From the NCBI RefSeq assembly GCF_017814975.1, contig NZ_JAGIQA010000033.1, positions 1 through 64,000 on the forward strand: DNA of 64,000 nucleotides, given 5' to 3'. This DNA is from Cupriavidus consociatus. GTDB taxonomy: Bacteria; Pseudomonadota; Gammaproteobacteria; Burkholderiales; Burkholderiaceae. The position numbers were made by a program, and so were the translations under genes. Under the pieces are notes generated by a model. That model was not told the DNA's origin and ran no database searches. It saw nothing but the letters and a program-made list of their open reading frames with translations. This document shows positions 1 through 64,000 of the stretch, in pieces. How positions within the stretch are numbered: the stretch's first letter is position 1; every line of letters begins with the position of its first letter.

Positions 1-1
1 C

Positions 2-82
2 GTGCTGTCGAAGGACATGCTGCTCGCACCGGGCGCGGAGGTGGCGATCTTGCGAGCGCTGAGAACCGCGCACAAGGATTAG
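2..82 (+). CDS. C-terminal end of an unidentified protein (partial)
   Basis: The window opens inside a plus-strand reading frame whose last 26 codons are visible, ending ...ILRALRTAHKD and a TAG stop. The codon use is GC-rich like the neighbours, so this is probably a real gene tail rather than chance. Too little is present to assign a family. It converges on the GabR-like gene, with about 270 bp between them that hold no gene I can support. Confidence 0.45.
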   Translation: MLSKDMLLAPGAEVAILRALRTAHKD

Positions 83-352
83 CAGTCTTCTACCCCCGGC
101 AGTTCCGTCGCCCACCGTGAAGTGTAAAAAAGTAAAAGTGCCACCGCCATTGCTGACTGGCCTGAGATATCGATGGCCAACCGACTGCACAATCGCTACC
201 CTTCAATTCTGCGTACACTTTAAGCTTAATCCCGCTGCGGTTGCCGTTGGCGCCCTTCGACTCCCGAGCCTACATCCAGGTATCGATCACCGCATGCGGT
301 TCCCGTTCAGGCGTCACAGCGAAAGTCGGATACTTTGCACCGGGCGGCATCA

Positions 353-1840
353 CTACCGTATACACCCAAGCAGTATCTCGAACGCGGGCCCGATCTCCTC
401 CTCAGGCACGCCGGCGTAGCCCAGCAGGAGCCCGCGTTGCACGCGCTTGCCAAGGAAATAGCGCGACAATGGCCTGACCAGGACGCCGAGGGAGCTGGCC
501 TTCTCGGCAATAGCAACATCATCCGCATCATCCGGCAGACACAGCACCAAGTGCAAGCCGGCGTTGCTACCGTACCGGTGCAATGCGTCCGCGCCTAGAT
601 ATCGCACTATCAGGGCCGCGAGGATCGCGCGGCGGCGGCCATACAGCAGACGCATCCGGCGGATATGGGCAGCATAGTCGCCCGCCTGCATGAACTCTGC
701 TACGGTGGCTTGCGTCATCAGGTGGCCGGCGCGGTACAGCTCGGAATGCGCTGTCTGGAAGGAATGGGCCAGAGCACCTGGCAATACCATGTAGCCCATG
801 CGCAGGCCTGGAAACAGCGTCTTGCTGAACGTACCGATGTAGATCACCGGTGCATCCGTCTGCATGCCCTGCAATGACGGGATCGGTTGCCCGGAAAACC
901 GGAACTCGCTGTCATAGTCGTCTTCGACAATCCAGCTGCCGTGGCTGCGGGCGTACTCAAGCAGGGCCCTCCGCCGGTTCAGGCTCATCACGGCACCGAG
1001 CGGGTACTGGTGCGACGGCGTCACGAAAATAAACTTAGGTGCCGGACATGGCCCGCCGGGGCGCTCGGCGGGGATCGTCAGTCCTTCCTCGTCGACCGGC
1101 ACCGGCACCATGTGAATGCCGCTCATCTGCAGCAGGCCGCGAATTCCCCAATAGCTGGGCTCCTCCACCCATGCCTGTTCGCCAGGCATTCCCAGCAACC
1201 TGACCACCAGGTCGATGGCCTGATGTATGCCCTCGGTGATCAATACCTGCGTGGCATCGCATTGCACGGAGCGCGCCACGCGCAAATGCGCGACCACGGC
1301 CTCGCGCAACGCCGGAAGGCCTCCGCCATGGCAATAGCTGAGCCACGCGGGGGCCGGATTGCGCCACAGGCGGGCCGCAATCTGGGCATAGCGCTGGCGC
1401 GGGAAGCGCGTCACGTCCGGCACGCCGGGCATGAAAGCACCCCACTGCGACGGTGATGCCGATGCGTTCGCCAGCAATTCGGCACCGCGCGGCGACAGGC
1501 CCGGCATCGCCTGCGCCCGCGCGCTCTTTGCCTCGGCTGCCTTGGCGTTGAGATAGGCCTCCGGCGCGGTGGCGGCGACAAAGGTACCGCTGCCGGTGCG
1601 GGCGTGGACATAACCCTCGGCCAGCAACTGCTCATACGCAAACATCACCGTATTGCGCGATAGCCCCAACTCGGCCGCAAGGTCACGGGATGGCGGCAGG
1701 CGGGTCTGCGGCGACAGCGTGCCATCGAGGATGGCCGCGCGGATGCACTCATAAAGACTGCGGTTAATTGGCCTCGCCAGCCCTGCCGGGCCCGCCGGCC
1801 CCAGGCGTTGAAGCAGCAAGTCTCCACAAATGGATCTCAA
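353..1840 (-). CDS. MocR/GabR-type transcriptional regulator
   Basis: Fusion of an N-terminal GntR-type winged helix (about residues 25-90, with PSRDLAAELGLSRNTV) to a class I aminotransferase-like domain that binds PLP. The Schiff-base lysine lies in GTFSKTLFPGLRMGY. Length of about 495 aa is normal for MocR proteins. It is transcribed divergently from gabT-gabD, the arrangement seen for GabR, so it probably senses GABA through PLP and activates those genes; that role is inferred from position. The start is uncertain: the outermost in-frame start is a TTG at 1840 with no clear ribosome binding site, and an internal TTG at 1819 is possible. Confidence 0.88.
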   Translation of the reverse strand: MRSICGDLLLQRLGPAGPAGLARPINRSLYECIRAAILDGTLSPQTRLPPSRDLAAELGLSRNTVMFAYEQLLAEGYVHARTGSGTFVAATAPEAYLNAKAAEAKSARAQAMPGLSPRGAELLANASASPSQWGAFMPGVPDVTRFPRQRYAQIAARLWRNPAPAWLSYCHGGGLPALREAVVAHLRVARSVQCDATQVLITEGIHQAIDLVVRLLGMPGEQAWVEEPSYWGIRGLLQMSGIHMVPVPVDEEGLTIPAERPGGPCPAPKFIFVTPSHQYPLGAVMSLNRRRALLEYARSHGSWIVEDDYDSEFRFSGQPIPSLQGMQTDAPVIYIGTFSKTLFPGLRMGYMVLPGALAHSFQTAHSELYRAGHLMTQATVAEFMQAGDYAAHIRRMRLLYGRRRAILAALIVRYLGADALHRYGSNAGLHLVLCLPDDADDVAIAEKASSLGVLVRPLSRYFLGKRVQRGLLLGYAGVPEEEIGPAFEILLGCIR

Positions 1841-1886
1841 TTGGCACCATCAATTTTGTAAATGCGGTACTGGATTGTAGTGCCAA
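1841..1886. promoter_or_regulatory. Dyad in the gabR-gabT divergent region, possible MocR operator
   Basis: TTGGCAC at 1841-1847 is matched by GTGCCAA at 1880-1886, a 7-bp inverted repeat with arms about 39 bp apart, in the control region between two divergent genes. The intervening AT-rich stretch could hold both promoters. MocR regulators bind spaced half-sites in such regions. Assignment as the operator is inference. Confidence 0.4.
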
Positions 1887-1986
1887 AGCGCGATGAAATG
1901 CACCTCGCCGTCGCGTTCGGGCAGCGCGGTGTACCAATCCGGCGGGCATGCCAGCCGGGCCCATACAAGAATCACGGAGAGAGCAC

Positions 1987-3261
1987 TTGAAGAACCTCGA
2001 ACTGAACCAGCGCCGCGCCCTTGCCACGCCGCGCGGCGTCGCTGTGATGTGCGACTTCTATGCAGAGCGCGCCGAGAACGCCACGCTCTGGGACGTGGAA
2101 GGCCGCGAATACATTGACTTTGCCTGCGGCATTGCCGTGCTTAACACCGGCCACCGCCATCCGCGCGTGATACAGGCGGTGGCTGCGCAGCTCCAGCGCT
2201 TCACGCACACGGCCTACCAGATCGTGCCATACGAGAGCTACGTCATCCTTGCCGAGCGCATCAATGCGCTGGCGCCCATCGACGGCCTGAAGAAAACCGC
2301 GCTGTTTACCACCGGTGCCGAGGCCGTCGAGAACGCCATCAAGATCGCCCGCGCACATACCGGGCGCGCTGGCGTGATTGCCTTCTCCGGCGCTTTCCAT
2401 GGCCGCACCCTCCTCGGCATGGCGCTGACCGGCAAGGTCGCGCCGTACAAGGTCGGCTTTGGCCCCTTCCCTGCGGACGTGTATCACGCTCCGTTTCCGT
2501 GCGAACTGCACGGCGTGAGTGCCGATCAGGCGATGCAGGCGCTGGAGTCCCTGTTCAAGACGGACGTGGACCCGCAGCGGGTGGCCGCCATCATCATCGA
2601 GCCCATCCAGGGCGAAGGCGGCTTCCACCCGGCGCCGGCAGGCTTTATGCAAAGGCTGCGCTCGCTGTGCGATCGGCATGGCATCCTGCTGATCGCCGAC
2701 GAAGTGCAGACCGGATTCGCCCGCACCGGCAGGCTGTTTGCCATGTCGCACTACGCCGTGCAGCCCGATCTCCTCACCATGGCCAAGAGCCTCGCCGGCG
2801 GCATGCCGCTCTCGGCGGTGTGCGGGCGTGCCGAGGTCATGGATGCAGCGCTGCCGGGCGGGCTGGGCGGCACCTACGCGGGCAACCCGCTGGCGGTAGC
2901 GGCAGCACACGCGGTGATCGATGTAATCGAAGAAGAGCGGCTGTGCGAGCGCGCCACCGAGCTGGGCAATCAGCTGAAGTCAGTGCTGGATCAGGCGGCC
3001 GAAAACTGCCCGGCAATCGCCGACATCCGCGGCACCGGATCGATGATCGCGGTGGAGTTCCAGGATCCCGAAACCGGCGAGCCGAGCGCGGAGATCGCCA
3101 AACGGGTGCAGCAGCGCGCCCTTGCCGCCGGGCTGATCCTGCTGACCTGTGGCACGTATGGCAACACGATCCGCTTCCTCTACCCGCTAACCATCCCGCA
3201 AGCCCAGTTCGATGCGGCGCTCGCGGTGCTGACCCAGGTGCTGGATGGCCTGACCGACTGA
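1987..3261 (+). CDS. gabT: 4-aminobutyrate aminotransferase (GABA transaminase)
   Basis: PLP-dependent class III aminotransferase that moves the amino group of GABA to 2-oxoglutarate, giving succinate semialdehyde and glutamate. Hallmarks are RGV near the N-terminus, WDVEGREYIDFACGIAVLNTGH, the PLP-phosphate site TTGAEAVENAIKIAR, the DEVQTGFARTG block and the catalytic lysine in MAKSLAGGMPLS. I chose the TTG at 1987: it follows GGAGAGA at good spacing and gives the N-terminus (KNLELNQRRALATPRGV) that aligns with E. coli GabT. An upstream in-frame ATG at 1948 adds 13 residues. The product is about 424 aa. It is followed 10 bp later by gabD, forming a two-gene operon. Confidence 0.93.
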   Translation: MKNLELNQRRALATPRGVAVMCDFYAERAENATLWDVEGREYIDFACGIAVLNTGHRHPRVIQAVAAQLQRFTHTAYQIVPYESYVILAERINALAPIDGLKKTALFTTGAEAVENAIKIARAHTGRAGVIAFSGAFHGRTLLGMALTGKVAPYKVGFGPFPADVYHAPFPCELHGVSADQAMQALESLFKTDVDPQRVAAIIIEPIQGEGGFHPAPAGFMQRLRSLCDRHGILLIADEVQTGFARTGRLFAMSHYAVQPDLLTMAKSLAGGMPLSAVCGRAEVMDAALPGGLGGTYAGNPLAVAAAHAVIDVIEEERLCERATELGNQLKSVLDQAAENCPAIADIRGTGSMIAVEFQDPETGEPSAEIAKRVQQRALAAGLILLTCGTYGNTIRFLYPLTIPQAQFDAALAVLTQVLDGLTD

Positions 3262-3271
3262 GGGAAAGATC

Positions 3272-4723
3272 ATGCGATTCCAACACCCCCCGCTGCTGCG
3301 CAATGCCTGCCTGATCGACGGCGAATGGACACAAGCCGCGAACGGTGCCGTGCTGTCCGTACATAACCCCGCCACGCAAGAGGTCATCGGCACCGTGCCC
3401 GCCTGCGGCGCTGCCGAGACCGAGCAGGCCGTGGCAGCCGCGGAACGTGCCCTGCCGTCCTGGCGCGACCTGACCGGCAAGGCGCGCGCCGCGGTGCTGC
3501 GCCGCTGGGCCGACCTGGTGCTGGCCCACCAGGAGGACCTGGCGCAGTTGATGACCGCAGAGCAAGGCAAGCCGCTGGCTGAAGCGCGCGGCGAAGTCGC
3601 CTACGCGGCGTCCTTCCTCGAATGGTTCGGCGAAGAGGCCAAGCGCGTCGACGGCGATGTGCTGTCGAGCCCGCGCCCCAGCCAGAAGCTGCTCGTGCTG
3701 CGCCAGCCGGTCGGCGTCTGCGCCGCGATCACGCCCTGGAACTTTCCGGCGGCGATGATCACCCGCAAGGCCGGTCCGGCGCTGGCGGCGGGATGCACGA
3801 TGATCGTGAAACCGGCCGAGCAGACGCCGCTGACCGCGCTGGCGCTGGCCGCACTGGCCGAGCAAGCCGGCGTGCCGCACGGTGTCTTGCAGGTGGTCAC
3901 CGGCGATCCGATCGAGATCGGCAACGTGCTGTGTGCAAGCCCGGTGGTGCGCAAGCTGAGTTTCACCGGCTCGACCGCCATCGGCAAGCTGCTGATGGCG
4001 CAATGCGCCGGCACGGTCAAGAAGCTGTCGCTGGAGCTCGGCGGCAACGCACCGCTGATCGTGTTTGAAGACGCCGACCTCGACCGCGCGGTCGACGGCA
4101 TCATGGCGTCCAAGTTCCGCAACAGCGGCCAGACCTGCGTATGCGCCAATCGCATCTATGTCCATGATGCTGTCTATGACGAGGTTGCGAGCCGGCTGGT
4201 GCAGGCCGTTGGCGCGTTGAAGGCGGGCCATGGCATCGACAGCGGGGTCACGCAAGGCCCCCTGATCGATGGCGAAGCCGTCGCCAAGGTGGAAAGCCAT
4301 ATTGCCGATGCGCTCCTGCATGGCGCACGCGTACTGACCGGTGGCCGCCGCCATGCGCTTGGCGGCACCTTCTTCGAGCCCACGGTGCTGGCCCACGCCA
4401 CCGCTGCCATGCGTGTCGCGCGCGAGGAAACCTTCGGCCCGCTTGCCCCGCTGTTCCACTTCAGGGACGAGCAAGACGTCATTGCCATGGCCAATGACAC
4501 CGAATCCGGCCTCGCCGCGTACTTTTTTTCCAGGAACATCGGCAAGGTATGGCGCGTGGCCGAGGCGCTGGAATACGGCATGGTCGGCATCAATACCGGG
4601 CTGATCTCGAACGAGGTGGCGCCGTTCGGCGGCGTCAAGCAATCCGGGCTCGGGCGCGAAGGGTCGCGGTATGGCATCGACGAGTACCTCGAAATGAAAT
4701 ACCTCTGCCTGGACCTGGACTGA
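3272..4723 (+). CDS. gabD: Succinate-semialdehyde dehydrogenase
   Basis: Aldehyde dehydrogenase of 483 aa that oxidises succinate semialdehyde to succinate and feeds the TCA cycle. It shows the NAD(P)-binding ITPWNFPAAMITRK, the GSTAIGK loop, the general-base glutamate in LELGGNAPLIVFEDAD and the nucleophilic cysteine in NSGQTCVCANRIYV. The second cysteine two residues on is the redox-switch pair known in E. coli GabD. It lies 10 bp after gabT, so the two complete the GABA shunt. NADP preference is expected from the family but not shown here. Confidence 0.93.
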   Translation: MRFQHPPLLRNACLIDGEWTQAANGAVLSVHNPATQEVIGTVPACGAAETEQAVAAAERALPSWRDLTGKARAAVLRRWADLVLAHQEDLAQLMTAEQGKPLAEARGEVAYAASFLEWFGEEAKRVDGDVLSSPRPSQKLLVLRQPVGVCAAITPWNFPAAMITRKAGPALAAGCTMIVKPAEQTPLTALALAALAEQAGVPHGVLQVVTGDPIEIGNVLCASPVVRKLSFTGSTAIGKLLMAQCAGTVKKLSLELGGNAPLIVFEDADLDRAVDGIMASKFRNSGQTCVCANRIYVHDAVYDEVASRLVQAVGALKAGHGIDSGVTQGPLIDGEAVAKVESHIADALLHGARVLTGGRRHALGGTFFEPTVLAHATAAMRVAREETFGPLAPLFHFRDEQDVIAMANDTESGLAAYFFSRNIGKVWRVAEALEYGMVGINTGLISNEVAPFGGVKQSGLGREGSRYGIDEYLEMKYLCLDLD

Positions 4724-4913
4724 CCACACCGGCGCGGCCGCATGCAACGGCTCCAGGAACCGCATGCGCCCGCCCTTGCCGAGCGCCAAGGCGGTTCCAT
4801 CAACTATTCCGGATTGGTCCTTCCGGGGACTCCGCATGTTCCTTAAGCTAGTCAGGCATCCCCACTTGACCGGAACGAGTCAAGCTTTTACGCAGTTCAA
4901 CGAGGAGAAATTC

Positions 4914-5189
4914 ATGTCGAATTCTGGTGGCGCCCTGCGCGAAATTGACAGCCTTATGGTTCCCCCCGCCAATGCCGCCGGCGAGCCGGCCCCGGCTTCG
5001 CCGGGGAAGCTGGAGGAACGCCTGAAGAAGGCGAAGAAGAAGGTCGCAGACGTGCAGTACGTCGTCGTGGAACGGAGCCGCCACACGGTCCGCGCTGCGG
5101 ATGACTATGTGCATGAACGCCCATGGACAGCAATCGGCGTTGCCGCCGCTGCCGGCGTACTGATCGGCTGGCTGATCGACAAGCGATAA
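4914..5189 (+). CDS. DUF883 (ElaB/YqjD-type) C-tail-anchored membrane protein
   Basis: Small protein of 91 aa. An alpha-helical, lysine/glutamate-rich middle (EERLKKAKKKVADVQY) is followed by the family signature DDYVHERPWTAIG, a single C-terminal membrane helix (IGVAAAAGVLIGWLI) and a basic DKR end. ElaB/YqjD proteins are inner-membrane anchored and ribosome-associated in stationary phase in E. coli; whether this one binds ribosomes is unknown. The ATG at 4914 follows GAGGAG at ideal spacing. The frame is open further upstream but without a ribosome site. It stands alone between the gab and asparaginase genes. Confidence 0.85.
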   Translation: MSNSGGALREIDSLMVPPANAAGEPAPASPGKLEERLKKAKKKVADVQYVVVERSRHTVRAADDYVHERPWTAIGVAAAAGVLIGWLIDKR

Positions 5190-5307
5190 GCGCGCGCGCC
5201 TTGCGCGTTGCCATTGGCACACCCGCCGAGCAACCAGGACCGCAGGCTGCCGTGCTTCCGGCAGTCCGGGTCACGCCTTGCCTGCTGCCTGAACCACGAG
5301 AACGACC

Positions 5308-6429
5308 ATGAACCGCTTCCCCCGCGTCACCCTGCTCAACACCCTGCTGCTTGCCGCCAGCCTGACCACCGGCGCGGCCCATGCCCAGCTTTCCCCCGGC
5401 ACCGCTACACCGGAACAACCTGGCATCGCCAGCCACGCGCGCAAGGCCAATATCGTCATTGTCGGCACTGGTGGCACCATTGCCGGAGCCGGAGCCGCCG
5501 CCACCAATACCGCCGCCTACCAGTCCGCCGTGGTGCCGGTCGACAAGATCATCGCCTCGGTGCCCGAAATCTCCAGGGTGGCTAACGTCAAGGGCGAACA
5601 GGTATTCCAGATAGGCTCAGAGAGCTTCAACAACGAGCGCCTGCTCAAGCTCGGCAAGCACGTGTCCGCGCTGCTGAAGCAGCCCGACGTGGACGGCGTC
5701 GTGATCACCCACGGCACCGACACCATCGAGGAAACCGCATACTTCCTCAACCTCACGCTGAAGAGCGACAAGCCGGTGGTGGTAGTTGGCTCGATGCGCC
5801 CCGGCACCGCGCTGGGTGCCGACGGAGCGCTCAATCTGTACGATGCCGTGCTGGTGGCTTCCAGTCCCGAGTCCAGAGGCAAGGGAACCCTGGTGGTGCT
5901 GAACGACGAAATCCACACCGGTCGCGACGTCACGAAGGCCAACACCTTCAAGGTCGAGACCTTCCAATCCCCGTTTGGCCCGCTGGGCTACGTGGTGGAA
6001 GGCCGTACGTTGTTCTTCCGCCTGCCGGCGCGTCCGCATACCATGCAGACCGAATGGGACATCGACAAGATCGACAAGCTGCCCGAGGTCGCCGTGGTGT
6101 ACGCCTACGGCAACGTCAATCCAGCCAGCGTCGAGGCGGCAGTGAGGCACGGCGCCAGGGCGATCGTCTATGCCGCCACTGGCAACGGCAGCGTGGGCGA
6201 CTACATGGTCGAGCCGCTCAAGGCGGCGCGCGCAAAGGGCGTCCAGATCGTGCGCGCCTCGCGCACCGGCGGTGGCGTGGTGGTCCGCAATGCCGAACAG
6301 CCGGACGACAAATTCGGCTGGCTGGTCACCGATGACCAGATCGCGCAGAAGGCCCGTATCCTGATGGCGCTGGCACTGACCAGCACCAGTGACAACAAGG
6401 AACTGCAGAAGATCTTCTGGAAATACTGA
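5308..6429 (+). CDS. ansB: Type II (periplasmic) L-asparaginase
   Basis: Hydrolyses asparagine (often also glutamine) to aspartate and ammonia. A Sec signal peptide is visible (MNRFPRVTLLNTLLLAASL...AHAQ, cleavage near residue 27). The first catalytic threonine is in GTGGTIAGAG and the second in THGTDTIEETAYFL; the substrate serine is in the VGSMRP segment. Length of 373 aa is normal for the precursor. Aspartate released in the periplasm could enter through the symporter encoded at 9321 and be deaminated by the aspartase at 7783. It is convergent with the LysR gene across a perfect hairpin. Confidence 0.92.
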   Translation: MNRFPRVTLLNTLLLAASLTTGAAHAQLSPGTATPEQPGIASHARKANIVIVGTGGTIAGAGAAATNTAAYQSAVVPVDKIIASVPEISRVANVKGEQVFQIGSESFNNERLLKLGKHVSALLKQPDVDGVVITHGTDTIEETAYFLNLTLKSDKPVVVVGSMRPGTALGADGALNLYDAVLVASSPESRGKGTLVVLNDEIHTGRDVTKANTFKVETFQSPFGPLGYVVEGRTLFFRLPARPHTMQTEWDIDKIDKLPEVAVVYAYGNVNPASVEAAVRHGARAIVYAATGNGSVGDYMVEPLKAARAKGVQIVRASRTGGGVVVRNAEQPDDKFGWLVTDDQIAQKARILMALALTSTSDNKELQKIFWKY

Positions 6430-6464
6430 AGCTGGCAGCCTGTTGCTGCTGCCGCTTCTGCCGC

Positions 6465-6487
6465 GCTTGCCCGCGTCGCGGGCAAGC
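6465..6487. terminator. Bidirectional hairpin between ansB and the LysR gene
   Basis: GCTTGCCCGC / GCGGGCAAGC forms a perfect 10-bp stem with a 3-nt loop in the short gap between two convergent genes. There is no strong U-tract, so termination strength is uncertain. Confidence 0.6.
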
Positions 6488-6491
6488 ACGC

Positions 6492-7445
6492 TCAGCGCCC
6501 GGACTCCGCGAGCTTCGCGGACGCCAGCAGCTTCGGGTCGGCTATACGGCTGAGATAGGCCCACAGTTCATCGACCAGCAGTTTGGGGCTGGCTGCCGAG
6601 CGGTACAGGCGAATGTCCAGGCTTGTGGCCCAGGCGGCGGGACCCGCTATCACCAGCGTGCCCGCACTCAGTTCGTCGGTGACGCAACTCTCGGGCAGCC
6701 AGCCCACGCCATGGCCGGCCACGACCATGGCTTTCAGCGCTTCGGACATGTGCGTCTCGAAGCAGCGCCGCAGCGCGTACGGTTCCGGTGCATTGAGCAA
6801 TATCATTTCGACCACGTTACCAAGGAACGCACCCGACGAATACGCCATGAAAGGCAGCGGCTTCGCACTGGTGCCCGGCAGGCGGAAAATCGGTTCGCCA
6901 TGCTGGTCCGGCGCGGAGAACGGCAGGATCCGCTCCACGCCCAGCATCAGAAACGGATAGCCGTTCGGGTCCAGCAGGATCGGCAGATGCTGATGGTGGT
7001 AGCCCAGCAGAATGTCACAGTCATCGTCCACCAGTTGCTGGACGCCCTCCGGGACATTCACGGCATGCACGCAGGCGGTCAGCATGCCGAAGCGCTCATG
7101 CAGCGATTTGAGCCAGGTCGGGAAGAAGTTGAACACCAGCGTGTGCGCCACCGAAAAGCGGATGACCTTGTCTTTCTCGCCCAGCGGCTGCCGGTTACTG
7201 AGCAAGGCGCGTGCCGCGTAGGCATCACGTAACAAGTCCGCGGCCAGGCGGCGGAACAACCACCCGGCGGTCGTGAGCGTTGCCGGATGCACACTCCGAT
7301 CGACGAGGCTGATGCCGAGCCACTCCTCCAGTGCCATGATGCGCCGGCTGAGCGCCGACTGAGTGATATGGCGATCGCCAGCGGCACGTGAAAAGCTGCG
7401 CGTTTCAGCGAGGCACAGAAAGTCTTCAAGCCACTTGATTTCCAT
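6492..7445 (-). CDS. LysR-family transcriptional regulator, probable regulator of aspartate/asparagine use
   Basis: 317 aa with an N-terminal LysR helix-turn-helix (residues about 2-60: WLEDFLCLAETRSFSRAAGD...QSALSRRIMALEEWLG) followed by a periplasmic-binding-like co-inducer domain. It is divergent from aspA, whose product makes fumarate from aspartate, and convergent with the asparaginase gene. LysR proteins usually control the divergent neighbour, so aspA and the symporter are the likely targets. The effector cannot be read from sequence. Confidence 0.88.
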   Translation of the reverse strand: MEIKWLEDFLCLAETRSFSRAAGDRHITQSALSRRIMALEEWLGISLVDRSVHPATLTTAGWLFRRLAADLLRDAYAARALLSNRQPLGEKDKVIRFSVAHTLVFNFFPTWLKSLHERFGMLTACVHAVNVPEGVQQLVDDDCDILLGYHHQHLPILLDPNGYPFLMLGVERILPFSAPDQHGEPIFRLPGTSAKPLPFMAYSSGAFLGNVVEMILLNAPEPYALRRCFETHMSEALKAMVVAGHGVGWLPESCVTDELSAGTLVIAGPAAWATSLDIRLYRSAASPKLLVDELWAYLSRIADPKLLASAKLAESGR

Positions 7446-7782
7446 GATGGAACTACTCGGGATCAGGTTGCGACGGAGGGTCTGAGCCTCATCATACGGA
7501 AACGCTCGGCCGCGCGAATCGGTGGAACCCCGATAGTAGTCCTATGTCTCGATGAAAAATTCGCGGCCCTTTATTCCAAAATCACAACACCTTCAATTCA
7601 GCTCCGCCGACCAGGCTCGCTCTGCAAGCGCAAGTTCCTATCTCTCGCGTCTCTCCCGCTGCAGCATGCGCATCTCGGCGCATGCCATGACAAATTTGCA
7701 TGAAGTTCGTATGTCGTCATGGCTATGCATAAGCTGGTCTCCTCTCATCAAGTCCACCACTAAGCAAACGAGGAGCACATCG
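7446..7782. other. Intergenic control region between the LysR gene and aspA
   Basis: About 337 bp, more AT-rich than the surrounding genes. It should contain both divergent promoters and the LysR site. A reading frame joined to aspA stays open back to an ATG at 7552, but the encoded stretch has no family similarity and no ribosome site. I see no separate gene here. Confidence 0.5.
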
Positions 7783-9210
7783 ATGGCCGCAGGACCCTTC
7801 AGAACCGAACATGATCTCCTGGGCGATCGCGACGTCCCAGCCGAAGCCTACTACGGTGTACATACCTTGCGCGCGGTGGAGAACTTCCCGATTACCGGCA
7901 CTCCGATCTCCATCTACCCGGAGCTGATCAAGGCACTGGCATACATCAAGCAGGGCGCCGCGCTAGCCAACCATGAGCTTGGCCTGCTCGACGAGGAGCG
8001 CTGCGACGCCATCGTCATGGCGTGTGCTGAACTAGTTGGCGGCAAACTGCACGAGCAATTCGTGGTCGACGTGATCCAGGGCGGTGCCGGGACCTCGACC
8101 AACATGAATGCAAACGAGGTCATCGCCAATCGCGCGCTGGAATTGATGGGGCACGAGAAAGGCCAGTACCAGTTCCTGCACCCGAACGAGCAGGTCAATA
8201 TCGGACAGAGCACCAACGACGTCTACCCGTCCGCGCTGAAGATCGCGACGTGGTTCGGTATCCTGGGGCTGGTGGACGCCATGGGCGTGCTGCGCCGCGC
8301 CTTCGAGCAGAAGGCCGAAGAGTTCAGGCACGTCCTGAAAATGGGGCGCACCCAGTTGCAGGATGCGGTACCCATGACGCTGGGCCAGGAGTTCAGCACG
8401 TATGCCGTGATGCTTGGCGAAGACGAGGAGCGGCTGCGCGAGGCCGCCCTGCTGATCTGCGAAATCAATATGGGTGCAACCGCGATCGGCACCGGTATTA
8501 CCGCGCATCCGGACTACGCGCCGCTGATCCTGAAACGGCTCAGGGAAATCACCGGCATTCCGTTGGTGACGGCCCCCAACCTGATCGAGGCAACCCAGGA
8601 CTGCGGCGCATTCGTGCAATTGTCAGGCGTGCTCAAGCGCGTAGCGGTCAAGCTGTCGAAGACCTGCAACGACCTGCGCCTGCTTTCCAGCGGCCCGCGT
8701 GCCGGCCTGGGCGAGATCAATTTACCGCCGATGCAGGCAGGGTCGAGCATCATGCCTGGCAAGGTCAACCCCGTCATCCCGGAAGTGGTCAACCAGATCG
8801 CATTCGAGGTGATTGGCAATGACATCACGGTCAGCTTCGCCGCGGAAGCCGGCCAATTGCAGCTCAACGCCTTCGAGCCGATCATCGCGCACAGCCTGTT
8901 CAAGAGCGTGAGCCATCTGCGCAACGGCTGCCTGACCCTGGCGGAGCGCTGCGTCAGCGGTATCACCGCCAATGAAGAACGCCTGCGGACGACGGTAGAG
9001 AACTCCATCGGCATCGTGACCGCCCTGAACCCCTACATCGGCTACGCGAACGCTACCGCGGTCGCTCAGGAGGCGCACGCCTCTGGCGGCAGCGTCTATG
9101 AAATCGTGCTGCACAAGGGACTGCTGTCCAGGGAAGAGCTTGACCGGATCCTTCGCCCCGAAGTCCTGACGCAGCCTGCACCGCTAAGCCAGGCCGCACA
9201 CGCCCGCTGA
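7783..9210 (+). CDS. aspA: Aspartate ammonia-lyase (aspartase)
   Basis: Converts L-aspartate to fumarate plus ammonia. 475 aa, typical of the fumarase/aspartase superfamily. Visible motifs are the N-terminal RTEHDLLGDRDVPAEAYYGVHT, the TSTNMNANEVIANRA block, NEQVNIGQSTNDVYPSA and the flexible catalytic loop GSSIMPGKVNPVIPE holding the catalytic serine. The start at 7783 follows AGGAG (7771) and gives the MAAGPFRTEHDLLG N-terminus expected for aspartase. It is followed by a dicarboxylate/amino-acid symporter gene, probably in one transcript. Confidence 0.94.
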   Translation: MAAGPFRTEHDLLGDRDVPAEAYYGVHTLRAVENFPITGTPISIYPELIKALAYIKQGAALANHELGLLDEERCDAIVMACAELVGGKLHEQFVVDVIQGGAGTSTNMNANEVIANRALELMGHEKGQYQFLHPNEQVNIGQSTNDVYPSALKIATWFGILGLVDAMGVLRRAFEQKAEEFRHVLKMGRTQLQDAVPMTLGQEFSTYAVMLGEDEERLREAALLICEINMGATAIGTGITAHPDYAPLILKRLREITGIPLVTAPNLIEATQDCGAFVQLSGVLKRVAVKLSKTCNDLRLLSSGPRAGLGEINLPPMQAGSSIMPGKVNPVIPEVVNQIAFEVIGNDITVSFAAEAGQLQLNAFEPIIAHSLFKSVSHLRNGCLTLAERCVSGITANEERLRTTVENSIGIVTALNPYIGYANATAVAQEAHASGGSVYEIVLHKGLLSREELDRILRPEVLTQPAPLSQAAHAR

Positions 9211-9320
9211 GCCGGGAGACGGCGCGCTCCGCACGGCTGATGCAGGCCGCGCGGAAGCGCCTGCTGCCAAATCGACGGCCAGACCAGGCATCTGTCCGCA
9301 ATCGCTGGAGACAACGCATC

Positions 9321-10613
9321 ATGAAGGCAAACAAGCTGACCAGCACGATCATGCTCGCCATGGTCCTGGGCATCGTTACCGGCTATCTGTGCAACACCCT
9401 CGCGCCCGACCCGGCGAAGGCGAAGGAGATTGCCGGCTATTTCTCGATCGTTACCGACATCTTCCTGCGCATGATCAAAATGATCATCGCACCGCTGGTA
9501 TTCGGCACCCTGGTGGCGGGTATCGCCGGCATGAAGGATGCCGGTGCCGTGGGACGTATCGGCATCAAGGCACTGGGCTGGTTTATCACAGCCTCGTTCA
9601 TATCGCTGCTGCTCGGCATGGTCTTCGTGGACCTGCTGCAGCCGGGACACGCCCTCAACCTGCCGCTGCCGGAAGTGGGCACGGCGACCAACCTCAAGAC
9701 CTCCTCGCTGAACCTGAAGGACTTCATCACGCACGTCTTCCCCAAGAGCGTGTTTGAAGCGATGGCGCAAAACGAGATCCTCCAGATCCTGGTCTTCTCG
9801 CTGTTCTTCGGCTTCGCCATCGCCTCGTTCCAGGGTAAGGTCGGCCATCACCTGGTGGCGTCGATCGAAGAGCTGGTGACGATCATGCTGCGCGTCACTG
9901 ATTTTGTCATGCGCTTTGCCCCGCTCGGCGTGTTTGCCGCGGTTGCCGCGGCGATCACGGTGCAGGGTATCGGCGTGCTGTTCACCTACGGCAAGTTCAT
10001 CGGCGGCTTCTACCTGGGGTTGCTGGTGCTGTGGCTGGTGCTGACCGCGGCGGGCTACCTGTTCCTGGGCGGGCGGGTGTTCACGCTGCTCAAGCTGATC
10101 CGTGAGCCGACCATCCTTGCTTTCTCGACCGCCAGCAGCGAGGCGGCCTATCCCAAGACCATGGAACAGATGGAGAAGTTCGGTGTCCCCAACAAGGTAA
10201 CCGGCTTCGTCCTGCCGCTTGGCTATTCCTTCAACCTCGATGGCTCGATGATGTACCAGGCTTTCGCCGCGCTGTTTATCGCGCAGGCGTACAACATCGA
10301 ACTGAGCCTGACACAGCAGATCACCATGCTGCTGGTGCTGATGATCACCAGCAAGGGCATTGCAGGTGTGCCGCGAGCTTCCATCGTAGTGGTGGCGGCG
10401 ACGCTGCCGATGTTCGGCCTGCCTGAAGCCGGACTGCTGCTGATCCTGGGCATCGATCAGTTCCTCGACATGGGGCGCACCGCTACCAATGTCATTGGCA
10501 ACAGCATCGCTACGGCTGTCGTCGCCAAATGGGAGGGCGAGTTGAGCCCGGCGCAGCTGCCTGAGCCGGACGACATCGTGGAAGCCCCTGCGCAGCAACC
10601 TCGCGGCGGCTAG
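9321..10613 (+). CDS. Dicarboxylate/amino acid:cation symporter (DAACS family)
   Basis: 430-aa membrane protein of the GltP/DctA family, with several hydrophobic segments, the serine-rich re-entrant loop (FSTASSEAAYPKTMEQ) and the NLDGSMMYQ motif in TM7 that helps bind substrate and Na+ or H+. The start at 9321 is chosen for the upstream GGAG and the MKANKLTSTIML N-terminus. Placed after aspA and near ansB, it most likely imports aspartate or exchanges C4-dicarboxylates. Substrate cannot be decided from sequence. It resembles the symporter at 35256 more than the DctA at 19521. Confidence 0.88.
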   Translation: MKANKLTSTIMLAMVLGIVTGYLCNTLAPDPAKAKEIAGYFSIVTDIFLRMIKMIIAPLVFGTLVAGIAGMKDAGAVGRIGIKALGWFITASFISLLLGMVFVDLLQPGHALNLPLPEVGTATNLKTSSLNLKDFITHVFPKSVFEAMAQNEILQILVFSLFFGFAIASFQGKVGHHLVASIEELVTIMLRVTDFVMRFAPLGVFAAVAAAITVQGIGVLFTYGKFIGGFYLGLLVLWLVLTAAGYLFLGGRVFTLLKLIREPTILAFSTASSEAAYPKTMEQMEKFGVPNKVTGFVLPLGYSFNLDGSMMYQAFAALFIAQAYNIELSLTQQITMLLVLMITSKGIAGVPRASIVVVAATLPMFGLPEAGLLLILGIDQFLDMGRTATNVIGNSIATAVVAKWEGELSPAQLPEPDDIVEAPAQQPRGG

Positions 10614-10660
10614 CCGCCGCGCCCGCGTGCGCTGGCCCGGAAGGGCCGCGCCACGCGGGC
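10603..10660 (+). terminator. Tandem hairpins at the end of the aspA-symporter unit
   Basis: The stop codon lies in a perfect palindrome (GCGGCGGC TA GCCGCCGC, 10603-10620). It is followed at once by GCCCGCGTG (10621-10629) pairing with CACGCGGGC (10652-10660) around an inner GGCCC/GGGCC stem. No U-run follows, so this may be a 3'-end stabiliser or a weak intrinsic terminator. Confidence 0.55.
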
Positions 10661-10803
10661 TCGGGTATTCCCTGACGCTCTCGCATGAAATCTCATAACG
10701 ATCCGGGCGCCGCAATATGGAATCACCAACTGGTCGCCCTGGGCATTCAAACCTTTTCCTTTCCAATCAACGGCTTGCGATCTGAGCACAGCCTTCCCGG
10801 CAA

Positions 10804-10819
10804 TGGCACGGCGATTGCT
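10804..10819 (+). promoter_or_regulatory. Sigma-54 (-24/-12) promoter upstream of aceE
   Basis: TGGCACGGCGATTGCT matches the RpoN consensus (TGGCACG N4 TTGCW) at every defined position, with exactly 10 bp between the GG and GC dinucleotides. It lies in non-coding DNA 57 bp before the aceE start codon. It predicts activator-dependent transcription of the PDH genes. A DctD-like sigma-54 activator is encoded downstream at 31213. Confidence 0.8.
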
Positions 10820-10876
10820 AAATCACTCTGCCGCAGCATCAACCGATGCCATTCAAAACAAACAAGTGGAGACAGC

Positions 10877-13564
10877 ATGAGCGCACGAGAAGCGGGCGAT
10901 CTCGATCCCGTCGAGACCGCCGAGTGGGTGGAATCCTTGCAAGCGGTAACGCAGCACCGCGGCACAGAGCGCGCCAACCAACTGGTCAACGCGCTGGTCG
11001 ATGAAGCGCGGCGCGACGGCCTCTATGTGCCGCGCTCGCTGACCACGGGCTACCGCAACACCATCGCCCCCGAGGACCAGGCGCAATCGACCGGAGACCG
11101 CGCCATCGAGCATCGCCTGCGCTCGATCATCCGCTGGAACGCAATGGCGATCATCCTTCGCGCCAACAAGGAATCGTCGGAGCTTGGTGGCCACATCGCC
11201 AGCTTCCAGTCGGCGGCGACGCTCTACGACATCGGCTTCGGCCACTTCTGGCACGCGCCCACGGACACCCATGGCGGCGACCTGCTGTACATCCAGGGTC
11301 ACAGCGCGCCGGGCATCTACGCGCGCGCCTTTGTCGAGGGGCGACTCACGGAACAGCAATTGCTGGGTTACCGCCAAGAGACCGGCGGTACCGGCCTGTC
11401 GTCCTACCCGCACCCGTGGTTGATGCCGGACTTCTGGCAATTCCCCACCGTGTCGATGGGCCTGGGGCCGCTGATGTCGATCTATCAGGCGCGCTTCCTC
11501 AAGTACCTGCAAGGCCGCGGCCTGGCGGACACCGCGCCGCGCAAGGTCTGGGCCTTCATGGGCGACGGCGAGATGGATGAACCCGAATCGCTGGGCGCGA
11601 TCTCGCTCGCGGGCCGCGAACGGCTGGATAACCTGATCTTTGTCATCAACTGCAACCTGCAGCGCCTGGACGGCCCCGTGCGCGGCAACGGCAAGATCAT
11701 CCAGGAGCTGGAATCCGTCTTCCGCGGCGCTGGCTGGAATGTGATCAAGGTGGTCTGGGGCGGCGGCTGGGACAAGCTGCTGGCCAAGGACAAGAGCGGC
11801 CTGCTGCTGCGGCGCATGGAGGAATGCGTCGACGGCGAGTACCAGGACTTCAAGAGCAAGAGCGGCGCCTATGTACGCGAGCACTTCTTCGGCAAGTATG
11901 AAGAACTCAAGGCGCTGGTCGCGGATATGAGCGATGACGAGATCTGGGGCCTGACGCGGGGTGGCCATGATCCGGAGAAGGTGTTCGCGGCCTACGCCGC
12001 CGCCGTCAGGCACGCGGGCGAGCCCACGCTGATCCTGGCCAAGACGGTCAAGGGCTATGGTATGGGCGAATCGGGCGAAGGCCAGATGATTGCCCACCAG
12101 GCCAAGAAGATGACGCTGGATGCGTTGCGCGGCTTCCGCGACCGCTTCCAGATTCCGGTCAGCGATGAGCAACTGGCCGACATCCCCTTTATCAAGCTGC
12201 CCGACGACAGCCCCGAGATGCAGTACCTGCGCGCCCGGCGCGCGGCGCTGGGCGGCTACCTGCCGGCACGCCGCAGCAAGTCTCATGCGCTGGAGATCCC
12301 GCCGCTGTCCACCTTCCAGCGCCTGCTGGACAGCACCGGCGAGCGCGAGATCTCCACCACCATGGCCTTCGTGCAGATGCTTGGCACCCTGGTGCGCGAC
12401 AAGGCCATCGGCAGGCACGTAGTCCCCATCGTGCCCGACGAGTCGCGCACCTTCGGCATGGAGGGCATGTTCCGCCAGCTCGGCATCTATTCCTCCGTCG
12501 GCCAGCTCTACAAACCGCAGGATGCCGACCAGCTCATGTACTACCGCGAGTCCAAGGACGGTCAGGTGCTGCAGGAGGGGATCAACGAGGGCGGCGCGAT
12601 GTCGAGCTGGATTGTCGCGGCGACGTCGTACAGCACGAGCAATGTGCCGATGATTCCGTTCTACATCTATTACTCGATGTTCGGGCTCCAGCGGGTCGGC
12701 GACCTGGCCTGGCTGGCGGGCGACATCCGCGCGCGCGGCTTCCTGCTGGGCGGCACGGCGGGACGCACCACGCTCAACGGCGAAGGCCTGCAGCACGAGG
12801 ACGGCCATAGCCACATCATCGCAGGCACCATCCCCAACTGCGTCTCCTACGACCCCACCTTCGCCTATGAGGTCGTGACCATCGTGCGCGACGGCATGCG
12901 CCGGATGTACCAGGACCAGGAGGATGTCTATTACTACATCACCCTGATGAACGAGAACTACCCGCACCCGGGCCTCGCGGAAGCGGGCCCCGCCGCCGAG
13001 GCGGGCATTCTCAAGGGCCTCTACAAGCTCAAGGACGGCGGCAAGGGCGGCAAGGGCGGATTACGCGTGCAGCTCATGGGCAGCGGCACCATCCTGCGCG
13101 AAGTGATCGCGGCGGCCGAACTTCTGAAGGCGGACTACAACGTCACGGCCGACATCTGGAGCGCCACCAGCTACAACGAACTGCGCCGCGACGGCATGGC
13201 CACCGAACGCTGGAACCTGCTGCACCCGACCGAGGCTCGCCGCAAGAGTTGGGTCGAGTCCAGTCTGGAAGGCCACGAGGGCCCCGTGATCGCTTCCACC
13301 GACTACATGCGCAACTACGCCGACCAGGTACGCGAGTACGTGCAGGCGGCCGGACGGCGCTATGTCGTGCTGGGCACCGATGGCTTTGGCCGTAGCGACT
13401 ACCGCGCCAAGTTGCGCAGCTTCTTCGAGGTCGATCGCTACCACGTGGCCGTAGCCGCGCTCAAGGCCCTGTGCGACGACGGCGCGATCAAGCCGTCGGT
13501 AGTGGCCGAGGCCATTGCCAGGTATGGGGTGGATACCGAGCGCGCAGCGCCGTGGACGGTCTGA
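10877..13564 (+). CDS. aceE: Pyruvate dehydrogenase E1 component (homodimeric type)
   Basis: Thiamine-diphosphate-dependent E1 that decarboxylates pyruvate and acetylates the lipoyl group of AceF. 895 aa, the usual length for single-chain E1p. Motifs include the N-terminal RTTGYRNTI-type segment (here LTTGYRNTIAPEDQA), the ThDP-binding GDGEMDEPES...INCNLQRLDGPVRGN and the C-terminal ATEAR-like HPTEARRKSWVE. The ATG at 10877 follows GTGGAGA. The frame is open upstream but that part overlaps the sigma-54 promoter. It heads aceE-aceF-lpd with gaps of about 20 and 13 bp. Confidence 0.95.
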   Translation: MSAREAGDLDPVETAEWVESLQAVTQHRGTERANQLVNALVDEARRDGLYVPRSLTTGYRNTIAPEDQAQSTGDRAIEHRLRSIIRWNAMAIILRANKESSELGGHIASFQSAATLYDIGFGHFWHAPTDTHGGDLLYIQGHSAPGIYARAFVEGRLTEQQLLGYRQETGGTGLSSYPHPWLMPDFWQFPTVSMGLGPLMSIYQARFLKYLQGRGLADTAPRKVWAFMGDGEMDEPESLGAISLAGRERLDNLIFVINCNLQRLDGPVRGNGKIIQELESVFRGAGWNVIKVVWGGGWDKLLAKDKSGLLLRRMEECVDGEYQDFKSKSGAYVREHFFGKYEELKALVADMSDDEIWGLTRGGHDPEKVFAAYAAAVRHAGEPTLILAKTVKGYGMGESGEGQMIAHQAKKMTLDALRGFRDRFQIPVSDEQLADIPFIKLPDDSPEMQYLRARRAALGGYLPARRSKSHALEIPPLSTFQRLLDSTGEREISTTMAFVQMLGTLVRDKAIGRHVVPIVPDESRTFGMEGMFRQLGIYSSVGQLYKPQDADQLMYYRESKDGQVLQEGINEGGAMSSWIVAATSYSTSNVPMIPFYIYYSMFGLQRVGDLAWLAGDIRARGFLLGGTAGRTTLNGEGLQHEDGHSHIIAGTIPNCVSYDPTFAYEVVTIVRDGMRRMYQDQEDVYYYITLMNENYPHPGLAEAGPAAEAGILKGLYKLKDGGKGGKGGLRVQLMGSGTILREVIAAAELLKADYNVTADIWSATSYNELRRDGMATERWNLLHPTEARRKSWVESSLEGHEGPVIASTDYMRNYADQVREYVQAAGRRYVVLGTDGFGRSDYRAKLRSFFEVDRYHVAVAALKALCDDGAIKPSVVAEAIARYGVDTERAAPWTV

Positions 13565-13584
13565 GACGCCAAGGATTGAGGACT

Positions 13585-15168
13585 ATGAACCAAGCCATTG
13601 ATATCAAGGTGCCCGACATCGGCGACTTCAAGGACGTACCGGTGATCGAGCTGTTCGTCAAAGTGGGAGACCTGGTCAACCCCGAGGACCCCCTGGTCTC
13701 GCTGGAATCCGACAAGGCCACCATGGATGTGCCGTCGCCGCACGGCGGCGTGGTCAAGCAGATCCACGTCAAGCTGGGCGATGCCGTCAGCGAGGGCAGC
13801 CTGCTGATGCAGTTCGAGGGCATGGGCGCTGTAGTGCCGGCGGACACCGCCAAGCCCAGCGTGAACGCGCCGCCCTCACCGGTGAACGCGCCTGCCGGGC
13901 TGGCCGAAATCCGCATCCCTGACATCGGCGACTTCAAGGACGTGCCGGTGATCGAGATCTTCGTCAAGGTGGGCGACACCGTGAAGGCAGAGGACCCGCT
14001 GGTCTCGCTGGAGTCCGACAAGGCCACCATGGACGTGCCCGCGCCCCTGAGCGGCGTGGTCAGGGAGATCCGCGTCAAGCTGGGAGACACCGTCAGCGAA
14101 GGCAGCATCATCATGGCGCTTGCCACCGACGATGCCGCCGCCACGGCCACGGCCCCCGCCGCTCCGGCGCTGCTTGCCGCACCGGCACCGGCGGCACCTT
14201 CGAATATCTCCCCGTCCGGCGTCGACGAAGCCGCCTTCCGGCTGGCTTACGCCGGGCCGGCAGTACGCAAGCTCGCCCGCGAGTCCGGCGTCGACCTGGG
14301 CAAGGTGCACGGCAGCGGCGCGCACGGCCGCATCCTGCGCGCCGACGTCGAGGCATTCGCCAGCACTGGTGGCCAGACTGCGCCCGTGCCCGCGACCAAG
14401 CCCGCCTCCGCGCCCGCCGGCAGCGGTACCGGCCTGGACCTGCTGCCATGGCCCAAGGTTGATTTCGCGAAGTTCGGCCCGGTCGAGCGTAAGGATCTGA
14501 GCCGCATCAAGAAGATCTCCGGCGCCAACCTGCATCGCAACTGGGTGGTGATCCCACACGTCACCACACATGACGAGGCGGATATCACGGACCTGGAGCA
14601 GTTCCGCGTGCAGATGAACAAGGAGCTGGAGAAGAGCGGCGTCAAGATCAGCATGCTGCCCTTCATGATGAAAGCGGCAGTGGCCACGCTGAAGGCATTC
14701 CCCGAGTTCAACGCAAGTCTGGACGGCGACAGTCTGGTGCTCAAACAGTACTACCACATCGGTTTCGCGGCCGACACGCCCAACGGCCTGATGGTGCCGG
14801 TGATCCGCGACGTCGACAAAAAGACCATCCCCGACATCGCGCGGGAGATGGGCGAACTGGCCAGACTGGCGCGCGAGGGCAAGCTCAAGCCCGACCAGAT
14901 GTCGGGCGGCACCTTCACGATCAGCTCGCTCGGCGGCATCGGCGGCCTCCACTTCACGCCCATCATCAATGCGCCCGAGGTAGCCATCATGGGGGTCTGC
15001 AAGAGCTTCTGGAAGCAGTACTCCAGCGACGGCAAGACCTGGGCTTCGCGCCTGACGCTCCCGCTGTCGTTGTCGTGGGACCACCGCGTCATCGACGGCG
15101 CCGCGGCGGCGCGCTTCAACGTCTATTTTGCCAACCTGCTCGCCGATCTGCGGCGTGTGCTGTTCTGA
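13585..15168 (+). CDS. aceF: Dihydrolipoyl acetyltransferase (PDH E2) with two lipoyl domains
   Basis: 527 aa. Two tandem lipoyl domains (about 1-80 and 105-185) each carry the lipoylated lysine in ESDKATMDVP. Ala/Pro-rich linkers follow, then a peripheral subunit-binding domain (GPAVRKLARESGVDLGKVHGSGAHGRILRADV) and the catalytic CAT core ending in SWDHRVIDGAAAARF with the catalytic His and Asp. It transfers acetyl to CoA and forms the complex core. The two lipoyl modules are almost identical at DNA level in places, a recent-looking duplication. The start at 13585 gives MNQAIDIKVPDIGDF. Confidence 0.94.
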   Translation: MNQAIDIKVPDIGDFKDVPVIELFVKVGDLVNPEDPLVSLESDKATMDVPSPHGGVVKQIHVKLGDAVSEGSLLMQFEGMGAVVPADTAKPSVNAPPSPVNAPAGLAEIRIPDIGDFKDVPVIEIFVKVGDTVKAEDPLVSLESDKATMDVPAPLSGVVREIRVKLGDTVSEGSIIMALATDDAAATATAPAAPALLAAPAPAAPSNISPSGVDEAAFRLAYAGPAVRKLARESGVDLGKVHGSGAHGRILRADVEAFASTGGQTAPVPATKPASAPAGSGTGLDLLPWPKVDFAKFGPVERKDLSRIKKISGANLHRNWVVIPHVTTHDEADITDLEQFRVQMNKELEKSGVKISMLPFMMKAAVATLKAFPEFNASLDGDSLVLKQYYHIGFAADTPNGLMVPVIRDVDKKTIPDIAREMGELARLAREGKLKPDQMSGGTFTISSLGGIGGLHFTPIINAPEVAIMGVCKSFWKQYSSDGKTWASRLTLPLSLSWDHRVIDGAAAARFNVYFANLLADLRRVLF

Positions 15169-15181
15169 GGGGCGTGCAGCA

Positions 15182-16924
15182 ATGACTCAACGTGTCGAAG
15201 TCAAGGTGCCGGATATCGGCGATTTTAAGGACGTCACGGTAATCGAAGTGATGGTCAGGCCCGGCGAGACCATCGCCGTGGATACCAGCCTGATCGCCGT
15301 CGAATCCGACAAGGCCTCGATGGAGATCCCCTCCACGCATGCCGGCGCGGTGAAGGAAATCCTGGTCAAGGTCAACGACAAGGTCAGCGAGGGCTCGGTG
15401 ATCCTGGTGGTCGAGGCCGCAGCCGTGGCTGCGCCGGCGGCGCCCGCACCGGTGGCGGAGAAGGCTGCGCCAGCCGCGCCGGTACCCAATGCGGCAAGCT
15501 ACGGCGGACGGGCTGACCTGGAGTGCGAGATGCTGGTGCTCGGCGCCGGCCCCGGCGGTTATTCCGCCGCGTTCCGCAGCGCGGACCTGGGCATGAAGAC
15601 CGTCCTGGTCGAACGCTACGACACCCTTGGCGGGGTGTGCCTGAACGTCGGCTGCATCCCCTCCAAGGCACTGCTGCACACGGCCGCGGTGATGGACGAG
15701 GTGGCGCAACTGCCCGACCACGGCATCCGGTACGGCGCGCCCGAGGTGGATCTCGACAAGCTGCGCGGCTTCAAGGACGGCGTCATCAGGAAGCTCACCG
15801 GCGGCCTCGCCAGCATGGCCAAGGCCCGCAAGGTCGAGGTCTTGACGGGTGTCGGCAGCTTTCTCGACCCGCACCACCTCGAAGTGCTGGCGGCCGATGG
15901 CGGCAAACGCGTCGTCAGGTTCGCCAAGGCGATCATCGCCGCCGGCAGCCAGGCTGTGAAGCTGCCCTTCATGCCCGACGATGAGCGTGTGGTCGACTCC
16001 ACCGGCGCCCTGCAGCTGAAGTCGATTCCCAAACGCATGCTGGTGGTGGGCGGCGGCATCATCGGCCTGGAGATGGCCACGGTCTACTCCACGCTGGGCA
16101 CGCGCATCGATGTGGTGGAAATGCTCGACGGCCTGATGCAGGGTGCCGACCGCGACCTGGTCAAGGTCTGGGAGAAGAAGAACGCGCGCCGCTTCGACCA
16201 GGTCATGCTGAAGACCAGAACGGTTGGCGCCAGGGCAACGGCGGCCGGCATCGAGGTCAGCTTCGAGGGCAAGGAAGCGCCGCCGCCGCAGGTCTACGAC
16301 GTGGTGCTGGTGGCGGTAGGCCGGAGTCCCAACGGCAAGTCCATCGGTGCGGAGAAGGCCGGCGTGGCCGTCACCGAGCGCGGCTTCATCGAGGTCGACC
16401 GGCAGATGCGGACCAACGTCGCGCATATCCACGCGATCGGCGACATCGTCGGCCAGCCGATGCTGGCGCACAAGGCGGTGCACGAAGCGCATGTGGCTGC
16501 CGAAGCCGCCCACGGCGAGCCCGCGTTCTTCGATGCGCGCCAGATCCCGTCGGTGGCTTACACCGACCCGGAGGTGGCGTGGGCCGGCAAGACCGAAGAT
16601 CAGTGCAAGGCCGAAGGCATCCAGTTCAGCAAGGCCGTGTTCCCGTGGGCCGCGTCCGGCCGGGCCATCGCCAATGGCCGCGACGAGGGCTTCACCAAGC
16701 TGCTGGTCGACGAAGCCACGCATCGCGTAATCGGCGGAGGCATCGTCGGCACGCATGCCGGCGACCTGATCGGCGAGATCTGCCTGGCCGTGGAAATGGG
16801 CTGCGAGCCTACCGACGTGGGCAAGACCATCCACCCGCATCCGACCCTGGGTGAATCGATTGGCATGGCCGCCGAGGTCTTCGCGGGCCACTGCACCGAT
16901 CTGCCGCCCATGAAGAAGAAATAG
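15182..16924 (+). CDS. lpdA: Dihydrolipoamide dehydrogenase (PDH E3) with N-terminal lipoyl domain
   Basis: 580-aa FAD enzyme that reoxidises dihydrolipoamide on AceF and makes NADH. An N-terminal lipoyl domain (about 1-80, lysine in ESDKASMEIP) is joined by an Ala/Pro linker to the oxidoreductase. The latter shows GAGPGGYSAAFR, the redox disulfide GGVCLNVGCIPSK, the NAD site VVGGGIIGLEMA and the C-terminal His-Glu dyad in HPHPTLGE. E3 with its own lipoyl domain is typical of beta-proteobacterial PDH operons. It begins 13 bp after aceF. Confidence 0.94.
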   Translation: MTQRVEVKVPDIGDFKDVTVIEVMVRPGETIAVDTSLIAVESDKASMEIPSTHAGAVKEILVKVNDKVSEGSVILVVEAAAVAAPAAPAPVAEKAAPAAPVPNAASYGGRADLECEMLVLGAGPGGYSAAFRSADLGMKTVLVERYDTLGGVCLNVGCIPSKALLHTAAVMDEVAQLPDHGIRYGAPEVDLDKLRGFKDGVIRKLTGGLASMAKARKVEVLTGVGSFLDPHHLEVLAADGGKRVVRFAKAIIAAGSQAVKLPFMPDDERVVDSTGALQLKSIPKRMLVVGGGIIGLEMATVYSTLGTRIDVVEMLDGLMQGADRDLVKVWEKKNARRFDQVMLKTRTVGARATAAGIEVSFEGKEAPPPQVYDVVLVAVGRSPNGKSIGAEKAGVAVTERGFIEVDRQMRTNVAHIHAIGDIVGQPMLAHKAVHEAHVAAEAAHGEPAFFDARQIPSVAYTDPEVAWAGKTEDQCKAEGIQFSKAVFPWAASGRAIANGRDEGFTKLLVDEATHRVIGGGIVGTHAGDLIGEICLAVEMGCEPTDVGKTIHPHPTLGESIGMAAEVFAGHCTDLPPMKKK

Positions 16925-17010
16925 GCGACAGGCGCGCGGCGCAGCCATTGCGTCGCGTGCCCGCATCCCCAAAAGCACAAGAACGTCTGGCGCCGGCCCG
17001 GTGCCCCCGA

Positions 17011-17060
17011 CAGAGCCATACAGAGCCACACAGAGCCACACAGAGCCACACAGAGCCACA
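17011..17060 (+). repeat. Five tandem 10-bp repeats in the maeB leader
   Basis: CAGAGCCAYA is repeated five times head to tail (first copy ends ATA, the other four ACA), finishing 9 bp before the maeB start codon. The array occupies the place where a ribosome binding site would be, leaving only a GAGA as Shine-Dalgarno. Such a short array can change copy number by slippage. Confidence 0.9.
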
Positions 17061-17069
17061 GAGACAACC

Positions 17070-19364
17070 ATGACCGACAACCTTCGCGAAGCCGCGCTCG
17101 ACTACCACCGCTACCCCACGCCGGGCAAAATCTCGGTGACCCCCACCAAGGCCATGGCCACCCAGCGCGACCTGGCGCTGGCCTATTCTCCCGGCGTGGC
17201 CGACGCCTGCATGGAAATTGTGCGCGACCCGGCCGAGGCGATGAACCTTACCTCGCGCGCGAACCTGGTTGCCGTGATCACCAACGGCACCGCCGTGCTG
17301 GGCCTGGGCAATATCGGGCCCCTCGCCGGCAAGCCGGTGATGGAGGGCAAGGGCTGCCTGTTCAAGAAGTTCGCGGGCATCGACGTGTTCGATATCGAAC
17401 TGGCGGAGAACGACCCAGATGCGCTGATCGAGACCATCGCGCGCATGGAACCCACCTTCGGCGGCATCAACCTGGAAGACATCAAGGCGCCCGAGTGCTT
17501 CTATATCGAGCAGAAGCTGCGCGAGCGCATGAAGATCCCGGTCTTCCATGATGACCAGCACGGCACCGCCATTGTCGCTGCCGCGGCCATCCTCAACGCG
17601 CTCAAGCACGTCGGCAAGGATATCAGCGAGGTCAAGCTGGTTGCCTCCGGCGCGGGCGCCGCCGCCCTCGCCTGCCTGGACCTGATCGTCAGCCTGGGCC
17701 TGCCGATGAGCAAAGTGTTCGTGTCCGACAGCAACGGCGTAGTCTATCTCGGCCGCAAGGAGCAGATGGACCCGAACAAGGCGCGCTACGCGCAGGACAC
17801 CTCGGCGCGCACGTTGGCGGACATCATCGGCGATGCCGATATCTTCCTCGGGCTGTCGGCGGGCGGCGTGCTCAAACCCGAGATGGTCAAGACCATGGCC
17901 CGCGATCCCATCATCCTGGCCATGGCTAACCCCACGCCCGAGATCGCGCCGGAGGATGCGCTGGCGGTGCGGCCCGATGCCATCCTCGGTACCGGCCGTT
18001 CCGACTACCCGAACCAGGTCAACAACGTGCTTTGCTTCCCGTTCATCTTCCGCGGGGCGTTGGACGTCGGTGCCACGACCATCAACGAAGAGATGAAGCT
18101 CGCCGCCGTGCGCGCGATCGCCGAGCTCGCGCATGCGGAAATTCCCGAGCTGGTCGCGCAGGCGTACGGCGCAGTGGGCCTGCGCTTCGGCGCCGAGTAC
18201 CTCATCCCCAAGCCATTCGACCCCCGCCTGATCGAGGCGGTGGCGCCGGCCGTGGCCAAGGCGGCAATGGACAGCGGTGTGGCAACGCGCCCGATCGCGG
18301 ACATGGACGCGTATCGGCAGCGGCTTTGCCAGTTTGTCTACCAGTCGCGCAGCGCCATGCAGCCAGTGTTCGCCGCCGCCAAGCGCGCACCGAAGCGCGT
18401 GCTCTATGCCGAAGGCGAGAATGAGCGCGTGCTCCGCGCGGCACAGATTGTCATCGACGAGGGCATCGCGCGCCCGTTGCTGGTGGGCCGACCGGACGTG
18501 ATCGTGGCGCGCATCGCGCAGTTCGGCCTGCGCCTGCAGCCCGGCGTGGATTGCGAATGCGTCGACCCGCAGGACCCCGAGATCTACCGCGATGCCGCCG
18601 AGGCGTACCACCAGTTGAGCAAGCGTAACGGCGTGTCGCGCGCGCTGGCGCAGACGGAGCTGCGCAGCCGCGGCACGCTGCTGGGCGCGATGCTGGTGCG
18701 GCAAGGCAGCGCCGATGCCATGCTGTGCGGCGCCGTGGGCCGCTTCCAGGATCACCTCACCTATGTGCGCGACACCATCGGCATGAAGCCGGGCAGCCCG
18801 ACGCTGGCTGCCATGCAGATGTTGATGCTGCCCGGACGCCAGCTGTTCATTTGCGACACGCACGTGAACCTCGACCCGACGGCACAGCAAATCGCCGACA
18901 TCACCCTGCTGGCCGCCGATGCAGTCCGGCGCTTCGGCATCACGCCCAGCGTGGCGCTGCTCTCGCACTCCAACTTTGGCGGCTCCGGCGATCCCGCCGC
19001 GCTCAAGATGCGTGAGGCGCTGGCACTGGTGAAGGCACGCGAGCCGTCGCTGGCGGTAGAGGGCGAGATGCGGGGCGACGCTGCGCTGTCCAAACAGATC
19101 CTGGATCACGAGTTCCCCGAGTCCGGCCTGGAAAAAGAGGCGAACGTGCTGGTGATGCCCAACGTGGATGCCGCCAACATCTCCTACAACCTGTTGCGCA
19201 TCGCCGCGGGCGGCGGCATCACGGTGGGCGGCATCCTGCTTGGCGCCGCGCGCCCCGTGCATATCCTGACGTCGTCCTCCACCGTTCGCCGCATCGTCAA
19301 CATGACGGCAGTGGCGACGGTCGATGCCAACGCGCAGCGCGCCCAGGGATGGGCACTCGATTGA
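17070..19364 (+). CDS. maeB: NADP-type malic enzyme with phosphotransacetylase-like domain
   Basis: 764 aa. The N-terminal half (about 1-420) is malic enzyme, which decarboxylates malate to pyruvate with reduction of NADP. It shows [43 protein letters not shown] and the nucleotide-binding [12 protein letters not shown]. The C-terminal half (about 430-760) resembles phosphotransacetylase ([15 protein letters not shown]...[17 protein letters not shown]), a regulatory domain in MaeB enzymes that responds to acetyl-CoA. Next to PDH and phaB it would supply pyruvate and NADPH for PHB synthesis. That link is inferred from context. Confidence 0.93.
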
Positions 19365-19520
19365 ACGCCTGCGGGGACCTAGCCCAACAGGCTGGGCAGA
19401 TGGGATTCACGCCTGCCGCCTGCGGCCCGCCGGTGCGCTCGGGCTGACCGCGGACCAGCGGGCGCATGCGGCAGGCATCTAGGGGCTAACGGCAACCACG
19501 AATCAAGAATGGAGACAATC

Positions 19521-20873
19521 ATGGACAAAGACAATCACCCGAAGCCGTTCTACAGAACCCTCTACTTTCAGGTCATCACCGCCATTGTCATCGGCGTCAT
19601 CCTCGGCCATTTCTATCCGCAGGCCGGCGCGGCGATGAAGCCGCTGGGTGATGGCTTCATCAAGCTGATCAAGATGATCATTGCGCCGATCATCTTCTGC
19701 ACGGTCGTGGTGGGCATCGCCGGCATGGAGGACATGAAGAAGGTCGGCAAAACCGGCGGGCTGGCGCTGCTGTACTTCGAGATCGTAAGCAGCATTGCGC
19801 TGGTGGTCGGCCTGTTGATCATCAATATCGTCAAGCCTGGCGCCGGCATGAACGTCGATGTATCCACCCTCGATACGAAGGCCATCGCCGCCTACACCGA
19901 GCCCGGCAAGATGCAGGGCACCGTCGATTTCCTGCTGCACGTGATCCCGAACACGGTGGTGGATGCCTTCGCCAAGGGCGAGATCCTCCAGGTGCTGCTG
20001 TTCGCGGTGATGTTCGGCTTCGCGCTGCACAGGTTCGGCGGCCGCGGCACGCTGGTGTTCGACTTCATCGAGAAGTTTTCCCACGTGCTCTTCACCATCG
20101 TCGGCTACATCATGAAGGTCGCGCCGATCGGCGCCTTTGGCGCCATGGCTTTCACCATCGGCAAGTACGGCGTGGGCTCGCTGCTGCAGCTTGGCCAGCT
20201 GATGGCGACCTTCTACGCTACCTGCCTGCTGTTCATCTTCGTCGTGCTTGGCGGGATCGCGCGGATGCATGGCTTCTCTGTCTGGAAGTTCATCAAGTAC
20301 ATCAAGGAAGAACTGCTGATCGTGCTGGGCACGTCTTCCTCCGAATCCGTGCTGCCGCGGATGATGGCCAAGCTGGAAAACCTGGGTGCCCGCAAGTCAG
20401 TGGTCGGACTGGTGGTCCCGACCGGCTACTCCTTCAACCTGGATGGCACCTCCATCTACCTGACCATGGCGGCGGTGTTCATCGCCCAGGCGACCAACAC
20501 CGACATGAGCCTGACGCAGCAACTCACCCTGCTCGCCGTGCTGCTGCTGACCTCAAAGGGCGCCGCCGGCGTAACCGGGAGTGGCTTCATTGTGCTTGCG
20601 GCCACGCTTTCGGCGGTGGGGCATGTTCCGGTGGCAGGGCTCGCCCTGATCCTCGGCATCGACCGCTTCATGTCGGAGGCGCGCGCGCTGACCAACCTGA
20701 TCGGCAACGGCGTGGCCACGGTGGTGGTGGCGAAATGGACCGGTGACCTCGATGTCGAGCAAATGCGCCGCAGGCTGGATAACGAGTCAGACGCCGCGGC
20801 GGACGAGCCGGAGGTGGTGCTCGACCAGGTCGCGGCCCACATGCCGATTGCCAGCACCACCTTGCCCCGGTGA
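19521..20873 (+). CDS. dctA: C4-dicarboxylate:H+ symporter DctA
   Basis: 450-aa inner-membrane carrier for malate, fumarate and succinate. The N-terminus [24 protein letters not shown], the [13 protein letters not shown] serine loop, [16 protein letters not shown] and the C-terminal [20 protein letters not shown] are diagnostic for DctA rather than glutamate carriers. The start at 19521 follows GGAGA. Set between malic enzyme and NDH-2, it would deliver malate to MaeB. The stop overlaps an in-frame GTG at 20870 of the next gene. Confidence 0.93.
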
Positions 20874-20884
20874 GCGGAAGCGCG

Positions 20885-22243
20885 ATGAAGCAACCTACCT
20901 ATCGTCCGGATGCCTCCCTGAAGGTACCGCACCGCATCGTCATCGTCGGCGGCGGCGCGGGCGGGCTTGAGTTGGCTACCCGGCTGGGCGACACGCTCGG
21001 CCGGCGCCGACAAGCCGAAATCACCCTGATCGAGAAAAACCGCACCCATGTGTGGAAACCCAAGCTGCACGAGATCGCCGCCGGCAGCATGGATATGAGC
21101 GCACATGAGGTGGGTTACCTGGCGCAATCGCACTGGCACCACTTCCGCTACCGCGTCGGCGAAATGGTGGGCCTTGATCGCGAACGCCGCGAGGTGCTGG
21201 TGGCCCCCTATGTGGACCACGAAGGCCAGCAGATCACGCCGCAGCGCAGCTTTGCCTACGACACGCTGGTCATCGCCGTCGGCAGCCAGAGCAATGACTT
21301 TGGCACGCCGGGGGTGTATGAGCACGCCATGCGGCTGGAATGCCCGGCAGACGCCCTGCGCTTTCACTCGCGCATGGTCAACGCCTGCATCCGTGCGCAT
21401 GCGCAGGCCACGCCCCTGCTGCCTCAGCAACTGCATGTCGCTATCATCGGCGCCGGCGCCACGGGAGTGGAACTGGCTGCGGAGCTGCATCGCACCACCC
21501 GCGAGGTGGTGGCCTTCGGCCTGGACCGCGTCGACGCCGACAAGGACATCCGGGTCACGCTGATCGAGGCCGCGCCACGCGTGCTGCCGGCCTTGCCGGA
21601 GCGGCTGTCGAAGGCGACGGAAGATCTGCTGCGCAAACTCGGCGTGGACGTGCTGACCGATGCAAAGGTCGCGCAGGTATTGCCCAACGGCGTGCGCCTG
21701 GGCGATGGCCGTGCGCTGCCGGCAGAACTGGTGGTGTGGGCGGCCGGTGTCAAGGCCCCCGACTTCCTCAAGGAGATCGCCGGCCTGGAGACCAACCGCG
21801 TCAACCAGCTGGTCGTCCAGCCGACCCTGCAGACCAGCCGCGACCCGAACATTTTCGCGATCGGCGACTGCGCGGCATGCAGCTGGCCCGGAGCCAGCCA
21901 GGGCAAGGGCGGGCTGGTGCCGCCGCGCGCGCAGGCGGCACACCAGCAGGCTTCGCACATGGTGAAGCAGATACGTCGGCGCATGGCGGGAAAGCCGCTC
22001 GCCGCCTACAAGTACCGCGACTTCGGCTCGCTGGTGTCGCTGGGCGAGTTCAGCACCGTGGGGAACATGATGGGCGGACTGATCGGCGGCAGCCTGATGA
22101 TCGAGGGCATGTTCGCGCGGCTGATGTATCTCTCGCTCTACAAGATGCATGAACTGGCGTTGCATGGCTTCACGAAAGTCGCGCTCGACACGCTGGCGCG
22201 CTCGATCGTCCGGCGTACGGAACCGCACGTGAAGCTGCATTGA
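20885..22243 (+). CDS. ndh: Type II NADH dehydrogenase (NDH-2)
   Basis: 452-aa FAD-dependent NADH:quinone oxidoreductase, single-subunit and not proton-pumping. It has the FAD-binding GGGAGGLELATRLG near the N-terminus, the second Rossmann motif GAGATGVELAAELH, the FAD-contact FAIGDCAAC and an amphipathic C-terminus for membrane attachment. ATG at 20885 is preferred; a GTG at 20870 overlapping the dctA stop is an alternative. With cydAB downstream it would make an uncoupled route for NADH re-oxidation. The pairing is inference. Confidence 0.9.
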   Translation: MKQPTYRPDASLKVPHRIVIVGGGAGGLELATRLGDTLGRRRQAEITLIEKNRTHVWKPKLHEIAAGSMDMSAHEVGYLAQSHWHHFRYRVGEMVGLDRERREVLVAPYVDHEGQQITPQRSFAYDTLVIAVGSQSNDFGTPGVYEHAMRLECPADALRFHSRMVNACIRAHAQATPLLPQQLHVAIIGAGATGVELAAELHRTTREVVAFGLDRVDADKDIRVTLIEAAPRVLPALPERLSKATEDLLRKLGVDVLTDAKVAQVLPNGVRLGDGRALPAELVVWAAGVKAPDFLKEIAGLETNRVNQLVVQPTLQTSRDPNIFAIGDCAACSWPGASQGKGGLVPPRAQAAHQQASHMVKQIRRRMAGKPLAAYKYRDFGSLVSLGEFSTVGNMMGGLIGGSLMIEGMFARLMYLSLYKMHELALHGFTKVALDTLARSIVRRTEPHVKLH

Positions 22244-22286
22244 CCGCTGCGCCCTCGCCAACCTTTGCACCCACACGCTCGACTCC

Positions 22287-24002
22287 ATGACCACTACTCC
22301 TACGCCCGACCCCAGCCGCTGGATCACCGAGCTGTTCAGCGCACAACAGGCCATGCTGCGCACGTTCGGCGTCGAACCGGCCCCCGCCCCGCAGGATGCC
22401 GCGCTGGCGCCGGTATCGCTGCTGTCTGCGGCACGCACCCTTTGCGCGTGGCGGAACCAGGCACTCAGGCAGATGGCGGCGTTCTGGCCGCCGGCGGGTG
22501 CTTCCGATGCCGCTGATCATGCCGATCGCGCCAGCACACAGGACCGCCGCTTTGCCGCACAGGCATGGCGCGACGACCCGCGTTGCGAACTGGTGGTGCG
22601 CCACTACCAGAGCTACGCGGCGCGGCTGCGCGATGCCATTGATGAAGCGCCCGCCGATGCGCAAACCAAGGCGCAGTGGCAGTTCGCACTGCGCCAGGTG
22701 CTGGACGCGCTCAGCCCCGCCAACTGCCTGGCCACGAATCCGGAAGCGCTGCAGCTCGCGGTGGATTCCGGTGGCGCAAGCCTGGTGGAAGGCATGCGGC
22801 TGTTCCTGCAGGACCTGGCCAAGGGCCGTGTCTCGATGGCCGACGACCAGGCCTTCGAGGTCGGCCGCAACGTTGGCATCACGCCGGGCGGCGTGGTGTT
22901 CGAAAACGCGCTGATGCAGCTTATCCAATACTCGCCCGTCACGGAGAAGGTTCACAAGCGGCCGCTGCTGATCGTGCCACCCTGTATCAACAAGTTCTAC
23001 ATCCTCGACCTGCAGCCGGAGAACTCGTTCGTCGCCCATGCCGTGGCGCAGGGGCACACGGTCTTCCTGGTGTCGTGGCGCAATGTCTCCGACGCGCAGG
23101 GCCACCTGACGTGGGACGACTATCTCGAACAGGGCGTTCTGCGCGCGATCGACGCGGCGCGGGAGATCAGTCGGGCAGATCGCGTCAACACGCTCGGCTT
23201 TTGCGTCGGCGGCACGTTGCTGGCCTGCGCGCTGGCGGTAGCTGCGGCGCGCGGCGAAGACCACGTGGCAAGCGTCACGCTCCTCACGACGATGCTGGAT
23301 TTCCACGACACCGGTGAGATCGGCCTGCTCGTCAACGAGGCCATGGTCGCCGTGCGCGAGGCGACCATCGGCCGCGGCGGCCTGCTGCGCGGGCGCGAGC
23401 TGGCCCACGTGTTCGCGGCATTGCGCGCCAACGACCTGATCTGGCCCTATGCCGTCAACAGCTACCTCAAGGGAACGGCGCCCCCGGCCTTCGACCTGCT
23501 GTCATGGAACTGCGACGACACCAACCTGCCCGGCCCGATGTATTGCTGGTACTTGCGCAACGCCTATCTCGAGAACCGCCTGCGCGTGCCCGGCGGCACC
23601 GTGCAGTGTGGAGAGGCGGTGGATTTCTCCCGCGTCAGTGTGCCCGCCTTCCTCTACGCTTCGCACGACGACCACATCGTGCCCTGGGGCAGCGCCTTTG
23701 CCACCACCCGCCTGCTCGGTGGGCCGACGACCTTCGTGCTGGGCGCCAGCGGTCACATCGCCGGCGTGGTCAATCCGCCTGCCAGACGCAAACGCCACTA
23801 CTGGATCGGCCAAAACAACAGCAGTGCGCAACGCTGGCTGGACGGCGCCGAATGCGTCGAAGGCAGCTGGTGGCCTGCCTGGTCGGAATGGCTCGCGCAG
23901 CATGCCGGACCGGAAACCGCTGCGCGGCGCTCGCTGGGCAGCGCCGCCTACGCGGTGATCGAGCCGGCGCCCGGCCGCTATGTCAAAGAAACAGCCAGCT
24001 AG
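22287..24002 (+). CDS. phaC: Class I poly(3-hydroxyalkanoate) synthase
   Basis: 571-aa polymerase that links 3-hydroxyacyl-CoA units into PHB. The lipase-like box GFCVGG places the catalytic cysteine at about residue 306. The catalytic Asp lies in [10 protein letters not shown] and the His in [13 protein letters not shown]. The N-terminal domain (about 1-200) is shorter and more divergent than in the classic chromosomal PhaC1 of Cupriavidus, suggesting a second-copy synthase. It begins the phaC-phaA-phaB order typical of the group, with a 44-bp gap before phaA. Confidence 0.94.
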
Positions 24003-24046
24003 TGGCTGTACGTCAGTCCCTCAATTTTTTCACGCAGGAGAATCGT

Positions 24047-25222
24047 ATGGAAGATGTCGTTATCGTTGCCGCTGCCCGAACTGCCGTCGGCAAGTTTGGC
24101 GGATCGCTGGCCAAGGTCGCGGCGCCCGAGCTGGGCGCTACCGTGATCAGGGCGCTGCTCGAGCGCAGCGGACTGCAACCCGAGCTGGTCGACGAAGTAC
24201 TGCTTGGCCAGGTGCTGACCGCGAGCAACGGGCAGAACCCCGCCCGTCAGGCCGGCATCAAGGCGGGGCTGCCCGTCGGCGTGCCCGCCATGACCGTCGG
24301 CAAGGTGTGCGGGTCCGGCCTGAAGGCGGTCCACCTGGGCGCCCAGGCCATCCAATGCGGCGACGCGGACATCGTCATCGCCGGCGGCCAGGAGAACATG
24401 AGTGCCGCGCCGCACGTGCTAGTGGGGTCACGCGACGGCCAGCGTATGGGCGACTGGAAACTGACCGACACCATGATCGTCGATGGCCTGTGGGACGCCT
24501 TCAACCAGTACCACATGGGCACCACAGCCGAGAACGTGGCGAAGGCATACAACATCTCGCGCGCCCGGCAGGACGAGTTCGCGGCCGCCTCGCAGCAAAA
24601 GGCAGAGATCGCGCAGAAGACCGGCAAGTTCAAGGACGAGATCGTCCCGGTCTCGATCGTCTCGAAGAAAGGCACGGTGATCTTCGACAGCGACGAGTTC
24701 ATCAAGCACGGGACAACGGCCGAAGCCTTGTCTGGGCTGAGGCCGGCCTTCGACAAGGCGGGCACCGTCACGGCCGGCAACGCCTCGGGGCTGAACGACG
24801 GCGCGGCAGCTGTCCTGCTGATGTCGGCTGCCAGGGCGCGCGAGCTGGGGCTGGCGCCGATGGCCCGCATCGCCGCCCACGCGTCGGCCGGGCTCGACCC
24901 CAGCATCATGGGCATGGGCCCGGTGCCGGCCTCCCGGCGTTGCCTGCAGAAGGCAGGCTGGAGTGTCAACGACCTGGACCTGATGGAGATCAACGAGGCG
25001 TTTGCGGCACAGGCCTGCGCGGTCAATCAGGAGATGGATTGGGACACACGCAAGATCAACGTCAACGGCGGCGCCATTGCCATCGGCCATCCGATCGGCG
25101 CGTCCGGCTGCCGCATCCTGGTCACCCTGATCCACGAAATGATCCGCCGCGACGCCAGACGCGGGCTGGCCTCGCTCTGCATCGGCGGCGGCATGGGCGT
25201 GGCGCTGGCGATCGAGCGCTGA
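24047..25222 (+). CDS. phaA: Acetyl-CoA acetyltransferase (beta-ketothiolase)
   Basis: 391-aa thiolase condensing two acetyl-CoA to acetoacetyl-CoA, the first step of PHB synthesis. The nucleophilic cysteine is Cys88 in [12 protein letters not shown], the His in [11 protein letters not shown] and the second catalytic Cys in [13 protein letters not shown]. The start at 24047 has GCAGGAG at ideal spacing. The reading frame extends upstream through phaC out of frame and that part is not coding. Confidence 0.95.
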
Positions 25223-25272
25223 TCCGCATCAGTACGGCCTTCATTCCATCGATTCCATTGGAGAACACAGCA

Positions 25273-26019
25273 ATGAACCAGCAACGCGTAGTCTTGATCA
25301 CCGGGGGCATGGGCGGCCTGGGAGAAACCATTTCCACCAAGATGGCCGAGGCTGGCTACAGGGTGGCGGTGACCTATTCGCCGGGCAACAAGAACCACGG
25401 CGAGTGGGTGCAGCAAATGAAGGCGCGCGGGCATGACATCCTGGCCGTGCCCTGCGACGTGGCCGATATCGACTCGTGCGTGCAAGCCGTGGCCGCGGTG
25501 GCGGAGCAGGCCGGCCCCATCGACATCCTCATCAACAATGCCGGCATCACGCGCGACATGACCTTCAAGAAGATGGACAAGGTGAACTGGGACGCCGTGC
25601 TGCGCACCAACCTGGACAGCCTGTTCAACATGAGCAAGCAGGTTGCCGATGGGATGGTCGAGCGCGGCTGGGGCCGCATCGTCAACGTGTCGTCGGTCAA
25701 CGGCTCGAAGGGCGCCTTCGGCCAGACCAACTACTCGGCGGCGAAGGCCGGGGTCCACGGCTTCACCAAGGCGCTGGCGTTGGAGGTGGCAAGGAAAGGC
25801 GTCACCGTCAACACCATCTCGCCGGGCTATATCGGCACCAAGATGGTCACCGCCATTCCCGATGAGATCCTGAACACGAAGATCCTGCCGCAGATCCCGG
25901 TGGGCCGCCTGGGCAAGCCGGAAGAAGTGGCAGGCCTGATCATCTACCTGGCCTCGGACGAGGCGGCCTTCGTGACCGGCGCCAATATCGCCATCAACGG
26001 CGGACAGCACATGCAGTGA
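25273..26019 (+). CDS. phaB: Acetoacetyl-CoA reductase
   Basis: 248-aa short-chain dehydrogenase that reduces acetoacetyl-CoA to (R)-3-hydroxybutyryl-CoA, normally with NADPH. It shows [12 protein letters not shown] at the coenzyme site, [14 protein letters not shown], the catalytic Ser in [10 protein letters not shown] and YSAAKAG with Tyr and Lys. The TGGMGGLG glycine motif and the N-terminal [12 protein letters not shown] are characteristic of PhaB. It lies 50 bp after phaA. Confidence 0.95.
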
Positions 26020-26090
26020 GCCAGCGGAGCGGCGATGGCAGCTATTCGACAAGACGCGATGAGACGCGACGAGACTGGCAGGAGACGAAG

Positions 26091-26759
26091 ATGAACAAGA
26101 TGGTGATCGACCACGAGGCGCTGATCCGGCAGTTTGAGCAGGCTTCGGCGCAACAGGGCGAGTCCCTGCGCCAGGCGGTACAGGAGGCGACCCTCAAGGC
26201 ATTGCAGGGTCGTGACCTGACGGTACACAGCATTCAGGACGTCCTGAAAAGCATCACCCAGGCCGCTTCGGCCGGGGCGGCCAGGAGCGGCCTGGCGGGA
26301 CCCGACCTTGAATCCATCCTGGCCGGGACGGTCCAGGGCCTGGACGACGCCCTGGTGCAGGCGGTGGAAGCGAATCGCCGCGCGCTGCAGCAGATCGTCG
26401 ACCAGGGCGCGCAACTGCGCGAGGCACACGTGAAGAAGGCATTGTCCGACATCGAGAAGATGGAAGACCTGCTGTTTTCCACCCTGGGCAAGACGATCGG
26501 CGAAGCGGCGCAAACGGTCCAGGGGCCATGGTCATCCGTGCTGGAGGGCATGAAGCTCAAGGGCAGCGCGACCGGCGCCAGTGCCGCCGCGGTCATCGAG
26601 CAACTGACCAGCCAGGCCCGCGCCATGGCGCGCGAGGGCCGTGCGCTCGGGCAAAGCACCACCGAGGCCTGGCTGCAGCACTACACCACCCTGGTCACCG
26701 GCGTGCTGATCGGTATGTCGAATGGCCTGAACGGGGATGCGGCTCCGCGCAAACCCTGA
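26091..26759 (+). CDS. Phasin-like helical protein (DUF6781 type)
   Basis: 222 aa, almost entirely predicted helix, rich in Ala, Gln, Glu and Leu with no catalytic motif and no signal peptide. It begins [22 protein letters not shown] and ends in a hydrophobic segment ([15 protein letters not shown]). AGGAGACGAAG precedes the ATG. Its position just after phaB and its amphipathic composition suggest a PHB granule-associated protein. I recognise the domain type only loosely, and the role is inference. Confidence 0.7.
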
Positions 26760-26790
26760 CGGTGGTGTCGTCGTGCCATACGCGGCAAAC

Positions 26791-26816
26791 GGACGCTGCG
26801 CTGTCGCGCAGCGTCC
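26791..26816 (+). terminator. Perfect 11-bp hairpin between the pha genes and cydA
   Basis: GGACGCTGCGC pairs exactly with GCGCAGCGTCC around a TGTC loop. It sits 30 bp after the phasin-like stop and 30 bp before cydA. Only a weak pyrimidine stretch follows, so it may end most transcripts or act as an attenuator or mRNA-end stabiliser. Confidence 0.65.
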
Positions 26817-26846
26817 CATCTATCTCGACGGAGGAGACCCGGACAC

Positions 26847-28250
26847 ATGGATCCCATCCTGCTGGCACGCATGCAGTTCGCGGCCAACATCACCTTTCAC
26901 ATCCTGTTCCCGACCATTAGCATTGGTATGGGCTGGCTGCTGCTGTTCTTCCGCTGGCGCTATCTTGCCAGCGCCAAGCCAGTGGTCCGCCAGGCGTGGC
27001 TGAACGCCTATCGCTTCTGGACCAAGGTGTTTGCCCTGACGTTTGCGCTTGGCGTCGTCAGCGGCATCACCATGAGTTTCCAGTTTGGCACCAACTGGCC
27101 GGGGTTCATGGAAACGGTGGGCAATATCGCCGGCCCCCTGCTCGCGTATGAGGTGCTGACGGCGTTCTTCCTCGAAGCCGGCTTCCTCGGCGTGATGCTG
27201 TTCGGGCACGGCAAGGTGAGCGAGCGCGTCCACCTGATGTCGACCTTCTTCGTCGCGTTCGGCACCACGCTAAGCGCCTTCTGGATCCTGGCCCTGAACT
27301 CCTGGATGCAGACCCCGCAGGGCTACGAGATCGTCAATGGGGAGTTCCACGTCAAGAGCTGGGCCGAAGTCATCTTCAATCCCTCCTTCCCTTACCGCCT
27401 TGCCCACATGCTGCTGGCATCCGCACTGACCTGCGCCTTCCTGCTCGCCGGCCTGAGTGCCTGGCAATTGCTCAAGGGCACCGGGCAGCTGTCCGCCCCC
27501 AGGGTGCTGCGCGTCGGGCTGACGCTCGCCGCCGCCGCCATTCCGCTGCAGATTGCTGTCGGAGACATGCATGGCCTGAACACCCTCCGGCACCAGCCGC
27601 AGAAGATCGCGGCAATGGAGGGCGTCTGGGACACTGAGCGCGGTGCGCCCTTGCTGCTCTTCGCAATACCCGACGAGACGCTGCGGACCAACCATGCTTC
27701 GGTCGGGGTCCCGAAGCTCGCCAGCCTGATCCTGACGCATCGCCTCGACGGCGAGATTCGCGGCTTGAACACCTTCCGCGACGCCCATCCGCCCGTGCTG
27801 CCGATGTTCTTCGCGTTCCGTGTGATGGTCGGCGTGGGCGTGCTGATGCTGGCGGCGAGCTGGCTCGGCTGGTGGCTGTACCGCCGCGCTGGCTGGCAGC
27901 CCCAACACCTGCCGCGCGCACTGCTGTGGGGGCTTGCAGGCATGACATTCTCCGGCTGGATTGCCACGGTCGCCGGCTGGTATGTCACGGAAGTCGGACG
28001 CCAGCCCTTCATCGTCCATGGACTGGTGCGCACTGCCGACGTGGCATCGAGCGTGCCGGCCCCGCATATCGCCCTGACGCTGTCGCTGTTCGTCAGCGTC
28101 TACCTCGCGCTGATCGTCGCCTATGTCAGCGTGCTGAAGTACCTGGCGGAAAAGCCGGAGGAAACGCCTGCCAGCGACCCTGCCCAGCAGCCCTCCATAC
28201 CGTCTGGTGCGATACCGCCGCGGATCTTGCCGACCGGGAGCACATCATGA
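26847..28250 (+). CDS. cydA: Cytochrome bd-type quinol oxidase subunit I (short Q-loop, CIO-like)
   Basis: 467 aa with about nine membrane helices. It starts MDPILLARMQFAANITFHILFPT, carrying the first heme-ligand His of bd oxidases. The EAGFLG segment holds the conserved membrane glutamate, and GRQPFIVHGLVRTADVAS is the usual C-terminal signature. The length and small periplasmic Q-loop match the cyanide-insensitive CioA subgroup rather than long-loop E. coli CydA. It oxidises ubiquinol and reduces O2 to water. GGAGGA precedes the ATG, and the stop overlaps the cydB start (ATGA). Confidence 0.92.
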   Translation: MDPILLARMQFAANITFHILFPTISIGMGWLLLFFRWRYLASAKPVVRQAWLNAYRFWTKVFALTFALGVVSGITMSFQFGTNWPGFMETVGNIAGPLLAYEVLTAFFLEAGFLGVMLFGHGKVSERVHLMSTFFVAFGTTLSAFWILALNSWMQTPQGYEIVNGEFHVKSWAEVIFNPSFPYRLAHMLLASALTCAFLLAGLSAWQLLKGTGQLSAPRVLRVGLTLAAAAIPLQIAVGDMHGLNTLRHQPQKIAAMEGVWDTERGAPLLLFAIPDETLRTNHASVGVPKLASLILTHRLDGEIRGLNTFRDAHPPVLPMFFAFRVMVGVGVLMLAASWLGWWLYRRAGWQPQHLPRALLWGLAGMTFSGWIATVAGWYVTEVGRQPFIVHGLVRTADVASSVPAPHIALTLSLFVSVYLALIVAYVSVLKYLAEKPEETPASDPAQQPSIPSGAIPPRILPTGSTS

Positions 28251-29251
28251 GCTGGATGCGTTTCGACGATGCCCTGCCCGTCATCTTCATGGCGCTGATG
28301 GGCCTGGCCATGCTGGCCTATGTGATCAGCGACGGCTATGACCTCGGCGTCGGCATGCTGATGCACCGGGCCACGCCCGCCGAAAAGGATGTGATGGTGG
28401 CCTCGATCGGCCCGTTCTGGGACGCTAACGAAACCTGGCTGGTGCTGGGCGTCGGGATCCTGCTAGTGGCTTTCCCCAAGGCGCACGGATTGATCTTGAC
28501 GGAGCTCTACCTGCCAGTCACGCTAATGCTGGTCGGTCTGATCCTGCGCGGCGTAGCCTTCGATTTCCGGGTCAAGGTGAAGAGCGCGCGCAAGCCGACA
28601 TGGGACAGATTATTTTTCGCGGGTTCTACCATGGCCTCCGTTGCACAGGGCTGGATGCTGGGCCGCTACATCAGTGGTTTTGGCAACGGTTGGAACTACC
28701 CTCTGTTCGCGGCCGCGATCGCAGCCGCGCTGCCGATGGCCTATGTGCTGCTTGGCGCGTGCTGGCTCATCATGAAGACCGAAGGCGAGTTGCAGCAGCG
28801 CGCCGTGCAGTGGGCGAAGACCGCATGGGCGCCGATGGCATGCGGGCTTGCCCTGATCTCCGTGGCGACGCCATGGATCAGCGCCGTCGTCCGGGAACGC
28901 TGGTTCGTACTGCCCCAGATCATTGCCTTGCTTGCCATCCCGATGGCGACCGGCATCATGCTGATGGCAGTGCGCCTGCTCCTGAACACCCGGTTGGTGC
29001 GTGGGCCGGTCGCCTGGCTCCCCTTCGTGTTGCTGATCGCCGTCTTTGTGCTCAGCTTCCTCGGCCTGGCCTACAGCATCTTCCCCTTCGTCGTGATCCA
29101 CCGCCTGACGATCTGGCAAGCCGCCAGCAGTCCGGAGGCCCTGCGAGTCATCCTGGCTGGCGTTTGTATCTCGGTACCGGCCATCGCGGGCTACACCGTG
29201 TTCTCCTACCGCGTGTTCCGTGGCAAGACGCGCGCACTCCGCTACGCTTAG
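28247..29251 (+). CDS. cydB: Cytochrome bd-type quinol oxidase subunit II
   Basis: 334-aa integral membrane partner of CydA, with MALMGLAMLAYVISDGYDLGVGML near the N-terminus and the FWDANETWLVLG motif that marks all subunit II proteins. ATG at 28247 overlaps the cydA stop by 4 bp, implying translational coupling. No CydX-like small subunit gene is evident between its stop and dctB. CIO-type enzymes often lack one. Confidence 0.92.
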   Translation: MSWMRFDDALPVIFMALMGLAMLAYVISDGYDLGVGMLMHRATPAEKDVMVASIGPFWDANETWLVLGVGILLVAFPKAHGLILTELYLPVTLMLVGLILRGVAFDFRVKVKSARKPTWDRLFFAGSTMASVAQGWMLGRYISGFGNGWNYPLFAAAIAAALPMAYVLLGACWLIMKTEGELQQRAVQWAKTAWAPMACGLALISVATPWISAVVRERWFVLPQIIALLAIPMATGIMLMAVRLLLNTRLVRGPVAWLPFVLLIAVFVLSFLGLAYSIFPFVVIHRLTIWQAASSPEALRVILAGVCISVPAIAGYTVFSYRVFRGKTRALRYA

Positions 29252-29292
29252 GCACCCATGATGCTGCACCGCCACACAACGCATGATAGTGG

Positions 29293-29310
29293 CCCGGGTT
29301 ATTACCCGGG
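29293..29310 (+). terminator. Hairpin after cydB
   Basis: CCCGGGT and ACCCGGG form a 7-bp stem around TATT, 42 bp past the cydB stop and before the sensor kinase gene. No U-tract follows, so the effect may be partial. Confidence 0.4.
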
Positions 29311-29443
29311 GGCCGGCTGGCTGGAATCCGGCAGTACACTGCAACATCCTGACTTGCGTCAGAACGAACAGGCATTCATCGACCCCAACTTCGGGAATGC
29401 ACTATCCGGCGAGTCCAATAACCGCGGAGAAAGGGCACGCGAC

Positions 29444-31216
29444 ATGCATCGTGACCGTATGCGCATAGGCATCTGGGGCGGCATGGCATTGGCGGCGATC
29501 GCGCTGTCCGTGTGGCTCGCCTATGCCATGGCGTTGCGCGCCGGCCTCGAGCAGTTGCGCGTCGCCGGCCAACATCGGCTAGATGTCGTCGCCGCGCGAC
29601 TGGACGGCGAACTGTCCCGCTTCGATTACCTGCCCTCGCTACTTGAGTCCACCACGGATGTCTTCGAATTGCTTTCCCGGCCCGACGACGCGTCGCTCAA
29701 GCAGCACGTCAGCCGCTACCTGCAAGGCATCACCGCGACCGCAGGTGCCGACAACCTGTACGTCACACAGCGCTCCGGCATGACCCTTGCCGCCGCAGAC
29801 TGGAACCAGCCGGGTACGCCGGTAGGCGCGGATCTGTCGTTCCGCCCGTATATGCGGGATGCGCTGGAACACGGGCAGGGTCGCTTCTACGGCGTGGGGT
29901 TTACTTCCGGACGCCCCGGCTACTACCTCGCCTTTGCCCTGCGGCAGGACGGCGTGCAGCGCGGCGTCGCCACCGTCAAGGTCAACCTTGACGCAGTGGA
30001 ACGGAACTGGGTCCAGATCCCGGGCAAAGTACTTGTGGTGGACGCCCGCGACGTCGTGATCCTGGCCTCGCTGCCGCAGTGGAGATTGCGTCCGCTGGCG
30101 CCGTTGACGGCAGCCATGCTGGCCGAGGCCGCACGCGCGCGCACCTATGGCAAGTCGGACCTGATGCCGCTGGACTGGCAGGTCCGCTCCCGGTTGGACC
30201 AGCATACCACCCGCGTACGCCTGGACAGCGTGGAGTACCTTGCGTCCGAACGCACAGTCAACCACGGCCTGTGGCGAATCGTGCTGCTGGACGACGAACT
30301 GCCGGCGCGCACCCTCGCCCGCAACGCCGCCATCGGCGCGCTGCTGGCCGGCATGGTGTTTTTTTTGCTGATCCTGGTGGTAGCACAGCGCCGGCGAGCC
30401 GCCCAGCAGCAAATGGCGGCGCAGCGCGCGCTGCGTGAGGCGCACGACAGCCTGGAGGGCAAGGTGCTTGAACGGACCGCCGAGTTGCGGGCGCTGCAGA
30501 ACGACCTCGTCCACGCCGGCAAACTGGCTGCACTGGGACAAATGTCCGCCGGGATCGTGCATGAGCTGAACCAACCCCTGGCGGCGATGCGCACGCTGTC
30601 TGACAACGCCGCAGTGCTACTGGACCAAGGGCGACTCGGCGATGCCGCAGGCAACCTGCGCCGCATCGCCAACCTGATCGGGCGCGTGGCCCGACTCACC
30701 CAGCAGCTCAAGGCCTTTGCCCACAAGACCCAGGCGCCCCTGCGGCCGGTCGCGGTGCGCCAGGTGATCCAGGACGCGTTGTTTGTGGTGACCGCCCGCT
30801 TGCGCGAGCTCGATATCAACGTCGACGTCGCGGCAACGAACGACGATTTTTGCGTCCTGGCCGACGAGCCCCGGCTGGAACAGGTCCTGGTCAACCTGCT
30901 GGGCAACGCCGCCGATGCATTGTCGGGTGCCGCCGTGCGAAAACTGGAAATCGGCCTGGCCCAATGCGAAGGCCAATGCGTACTAACCATCCGCGACTCG
31001 GGACCAGGCATTCATCCGGACGTGCTGCCGCGGCTGTTCGAGCCGTTCGTGACGACCAAGCCCGCCGGCAAGGGTCTCGGACTCGGCCTGATGATCTCGG
31101 CGCATATCGTGCGCGAGTTCGGTGGCCGCCTGTATGCCAAAAACCTGGCGCCTGGGGGCGCCGAATTCGTCGTCGAACTACCGCTTGCGCCGCCGACCCA
31201 AGGGGAACATCAATGA
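29444..31216 (+). CDS. dctB: DctB-like sensor histidine kinase
   Basis: 590 aa. Two membrane helices (about 8-28 and 290-312) enclose a periplasmic PDC/Cache sensor domain, the C4-dicarboxylate-sensing layout of DctB. A coiled coil follows, then the kinase core with phospho-His in GIVHELNQPLAAMRTL, the N box NLLGNAADAL and the G boxes DSGPGIHPDVLPRLF and GLGLGLMISAHIV. I chose ATG 29444, preceded by GGAG, since the frame upstream to 29258 encodes nothing recognisable. Its stop overlaps the dctD start (ATGA). Confidence 0.88.
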   Translation: MHRDRMRIGIWGGMALAAIALSVWLAYAMALRAGLEQLRVAGQHRLDVVAARLDGELSRFDYLPSLLESTTDVFELLSRPDDASLKQHVSRYLQGITATAGADNLYVTQRSGMTLAAADWNQPGTPVGADLSFRPYMRDALEHGQGRFYGVGFTSGRPGYYLAFALRQDGVQRGVATVKVNLDAVERNWVQIPGKVLVVDARDVVILASLPQWRLRPLAPLTAAMLAEAARARTYGKSDLMPLDWQVRSRLDQHTTRVRLDSVEYLASERTVNHGLWRIVLLDDELPARTLARNAAIGALLAGMVFFLLILVVAQRRRAAQQQMAAQRALREAHDSLEGKVLERTAELRALQNDLVHAGKLAALGQMSAGIVHELNQPLAAMRTLSDNAAVLLDQGRLGDAAGNLRRIANLIGRVARLTQQLKAFAHKTQAPLRPVAVRQVIQDALFVVTARLRELDINVDVAATNDDFCVLADEPRLEQVLVNLLGNAADALSGAAVRKLEIGLAQCEGQCVLTIRDSGPGIHPDVLPRLFEPFVTTKPAGKGLGLGLMISAHIVREFGGRLYAKNLAPGGAEFVVELPLAPPTQGEHQ

Positions 31217-32571
31217 GCGACACCCATCCCATCCGCGTAATTTTCGTCGAGGACGAAGAGGATGTGCTGATCGGCAGTTCGCAGGCGCTCGAACTCGCTG
31301 GCTTCACTGTCGACGGGTTCGCCTCCGTAGAGCAGGCGCGCGCCAGCGTCAGCCTGGGTGTGCCTGCCGTAGTGGTATGCGACGTCAGGCTGCCGGGCAT
31401 GACCGGCGTGTCCTGGCTGAGCGAGCTTCAGGGCGTTGACGCCGACCTGCCCGTCATCCTGATGACCGGCCATGGCGACATCTCCATGGCCGTGCGGGCC
31501 ATGCGCCAGGGAGCCTACGACTTTATCGAGAAGCCGTGCTCATCCGACCATCTGGTGTCCGTGGTCAGGCGGGCTGCCGACCGGCGCAAGCTGAGCCTGG
31601 AGGTGCGGGGCCTGCGCGAGCAACTGGAGGGCTGGCGCGGCATCCAGGCGTGCCTGATCGGCCGTTCCGCCCAGATGGAGCGCGTGCGTCGGGCGGTCCG
31701 CGCGCTCGCCGATGCGCCTGCCGACGTGGTGATCTACGGCGAGACCGGGACGGGCAAGGATCTCGTCGCGCGCTGCCTGCACGACCACAGCGCACGGCGC
31801 GCCGCCAATTTTGTGCCGTCGAACTGCGGCGGCCTGCCCGAGTCGCTGGCCGAAAGCGAACTGTTCGGGCACGAGGTGGGATCGTTTACCGGCGCCACAC
31901 GCCGACGCTGCGGCAAGTTTGAGCACGCCCAAGGCGGGACGCTGTTCCTCGATGAAATCGAGAGCATGCCACTATCGGTACAGGTCAAATTCCTGCGCGC
32001 GCTGCAGGAGCGCTCTATCGAGCGCGTGGGATCGAACGAGCCCATCCAGGTCGATTGCCGCGTGATCGCCGCCAGCAAAGAAGATCTGAAGCTCCTCAGC
32101 GAGCAAAAGAAATTTCGCGCCGACCTGTACTATCGCATCGGCGTCGCCTTCATCGACCTGCCACCATTGCGTGAGCGCCGTGAAGATATCCCGCTGCTGT
32201 TCGAGCATCTTATCTTGCAGGCGGCGACGCGCTTTGGCCGTCCGGCGCCCGTGCTCGAGAGTGCCCAGTTCGACCTGCTGCTATCCCATTCATGGCCCGG
32301 CAACGTGCGCGAACTGCGCAACGTGGCAGACCGCTTCGTGCTCGGGCTGCTGTCCGACGACTTCGACCTGCACCACAGCCACGGCGAACGGTGCCATAGC
32401 CTTCCCGACCAACTCGAACAGTTCGAACGTGTCGTTGTCATGGAAGAAATGAAGCGCCACAACTTCGACGTCGCCGCTACCGCGAAAGCGCTTTCCATCC
32501 CCAAGCAGACGTTGTACTCCAAGCTCCGCCGGCTCCATATCGGCTATGACAAGGAGCAGTCGGAAGAGTGA
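31213..32571 (+). CDS. dctD: DctD-like sigma-54-dependent response regulator
   Basis: 452 aa. A receiver domain (1-120, phosphoacceptor Asp in CDVRLPGMTG) is followed by an AAA+ ATPase with Walker A GETGTGKD, the sigma-54-contact loop written GSFTGA instead of GAFTGA, Walker B FLDEIESMP and the arginine-finger region. A Fis-type helix-turn-helix closes the protein (NFDVAATAKALSIPKQTLYSKLRR). It works with the kinase encoded just upstream and should activate -24/-12 promoters such as the one at 10804. That target is inferred. Confidence 0.92.
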   Translation: MSDTHPIRVIFVEDEEDVLIGSSQALELAGFTVDGFASVEQARASVSLGVPAVVVCDVRLPGMTGVSWLSELQGVDADLPVILMTGHGDISMAVRAMRQGAYDFIEKPCSSDHLVSVVRRAADRRKLSLEVRGLREQLEGWRGIQACLIGRSAQMERVRRAVRALADAPADVVIYGETGTGKDLVARCLHDHSARRAANFVPSNCGGLPESLAESELFGHEVGSFTGATRRRCGKFEHAQGGTLFLDEIESMPLSVQVKFLRALQERSIERVGSNEPIQVDCRVIAASKEDLKLLSEQKKFRADLYYRIGVAFIDLPPLRERREDIPLLFEHLILQAATRFGRPAPVLESAQFDLLLSHSWPGNVRELRNVADRFVLGLLSDDFDLHHSHGERCHSLPDQLEQFERVVVMEEMKRHNFDVAATAKALSIPKQTLYSKLRRLHIGYDKEQSEE

Positions 32572-32738
32572 TCGCCGTGCATGAGCCACCGGCTGATGCC
32601 GCCGATCCAAACTGCGAATGCGCGTGATCGCGGGCTCGTCGGCCCGATGCATACACGCGTTCGCGCTCATCCCGCAGGCCCGGCGCAGGCCCGCTGTTCA
32701 GACCCGTCGTTTCAGGTCATTTCCACAGGGTATTTCTC

Positions 32739-33980
32739 ATGCTTTACCAACTCCACGAACTCAAGAGCGCGATGCTGCTGCCCCTTACTGCCCTGGCTCA
32801 GGCATCGTCGCGGACCTTTACCAATCCGCTCAGCCCGCTCTCACTGACGCCCGGTGCCAACAGGCTGGCTGCCGGCTACGAGTTGCTGTACCGCCTCGGC
32901 AAGGACTACAAGAAGCCGGCTTTCGACATCAGGTCGGTGCAATGCCACGGGCGGGAAGTTCCTGTCGTGGAACAGGTCATTGTCGAGAAGCCCTTCTGCC
33001 GATTGCTGCGCTTCAAGCGCTACGCCGATGATGCAACTGCCATCCAGCGGCTCAAGAACGACCCGGTGGTGCTGGTCTGCGCACCGTTGTCCGGCCACCA
33101 TGCCACGCTGCTGCGCGACACCGTCCGGACACTGCTGCAGCACCACAAGGTCTACGTGACAGACTGGGTCGATGCCCGCATGGTGCCGGTAGAAGACGGC
33201 ACCTTCCACCTCGCGGACTATGTCCATTACATCCAGGAATTCATCCGCCACATCGGCGCGGACAACCTGCATGTCATTTCCGTCTGCCAGCCTGCCGTAC
33301 CCGTGCTGGCGGCAATTGCATTGCAGGCATCGGCCGGCGAGACCACACCGCGGACGATGACGATGATGGGTGGACCGATCGACGCGCGCCGCAGCCCCAC
33401 CGCGGTGAACGCGCTGGCGACCGACAAGTCATTCGAATGGTTTGAACACAACGTCATCCATACCGTGCCGGCCAACTATCCAGGGCATGGCCGCAAGGTT
33501 TATCCGGGGTTCCTGCAGCACGCCGGCTTCGTGGCAACGAACCCCGACCGGCACCTGTCGGCGCACTACAACTATTACCGCAATCTTGTAGATGGAGATC
33601 TGGACGACGCGGCGGCACACGAGCGCTTCTACGATGAGTACAACGCCGTGCTCGACATGGCCGCAGAGTATTACCTTGATACGATTCGTGACGTGTTCCA
33701 GGAGTTCCGGCTGGCCAGGGGTAGCTGGGAGATAGCAGGCAAAAAAGTGCGGCCGCAGGACATCAGAGAGGCCGCGCTGCTGACCATCGAAGGCGAACTG
33801 GACGACATCACCGGGGCAGGCCAGACCGCTGCGGCACACGACCTGTGTTCGGGCATTCCCGGCACGCGCAAGCAGCATATCACCGCCGCCGGGTGCGGCC
33901 ACTATGGCATCTTCTCCGGCCGCCGCTGGCGCGAGGAGATCTACCCGCAGCTACGCGCCTTTATCGCCAGCCATGGGTGA
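32739..33980 (+). CDS. phaZ: Intracellular poly(3-hydroxybutyrate) depolymerase
   Basis: 413-aa i-nPHB depolymerase that mobilises native PHB granules. The catalytic cysteine is Cys183 in HVISVCQPAVPVLA, exactly the number reported for PhaZa1 of Cupriavidus necator. The N-terminus MLYQLHELKSAMLLPLTALAQ and the C-terminal ITAAGCGHYGIFSGRRWR with the catalytic His also match that family. No signal peptide, in keeping with action on internal granules. It is separated from dctD by about 170 bp that hold no gene. Confidence 0.94.
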   Translation: MLYQLHELKSAMLLPLTALAQASSRTFTNPLSPLSLTPGANRLAAGYELLYRLGKDYKKPAFDIRSVQCHGREVPVVEQVIVEKPFCRLLRFKRYADDATAIQRLKNDPVVLVCAPLSGHHATLLRDTVRTLLQHHKVYVTDWVDARMVPVEDGTFHLADYVHYIQEFIRHIGADNLHVISVCQPAVPVLAAIALQASAGETTPRTMTMMGGPIDARRSPTAVNALATDKSFEWFEHNVIHTVPANYPGHGRKVYPGFLQHAGFVATNPDRHLSAHYNYYRNLVDGDLDDAAAHERFYDEYNAVLDMAAEYYLDTIRDVFQEFRLARGSWEIAGKKVRPQDIREAALLTIEGELDDITGAGQTAAAHDLCSGIPGTRKQHITAAGCGHYGIFSGRRWREEIYPQLRAFIASHG

Positions 33981-34052
33981 AAGCCTGGATCAGGATCCGG
34001 GAATGCCGCGTTGCCACTATGGTGATAAGGCACTCCTTCTAGCACTACTGCA

Positions 34053-34176
34053 GTTCAAATAAGCATTGTCGTCCTGGCGAAGGCGGCAACCGAGTGACTT
34101 ATCCCGAAGGGACGTGAAAGACGCTGAATTCCCGCCTTCGCTGGAATGACGGACGCTGTTCAAATCATATTTGAAC
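34053..34176. repeat. MITE-like inverted-repeat element
   Basis: The segment is bounded by GTTCAAAT (34053-34060) and ATTTGAAC (34169-34176). The right end is itself a palindrome (GTTCAAAT CAT ATTTGAAC, 34158-34176). Inside, GCGAAGGCGG (34077-34086) pairs perfectly with CCGCCTTCGC (34132-34141). It lies in a non-coding gap between phaZ and the next cluster and is less GC-rich than its surroundings. It looks like a miniature mobile or REP-type element. Only one copy is seen here. Confidence 0.55.
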
Positions 34177-34217
34177 GGCATTATCCATATAGCACTGCCT
34201 GTTGTCGGGCACAAAGC

Positions 34218-34247
34218 AGAAGGACGGAGGCGAGGCTCCGTCCTTCT
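34218..34247 (-). terminator. Strong hairpin ending the minus-strand binding-protein/symporter cluster
   Basis: AGAAGGACGGAG and CTCCGTCCTTCT form a perfect 12-bp stem with a 6-nt loop, 20 bp past the stop of the binding-protein gene. On the minus strand it is followed by GCTTTGT, a modest U-tract. Confidence 0.75.
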
Positions 34248-34266
34248 GTCACGGTTGTTCACCAGG

Positions 34267-35199
34267 CTATTCCGCCCGTTCCGGCATGGCGCGAATCAAC
34301 TCCTCGAGCTGCGCGCTCATGGGCAAGCCGAGCCGCTCGCCAGTGGGCAGCTTCATCACGAACCACTGCCTATACAGGCGTTCCAACTCGCGCGACGCCG
34401 CCAGCTCACGCAATGTCCTCTCCACCACAGCTGCGAACTGCGGATCACCTTTGCGATACATGATCCCGTACGGATCGTAGGAGAGAAAATCGGAGGTCAC
34501 CCTGAACTTGCCGCGCTCCGGACTGCCGCTGAGCAGGCCATGCAGCAGTACGTCGTCTCCCGCATAGGCATCCGCGCCACCCTGCTGCAAGACCCGGAAT
34601 GCGTCGGCATGCTCGCGCGCCCGGATGATCTTCAGTTGCAGGTCGAAGCGCTCGGACAGCCGTTCCAGCGCCGCCACGTTCGTGGTGCCGCCAGTGGCCA
34701 CGACGTGTTTCCCTTTCAGGTCGCGCAATGTATTGATCGGCGAGTTCCTCGGCACCATCAGCTTGGTCCCGGCAACAAAGATCACGGGGGAGAATGCCAC
34801 ACGTTGCATGCGCTCTGCATTACGCGTCGTCGAGCCGCATTCCAGGTCGACCTTGCCCGACGTGACGGCGTCAAAGCGGGTCTCGGAGGTCACCGGCAGC
34901 CATTGGATACTCACCTCGCGGCCCACCTCGGCGGCCGCGGCCTCCACGATGGCACGGCAGATATCGATGGAGTATCCGATGGGGTTGCCGGACCTGCCGA
35001 GATAGGAGAACGGCAAGGACGATTCCCGGTAGCCGATCGTCAGGCTGCCGCCTTCCTTTGCCTTCTTCAGCGCGCCGGAGAGTTCCCCCGGCTGCTGTGC
35101 GGACGCCTGGGCGGCGGAGAGCATCGCGCACAACGCCATCAGGGCGCAGTTCACGGCATAGCGACGCAGGCTATGCAGGGGGGATGGATTCAAGAGCAT
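34267..35199 (-). CDS. Amino-acid ABC-transporter periplasmic binding protein (GltI-like)
   Basis: 310 aa with a signal peptide (about 1-35, ending ASAQQ) and the family-3 solute-binding fold: LTIGYRESSLPFSYLG, GYSIDICRAIVEA, DLECGSTTRNAERMQRVAFS. The closest type is the glutamate/aspartate binding protein GltI. No ABC permease or ATPase gene is next to it, so it is an orphan that must borrow a transporter or act as a sensor. It is the last gene of the minus-strand cluster, 56 bp after the symporter. GAGGAGG precedes its start. Confidence 0.85.
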   Translation of the reverse strand: MLLNPSPLHSLRRYAVNCALMALCAMLSAAQASAQQPGELSGALKKAKEGGSLTIGYRESSLPFSYLGRSGNPIGYSIDICRAIVEAAAAEVGREVSIQWLPVTSETRFDAVTSGKVDLECGSTTRNAERMQRVAFSPVIFVAGTKLMVPRNSPINTLRDLKGKHVVATGGTTNVAALERLSERFDLQLKIIRAREHADAFRVLQQGGADAYAGDDVLLHGLLSGSPERGKFRVTSDFLSYDPYGIMYRKGDPQFAAVVERTLRELAASRELERLYRQWFVMKLPTGERLGLPMSAQLEELIRAMPERAE

Positions 35200-35255
35200 T
35201 GGCCCTCCTCATTGATCATTCGCGCAATGACAGCATAGTCCCTGCGGGCGCCCGG

Positions 35256-36569
35256 TCATACCCGGGCGGTGCCTGAATTTCCGAGTTGGACGCCGGCTTG
35301 CGGCGCGCGGCTCGGGCCATCGTGCTCCAGGTCGGATTCCGGTGCGAGCTGCCCTTCCCATTTCGCCACGACCGCAGCGGCGATCGAATTGCCTACGGCA
35401 TTGGTCGCCGAGCGTCCCATGTCGAGGAACTGGTCCACGCCCATGATCAGCAGCAGCCCCGCTTCAGGAATGCCAAACTGGTTCAGCGTCGCGGCAATCA
35501 CCACCAGCGAGGCGCGCGGAACGCCTGCCATGCCCTTGGAGGTCAGCATCAGCAGCAGCAACATGGTGATCTGGGTGCTGACCGGCAGATGGATGTCATA
35601 AGCTTGCGCAATGAACAGCACGGCAAACGTGCAGTACATCATGGTGCCATCGAGGTTGAACGAATAGCCCATCGGCAGCACGAAGCTGGAAATCTTCCTG
35701 CCGACGCCGAACCGGTCCAGGGCGTCGAGCATCTTGGGATAGGCGGCCTCCGAACTCGCCGTGGAGAACGAAAGCAGGAAGGGCTCGCGGATCAGCCGGA
35801 TCAGCGTGAATACCCGCTTGCCAAGGAAGAACATCCCGGCCAGCACCAGCAGCCCCCACAGCACTGCGAGGCCAAGGTAGAAGCTGCCCATGAACTTGGC
35901 GAAGGTCAGCAGGATGCCCAGCCCCTGCGTGGTGACGGTGGAGGCGATGGCCGCAAACACCGCGAGGGGCGCCATCCACATCACCGCGCCGGTGATCTTG
36001 AGCATCGTCTGCGCCAGGTCATCGATCACGCCAGCCAGCCGCCTCCCGGTTTCACCGAGGGTCGAAAGCGCAGTGCCAAAGAAGATCGAGAACACGACGA
36101 TCTGCAGGATTTCATTGGTTGCCATCGCCTCGGCCACGGATTTCGGCACCAAGTGCGTGATGAAATCCTTGAGCGTAAAGGCATTGGTCTTCAGATTGGT
36201 GGCGGCTCCCACCTCCGGCAGCGGCAGGCCGATATTGACGCCTGGCTGCAGCACCGACGCCAGGATCAGCCCGAGGGAGAGCGAGATGAACGAGGCCACG
36301 ATGAACCAGCCGAGCGCCTTGACGCCGACACGTCCCACCGTGCTTGCATCGCCCATGTGAGCAATGCCTACCACCAGCGTGGAGAACACCAGCGGCGCAA
36401 TGATCATCTTGATCAGCCGCAGGAAGACATCGGTAAAGATCGAGATATAGCCTGCGATCTGCTTCGCGGTCGCGGGATCCGGGAACGCGCGGTGGCAGCT
36501 GTAACCGACGATGACACCGAGGATCATCGCAATGATGATGTAGGTGGTGATTGGACGTTTTTTCTTCAT
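35256..36569 (-). CDS. Dicarboxylate/amino acid:cation symporter (DAACS family)
   Basis: 437-aa carrier with the same architecture as the product encoded at 9321 and many identical blocks, including [37 protein letters not shown] and the C-terminal DQFLDMGRSATNAVGNSIAAAVVAKWEG. The two are clear paralogues. An ideal AAGGAGGAG ribosome site precedes ATG 36569. Lying in the decarboxylase/ATP-grasp cluster, it probably imports the acidic amino acid or dicarboxylate used there, though the substrate is unknown. Confidence 0.88.
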   Translation of the reverse strand: MKKKRPITTYIIIAMILGVIVGYSCHRAFPDPATAKQIAGYISIFTDVFLRLIKMIIAPLVFSTLVVGIAHMGDASTVGRVGVKALGWFIVASFISLSLGLILASVLQPGVNIGLPLPEVGAATNLKTNAFTLKDFITHLVPKSVAEAMATNEILQIVVFSIFFGTALSTLGETGRRLAGVIDDLAQTMLKITGAVMWMAPLAVFAAIASTVTTQGLGILLTFAKFMGSFYLGLAVLWGLLVLAGMFFLGKRVFTLIRLIREPFLLSFSTASSEAAYPKMLDALDRFGVGRKISSFVLPMGYSFNLDGTMMYCTFAVLFIAQAYDIHLPVSTQITMLLLLMLTSKGMAGVPRASLVVIAATLNQFGIPEAGLLLIMGVDQFLDMGRSATNAVGNSIAAAVVAKWEGQLAPESDLEHDGPSRAPQAGVQLGNSGTARV

Positions 36570-36801
36570 GGCTCCTCCTTGGAGTCTCTCTCCAGCCTGC
36601 TATCCGAAGCAGTCATTTCGGAATTTCAGGCGATATCCCCCCGGGGCGCGATCCGAATGGCATCGCACCCTGTTACCGGCGGGCGTGACAGAAAAAATGC
36701 GGCTGGGGCAAGCGGGCTGGCGATGCCCTGCTGCCTTGCGCTTCAACGGAATTCGATCTGCTTGTCGATTTGCTTTTTGTTCGCGGCTACCGCATCAGTC
36801 C

Positions 36802-37866
36802 CTACTGGAAACTGCCTACGTCATCAAGTACCCAGCGGCGCGCCGGCACCGCGGTGTACGGCAGCGCGGAACTCTCCACATCGAACTCGATCATCCTGGC
36901 GCCCGGCACGAAGTGGCTGCACGACTGTCGCCAGGTGGCATCCGGCCATACCATTTCGACCGACCCGTCGCAGGGATGATAGACGGCGCTATACAAAGTG
37001 CCATGTCCGCGCCCGTAAGCGGTCTGGAACAGCGGCGGCCGCAACAGTGCGTGCAGCACTGCCCTGGAGTCATCCGCCTGCCGCACCGCCGCGGCCAGCG
37101 CCTCCTCCCGGACCTCCGCCAGCGTTGCCTTCGCATGCGCAGGCCATTCGACCCCGTGCTGCAGGTTGCTCACTGCCTGCTTGCGCACCACTTCCACCGG
37201 CCGGTCCGGCGTGACGAACACGGTTGCCCACTGTGCGCTGCGGTCAAGCAGGCTCACGGTATAGCTCATATGGACAGGGATGCGCGATAGCATTCCCACC
37301 GCGGCGTCGACGTCCTCCGCAAACTCCAGCACATAGCGCAGCACCAGCGGAATGCCGAATCCATGGCCAACTGTCTTGCGGCCTCCAAACGACAGCGATG
37401 CGGCAAGGCCGCTCTCGTTGATGCCGTCCAGCGCGCCCCACAGGCAATCGCCAACCGCCACCACCCGCCGGCCGTGCCATCGTGACGCAAGCCAGACGCC
37501 CTCCAGCAAGGCCGGAGCGAAGTCGTAGTTGCGCAGCAGCGCCGGCGTCGCGCCCGCTACGTGGTTGCCTGGCAGTGGCAGCCACACCGCCTGGGAACAA
37601 CCGGCGATATAAGGCGGCGGCCCCCACATCGACAGGAAGCGCGCCTCCAGGTCGCCGCCGCCGGCGAGATCGACCAACCGCTCCCAGGTCGGCACCAGTT
37701 CCGGCATATGATCGCGCAGGGCCCGGCGACACATCAGGAAGCCGGGCCGCGCGCGCTCGCCATCGCGCAGATACCATTGCCGGTATCCGGGCCAGAACTG
37801 CCGGAAGATGTTCTGCCATCGCTGCCCGGGCAAGTCCTCGCTGATTGCTTCGAAAGTACAACGCAT
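36802..37866 (-). CDS. C45-type (acyl-CoA:6-APA acyltransferase-like) Ntn hydrolase
   Basis: 354 aa. The motif YIAGCSQAVWLP places the N-terminal nucleophile at Cys90, so the precursor should self-cleave between Gly89 and Cys90, as in isopenicillin N acyltransferase. RNYDFAP about 25 residues on and NESGLAASLSFGG are the expected Ntn-fold signatures. Members hydrolyse or form amide bonds. No signal peptide. It starts 26 bp after the ATP-grasp gene, an obvious operon pair, so one enzyme may make an amide that the other cleaves or transfers. Substrate unknown. Confidence 0.82.
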   Translation of the reverse strand: MRCTFEAISEDLPGQRWQNIFRQFWPGYRQWYLRDGERARPGFLMCRRALRDHMPELVPTWERLVDLAGGGDLEARFLSMWGPPPYIAGCSQAVWLPLPGNHVAGATPALLRNYDFAPALLEGVWLASRWHGRRVVAVGDCLWGALDGINESGLAASLSFGGRKTVGHGFGIPLVLRYVLEFAEDVDAAVGMLSRIPVHMSYTVSLLDRSAQWATVFVTPDRPVEVVRKQAVSNLQHGVEWPAHAKATLAEVREEALAAAVRQADDSRAVLHALLRPPLFQTAYGRGHGTLYSAVYHPCDGSVEMVWPDATWRQSCSHFVPGARMIEFDVESSALPYTAVPARRWVLDDVGSFQ

Positions 37867-37892
37867 GTCGTCTTGCCCTCGCGTGACTGGAC

Positions 37893-39347
37893 TTACAGGA
37901 TCTTGAATGCACCGGGCTGCGGCGCCAGTTCCGCTTGGGCGGACACCAGCGGCTTGGCCCCATAGTATTGCTTGATGCCGCGGATCCAGTGGTGGGCGCG
38001 CTCGTTGAGCCTGAACTCATCATTCATCGAGCGACCTCGCGTAATCAGGATGCCGAGATCGGCACCTTCATAACGATAGTCGCCCGGCCCGGTGATACGC
38101 AGGAAGAACGCTTCCCTTTCCGTCTCGATCTCGCGCCGATTGGAATCGAAACGATGGTAGGACACCGATCCGTCGGCAGCCATGCGATAGATGCCCGAGG
38201 GCGGCGCGTGGGTCACCACATCGACGTTGTCCTCGGTGTACTTGATCACGAGCTGCGACCAGCCGTCGATAAATGACTTCTCGGCCCAGCGCTCATTGAG
38301 TTCGCGCACGTTCAGGTCGAACGGCACGCCCGAGAATTCAAGCAGGTGGAACAGGAACAGCGGTGCGTCCGCATAGGCAAAGGCAGCATGATTGGTCATC
38401 GGGCTGGCGCCGCAGATACGGGGATTGAGCTCGCCGAGATAGACTTCCCCGGTATCCACATCGATCAGGAAATCCAGGTCGAAGTAGCCGCGATATCCTT
38501 CCTCCAGCAACTGGTTGCCGAAGCGGAAAGCCATGTCGCGCGCCTTCATCCTGACCTCTTCCGAGAACGCGCCGGGGAAGATCTCATTGCCGCACCACCC
38601 GCCCTTGTACGGCGTCAGCTCGCGCGCGCCCACGATCTCGGTCAGCAGCGGACCTACCAGGGTGCCGGACTGGGTCGCACAGGCTTCCAGCGTGGCGCCG
38701 CGGCAGTTGATGCGCTTCATGATCTTCACTTCCGGGTCATTGACGATGTCATCCTTATGCTGGTTGAAATCGTCTTCGCTGGAAATAAAGAACGTGGTAT
38801 GGCCGGAATCCCCGAACGCGCTTTGCACCACAAGATCCCTGCCAAGCCCGTGGCGCTCAGCGATCTGCATCAGGTGCTGGTAGCTGTCGACCTTCTCCAG
38901 TGCATTGGGCACGGAATGGACTCCAGCCTTGTTGCCGATACGGACGGTCTCCATCTTGTTGTCGCAGCGGCTGCGCAGCGCCGCAGGCGGGAACCAGACG
39001 TCGAGCCCCAGTTCGTCGGCAAGCTCCTCGGTCCTCTCGTCAAACATCAGGAAGGTGGCGGCGGGATGTCCTCCTCGCTGCTCGATCATGTCGACCACAT
39101 CCTTATGCTGGAGCAGGTAATTGTTGATGTCTTCGATCGATGTGAACTCTTCGTGGGGACGTTCCGGCGGCACAAACACATTGGGATGGCGCCCATCGAA
39201 GCAATCGATGTAGTTCACATACTTGAAGCGGTTCACCCACTGATCGATGCCCAGGAGATTGAAGTTGGTGGCGCTGATAAAGTAGATCGGCTTTTCGTTC
39301 CGATGGAACAACACGCGGAGATCTGAGACGTTACGGACTTTCTGCAT
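37893..39347 (-). CDS. ATP-grasp ligase of unknown substrate
   Basis: 484 aa. The central and C-terminal parts are an ATP-grasp fold: VVQSAFGDSGHTTFF near 173-187, MKRINCRG near 210-217, TEIVGARE near 236-243, and the metal site YLGELNPRICGASPMTNH with Glu306, Asn308 and Arg310. These enzymes activate a carboxylate as acyl phosphate and join it to an amine. The N-terminal 120 residues match no domain I know. Databases may call such proteins biotin carboxylase, but no biotin-carrier partner is present. Start 39347 is chosen for CAGGAGAAA; the frame is open upstream to 39440. Confidence 0.78.
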   Translation of the reverse strand: MQKVRNVSDLRVLFHRNEKPIYFISATNFNLLGIDQWVNRFKYVNYIDCFDGRHPNVFVPPERPHEEFTSIEDINNYLLQHKDVVDMIEQRGGHPAATFLMFDERTEELADELGLDVWFPPAALRSRCDNKMETVRIGNKAGVHSVPNALEKVDSYQHLMQIAERHGLGRDLVVQSAFGDSGHTTFFISSEDDFNQHKDDIVNDPEVKIMKRINCRGATLEACATQSGTLVGPLLTEIVGARELTPYKGGWCGNEIFPGAFSEEVRMKARDMAFRFGNQLLEEGYRGYFDLDFLIDVDTGEVYLGELNPRICGASPMTNHAAFAYADAPLFLFHLLEFSGVPFDLNVRELNERWAEKSFIDGWSQLVIKYTEDNVDVVTHAPPSGIYRMAADGSVSYHRFDSNRREIETEREAFFLRITGPGDYRYEGADLGILITRGRSMNDEFRLNERAHHWIRGIKQYYGAKPLVSAQAELAPQPGAFKIL

Positions 39348-39487
39348 CGCGGCTTTCTCCTGAGGAATTTCTTGCCGTCGTGGCGCGGGTATCCCGCGGC
39401 CCCTGGCGGTCCAGGTCCGGCATAGTTTTCTTGTTGACACGGGCTCTGCGGCGGGAAGCCGGCCGTCATGGCCAGCTTCATGCCCGA

Positions 39488-42421
39488 CTATTTTTTTTGC
39501 ACAGGGCGTTCCGCAGCGCGTTCCGTCGTTCGTTCCGCCGCGCGTTCCATATGCCCTGCCGCGACCTCATCGACGATTGCCGTCGATATCTCCACCACTG
39601 TCGACACCGACGCCTTGGCCGCCGCCGCGACGGCCGCCGCGGCCTCACCGGCGGCCTGCAGCGCCAGTTGCTGGAGCGCGCCTTCACTGAACACACGGAA
39701 GCCGAGTTCGGGGCGGTAGCCATGAATTTCGCGCACGTCCAGGGCCTGCATGAATTCCAGGATCTCCGAGCTGATCACCTGGCCCGGCACCAGGATCGGG
39801 AAGCCGGGCGGATACGGAATCACGAACAGCGCCGACACCACCTCACGTCCCCTGGCAATGGCTTTCGCCACCTCGGCCATGGTGAGGTATTCGCAGTTCT
39901 CCTCGTCATAGGACATGAAGAAGGCCTTGCGGATATCACCATCCGGTGTTTCGATTTGCCCGCTGTTGCAGACGCTACGAAAGGCAAAGTGAAAGTGAGA
40001 AAAGTCAGGCAGCGGCGGCAATTCCCGCGTCAGCGATGCCACCCGCTTCTCGTGCAGGCGGCGCTCGATCACGCTCATGTCGGCGGTTCGTTCGTCTAGC
40101 TCCCTGGCGATCTTGATCAGCACTTCGATCAGGTAAGCAACGGAGGAGCGCGTGGTACCGATATTGGTCATGAACAGGACCGTGTTGCGGGACGTCTTGT
40201 TGATCTGGATCCCGTACTTGTCCATCAGGTACTTGTTCTTGAACGTGTCGCCGTCAATGCCGGAGCAGCCGATCGACAAGGTCAACCGGGTCGGATCCAG
40301 CGCGAACTCGTCGACGCGCCACGCGGCCTCCATATTCGCCCAACCGGACTCGGGGCTGTAATACGCGTCGATCCCCGAGGGACGATAGTCAGTCGGTACC
40401 ACGCGTGACACATTGAGGAAATGGAAGTACTTCTTCAGCAGCGGATGGGTGTGGATCCATTCACGCAAGGTCATGGCCAGCTCCATCTGCCGCTGCACCA
40501 GTTCATACCCTTCCAGTTCCACTTGCCGCCGTCCGACATCGAGCGATGCCAGGATCTGGTAGTTCGGCGACGTGGAGGTGTGCGTCATGTAGGCTTCGTG
40601 GAACGCCTCTTCCGCCTTGTCCTTGAAGTCCTGGTCCCACACGTGGATCATCGAGCCCTGCCGCAGCGAGGTCAGGGTCTTGTGCGTGGACTGGGTCGCA
40701 TAGACGCGCACCCGTGCCCGGTCCGGGTTCGGCATCAGGCGCGTGGCGACGAGTTTCTCCTCGTCATCCCAGTCAGCGCCGCGGAACGATGTGGCGAAGG
40801 CCTCGTATCGCCGCCGATAGTCGTCACTGTCGAGTTCGCGGCGCAAGCGCGATGCAGCATCCATGCCGGTGCGCTGGCGATAGGTCGGGTGAAAGCGGGC
40901 GAAGGCAAACCATGCCTCGTCCCACAGGAAGATCAGGTCTGGCTTGATGGCCAGGCACTCCTCCATCACGCGCTTCACGTCATAGACGACGCCATCGAAC
41001 GTGCAGTTGGTCAACAGCACCATCTTGACCTTGTCCAGCGTGCCGGCCTGCCTGAAGCGCAGCAGGGTGCGCTTCATCTGGGCGATCGGCACGGCGCCGT
41101 ACATCGAGAAGTCGTTCAGCGGATAAGAGTCAAGATAGGCCACTTTTGCGCCCGCCAGCACCATGCCGTAGTGATGCGACTTGTGGCAGTTGCGGTCCAC
41201 CATGACGATATCGCCGGGCTTTACCAACGCCTGCACCACGATCTTGTTTGCGGTCGAGGTGCCGTTGGTGGCGAAGAAAGTGCGGCGAGCCCCGAATGCA
41301 CGTGCTGCATACTCCTGCGCAACCTTGATGGGGCCGATGGGATCAAGCAGCGAATCCAGCCCTCCCGAGGTGGCCGACGTCTCCGCCATGAACAGGTTCA
41401 GGCCATAGAACTGCGCCATGTCCTGGATCCAGTGCGAATTCATGATCGACTTCCCGCGCGCCAGCGGCAGGGCATGGAATACGCCGGTTGGCTGCTTGGA
41501 GTATTCCTTCAGCGCCGTGAAGAACGGGGTCTTGTATCGCTCCGACACCCCCTTCATGATTGACATGTACAGCTCGGTGTGGTCTTCCTCCCGGAAGAAG
41601 ATCCGGTTGAAGACTTCGCCGACGCGCGAGGCGATTTCCTCGGCCTTAACATCAGTCACCAGGTACAGGTCGAGCTCGGGTCGCAGTTCTGCGATCTTTT
41701 GTCCGAGCAATGGCCCTCGCTCGGACTCCGGCTGCTGTTCGATGCCTTCGTCCAGCCCGTCCAGGAACTTGCGCAACAGGTCCAGTTCATACTCCGACTT
41801 GAACGGGAACCCGTGCCGTATCACGCATGCCTGCAGGTTGAAGTTGAAAAGCGTGGCGATCAGGGCATCCTCGAAGCTCGGCACCACCACGACATCCCAG
41901 ACGAAGGGGTCATCCACGCGCTGCTTGCGCTGGACGCGCCTGCGCAGGGCCTCTTCATCCTCGCGTGACATGTCGTCGACGATCAGCACCTCAAAATATG
42001 GGCGCGTGATCTGGGCCTGCATCTCTTCTTCCGTCTCGATCTCGGACGGCTCCTCGGATTCGGCCTCGAGCGACAGTTTCTTGTGGCGATAGGTATCGCT
42101 GGCAAGCATGCGATTGATGCGATGCACTGCAATATTGAGCCGGTGCAGGTCTCCACTGGCGAACCAGGCGGTCAGTTCCTCGAACAGACGGTAGCCCGGA
42201 AACGCCCAGAACCGCTCGATCGGCTCAAGCATTGACAGGGTTTCGGTGACACGAGCGTGGCGCTCGACGAACTCATTGCATTCGCGTCCGAGATTGACCA
42301 GCCGACCCAGATCGTCGGTCAGGTTCATCCAGCCATCCGCGCGCATCTCCCAGACACTGCGATAGCGGTTCAGGGAAACGTTTTGCCCGGTTTTCGCTTT
42401 TCTTGCGGTGCTGCGTGTCAT
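39488..42421 (-). CDS. Very large Orn/Lys/Arg-type PLP decarboxylase
   Basis: 977 aa, about 220 longer than biodegradative arginine or lysine decarboxylases. Residues 1-140 form a helical extension ending in an acidic stretch (ESEEPSEIETEEE). Residues 141-260 are the response-regulator-like wing domain, and 290-800 the fold-type I PLP core with the Schiff-base Lys581 in YATQSTHKTLTSLRQGS and the DEAWFAFARFHPTYR block. The usual C-terminal domain follows, then an Ala-rich tail and ERAAERTTERAAERPVQKK. GGAGGAATAAC fits start 42421. It probably decarboxylates a basic amino acid or a derivative; which one is open. Confidence 0.85.
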   Translation of the reverse strand: MTRSTARKAKTGQNVSLNRYRSVWEMRADGWMNLTDDLGRLVNLGRECNEFVERHARVTETLSMLEPIERFWAFPGYRLFEELTAWFASGDLHRLNIAVHRINRMLASDTYRHKKLSLEAESEEPSEIETEEEMQAQITRPYFEVLIVDDMSREDEEALRRRVQRKQRVDDPFVWDVVVVPSFEDALIATLFNFNLQACVIRHGFPFKSEYELDLLRKFLDGLDEGIEQQPESERGPLLGQKIAELRPELDLYLVTDVKAEEIASRVGEVFNRIFFREEDHTELYMSIMKGVSERYKTPFFTALKEYSKQPTGVFHALPLARGKSIMNSHWIQDMAQFYGLNLFMAETSATSGGLDSLLDPIGPIKVAQEYAARAFGARRTFFATNGTSTANKIVVQALVKPGDIVMVDRNCHKSHHYGMVLAGAKVAYLDSYPLNDFSMYGAVPIAQMKRTLLRFRQAGTLDKVKMVLLTNCTFDGVVYDVKRVMEECLAIKPDLIFLWDEAWFAFARFHPTYRQRTGMDAASRLRRELDSDDYRRRYEAFATSFRGADWDDEEKLVATRLMPNPDRARVRVYATQSTHKTLTSLRQGSMIHVWDQDFKDKAEEAFHEAYMTHTSTSPNYQILASLDVGRRQVELEGYELVQRQMELAMTLREWIHTHPLLKKYFHFLNVSRVVPTDYRPSGIDAYYSPESGWANMEAAWRVDEFALDPTRLTLSIGCSGIDGDTFKNKYLMDKYGIQINKTSRNTVLFMTNIGTTRSSVAYLIEVLIKIARELDERTADMSVIERRLHEKRVASLTRELPPLPDFSHFHFAFRSVCNSGQIETPDGDIRKAFFMSYDEENCEYLTMAEVAKAIARGREVVSALFVIPYPPGFPILVPGQVISSEILEFMQALDVREIHGYRPELGFRVFSEGALQQLALQAAGEAAAAVAAAAKASVSTVVEISTAIVDEVAAGHMERAAERTTERAAERPVQKK

Positions 42422-42687
42422 GTTATTCCTCCGCCAGCGAGATATTCTCAATACCCGGATGCGCGCGTGCGAACCCGAATTTGAGTCTTAGCTGCTTAAT
42501 CGATGGTTGTGATCTTGTTTTGCGCTTGTCGTGCATTTTCCATGGGCCATGATTAAAGGATCCCATAACAAAGCCGACGACAAGCGTCTCCCTGGGACAG
42601 CGCATGCGTTCCCATCCGATAATCGTCTCCAATGCGATCGCGCCAGTTCAGCCGGGGAGCATGAGGCCGATCCGGGGTACCGCGAAG

Positions 42688-43584
42688 TTACTCCCCGGCA
42701 GGACCGCTCACTTGCGGCTGTGCGTTTTCGCTGACTCCTGGCTTGACCAGTTTCCCCAAGGTATGCAGATATGCGTCGGCACCGCTGCCGCGCTGATAGA
42801 CGGGAAACTCCACTTCCCGGTCACGGAAACTCTTGAGCGGCTGGCCAAGGCCGCGCAAGCCACGTTCGCGCTCGCGCCGCACCTTCTCAAAATCGATCTC
42901 CACCGGAATGATCTCCGCGGCACCCGACGAAGCCTCATGCAGCACATAACCGGAAGGATCGACCACAATGGAGCGCCCCACGCCGCCATCTCCGACACCA
43001 TTGATGTCAAAGAAATAAACCTGGTTGGTTGCCGCCGACGCGCGCACGATCGACAACTCGATATCGCGATCGATCGTATCCGTCATGGTCGGGTGCAGAA
43101 TCACCTCGGCGCCCATGGCTGCAAGCGTTCTGGTCGTCTCCGGGAACCACATGTCGTAGCAGATTGAGATGCCGAAGCGGCCGGCGTCCGGTACGTCGAA
43201 CACCACGAACTCGTTGCCCGCGGCGATGCCTTGCTCGTAGGGGCGGAACGGAAACAGCTTGCGGAACCGCGCCACCACATTGCCGGCGGGATCGATGACG
43301 GGCGCGGTGTTATAGATCGCGCCGTCGCGGCGCTCGAACAGCGAGCCTGGTATCAGCCACAAGCCATGCCTGGCCGCCATCTCGCACAACCGGACCTCCT
43401 CGGCGCCCGGCATTTCCACCGCCTTGGCCGGGCTCGGACCAAAGGCGGCGAGTTCCGAGAACATCACCATATCGACCCAGGGAAAACGGTGCCTGACATG
43501 CGCCAGGTAGCGATTCATTTGCGTGATGTTCTCATCGAATGCCGAAACCGGCATTTGAATACCTGCTACTGCAAAACGCTTCAT
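42688..43584 (-). CDS. Carbon-nitrogen hydrolase (nitrilase superfamily)
   Basis: 298 aa with the catalytic triad of the family: Glu44 in MFSELAAFG, Lys109 in RFRKLFPFRPYE and Cys142 in ISICYDMWFPETTR. Enzymes of this group hydrolyse amides, N-carbamoyl groups or nitriles. The sequence resembles aliphatic amidase-like and N-carbamoylputrescine amidase-like branches, without a decisive match. It is the promoter-proximal gene of the minus-strand cluster, 266 bp ahead of the decarboxylase, and divergent from the MocR regulator. Its role is likely to trim an amide product or substrate of the pathway. Confidence 0.82.
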   Translation of the reverse strand: MKRFAVAGIQMPVSAFDENITQMNRYLAHVRHRFPWVDMVMFSELAAFGPSPAKAVEMPGAEEVRLCEMAARHGLWLIPGSLFERRDGAIYNTAPVIDPAGNVVARFRKLFPFRPYEQGIAAGNEFVVFDVPDAGRFGISICYDMWFPETTRTLAAMGAEVILHPTMTDTIDRDIELSIVRASAATNQVYFFDINGVGDGGVGRSIVVDPSGYVLHEASSGAAEIIPVEIDFEKVRRERERGLRGLGQPLKSFRDREVEFPVYQRGSGADAYLHTLGKLVKPGVSENAQPQVSGPAGE

Positions 43585-43811
43585 TTAATGCCTCACGAAA
43601 CACAAATCTTACCGCCCGGTATATCCGCAGCGCTGGCGGAGCACCGTCATAGTTCTCGGGAATTAATTAAGCGCCAGCCCGGTTGCGGCGCTCCCATCTC
43701 CATAAGCTAATGCCGACTGCCTGATTGAATTGCCGCATTGTTGAAATAGTTCTGTGGTAATGCAGCGACATGATGGGATCTACTCTACAAGCCAGTTGGC
43801 CCCACTGTATA

Positions 43812-43821
43812 GTACCGGTAC
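43812..43821. promoter_or_regulatory. GTACCGGTAC palindrome in the nitrilase-MocR divergent region
   Basis: A perfect 10-bp palindrome sits right after TATAGT (43808-43813), a good -10 hexamer for the MocR gene, and 24 bp before its TTG start. A repressor or MocR protein bound there would cover the start of transcription. A GGTAC half-site also occurs in the gabR-gabT region near 1866. Confidence 0.4.
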
Positions 43822-43844
43822 AAATTTTCGGATGGAGCCAAGAA

Positions 43845-45356
43845 TTGAAAGAGACGCCATTGACCGATTGGCTTCTCGCGCGCAGTCATTGGAGCACCCC
43901 GGTGCGCTCGGGCGTGCCGCTGAACCGGCAGCTGTTTGATGATATCCGCGATGCGATCCTCGCCGGGCAGCTGTCGCCCGGCACCCGCTTGCCACCCACG
44001 CGGGAACTGGCACAGGACTTGGGCATTGCCCGCAATACAGTCCTCTATGCCTATGACCGCCTCACTGACGAGGGCTACACCCAGACGCACGGCGGCAGTG
44101 GCACGTATGTAGGCAATACGGCTCCCGACCCGGCCTTGCTGGCAAGCATGGCCGGCGTGGACCAGCAGCCGCCGTATCCCGGCGACGAATCACGCCTGTC
44201 GCAGCGCGCACGCGAGCTGCTTGCCCACGTCGGCGTATCGGACGTGCAGGCAGGTGCCTTCGTCCCCGGCATTCCGGACGTCAGCCAGTTCCCCCGCGGC
44301 GTATGGCAACGGCTGATCACCAAGGCCTGGAAGTTCGCCAGCCAGGAGCAACTGGGCTATGGCAGCCGACATGGCTTCCCGCCCCTCAAGCGCGCATTGA
44401 CGGAATATCTGGCGCTGGCGCGCGGTGTCGATTGCTCGCCCGAGCAGATCATCGTGACGCAAGGCAGCCACCAGGCCATCGACTTGTGCGCGCGCATGCT
44501 CGCCGACCACGGCGACCGGATCTGGGTTGAGGATCCCTGCTATTGGGGGGCGCGCAGCATCTTTCGCTCGGCCGGCCTGCAGATGGATAGCCTGCCGGTC
44601 GACGAGCAAGGCATCCAGCCGCCCGTCTCGCCGGGCGAACCACCGCGCCTGATCTTCGTCACGCCGTCACACCAGTATCCGAGCGGCGCGGTGATGAGCC
44701 TGGCGCGGCGCCGGCTGCTGACTGAGCTGGCGCATCGCCACGGCGCCTGGATCATCGAGGACGACTACGACAGCGAGTTCCGCTATCAGGGTGCTCCCTT
44801 GCCCTCGCTCCAGGGTCTGGATCCGCATCACAATACGATTTACGTAGGCAGCTTTTCTAAGGTTCTTTACCCCGGCTTGCGGCTCGGCTTCCTCATTGTT
44901 CCGCCAGGACTTGCCGATGCTTTTTCGGTGGCACAGTCTGAGCTGCATCGTGGCGGACAGCTTTTGATACAGGCTGCATTGGCGGAATTCATTGCGGATG
45001 GCCATTACGCGGCGCACGTACGCAAGATGCGCAAGATCTATGGCGAACGGCAGGCCCTGCTGACAAGCGAACTGCAGCACCAGCTTGGCGAGGAGATCGA
45101 TATCGTCGGAACGGATACAGGACTGCACCTGACCGTCAAGCTGCGGCACGCTCACGACCAGCTCGTATCGCGCTGCGCGCTTGCCCACGGTATCGTTGCC
45201 CGGCCGTTTTCGTCATATTTTGCTTCCCAGCAGAACTCCCAGAACGGCCTGGTTCTCGGCTACGGCGGCGTAAGCAACGAAGAGATTGCGTCGTCGGTTG
45301 CCAAGCTGGCGCATGCTATCCAACTGGTGCGCGAACCTGGCCGAGACATCTCATGA
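43845..45356 (+). CDS. MocR/GabR-type regulator of the decarboxylase/ATP-grasp cluster
   Basis: 503 aa: GntR winged helix (residues about 20-90, PTRELAQDLGIARNTVLYAYDRL) plus PLP-binding aminotransferase domain with the lysine in VGSFSKVLYPGLRLGF. A TTG at 43845 is the best start because GGAG lies 7 nt upstream; the frame is open to an ATG at 43770 with no ribosome site and overlapping promoter-like sequence. Divergent orientation implies that it controls the nitrilase-decarboxylase genes. A PLP-bound amino compound, perhaps the decarboxylase substrate or product, is the expected signal. Confidence 0.88.
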   Translation: MKETPLTDWLLARSHWSTPVRSGVPLNRQLFDDIRDAILAGQLSPGTRLPPTRELAQDLGIARNTVLYAYDRLTDEGYTQTHGGSGTYVGNTAPDPALLASMAGVDQQPPYPGDESRLSQRARELLAHVGVSDVQAGAFVPGIPDVSQFPRGVWQRLITKAWKFASQEQLGYGSRHGFPPLKRALTEYLALARGVDCSPEQIIVTQGSHQAIDLCARMLADHGDRIWVEDPCYWGARSIFRSAGLQMDSLPVDEQGIQPPVSPGEPPRLIFVTPSHQYPSGAVMSLARRRLLTELAHRHGAWIIEDDYDSEFRYQGAPLPSLQGLDPHHNTIYVGSFSKVLYPGLRLGFLIVPPGLADAFSVAQSELHRGGQLLIQAALAEFIADGHYAAHVRKMRKIYGERQALLTSELQHQLGEEIDIVGTDTGLHLTVKLRHAHDQLVSRCALAHGIVARPFSSYFASQQNSQNGLVLGYGGVSNEEIASSVAKLAHAIQLVREPGRDIS

Positions 45357-45656
45357 AAGGAAAGGGAACAATCTGGTCTTCAGGGCTGCTATAGCCCTGC
45401 ATCTTGACAACCTTCCCAACGTCCCTTTGTTGCTTTGCCCAAGCGCACATCGGATGTGGCAACGCACCGCGCTACCGCAGTTCGCACCCGTAGGAGAAAT
45501 CGCGGTAGGTTCGAGCCGGCACCGACGATGCCCACTGTCCTGATTGCCATCTCATACTTCCTTGCGTTGTATTAGGGATCTTTTAAATCTGATGCGGTGC
45601 GCTGACGGTATCGGCAAAGCGGCCGTGCACACCTGGCGCTGTTGGCCGTCACAAAA
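45357..45656. other. Non-coding spacer before the gene-fragment region
   Basis: About 300 bp with no reading frame that I can support on either strand and no clear repeat or transposase trace. It is somewhat less GC-rich than the flanks, as in intergenic or decayed DNA. Confidence 0.5.
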
Positions 45657-45871
45657 TCACTCCACTGCCCTGACCATGTCCTCGACCACCTTCTTGGCGT
45701 CGCCGAACACCATCATGGTCTTGTCCATGTAGAACAGCTCGTTGTCGAGACCCGCGTAGCCGGCTGCCATCGAGCGCTTGTTGACGATGATGGTCTTGGC
45801 CTTGTACGCCTCCAGGATCGGCATCCCGGCGATCGGCGACTCGGGATCGGTCTTGGCCGCGGGGTTGACCA
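45657..45871 (-). pseudogene. pntB: pntB remnant (C-terminus of transhydrogenase beta subunit)
   Basis: The last 71 codons encode the unmistakable PntB tail: [37 protein letters not shown] and [19 protein letters not shown], then a stop. Everything before VVNPAA (the membrane domain and most of the NADP domain) is missing. The fragment is joined in frame at its upstream side to an amine-oxidase sequence (junction near 45872). The tail is well preserved, so the rearrangement may be recent. Confidence 0.85.
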
Positions 45872-46241
45872 CGCCGTAGACCATGGCCGTCTTGCGCGCG
45901 GGCGAATCGGCTGGCCAGGCGCGTTGCAGCGCGGCACGCCTGGCCGGCTGCGGCGGATTCGAACCGCACGCGATCGCACAAAGCCGGATGGATGGCCATG
46001 ATGACGTGGCGCGCGCGCACTTCGCCCTGGTCGGTGTGCAGCGTGACGACCTCGCGGTCCCAATCCGAGATCCGGCGCACCGGGCACGACAGCCGCAGCT
46101 TCGTGCCAAGCGGCTGTGCCATCCTGTTGCTGAGGACCTGCGAGCCGCCGATGAAACGCTTTTCCTGCGCGCTGTGCTTGATGCTGTCGAGCTGCATGTA
46201 GTCGCACGCGGCCGAATTGTCGCCGTTCGCATTCGATTCCC
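45872..46241 (-). pseudogene. Flavin amine oxidase fragment, frameshifted and fused to pntB
   Basis: Minus-strand translation gives [40 protein letters not shown] and [20 protein letters not shown], the middle of a monoamine-oxidase-type flavoprotein. Near 45950 the frame shifts by one base and continues as [14 protein letters not shown]...ARKTAMVYG before running into the pntB tail. The N-terminal FAD site and the C-terminus are absent. Upstream it abuts a plus-strand kinase fragment near 46240. Confidence 0.7.
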
Positions 46242-47668
46242 AATGCCCGACTCGTGTTTCGTCCGCGCTGACCGGACCCGCCTGAAGCAAATCCTGCTCA
46301 ACCTGCTGTCCAATGCGATCAAGTACAACCGGGACCAGGGAACGGTCGAGGTGCAAGTGCTGAGCGTGACCGACGATCGCGTCCGCGTCAGCGTGCGCGA
46401 CACCGGCGCAGGCCTGGCACCGGGACGGCTCGCACAACTGTTCCAGCCGTTCAACCGGCTCGGGCACAAGGGGGGCCCCGTGGAAGGCACGGGCATCGGC
46501 CTCGTCGTGGCAAAGCGGCTGGCCGAGCTGATGGGAGGCGCCATCGGGGCCGACAGTACAGTTGGCGTGGGCAGCGTATTCTGGGTCGACCTGCCCGCTG
46601 CACGCCCGCCGGAGATGGATCGTGAACGTGCAGAACCTGCGGAACCGGCCCAGGCGCAACCGCAGGCCCCCGCTTCGGTGCATTCCTTGCTGTATGTCGA
46701 AGACAACCCCGCCAACCTGAAGCTCGTCGAGCAGCTCATCGCGCGCCAGCCAGACGTGCAACTGCTGACTGCGATCAATGGAACCGTTGGCGTCGAGCTC
46801 GCGCGCGCCGCGCTGCCCGACGTCATCGTGATGGATATCCACCCCCGATATCAACGGCATCGAAGCGCTGAGACGTCTTCGCGAAGACGCGAAGACAGCC
46901 CGCATTCCCGTCATCGCCCTCAGTGCGAACGCCATGCCGCGCGACATCGAGAAGGGCATGGCTGCAGGATTCTTCCGCTATCTGACCAAGCCGATTCGTT
47001 GCAGCATGGAAAGGAGCTCGAGCAAACGGTGCGTGAACTGGAAGCGAGCCGGGAGACGATCGTTCGCCAGAGTAGCGAACTCAGACGCCTTTACGATCAG
47101 CTCGTCTGCGAACAACAGGTAACGGAGCGGCTGTTGCTCAACCTGCTCCCCGCCCCCATCGCCGAGCGTTTGAAGCTGCGCTCCGATCTCACGACCGCCG
47201 GTCCCCCGGAAGTCATCGCCGAAAAGTTCGAAGAAGTGTCGGTACTGTTTGCCGACCTCGTGCAATTCACCAGATTCTCTCCCACCCTGAGCCCCGAACG
47301 GCTTGTGGCAGTACTGAATGAGATATTTGCCGGCTTCGACGATATCGCAGACAGCCGGGGACTCGAGAAGATCAAGACAATTGGCGATTCCTATATGGCG
47401 GTCGCCGGTCTGCCCCGGCCTGTGGCCGATCATAGCGGGCGTGATCGGGCGAAGAAAATTCATATATGACCTGTGGGGTGATACCGTGAATATCGCCAGC
47501 CGGATGGAGTCGCAGGGCATTGCCGGCCGCGTTCAGGTGACGGCAGCTACTCGGAAGCGACTCGGTCCGCCGTTCGTGGTAGAGGAGCGCGGCCTGGTTG
47601 CAGCGAAGGGCATTGGTGACTTGCCCACCTGGCTCTTGGTTGGGAGAGCCACCGACGCGCCCAGATGA
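46242..47668 (+). pseudogene. Decayed hybrid histidine kinase fused to a class III nucleotide cyclase remnant
   Basis: Starts abruptly inside a kinase ATPase domain ([20 protein letters not shown], then [15 protein letters not shown] and [18 protein letters not shown]). A receiver domain follows ([18 protein letters not shown]) whose frame breaks near 46845 and continues as NAMPRDIEKGMAAGFFRYLTKP. From about 47015 the first frame resumes with a coiled coil and a cyclase catalytic domain (SVLFADLVQFTRFSPTLSPE, KIKTIGDSYMAVAG). An internal deletion with frameshift near 47430 leads to AGVIGRRKFIYDLWGDTVNI and a stop at 47668. It has no start, so it is not expected to be functional. Confidence 0.8.
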
Positions 47669-47742
47669 GGAGAGGCCGACGCATACGGCAGGCAGACAGC
47701 CGACAAGGGCCTTAAGGGCTGAACGCCGGCTGCAGCAGCCGC

Positions 47743-48702
47743 TCACGGCGTACCTTGCAAGGCCTGCGTGGCGGCATCGCGCAGGCAGGCCTTGAACAGG
47801 GTAACCGCCTGGGCCGGCACACGGCCGGAACAGGCGAAGCAGCCGATCTCGCCGAATCCCGGAAGTTCCGCCAGCGGCAGGATGGCCAGCATGCCCGCGT
47901 CCGCGAACTGCTGCGCCTCCGTGCGCGGCATCAGGCCGACCGTTTGCTGGTCGAGCATCAGCGCGACATTGGTCAGCACGGAAAGGGATTCGACCACGTT
48001 CGCCGGTGCGCCCAGCCCGGCTTCGAAGAAGAGCCGCTCGGCCGTCCGACGCAGGGAGGAATCCCGCGTCGGGAGAATCCACGGAAACGCCAGCATGTCC
48101 GCCAGGCTGGCGAAGTTGCGCGAAGCCAGAGGATGATGGGCGCCCCCGACCGCGCAAAGCTGCTCCGCATAGAGCGCCTCGGCTTCGAGTCCGGGCGACT
48201 TGCCCTGCCAGCCGCCGTCGTCGGGAATCCTTGCCACCACCAGGTCGAGGTCGCCCACGCTTAACGCGGGAAGCAACTGATCCATCTGGCCCACGCGCAA
48301 AGTGACGACCACCGCGGGCGCCCGCGCCTTGAGCAACTGGATCGCACGCGGCAGCAGCACCGCAGACGCCGAGATCAGCGTGCCGACCAGCACCTGTCCG
48401 GCGGCCCCCTCCTGGAAGGCGTTGACCTCGTCGGTCATATGGCGCAACTCCGCCAGCAGGGACTTCGACCGCCTCGCCACCAGCTCGCCGAGTTCCGTGG
48501 CGGTGACACCGCGGTTGCCCCGCACCAGCAGGGGCCCGCCGAAATGGCCCTCCAGCTCATGGACCACCTTGGTGACCGCTGGCTGCGTCAGGTTGAGTTC
48601 CTGAGCGGCGCGCAGGATTGAACCGCTGCGCAGCACCTGCTCGAAAATAATGATCTGGGCAAAGCGCAGTTTCCTGCCCAGGGAGTTCGCGTGATGTGCC
48701 AT
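47743..48702 (-). CDS. LysR-family regulator of the 3-hydroxyanthranilate operon
   Basis: 319 aa. The N-terminal helix-turn-helix (about 10-70: FEQVLRSGSILRAAQELNLT...QPAVTKVVHELE) resembles the GbpR/PcaQ/CatM-like branch that controls aromatic catabolism, and a co-inducer domain follows. It is divergent from the operon starting at 48866, so it probably activates it in response to a pathway intermediate such as 3-hydroxyanthranilate or a muconate. The 163-bp gap between them includes an AT-rich segment (48770-48830) suited to the operator and promoter. Confidence 0.88.
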   Translation of the reverse strand: MAHHANSLGRKLRFAQIIIFEQVLRSGSILRAAQELNLTQPAVTKVVHELEGHFGGPLLVRGNRGVTATELGELVARRSKSLLAELRHMTDEVNAFQEGAAGQVLVGTLISASAVLLPRAIQLLKARAPAVVVTLRVGQMDQLLPALSVGDLDLVVARIPDDGGWQGKSPGLEAEALYAEQLCAVGGAHHPLASRNFASLADMLAFPWILPTRDSSLRRTAERLFFEAGLGAPANVVESLSVLTNVALMLDQQTVGLMPRTEAQQFADAGMLAILPLAELPGFGEIGCFACSGRVPAQAVTLFKACLRDAATQALQGTP

Positions 48703-48865
48703 GGAGATGCGGGGGACAAGGGATAGGCCAGGCGCCGGATGATGCGGATGCCCGGCCCGCAGTCTTGCTATTCTAGTTAGTAATACACGACGACGAAACT
48801 TTCATTTTTCAGGAATACAACGGCTGCCTACACTGCGTCCCAGATCATCGCCCGGAGACTGCACC

Positions 48866-50329
48866 GTGTCGTCACGCCCCATCCTGTTTCGAAACTACGT
48901 CGATGGCCGCTTCGAGGAGGCGGCCAGAATCTTTCCCAATATCTCGCCGGTCGACGGCACCGTGATCGGCCAGGTCTGCGAGGCCGATGCCGGCCTGGTG
49001 GATCGCGCGGTCGGAGCCGCGCGCGCCGCCATGGAGGGCCCCTGGGGCAAGACCAGCGCCGCCGAGCGCGCCAGGCTGCTCCATGCAATTGCCGACGGCA
49101 TCGAGAGGCGCTTCGATGCCTTCGTGGCGGCGGAAGTCGCGGACACCGGCCGCCCGCAACACCAGGCGCGCGCGCTGGACATCCGCCGCGGCGTGCAGAA
49201 CTTCCGCACCTTTGCCGAACTGGCCGGCCAGGCCGGTGGCGAATACTTCGACATGCGCACGGCTGATGGCGATGTCTTCAGCTACACGGTACGCAAGCCC
49301 CATGGCGTGGTGGGGATCATCTCGCCATGGAACCTGCCGATGCTGCTGATGACCTGGAAGGTCGCGCCGGCACTGGCCTGCGGCAACGCGGTGGTGGTCA
49401 AGCCTTCCGAGGAGACGCCCGGCAGCGCCACGCTGCTGGCCGAGGTCATGCACGAAGCCGGCGTGCCGGCGGGCGCCTTCAACCTTGTGCACGGCTTCGG
49501 CGGCGGTTCGGCGGGTGAGTTCCTGTCGCGGCATCCGGGCATCGATGCCATCACCTTCACCGGCGAGTCCCGAACCGGCAGCACCATCATGAAGGCCGTG
49601 GCGGACGGCGTTAAGGAGGTGTCCTTCGAGCTGGGCGGGAAGAATGCGGCGGTGGTGTTCGCCGACTGCGACTTCGACAAGGCGGTAGCGGGCGTGATGC
49701 GCTCCAGCTTCACCAATACCGGGCAGGTCTGCCTGTGCTCGGAGCGCGTCTACGTGGAGCGTCCCATCTTTGAGCGCTTCGTGGCGGCGATGAAGGCGCG
49801 CGCCGAAGCGCTGCGCATCGACTATCCCGACGCCGACGGCGTGGAAATGGGCTCGCTGATCTCGCACGGCCATCGCGACAAGGTGCTGTCCTACTTTGCG
49901 CTGGCGCGCGAGGAAGGCGCCACCGTGGTCGCCGGCGGCGGCGTGCCGCATTTCGGCGACGCGCGCGACAACGGTGCCTATGTCCAGCCCACCATCTGGA
50001 CCGGTCTGCCCGATTCGGCGCGCTGCGTGCAGGAAGAGGTGTTCGGCCCGGTCTGCCATATCGCGCCGTTCGACAGTGACGATGAAGTGGTCGCGCGCGT
50101 CAACGATTCCCGTTACGGACTGGCGGCTTCGGTCTGGACCCGCGACCTGGCGCGCGCGCACCGCGTGACCCGGCAGTTCGACGTGGGCATCGTCTGGGTC
50201 AACACCTGGTTCCTGCGCGACCTGCGCACGCCCTTCGGCGGCACCCGACTGTCGGGCATCGGCCGCGAAGGCGGACGCCACTCTCTGGATTTCTACTCCT
50301 CCCTGACCACCATTTGCGTCAACCCCTGA
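48866..50329 (+). CDS. nbaE: 2-aminomuconate-6-semialdehyde / 2-hydroxymuconic semialdehyde dehydrogenase
   Basis: 487-aa NAD-dependent aldehyde dehydrogenase. It has [19 protein letters not shown], the Glu base in [16 protein letters not shown] and the nucleophilic Cys in [17 protein letters not shown]. Given the 3-hydroxyanthranilate dioxygenase and decarboxylase genes in the same operon, the substrate is most likely 2-aminomuconic semialdehyde (AmnC/NbaE role); meta-cleavage homologues act on 2-hydroxymuconic semialdehyde. The start is a GTG at 48866 preceded by CGGAGA. It opens the operon. Confidence 0.87.
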
Positions 50330-50348
50330 GCCCGTCGCGAGAACCCGC

Positions 50349-51170
50349 ATGCTAAACCCAGAACTCATCAAGGCCGCGGACCAACTCTGGTCCGCCGCCG
50401 AGCATGGCCAACCCTGCCCGCCCGTGCGCGATGCCATTGCACAGGCCGCCGGCGCCGGCGCCGATCCGGTGGCGCTGGCCTACGCCATCCAGCAGCACAA
50501 CACCGAGCGCGCGCTCGATGCCGGGCGCCGCGTCGCCGGCCGCAAGATCGGCCTCACCTCCACTGTGGTGCAGCGCCAGCTGGGCGTGGACCAGCCGGAT
50601 TTCGGCATGCTCTTTGTCGACATGGCGCGCCAGGACGGCGAGGAGATCGATTGCGGCGACGTGCTGCAGCCCAAGGTCGAGGCGGAAATCGCCCTGGTCC
50701 TGGAGCGCGACCTGCCGCATGCCGTTCATACCGTTGCCGATGTGATCCGGGCCACCGCCTTTGCCCTGCCGGCGATCGAGATCGTCGGCAGCCGCATTGC
50801 CGGGTGGGATATCCGCCTGACCGACACCATCGCGGACAACGCCTCTTCCGGCCTGTTCGTGCTGGGCACGCGGCCGGTCAGCCTGCGTGACCTGGACCTG
50901 GTCAACTGCGGCATGAGCATGGAACTGGCCGGCGAACCGGTTTCGGTCGGCGCCGGCGCGGCCTGCCTTGGCAATCCGCTCAATGCCGCCGTCTGGCTGG
51001 CCAACACCATGAGCCGCGTCGGTGCGCCGCTCAGGGCCGGCGACATCATCCTGACCGGTGCCCTCGGCCCCATGGTGACGGTGCAGCCGGGCAACGTCTT
51101 TACCGTCCGCATCGAAGGACTGGGCGCCGTGACGGCGTCGTTCCAGGCCACCAGCAAAGGAGACGCCTGA
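50349..51170 (+). CDS. nbaH: 2-oxopent-4-enoate hydratase
   Basis: 273-aa member of the hydratase/decarboxylase (MhpD/DmpE) family that adds water to 2-hydroxypenta-2,4-dienoate to give 4-hydroxy-2-oxovalerate. Seen are [26 protein letters not shown], the metal-binding [16 protein letters not shown] and [21 protein letters not shown]. Its paralogue is the decarboxylase gene at 53165, with which it usually forms a complex. It starts 19 bp after the dehydrogenase and ends 1 bp before the next gene. Confidence 0.9.
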
Positions 51171-51171
51171 C

Positions 51172-52119
51172 ATGAACCCCTGCAAAGTTGCCATCATCGG
51201 TTCCGGCAATATCGGCACCGACCTGATGATCAAGGTGCTGCGCCATGGCAAGCACGTCGAGATGGGCGCCATGGTCGGCATCGACCCCGCCTCCGAAGGC
51301 CTGGCACGCGCGGCGCGGCTCGGCGTGCCGGTGACGGCGCAAGGCATCGACGGCCTGCTGGCGATGCCGGGCTTCGGCGACATCCGCATCGCCTTCGATG
51401 CCACGTCCGCCGGCGCCCACGCCGGCCACAACGCAGCGCTGCAGGCGCACGGCGTGCGGGTCATCGACCTGACGCCGGCCGCCATCGGCCCGTACGTGGT
51501 GCCCAGCGTCAACGCCGGCGTGCATCTGGATGCGCCGAACATCAATATGGTCACCTGCGGCGGCCAGGCCACCATCCCGATGGTGGCGGCGGTGGCCAGT
51601 GTGACCACGGTCCACTACGCGGAAATCGTGGCGTCGATCGCCAGCAAGTCCGCCGGCCCCGGCACGCGCGCCAACATCGACGAGTTCACCGAGACCACCT
51701 CGCGCGCCATCGAGACCGTGGGCGGCGCCACCCGCGGCAAGGCCATCATCATCCTGAACCCGGCCGAGCCGCCGCTGATCATGCGTGACACGGTCTGCTG
51801 CCTGACCGACGAAGCCGACACCGGCGCGATCGAGGCCGCCGTGCAGGCGATGGTGGAACGCGTGCAGGGCTATGCGCCCGGCTACCGGCTCAAGCAGCGC
51901 GTGCAGTTCGACCGCATCGACGGCCCGGTGAACGTGCCGGGCCTCGGCCGGAAGACGGGGCTGAAGACCACCATCTTCCTGGAAGTGGAAGGCGCGGCGC
52001 ACTACCTGCCCGCCTATGCCGGCAACCTGGACATCATGACCAGTGCCGCGCTGGTTTGCGCCGAACGCGTGGCGGAATCGCTGGGCAGCGGCCTGACCGC
52101 ATCCACGGCGGCAGCCTGA
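51172..52119 (+). CDS. nbaJ: Acetaldehyde dehydrogenase (acylating)
   Basis: 315 aa. NAD-binding [19 protein letters not shown] at the N-terminus and the catalytic thiol in [13 protein letters not shown] (Cys129). It turns acetaldehyde, channelled from the aldolase, into acetyl-CoA. The DmpF-type enzyme is always paired with a DmpG-type aldolase, and that gene follows after 11 bp. Confidence 0.94.
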
Positions 52120-52130
52120 GGAACCCGACC

Positions 52131-53168
52131 ATGACCAACAAGAACCTCTATATCTCCGACGTGACCCTGCGCGACGGCAGCCACGCCGTGCGCCACCAGT
52201 ATTCGGTGGCGCAGGTCCGCGCCATTGCACGCGCCCTTGACGAGGCCGGCGTCGATTCGATCGAAGTCGCACACGGCGATGGCCTGGCGGGTTCCAGCTT
52301 CAACTATGGCTTCGGTGCCCATGCCGACGTGGAATGGATTGCCGCCGTGGCCGAGACGGTGCAGCGCGCCCAGGTCGCCACCCTGCTGCTGCCGGGCATC
52401 GGCACCGTGCACGACCTGCGCGAAGCCCATGCAGCCGGCGCGCGCGTGGTCCGGGTGGCCACGCACTGCACCGAGGCCGACACCGCGCGCCAGCATGTCG
52501 AGACCGCACGCGCCATGGGCATGAATGTCGCCGGCTTCCTGATGATGAGCCACATGGCCTCCCCCGCCACGCTGGCGGAACAGGCGAAGCTGATGGAAAG
52601 CTACGGCGCCCATTGCGTCTATGTGGTGGATTCCGGCGGCGCCCTCACCATGGACGGCGTGCGCGACCGCTTCCGCGCCTTCAGGGATGCGCTGCGGCCC
52701 GAGACCGAAACCGGCATCCATGCCCACCACAACCTCAGCCTGGGTGTCGCCAACAGCATCGTCGCGGTCGAGGAAGGCTGTGACCGGATCGATGCCAGCC
52801 TCGCCGGCATGGGCGCCGGCGCCGGCAATGCGCCGCTCGAGGTCTTCATCGCCGCGGCCGAACGGCTGGGCTGGCATCATGGCTGCGACCTGTACCGCCT
52901 GATGGATGCCGCCGACGACATCGTGCGCCCGCTGCAGGACCGCCCGGTCCGCGTCGACCGCGAAACGCTGGCGCTGGGCTACGCCGGGGTGTACTCGAGC
53001 TTCCTGCGTCACGCGGAAAGCGCGGCCGCCAAATACCAGCTCAAGACCGCGGACATCCTGGTCGAGCTGGGCCGGCGCCGCATGGTTGGAGGCCAGGAAG
53101 ACATGATCGTCGACGTGGCGCTCGACCTGCTGCAGGCCGGCACCGGCAAGCGCAAGGAGGCAGCATGA
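52131..53168 (+). CDS. nbaI: 4-hydroxy-2-oxovalerate aldolase
   Basis: 345-aa class II aldolase of the DmpG/HMG-CoA-lyase-like family. It splits 4-hydroxy-2-oxovalerate into pyruvate and acetaldehyde. The N-terminal [16 protein letters not shown] carries the Arg-Asp pair and metal ligand; [15 protein letters not shown] supplies the His ligands. ATG 52131 gives the family N-terminus. It overlaps the next gene by 4 bp (ATGA), and it forms a channelling complex with the acetaldehyde dehydrogenase encoded upstream. Confidence 0.94.
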
Positions 53169-53932
53169 TCAGCCGTAACGCATTCATCGCAGCCGCTCTG
53201 GACGACGCCGCACGCGGCGCCGAGGCGGTTGCGCAATTCAGTGCCACCACGCCGTTCTCGATCGAGCAGGCCTACGCCATCCAGACCATGTCGATCGAGC
53301 ACCGCCGCCAGCGCGGGGAGCGGCGCATCGGCATCAAGCTGGGTTTCACCAGCCGCGCCAAGATGGTCCAGATGGGCGTGGACAGCCTTATATGGGGCTG
53401 GCTGACCGATGCCATGGTGGAGGAAGACGGCGGCCGCGTGCTGCTGGACAACTACATCCACCCCCGCGCCGAGCCGGAAATCTGCTTCCTGACCCGGCGC
53501 GACATCGACCGGCCGCTGACCTTGCTGGAGGCTGCCGACTACCTGGAGGCCGTGGCGCCCGCAATCGAGATCATCGATTCGCGCTACCGCGACTTCCGCT
53601 TCACACTCGAGGATGTGGTTGCCGACAATTGCTCGTCGGCCGGACTCGTGGTGGGCCCATGGTCGCGCCAGTTCGACGCGCTGGCCAATCTCGGCGTCGT
53701 GCTGCGCATCGATGGCCGCGTCGTACAGACCGGCTCGACCGCCGCGATCCTGGGGCATCCGCTGCGCAGCCTGGTGCAGGCTTCGCAAGTGCTGTCCCAG
53801 GCCGGTACCGTGCTCCCGGCCGGCAGCCTGGTCATGGCCGGCGCGGCCACCGCTGCCGAAGCCCTGGCCCGTGGCAATCATGTCTGCGCGACGATGGGCG
53901 CGCTGGGCAGTGCCGCTTTCCACGTGGTGTGA
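53165..53932 (+). CDS. nbaG: 4-oxalocrotonate decarboxylase
   Basis: 255-aa Mg-dependent decarboxylase (DmpH/NbaG) converting 4-oxalocrotonate to 2-hydroxypenta-2,4-dienoate. The segments [42 protein letters not shown] and [21 protein letters not shown] parallel those of the hydratase at 50349. The gene overlaps the aldolase stop by 4 bp. In the nba scheme it is followed directly by the deaminase; here two unrelated genes come between. Confidence 0.92.
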
Positions 53933-53984
53933 ATACGACCGGCCGGGTGGCGTCAGCCGTCGGGCCGATCAGGAGGAGACCCTC

Positions 53985-54965
53985 ATGTTTTGGAACCATC
54001 TTCGCAACGCCTGCATTGCTGCCTTGACCCTGGCCGCGCCTGGCCAGGCCGCGCACGCAGGCAGCTATCCTGAGCGGCCGGTCGCGCTGATCGTCCCGGG
54101 TCCGGCAGGCGGCACGCCCGATGCGGTGGCCAGGCTGATCGGCGAGTCGCTGCGCGCACGGCTCGGGCAACAGGTCGTGGTCGACAACCGCGCCGGCGCC
54201 AACGGCTTCATCGGCGTACAGGCCGCAGCCCGCGCCCAGCCGGATGGCTACACCTTGCTGATGGGATTCGCCCAGACCATGGCGCTGAACCCCGCTACCT
54301 TCAAGCGCATTCCCTATGATCCGCTGCGCGACTTTGCGCCGGTCGCCCGCCTGGTCGAGTTCGAACTGGTGCTGGCCGTGCCCGCCTCGCTGCCGGTAAA
54401 GACTGTTGCTGACCTGGTCGGTTGGCTCAGGACGAACAAGGGCAAGGCCGCCTTCGGCTCCTTCGGTTCCGGCTCGCCATCGCAGTTTGCCGGTGAAATG
54501 TTCGCAAGGAGCAGCGGAACGGATGCGCAGCATGTGGCATACAAGGGTTCGGCCCCGCTGGTGACCGATCTGGTTGGCGGGCAAGTGCAGTATAGCTTCG
54601 TAGTCCTGCAGGTCGCCCAGCAACTGGCCAGGGCCGGCAAAGTCAGGCTGCTTGCCGTGACAGGCAGTGCGCGCCAGGCCGCCGCGCCGGAGCTTCCGAC
54701 CATGGCCGAGGCCGGCTATGGCGACGTCGTGGCGACAGGCTGGTATGGCATCTATGCGCCCAAGGGCACGCCCGAAGCCATCCTCCAGCGACTCGAGCAT
54801 GAGATCGGAGTGGTGATGGAGCGTCCGGACCTGCAGCGCCGGCTCGCCGAGCAAGGCGTACGGCCCGCCTTTTCCGGCCGCGCCGCCTTCCAGGCATACG
54901 CCCAGTCTGAAATCGACCGCTGGCGTGCCATCGTGCAGAAGACCGGCTTCACTGCGCAGGACTGA
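53985..54965 (+). CDS. Bug/TctC-family periplasmic binding protein
   Basis: 326 aa. Signal peptide about 1-27 (LAAPGQAAHAG), then YPERPVALIVPGPAGGTPDAVAR, VVDNRAGANGFIGVQAAARA and PDGYTLLMG, the classic Bug signatures. Bug proteins bind small carboxylates, aromatic acids or nicotinate-like compounds for tripartite tricarboxylate transporters. No TctA/TctB membrane genes are in the window, which is usual for the many orphan Bug proteins of this group. AGGAGGAGA precedes the start. Its place inside the catabolic operon suggests that it delivers the substrate. Confidence 0.9.
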   Translation: MFWNHLRNACIAALTLAAPGQAAHAGSYPERPVALIVPGPAGGTPDAVARLIGESLRARLGQQVVVDNRAGANGFIGVQAAARAQPDGYTLLMGFAQTMALNPATFKRIPYDPLRDFAPVARLVEFELVLAVPASLPVKTVADLVGWLRTNKGKAAFGSFGSGSPSQFAGEMFARSSGTDAQHVAYKGSAPLVTDLVGGQVQYSFVVLQVAQQLARAGKVRLLAVTGSARQAAAPELPTMAEAGYGDVVATGWYGIYAPKGTPEAILQRLEHEIGVVMERPDLQRRLAEQGVRPAFSGRAAFQAYAQSEIDRWRAIVQKTGFTAQD

Positions 54966-54973
54966 CAGCATCC

Positions 54974-56326
54974 ATGAACGCCATCATGAACGCCACCATG
55001 AACGCCATGAATTCCAAGCGCTCGCCGGCGCCTGGCCGGCCGAATCTCGTCTTCATCCTTGCGGATGACCTTGGCTATGCCGATCTGGGCTGCTACGGCG
55101 GCCGCGCGCCGGTCTCGCCCAACCTGGACCGGCTGGCGGCCGAGGGCGTGCGCTTCACCGATGCCTACGCCAATTCCCCGGTCTGCTCGCCCAGCCGCTT
55201 TGCGCTGATGACGGGCCGCTACCAGTACCGGCTGCGCGGCGGCGCCGAGGAGCCGATGACGGGGCGCGCGCGCGGGCAATCCCATCTGGGCCTGCCTCCC
55301 GGGCACCCGACCCTGCCCTCGCTGCTGCGCGAACATGGTTACCGCACCGCGCTGATCGGCAAGTGGCACCTGGGCTTCCCACCGCACTTCGGCCCGCTCA
55401 AGAGCGGCTATGACGAGTTCTTCGGCCCGCTCGGCGGTGGCGTGGACTATTTCACCCACTGCGACCGCGGCGGCACGCACGACCTCTACGAGAACGAGCG
55501 CGAAGTCGAGCGCAGCGGCTACCTGACCGACATCCTCAGCGAGCGCGCGGCTGACTGGCTGCAGGCGGTGCCGCCGGACGCGCCCTTCATGCTGAGCGTG
55601 CACTACACCGCCCCGCACTGGCCCTGGGAAACCCGCTTTGACCAGGCGGAGTCCGAGCGCATCCGGGCGGCGATCCAGCATACCGACGGCGGCTCGGTCG
55701 AAACCTACCAGGCCATGATCCGCCAGATGGACGAAGGCATTGGCCGCATTCTCGATGTCCTGGCCAACAGGGGCCTGGCGGAAAATACTTTGGTGGTCTT
55801 CACCAGCGACAACGGCGGCGAGCGCTTCTCCGACACCTGGCCGCTGTCGGGCAAGAAGATGGATCTGCTCGAAGGCGGCATCCGGGTGCCGCTGATCGCC
55901 CGCTGGCCGGCGGTGATCCCCGCCGGTGGCACCACCCCGCAGGTCGCCATGACCATGGACTGGTGCCCCACCATGCTCGATGCCGCGGGAATTCTCCCTG
56001 CACACATGCACCAGCCCGACGGCATCTCGCTACTGCCATGCCTGTCCGATCCCGCCCAGGCCAGCCCGCGCACGGTCTACTGGCGCATGAAGTACCGCGC
56101 CCAGCAGGCAGTGCGCCACGGCAGCTGGAAGTTCCTCGCGGTGGACGGCAACGAGTACCTGTTCGACCTGTCCCGTGATTCGCGCGAACGCGCCAACCTG
56201 GCCAGGCGCGAGCCCGCCATGCTGGACACCCTGCGCAATTGCTACCGGGACTGGGCCCAAGGCATGCCGGAGATTCCCGAGCAGGCCGGCGTAGAACTGG
56301 TCTACACCCATAAAGACATGCCGTGA
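54974..56326 (+). CDS. Type I (formylglycine) sulfatase
   Basis: 450 aa. The sulfatase signature [12 protein letters not shown] lies at residues 71-82, and Cys71 would be converted to formylglycine. The N-terminal metal site [19 protein letters not shown] and the later [10 protein letters not shown] and GKWHLG segments complete the active site. No signal peptide, so the enzyme is probably cytoplasmic. The first 13 codons repeat ATGAACGCC three times, leaving the exact start (54974, 54986 or 54998) open. It begins 8 bp after the Bug gene and 26 bp before the deaminase gene, well inside the 3-hydroxyanthranilate operon. Confidence 0.88.
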
Positions 56327-56352
56327 CAGACGGCGAGCCAAGGAGAACAAAC

Positions 56353-57323
<971 letters not shown>

Positions 57324-57349
57324 CGCGCTACCACACCGCTTCAACCATC

Positions 57350-58351
57350 ATGAAGAAGATTGATATGCACGCCCACTTCTTTCCGCGCATCACGCGGGAA
57401 GAAGCCGCCGCGCTGGACGCGGACAATGCGCCCTGGCTCGCCATCGAAGCCGATGGCGAATCCGGCCACATCATGGTGGGCGACCAGCGCTTCCGGCCGG
57501 TCTATCGCGCGCTGTGGGATCCCGCCCTGCGCATCGAGGAAATGGACCGCAACGAACTGGACATCCAGATCGTCTGCGCCACGCCCATCATGTTCGGCTA
57601 CCGCTACGAAGCCGGCGCCACGGCCGCATGGGCGCAGCGGATGAATGACCTCGCCCTCGAGCATTGCGCCTACCGCCCCGATCGCCTGAAGGCGCTGGCG
57701 CAGGTGCCGCTGCAGGACCTGGACCTGGCCTGCCGCGAGGCGACGCGCGCCAGGGCCGCCGGCCATGTCGGGGTGCAGATCGGCAACCATCTGGGCCCAC
57801 ACGACCTGGATGACCGGCGCCTGGTCGATTTCCTGGTGCACTGCGCGAACGACGACATTCCGGTACTGGTTCATCCGTGGGACATGATGACCGACGGCCG
57901 CATGAAGAAGTGGATGTTGCCGTGGCTGGTGTCGATGCCCGCGGAAACACAGCTCGGCATTCTTTCGCTGATCCTGTCCGGGGCCTTCGAGCGCATTCCC
58001 GAGACACTCAGGCTCTGCTTTGCCCATGGCGGCGGCGGCTTCGCCTTCCTGCTGGGCCGGGCGGAAAACGCCTGGCATTGCCGCGATATCGTTCGCCAGG
58101 ACTGCCCGCATCCGCCGTCCCATTACCTGAAGCGCTTCTTCGTCGACAGCGCCGTGTTCGACGACCGCGCGCTGCGGCTGCTGGTCGAGGTCATGGGCGC
58201 CGACAGGGTGATGCTGGGCTCGGACTACCCGTTCCCGCTGGGCGAGCAGCAGATCGGCAAGCTCGTCGCCGACAGCCGCTGGCTCGAGGACAAGACCCGG
58301 ACACAGATCATGGCGGCCAATGCCGCGCGATTCTTCGGCCTGGCAGATTGA
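57350..58351 (+). CDS. nbaD: 2-amino-3-carboxymuconate-6-semialdehyde decarboxylase (ACMSD)
   Basis: 333-aa amidohydrolase-fold decarboxylase yielding 2-aminomuconic semialdehyde. The HxH metal motif is in IDMHAHFFP (His7, His9); further Zn ligands are in [17 protein letters not shown] and the Asp of MLGSDYPFP. Length and the N-terminal [12 protein letters not shown] fit ACMSD. ATG 57350 is best supported although no strong ribosome site precedes it. It is the last gene of the operon; about 420 bp without a gene follow. Confidence 0.92.
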
Positions 58352-58769
58352 AGCGCGGCATTCCCGGCGGCAGGCATGTGGATCAAGTCCGCTGCCTGCC
58401 GTCGGCTTTGGAAGGGATTGCGCGCACTCCGAGTGGTTGCTGGCACGGGGATTGATCACGAGGCGTCAAAGCGCAAGGTAGGGCATGCATAGCCTCGACG
58501 GCGTCCTGACATTTCGTATTTTCGTACCAGATACGCACGCGGCATGAGGCCATGCGCGCCCGGCCCTGCCTGGCGAACCGGGTGCGGCAAGGCTGGTCCA
58601 CCTGCGCAACGTGCAGCAGCCGGACGAATATATGGAGGAGCGGCCACATGATGTCTCCAACTGTCACGACAGCGCCCCGCCACGTCAATCCCGACGCGGA
58701 TGGCCTGCCTAGAATTTTGACAGGTTAATCCGGGCACGCGGCGGTGCCCGCCAACGGTGACTGGCAGCT
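58352..58769. other. Intergenic region after the catabolic operon
   Basis: About 418 bp with no supportable gene. It contains TTGACA at 58717 and a hairpin CGGGCAC/GTGCCCG (58731-58750) just before the epimerase gene, which may be its promoter and leader. The first half shows no recognisable remnant. Confidence 0.45.
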
Positions 58770-59747
58770 ATGGCGGACTGTGAACGATTTCTGGTAACTG
58801 GGGCACTGGGATGTATCGGCGCATGGACGGTGCGCAAGCTCGTACAGGAAGGCGTGCCGGTCATTGCCTTCGATGCAGGCAGTGATGTGCAGCGCCTGCG
58901 CCTACTGATGGACGACACGCAACTGTCGCGCGTGGAGATGGTTCGCGGCGACATCACGGACCTGGGCTTGCTCGAGGCAACGCTGGATCGCCATCGCATC
59001 ACCCATGTCATTCACCTGGCCGCGCTGATTCATCCGAGGTTCAAGAGCGATCCTCCGCTTGGAGCCCGCGTCAACGTGCTGGGCGGCGTGAACCTGTTCG
59101 AGGCAGTGGCGCGGCGCGTGGAGCGGATCCCGCGCATCGTGTATGCGTCATCGATTGCGGTGTACGACAACTGCGACGCGCCGGGCAATGCAGCCATCCA
59201 GCATCATACCTCCGCCCATCCGACGACCCTTTACGGTGTGTACAAGCAAGCTGAAGAGGGCATGGCGCGCGTGTATTATCAGGACAAGGGAGTTTCCAGC
59301 ATCGGCCTTCGCCCGGCAACGGTATTCGGCGCCGGAAGGGACTATGGCCTCACTGCGGCTCCGACCCAGGCGGTCCTGGCGGCAGCGCTGGGGCGCCCTT
59401 TCCATATTCCTTACAGCGGCCGCAGTCAGATTCACTATGCCGACGACCTTGCGCGCATGTTCATCGCGTGCGCACGTTCCGGCTATCGCGGTGCGGACGT
59501 CTTCAATATGCATGGCAGCGTCGTGGACATGCGCGAAGTCGTCGAGACGATCGAGGCGGTCACACCCGAAGCGCGCGGAACGATTACGTTCGCCGGGGCA
59601 CCGCTAGGGCTTCCGGAAGACTACGACGCAACCGCGCTGGAGAACGTGATTGGTCCCCTGCCCCGCACACCGCTGCGCGACGCAGTAGGCGACACCTTCA
59701 GGCTTTTTCGCAGCAGGATCGCCAACGGTGAAATCCCCGATATCTGA
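58770..59747 (+). CDS. NAD-dependent epimerase/dehydratase (extended SDR)
   Basis: 325 aa with the coenzyme motif VTGALGCIGAWTVRKL, HLAALIHP, the catalytic Ser in YASSIAVYD and the YGVYK Tyr-Lys pair. Extended SDRs act on nucleotide sugars or, in catabolic clusters, on small hydroxy or oxo acids. No glycan genes are nearby, so a catabolic role alongside the downstream oxidoreductases is more likely. The substrate cannot be named. Confidence 0.85.
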   Translation: MADCERFLVTGALGCIGAWTVRKLVQEGVPVIAFDAGSDVQRLRLLMDDTQLSRVEMVRGDITDLGLLEATLDRHRITHVIHLAALIHPRFKSDPPLGARVNVLGGVNLFEAVARRVERIPRIVYASSIAVYDNCDAPGNAAIQHHTSAHPTTLYGVYKQAEEGMARVYYQDKGVSSIGLRPATVFGAGRDYGLTAAPTQAVLAAALGRPFHIPYSGRSQIHYADDLARMFIACARSGYRGADVFNMHGSVVDMREVVETIEAVTPEARGTITFAGAPLGLPEDYDATALENVIGPLPRTPLRDAVGDTFRLFRSRIANGEIPDI

Positions 59748-59755
59748 TCCAGATG

Positions 59756-59854
59756 TTGCTGCAGTGCCGTAGCGCTGCGGATCTGCGCATTTCCGGGGCC
59801 AATGGCCAGAGCAACACGCTGGGCGTGGCACTGGGCATCCGCCACAAGTTCTGA
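59756..59854 (+). pseudogene. C-terminal remnant of an outer-membrane porin
   Basis: The last 31 codons before a TGA read ...LRISGANGQSNTLGVALGIRHKF. The final GIRHKF with terminal Phe is the typical end of beta-proteobacterial general porins. No earlier part of the barrel is present; the preceding epimerase gene ends 8 bp upstream. This is a scrap left by deletion. Confidence 0.7.
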
Positions 59855-60098
59855 CGAACAGCAAACCGGGAAACAGAAAGCCGACTGCCACGCACCTGCA
59901 ACCATGGGTGCGGGCCTCAGGCCTTGCCTGAATGATCAGCGCGCGCATTAGGCTTTCCCTAACTGTCCCGAAATGTCAAATTTTTGCCCCCGAATGTTAA
60001 GGCGCTTTGCCTCGACCGCGCATACTTCTGGCACGACTTCCGTCGTCAAATGGCACCCAGCTTATTTCCAGCCAACACCCATAAACGGGGAGACATCT

Positions 60099-61076
60099 AT
60101 GCCAATCCGCCCTGCCCTGACCCGCGTGCACCGCGCCGCCGTCTGCGCTGTCCTGGCCCTGTCCATGCCGGTCGCCATGGCATGGACCAACAAGCCGGTC
60201 CGGGTACTGATCCCTGCGCCTGCCGGCGGCACCATGGATGTGCTGGCACGCGTGCTGTCCGACGCGCTCACCACCGAACTGGGCCAGCCCGTGGTGGTCG
60301 ACAACAAGCCGGGCGCCGGCGGCGGCATTGCGATCAACACGTTGCTGGCGGCGCCCGCCGACGGGCAGACCATCCTGGTGTCGACCACCAACGTGCTCAC
60401 GGAGATCCCGCATGTGATGAAGGTCTCCTTCGATCCGATGAAGGATGTGAAGCCCGTGGCCGCGGTAGCCAGGTCGACCCTGGTGCTGGTCGGGTCGCCG
60501 AGCCTGCCGGCCAAGGACCTGCCGGGCCTGGTCAGCCATGCGAAGGCCCATTCGGGCCAGCTCAGCTTTGCCTCCTACAGCGCGGGCACGGTCGCCCACT
60601 ATGCCGGCCTGATCATGAACCAGAAGGCCGGCATGGATCTGCAGCACGTGCCGTTTGCCGGCTCTCCGCCGGCGCTGACGCAGGTCATGGGCGGACAGAT
60701 CGCGGTGATGTACGACGGCATGGTTACCTCGCTGCCGATGATCAAGGCCGGCAAGCTGCAGGCCTATGCCTTGGCCGCGAAACAGCGTTCGCCGCTGCTG
60801 CCGCAGGTCCCGACGTTTGCCGAGCTGGGCTATCCGGATATTGACTTCAACAATTGGGCCGGCGTGTTCGTATCGTCCAAGGTGCCGGCAGACGTGGTTC
60901 AGAAAATCCAGGCTGCCGTCTACAAGGCTGCCTCGACGCCCAAGGTGCAGGAACGGATTCTAGGGCTTGGCTTCGAGACCGTGCCAGCGCAAACCCCTGC
61001 TCAGCTTGGCCAGGCCTTGCGCGCCGAATACGATCGCAATGCCGCCATCGTGAAGGCCTATAACATCCAGCCCTGA
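60099..61076 (+). CDS. Bug/TctC-family periplasmic binding protein
   Basis: 325 aa. Signal peptide about 1-28 (ALSMPVAMAW), then KPVRVLIPAPAGGTMDVLARVL, VVVDNKPGAGGGIAINTLLA and ADGQTILVSTTN. It is a paralogue of the product at 53985 but only distantly similar, so a different ligand is expected. GGGGAGA precedes the start. A hairpin follows the stop, suggesting it is transcribed as a single gene or ends its unit. Confidence 0.9.
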   Translation: MPIRPALTRVHRAAVCAVLALSMPVAMAWTNKPVRVLIPAPAGGTMDVLARVLSDALTTELGQPVVVDNKPGAGGGIAINTLLAAPADGQTILVSTTNVLTEIPHVMKVSFDPMKDVKPVAAVARSTLVLVGSPSLPAKDLPGLVSHAKAHSGQLSFASYSAGTVAHYAGLIMNQKAGMDLQHVPFAGSPPALTQVMGGQIAVMYDGMVTSLPMIKAGKLQAYALAAKQRSPLLPQVPTFAELGYPDIDFNNWAGVFVSSKVPADVVQKIQAAVYKAASTPKVQERILGLGFETVPAQTPAQLGQALRAEYDRNAAIVKAYNIQP

Positions 61077-61085
61077 TGGTCCGCG

Positions 61086-61122
61086 GCTCCGGCGGCGTCG
61101 ACTGTTGCCTTCCCGCCGGAGC
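61086..61122 (+). terminator. Hairpin after the second Bug gene
   Basis: GCTCCGGCGG (61086-61095) and CCGCCGGAGC (61113-61122) give a perfect 10-bp stem with a 17-nt loop, 10 bp past the stop. No long U-run follows. Confidence 0.55.
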
Positions 61123-61365
61123 TTGCTTCAGGCCATTGCGACGATCGTTGCGACGATTGGCGCGATTCTTCCACCTTCGCCGGCGGCTCCCCCCTTCCTC
61201 CCCGCTTGCCGTCGCCACCCGCTGGCGCAGTGTCCCCGGCGGTCACGGCAAAGACCCCTACCATCAATCGCCAAGCCTGCCGTCTGCCTAGAATCGGCAC
61301 ACCTACCTCACGGCACAGCGCACCGCGCCGATATCCCGATCCGCCGAAACTTGCAGGAGTCTGCA

Positions 61366-62613
61366 TTGCCTATCACCCGTGTCCTCGAACATGCTGATTC
61401 CCCCGCAGCGGTGGGACTGTCCGCGCGGCGGCTGCAGTCGATCTCATCGGTGATCCATGCCGATGTCGACCGGCGCAAGATCCCGGGCGCTGTCGTGCTG
61501 GTTGCGCGCCAGGGCCGGATCGCCTGGTTCGAGGCCTTCGGCTTCGAGCATGCGGATACCCCGTCGCGTCCGATGCAACGCCGTTCGGTGTTCCGCATTG
61601 CCGCGATGACGCGGCCCATCGTCGGCGTGGCGGCGCTGACATTGATGGAAGAAGGCCGGCTGGCCCTGAACGACCCGGTCGAACGCTACATCCCCGAGTT
61701 CGGGCGCCTCCAGGTCGGCGTCGAGTCGGTCGATGCGAATACCGGCGAACGCCGCCTTGCACTCGAACCTGCGCGCCGCGCCATGACCGTTCACGACCTG
61801 TTCCGGCACACGTCCGGCCTGACTTACGGGCAGTTCGGCGATTCGCTGGTGCAGCGCCAGTATCGCGAAAGCGGCCTGATGGATCCCGGACAGACCAATG
61901 CCGAGATGGTCGCAAAGCTGGCGGCCATCCCGCTGCAATGCCAGCCGGGCGAGGTGTTCGAATATGGCATGTCCACCGACGTGCTTGGCCGCATCGTGGA
62001 AATTGTCTCGGGCATGGACCTCGCTCGCTTCGTTGCGGAGCGCGTGACGCGGCCGCTGTGCATGCATGCAACCGGCTTCCACTTGATCAGCCAGGACAGC
62101 GCCGGCCTGGCGCTGCCAGCCGGCGCATCCGGCAAATCCACGGCCCTGTTCGACTACGACGAACACAACCCGCCCCGCTGGCATTCCGGTGGCGCCGGCC
62201 TGCTGTCCACGGCCGGCGACTACGCGCGCTTCTGCCAGATGCTGCTCAATGGCGGTGTGCTCGACGGCGTGCGCCTGCTCTCGCGAAAGACCGTCGACCT
62301 GATGCTTGGCAACCACCTGCCCCGGTCCACGCGCTATGGCAGTTCGACAACCGGGCTCGGCATCAACGCGCCATTGCCCGATCTCGGCCAGGGCCATGGC
62401 CTGACAGTGGGCGTACGCACCGCGCGGGGCTTGAGCCCGGTGCCCGGCTCCGTCGGCGATTTCTACTGGGGCGGCGCGCTCGGGACCTATTTCTGGGCGG
62501 ATCCGCAAGAGCAGCTGGTCGCGATCCTGATGCTTCAGGAAAACGACCTGGCGACGCGCGCCGGATACCGGTCCCTGTTACGCAACATCGTATATGGCGC
62601 GCTGGAAGACTGA
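61366..62613 (+). CDS. Serine-hydrolase-fold (class C beta-lactamase/EstB) protein lacking Ser and Lys
   Basis: 415 aa. Fold signatures are clear: GAVVLVARQGRIAWFEAFG, DPVERYIPEF, HTSGLTYGQFGD, the Tyr200 motif EYGMSTDVLGR and WHSGGAGLLSTAGDYARF. The active-site SxxK, usually SMTK, reads AMTR here (Ala80 to Arg83, codons gcg and cgg at 61603-61614). Both catalytic residues are therefore replaced, and esterase or lactamase activity is doubtful. A TTG at 61366 with CAGGAG 6 nt upstream is the likely start, since the open frame to 61105 is hairpin-containing spacer. No signal peptide from this start. Confidence 0.85.
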   Translation: MPITRVLEHADSPAAVGLSARRLQSISSVIHADVDRRKIPGAVVLVARQGRIAWFEAFGFEHADTPSRPMQRRSVFRIAAMTRPIVGVAALTLMEEGRLALNDPVERYIPEFGRLQVGVESVDANTGERRLALEPARRAMTVHDLFRHTSGLTYGQFGDSLVQRQYRESGLMDPGQTNAEMVAKLAAIPLQCQPGEVFEYGMSTDVLGRIVEIVSGMDLARFVAERVTRPLCMHATGFHLISQDSAGLALPAGASGKSTALFDYDEHNPPRWHSGGAGLLSTAGDYARFCQMLLNGGVLDGVRLLSRKTVDLMLGNHLPRSTRYGSSTTGLGINAPLPDLGQGHGLTVGVRTARGLSPVPGSVGDFYWGGALGTYFWADPQEQLVAILMLQENDLATRAGYRSLLRNIVYGALED

Positions 62614-62690
62614 GCGCCGGGCGCATTGCGGGAACTTGCAGTGCGGCACGCGCTCCACGGAGCCAGGCACAAGATTTTGGAGGAGCAAGC

Positions 62691-63710
62691 ATGAAGACAA
62701 TGAACCGGCGCTGGATCCTCAGGCAGCGCCCCGTCGGCGATATCGGCGACAACGATCTGCAGCTCGTGGAGGCAGCGCTGCCACGACCGGGGGACGGCGA
62801 GATCCTGGTGCGCAACATCTATCTCATGGTGGCGCCGACCAATCGCGTCTGGATGAGCGAGATCGACCAGTACATGGCCCCGGTTTCGCTTGGCGAGGTG
62901 ATGCGCGGCGTCACCATGGGCGTGGTCATCGAGTCCCATCACCCCGACTTCAAGCCTGGCGACATTGTCGAAGGCGGCATGGCCTGGGAAGAGTATTCGG
63001 TAACGAGGACTGCCCGGCGCGTCCCGGTGGAATATGGCTTGCCACTTCATGCCTATGCGAGCGTGCTGGGCAACTCCGGCTTGACCGCCTATTTCGGCAT
63101 GCTAGACATTGCCAGGCCCAAGGCTGGCGAGACCATTGTGGTGTCGGCCGCAGCAGGCGGCGTCGGCTCGATCGCCGGCCAGATCGGCAAGATACTCGGC
63201 TGCCGGGTGGTGGGCGTTGCGGGCGGCCAGGGCAAATGCGAGTTCGTCCGGGAAGAGTTTGGCCTGGATGCCTGTATCGACTACAAGGCGGGCAACGTGC
63301 TTGCCGATCTTCGCGCCGCCTGTCCGGACGGCATCGACGTCGATTTCGAGAACGTGGGCGGCGACACCATGGATGCAGTGCTGGCGCTGATCAATCCGGG
63401 TGCCCGCATCGCCCTTTGCGGGATGATCTCGACCTACAACGCGAGCGGTGACTGGTGGAGCCCGAAGATGTTCCGCAACGTCATCATGAAACGCGCCCGC
63501 ATCGAAGGCTTCCTCATTGCCGACTACCGTTCGAGGTTCCATGAAGCCGTGGAAGTCATGGCGCAATGGGTCAGGGACGGCCTGCTCAAGTACCGCGTCG
63601 ACATCGTTGACGGCATCGAGCAGGCGCCCGCCGCCCTGAACCGGCTGTTTACCGGCAAGAACATCGGCAAGCAGCTTGTCCGCCTTGCTCCGGAATCCGT
63701 CATCGGCTGA
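62691..63710 (+). CDS. Zn-independent NADP-dependent oxidoreductase (MDR family, CurA-like)
   Basis: 339 aa resembling the leukotriene B4 dehydrogenase/YncB/CurA branch. These enzymes use NADPH to reduce the double bond of alpha,beta-unsaturated carbonyls. Seen are the N-terminal RRWILRQRPVGD, GNSGLTAYFGMLDIA, the coenzyme-binding AAAGGVGSIAGQIGK and the substrate-side NVGGDTMDAVLALI. No zinc-ligand cysteines. TTGGAGGAG precedes ATG 62691. It lies 77 bp after the serine-hydrolase-like gene and 44 bp before an SDR gene, probably one operon. Confidence 0.9.
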   Translation: MKTMNRRWILRQRPVGDIGDNDLQLVEAALPRPGDGEILVRNIYLMVAPTNRVWMSEIDQYMAPVSLGEVMRGVTMGVVIESHHPDFKPGDIVEGGMAWEEYSVTRTARRVPVEYGLPLHAYASVLGNSGLTAYFGMLDIARPKAGETIVVSAAAGGVGSIAGQIGKILGCRVVGVAGGQGKCEFVREEFGLDACIDYKAGNVLADLRAACPDGIDVDFENVGGDTMDAVLALINPGARIALCGMISTYNASGDWWSPKMFRNVIMKRARIEGFLIADYRSRFHEAVEVMAQWVRDGLLKYRVDIVDGIEQAPAALNRLFTGKNIGKQLVRLAPESVIG

Positions 63711-63754
63711 GGCCGCAGCCGCGCAGCCCCGCACCGCTTAACCGCGAATAACCC

Positions 63755-64000
63755 ATGATTCATCCAGACATAGACAGCAACGATTCCCGGCCGGACGCCC
63801 GCCCTCGCCTGCAAGACTTTCAGGGCAAGACGGCAATCATCACCGGCGCCGCGTCCGGCATCGGCCTGGCATTGGCCGAGGCACTGGCGGCGCGCGGTGC
63901 CGACCTTGCGCTGGCCGACATCGACGCGCACGGGCTTGACGCTGCACGCGAGCGCCTCGCGCCGACCGGCAGGCGCATCTGCACGCGCGTACTGGATGTT
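63755..64000 (+). CDS. Short-chain dehydrogenase/reductase (partial, runs off the window)
   Basis: 82 codons are visible. KTAIITGAASGIGLALAEALAARGADLALADID gives the TGxxxGIG coenzyme motif, and the acidic end of the second strand (ADID) suggests NAD(H) preference. The catalytic Tyr-Lys part lies beyond the window. Likely cotranscribed with the MDR oxidoreductase gene. Confidence 0.85.
   Translation, partial: MIHPDIDSNDSRPDARPRLQDFQGKTAIITGAASGIGLALAEALAARGADLALADIDAHGLDAARERLAPTGRRICTRVLDV

Follow-up and report, generated by a model that had tools for sequence, protein, structure and literature searches.

The locus described in the present study lies in a 64-kb window of the Cupriavidus consociatus genome, the window being the whole stretch of DNA that was analyzed, and all seven of its ORFs were located where the preliminary description of this DNA had placed them. 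Six are on the minus strand and encode a GltI-like glutamate/aspartate binding protein of the SBP_bac_3 type (34267..35199; PF00497, 2e-27), a GltP/DctA-type SDF dicarboxylate/glutamate symporter (35256..36569; PF00375, 1.4e-115), an AAT/C45 Ntn amidohydrolase/acyltransferase (C45; 36802..37866), an ATP-grasp enzyme predicted to be an amide ligase (ATPG; 37893..39347), a giant PLP decarboxylase of the Orn/Lys/Arg (OKR) fold with a likely preference for an acidic amino acid, namely glutamate (DEC; 39488..42451), and a nitrilase-superfamily amidohydrolase, the fourth core gene (NIT; 42688..43584; PF00795, 1.1e-32). A MocR-type regulator is encoded on the plus strand (43770..45356), divergently from NIT. 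Elsewhere in the window are an asparaginase gene as well as aspA and a MocR-gabT-gabD group, in which a second MocR regulator (353..1840, minus strand; PdxR model score 428, cut-off 320) diverges from the GABA transaminase gene gabT (1948..3261, plus strand; NF005272, 761.9 against 725), followed by the succinate-semialdehyde dehydrogenase gene gabD (3272..4723, plus strand; TIGR01780, 766 against 646).

The core genes had previously been described as tightly packed in the order DEC-ATPG-C45, of which the order and the 26-bp ATPG-C45 spacing hold. The 47-bp gap listed between DEC and ATPG does not, because the ATPG ORF is open to 39440 and its likeliest start is the ATG at 39347, which is preceded by the Shine-Dalgarno-like AGGAGAAA and used by 12 of 18 aligned relatives (five extend further upstream and one starts later); the gap is therefore approximately 140 bp. 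The listed start of DEC is a TTG, the first ATG being residue 11, at about 42421. Consensus scans of 33900-45600 returned six promoter-like sequences against 3.1 (sd 1.7) in shuffles and nine terminator-like sequences against 7.3 (sd 2.6).

Regarding DEC, its product carries the OKR_DC_1 domain of Orn/Lys/Arg decarboxylases (PF01276, 9.1e-78), and its PLP lysine, Lys591 within an STHK motif, looks intact. This domain and motif are common to LdcI, AdiA, and SpeF, from which DEC differs in its scores, which are far below the NCBIfam cut-offs, and at the position of LdcI Glu526, which is given as the proposed lysine site in PMC5607190. The aligned position in the window's DEC is Asn751 rather than an acidic residue, and Asn occupies it in all 63 cassette DECs (ORFs of 700-1100 aa, or, in eight further loci, of 880-1000 aa, with partial DECs excluded), all of which also have Arg755. 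Both residues are also constant in a second set of 20 giant DEC rows, nine of which repeat genes of the 63 (the window's own included) and 11 of which are new, whereas classical paralogues have Glu at the former position in 17 of 19 rows (15 of 17 distinct genes, as two rows are further fragments of genes that already had a row). The nearest solved structures are of the Rv2531c type (PDB 9n0n, 9n0o, and 9n0p; 843 bits over residues 37-947), which share the Asn; Mtb Rv2531c has Ile and Trp where the cassette DECs have Arg755 and Arg768, and its activity is described as not clarified in PMC12910592. The public names of close DEC homologues, when specific, are arginine or ornithine decarboxylase among the best 120 matches listed; the Asn in place of LdcI Glu526 disfavors a simple arginine, ornithine, or lysine decarboxylase identity. 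The initial proposal that a basic amino acid is decarboxylated is thus unsupported because the glutamate proposed to bind the distal amine has been replaced by Asn and the conserved context points to glutamate and GABA. DEC appears to make GABA, and glutamate is a more probable source of it than a basic amino acid. TIGR01788, the model of canonical glutamate decarboxylase (GAD), was absent among the NCBIfam matches of DEC at E 0.001, and the failure to find a canonical GAD above the cut-off in the same genome is weak evidence because this enzyme passes the cut-off in 2/20 chosen DEC-carrying genomes and in 3/14 control genomes and thus has no power as a marker.

Concerning ATPG, a Pfam search of the ORF 37893-39440 at E 0.001 gave no match, and the ORF passed the NCBIfam model PRK06524 'biotin carboxylase' (NF005096; 790 bits, cut-off 684). 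The AlphaFold2 model (pLDDT 87.9, falling below 50 in the poorly predicted loop 316-322) has an ATP-grasp fold of the biotin carboxylase type, for which biotin carboxylase, PurK, and PylC are equally good matches, at identities of 10-16%. The GELNPR motif is present in 48/48 aligned rows. In biotin carboxylases, the IQVEH motif functions in bicarbonate/biotin binding; it is missing from ATPG and an invariant G-x-S-x-x-T-N (48/48) stands in its place, such that NPRIQVEH of Rhizobium etli pyruvate carboxylase corresponds to NPR[IV]xGxSxxTN. An identity as a biotin carboxylase is rejected on this loss, although the fold is common to both, and none of the seven proteins of the cluster has a Pfam match to a biotin carrier or carboxyltransferase partner. 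An N-carboxylase that depends on bicarbonate, as biotin carboxylase and PurK do, might still be considered, as these enzymes are the top sequence and fold matches of ATPG; the replaced motif, the equal fold similarity to PylC, and the two amidohydrolases that travel with ATPG make it very improbable. ATPG is probably an amide ligase.

Both of these amidohydrolases look intact. C45 has an AAT domain, scores 149.7 against the NF040521 cut-off of 85, and shows the conserved Cys and the fold of the C45/AAT Ntn hydrolases; its Cys90 and RNYD are conserved in at least 95% of 85 C45 ORFs of 300-420 aa. It is 11% identical to isopenicillin N acyltransferase (2x1c, 2x1d, and 2x1e), the penicillin context of which is missing here. 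NIT has a CN_hydrolase domain with the Glu-Lys-Cys set of the nitrilase superfamily, and Glu44, Lys109, Glu117, and Cys142 are conserved in at least 95% of 64 NIT ORFs of 260-380 aa, other lengths being excluded from both sets. NIT matched 10 NCBIfam models, each with a score under the respective cut-off, among them N-carbamoylputrescine amidase (AguB; TIGR03381, 74.7 against 410) and the formamidase equivalog (76 against 406), and is assigned to neither. The previously suggested amide, made by a ligase and cut by C45, is consistent with the predicted folds of ATPG and C45.

Conservation was assessed in 80 loci that were selected by ATPG alone and rank highest among 482 confirmed relatives (66-84% identity), so that near kin are over-represented. 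C45 follows ATPG on the same strand in 79 of them, with a median tblastn gap of 40 bp, and 27 of the 80 have the order NIT-DEC-ATPG-C45. Among the 53 loci with full flanks, C45 was present in 53, NIT in 49, and DEC in 37, in a tblastn census that misses partial genes at contig ends. A fairer sample of 398 genomes included 11 with a full-length ATPG, three of them under the family cut-off (G066, G132, and G104), and all 11 also hold a giant DEC. In two distant genomes with an ATPG identity of 43-44%, C45 and DEC were found in both and NIT in one, and carriers include Acinetobacter, Delftia, Variovorax, Accumulibacter, Cupriavidus, relatives of Paracoccus, and rhizobia. DEC, ATPG, and C45 are thus conserved together across Pseudomonadota with the nitrilase as a member of the unit, and the claim of a system therefore stands. 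That these are ordinary neighbors with no joint function would fit the patchy distribution within the genus, in which 5 of 60 genomes have a full-length ATPG, that of the window included; this reading is already contradicted by the near-constant ATPG-C45 adjacency and by the survival of the set in the distant genomes, and is extremely improbable.

A tree of 86 rows, from which ATPG matches under 1250 bases, loci under 9000 bases, and rows with a stop were left out, suggests by eye about five losses of DEC, with retention of ATPG, C45, and mostly NIT; at least three of its 15 rows labeled as lacking DEC are unreliable because L105 and L112 do have DEC, in truncated form, and L067 breaks off just upstream. 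Of 19 genomes without DEC at the locus, 16 also lack a cassette-like DEC elsewhere. Of the 16 full-flank loci that lack DEC, eight have in its place a set with a 5-guanidino-2-oxopentanoate decarboxylase (model score 739, cut-off 500), an agmatinase (214 against 174), a D-amino acid dehydrogenase (464 against 383), a racemase, and an aldehyde dehydrogenase, which by its model matches we read as an arginine-to-GABA type pathway. Since the trio of ATPG, C45, and NIT largely persists after the loss of DEC, the supply of GABA from DEC is not its sole purpose. This bears on a conjugate-first order, for which the assembly of the butirosin side chain by BtrJ and BtrK is a precedent: by analogy, ATPG would form a gamma-glutamyl amide, DEC would decarboxylate it to a GABA amide, and C45 would free or pass on GABA. 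The single gene order with short gaps at many loci favors such a scheme, and the Asn and Arg of DEC could hold an amide-bearing side chain; the persistence of ATPG and C45 without DEC, and the existence of standalone DECs without ATPG, render it decidedly doubtful.

These standalone DECs are near Asp-Al_Ex exchangers in 6/6 loci, one of which also has an aspartate 4-decarboxylase above the cut-off, and the Asn/Arg pair of the cassette DECs recurs in those that lack a full-length ATPG. The DEC tree was obtained by a quick search with 50 chosen rows and has long branches. An amide-protected diamine route, to which the polyamine model of the preliminary description is close, would have ATPG attach glutamate to ornithine, lysine, or a diamine at the omega-amine; the alpha-carboxyl would then be removed by DEC, or by a racemase/dehydrogenase/ThDP module, with the other end protected against cyclization, dehydrogenases would oxidize the aldehyde, and C45 would free GABA or 5-aminovalerate plus glutamate. 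The retention of the Asn/Arg pair in standalone DECs near exchangers argues against this route, as do the NIT-DEC-ATPG-C45 sets of A. baylyi (L055) and A. soli (L047), for which no member of the gab and aldehyde dehydrogenase families that were probed is within range, and no amine oxidase came to notice in the Pfam or NCBIfam results for the neighbors. We regard it as unlikely and not as the best reading.

The surroundings of the unit are more variable. Full-flank loci contain gabT in 26/53 cases and gabD in 17/53, with no gabT in range in the other 27; gabT is near the cassette in about half of the relatives, and that of the window, at a distance of 33 kb, is the only gene in its own genome to match the cassette-type gabT of L054 at E 1e-60. 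The 37 loci with DEC have gabT or gabD in 22 cases, a probed transporter in 17, and either in 26, leaving 11 with neither. The GltI-like gene has no adjoining permease genes, and the best NCBIfam match of its product is a glutamate/aspartate binding protein (NF008063, 204.9 bits, below the cut-off of 375); an SDF symporter comes after C45 in C. oxalaticus (L002), G022 (L135), L046, and L048-L051. The carrier and binding protein, earlier counted as part of the set, are present here but are not fixed members (GltI in 8/53 and GltP in 5/53 full-flank loci), and the transporter genes are variable accessories. The cassette regulator, found in 15/53 full-flank loci, is a GntR winged helix-turn-helix domain fused to a class I/II aminotransferase domain (Aminotran_1_2) and is 46% identical to the second MocR; it scores 429.9 against the PdxR cut-off of 320 and is below the GabR model (NF052285, 294.2 against 600). 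No MocR operator repeats were found within 43560-43800, and two aligned Cupriavidus intergenic stretches have only short blocks in common.

Taken together, DEC, ATPG, C45, and NIT appear to be a widely conserved unit that makes GABA and attaches it to, or releases it from, a partner. The explanation that we prefer, tentatively and at somewhat less than even probability, is a conserved catabolic/conjugation cassette at the glutamate-GABA node, with gab genes, MocR, and carriers around these four. DEC would produce GABA by decarboxylating glutamate, or a similar acidic compound, and ATPG would use ATP to join GABA, or glutamate via a carboxyl, to an amine or amino acid. C45 would cleave this amide again, and NIT may be a second amidohydrolase, whose substrate would be related to the same omega-amino acid as a primary amide or carbamoyl compound. 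GabT and GabD would convert free GABA to succinate, GltI/GltP-type carriers would import acidic amino acids, and MocR would control the set, probably via an amine ligand on PLP. This model leaves unexplained the two gamma genomes with the cassette embedded in an ectoine-degradation operon, and there is no obvious reason for its ATP cost.

No described pathway with this gene set was found in a search of mostly open-access literature, in agreement with the initial claim. In the Puu pathway, PuuA is a glutamine-synthetase-like ligase and PuuD a class I GATase-type hydrolase. The likeness to it lies in the architecture of a ligase, an amide hydrolase, a GABA transaminase, and, in some loci, a PuuR-like regulator; the cassette differs in its ATP-grasp ligase, C45 hydrolase, and additional decarboxylase and nitrilase, and no Pfam match to a PuuA-like glutamine synthetase or PuuD-like GATase was present among its proteins. 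The CATCH-N arginine network of rhizobia was also considered and rejected, as the main text of PMC7268258 does not contain 'ATP-grasp', SMa0677, or SMa0680. A connection to cyanophycin and a role of NIT as the glutaminase that serves ATPG, after the example of NadE, were further candidates. A further parallel, by analogy only, is the black-ebony-tan system. This insect cycle of beta-alanine conjugation uses an acidic amino acid decarboxylase, the NRPS-like amide-forming ligase Ebony, in contrast to the ATP-grasp enzyme of the bacterial cassette, and Tan, which cleaves a beta-alanyl amide. Tan has a Pfam03417 domain according to PMC10194958, the same domain as C45. A bacterial counterpart, in which an OKR-fold glutamate (or aspartate) decarboxylase, an ATP-grasp ligase, and C45 as the unhooking enzyme would maintain a reversible pool of omega-aminoacyl amides under MocR control, is conceivable though rather unlikely; the giant DEC family would then be an acidic-amino-acid branch. 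To our knowledge, the OKR fold is known only for basic substrates.

The present analysis provides a concrete and testable substrate proposal for a large uncharacterized decarboxylase family and suggests that a protein called 'biotin carboxylase' in public records is instead an amide ligase, with a hydrolase dedicated to it. If this is true, many Pseudomonadota would run an undescribed conjugation step at the glutamate-GABA node.

A MocR regulator gene (43770-45356, plus strand) is divergent from a minus-strand series that runs outward from it in the order NIT (a CN_hydrolase amidohydrolase, 42688-43584), DEC (a giant OKR-fold PLP decarboxylase, 39488-42451), ATPG (an ATP-grasp protein and probable amide ligase, 37893-39347), and C45 (an Ntn amidohydrolase/acyltransferase, 36802-37866), followed by an SDF symporter and then a binding protein resembling GltI. 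The ORFs in the preliminary description were borne out by family models, and the case for the cluster is stronger than could be known at that stage. ATPG probably starts at the ATG at 39347, preceded by AGGAGAAA, and is 97% identical to a C. oxalaticus plasmid record (tblastn) and 93% identical to a C. basilensis protein. The stretch adjoining GltI (29258-33980) encodes a sensor kinase and a response regulator, both named by eye, and a PHB depolymerase, and these neighbors are also present in C. oxalaticus (L002) and G022 (L135). The stretch at 45649-47469, read by eye, is apparently degenerate: the end of a minus-strand ORF resembles an NAD(P) transhydrogenase beta fragment and is overlapped by a plus-strand kinase/receiver/cyclase-like ORF. 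A LysR regulator and a 2-hydroxymuconic semialdehyde dehydrogenase (model score 873 > 693 bits) at 47743-50329 probably mark where a meta-cleavage pathway begins.

The decarboxylase, ATP-grasp, and C45 genes are kept together across Pseudomonadota, which answers a check proposed in the preliminary description. When genome contigs were scanned with an alignment of ATPG alone and the best 80 of 482 confirmed relatives were kept, ATPG and C45 were on the same strand in 79 of the 80 loci, with a median tblastn gap of 40 bp. Gene orders in these loci, which take in short contigs, were NIT-DEC-ATPG-C45 (27), NIT-ATPG-C45 (11), NIT-ATPG-C45-DEC (11), DEC-ATPG-C45 with NIT reversed (7), ATPG-C45 with NIT reversed (7), ATPG-C45 alone (10), and others (7). 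Among loci exceeding 20 kb (n = 53), C45 occurred in 53, NIT in 49, DEC in 37, gabT in 26, gabD in 17, and MocR in 15. In an even draw of 398 genomes across the phylum, full-length ATPG was found in 11 (8 over the family cut-off). All 11 genomes carried a giant DEC, and all 11 had a C45 gene at the locus; C45 adjoined ATPG in 10, and in L133 it was approximately 5 kb away on the opposite strand, beside NIT. NIT was seen in 9 of the 10 genomes whose wider surroundings were covered (all but G104), the exception being L134. Another six genomes carried a giant DEC (45-48%) but no full-length ATPG. Full-length ATPG was detected in 5 of 60 genomes of the genus, the present one included, so the cassette is patchy there.

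Several individual loci may be mentioned here. Rhizobium leguminosarum has plasmid copies (L005, L006), one close to nif/fix genes with insertion elements, and plasmid records of S. meliloti (1) and S. medicae (7), among H25-H32, match just 37-44% of ATPG and are probably decayed copies. The cassette on a contig titled Oceanobacillus (Bacillota; L122) groups among mostly alphaproteobacterial ones in the ATPG tree, and this contig probably represents a mislabelled or contaminated assembly. L117 has a second C45 gene beside the cassette on the opposite strand.

Regarding the substrate of DEC, the closest solved protein is of the Rv2531c type, the activity of which is described as not clarified (PMC12910592). 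In an alignment to LdcI (9e0m), Asn751 of DEC occupies the position of Glu526, a probable or postulated lysine-binding residue according to docking and an older proposal (PMC5607190). Asn751 and Arg755 were kept in 63/63 cassette DECs and in 20/20 giant DEC rows of a second, partly overlapping set, in which six standalone, three Labrys, and two distant sequences were new; classical paralogue rows had Glu at the Glu526 position in 17 of 19 and Ser in two (L166, L167, OKR-fold). Arg768 was also present in 63/63 cassette DECs, but L151 and L152 have Gln at this site and L145 has His. A quick tree placed the standalone DECs (L145-L150) in one clade separate from cassette DECs, and PF06826 Asp-Al_Ex exchangers were located near them in 6/6 loci (by tblastn in five, and by Pfam in L177, L178, and L180), with L180 also encoding an aspartate 4-decarboxylase over the cut-off (779.9 > 435). 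In decarboxylation-antiport cycles (AspT/AsdA), a decarboxylase is likewise paired with an exchanger for dicarboxylic amino acids. Since the exchanger context resembles these cycles, it and the single Asn/Arg pair suggest that the DEC substrate is more likely to be acidic than basic. Specific public names for close homologues, among the best 120 listed, were arginine or ornithine decarboxylase, presumably carried over from the fold. Most of the standalone loci (L177-L182) also contain a permease ORF (F79) and a polyphosphate-kinase-like ORF (F204), both named by eye, and these surroundings are possibly an acid-stress island.

The preliminary description envisaged decarboxylation of a basic amino acid in an amide-protected polyamine route; the conserved unassigned system and the probable amide cycle stand, whereas glutamate and GABA are more likely than the basic amino acid and polyamine. 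A second MocR, 46% identical to that of the cassette, is divergent from gabT and gabD at 353-4723, and gabD is followed by a type II asparaginase and then aspartate ammonia-lyase, which makes 353-9210 an acidic amino acid catabolic block. This gabT was the sole match in the genome at E 1e-60 to a cassette-type gabT query; therefore, genes that are contiguous in many relatives lie here within one 64-kb stretch. No GAD over the TIGR01788 cut-off was found in this genome, which is weak evidence because the control genomes mostly lacked GAD as well.

Loci with DEC (type 1) often also have gabT, gabD, and MocR and one of several transporters (GltI, GltP, TAXI-TRAP, DASS); among the 37 DEC loci, gabT or gabD was present in 22, one of these transporters in 17, either in 26, and neither in 11. 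A glutamate-GABA amide cycle, in which DEC would supply GABA, ATPG would form an amide, and C45 would cleave it, fits this setting, but ATPG, C45, and NIT persist without DEC. Type 2 loci (Shinella, Labrys, Rhizobium, and relatives) have no DEC and encode, with individual genes missing from some loci, a ureohydrolase that fits the agmatinase model (214 > 174), a match to the model for 5-guanidino-2-oxopentanoate decarboxylase (739 > 500), a D-amino acid dehydrogenase (464 > 383), a racemase akin to ornithine racemase (404.6, below the cut-off of 480), a permease, an aldehyde dehydrogenase, and RidA; read as a pathway, this set would lead from arginine to GABA. Type 2 is one clade (100/100) nested in the DEC type in the ATPG tree, DEC is also absent in Aquitalea, some Acinetobacter, and two Cupriavidus lineages, and approximately five losses were counted by eye, cut loci discounted. 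Of 19 genomes whose locus lacks DEC, three (Labrys) had a 70% DEC elsewhere, ten had only weaker matches (up to approximately 202 bits), and six had no match elsewhere at E 1e-20. The glutamate-GABA cycle also leaves unaccounted for two gammaproteobacterial loci (L126, L127) in which the cassette lies inside an ectoine-degradation operon, with ectoine genes (DoeA, DoeB, Lrp) on one flank and an SSADH-like dehydrogenase and aminotransferase on the other; DoeA, DoeB, and EhuR models were over their cut-offs in L127.

To our knowledge, the nearest analogue in logic is the insect black-ebony-tan cycle, in which black is the decarboxylase and ebony the ligase. The insect hydrolase Tan shares Pfam03417 with C45 (PMC10194958). 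The likeness lies in the sequence of decarboxylase, ligase, and hydrolase and is an analogy; common descent of the two systems is not claimed.
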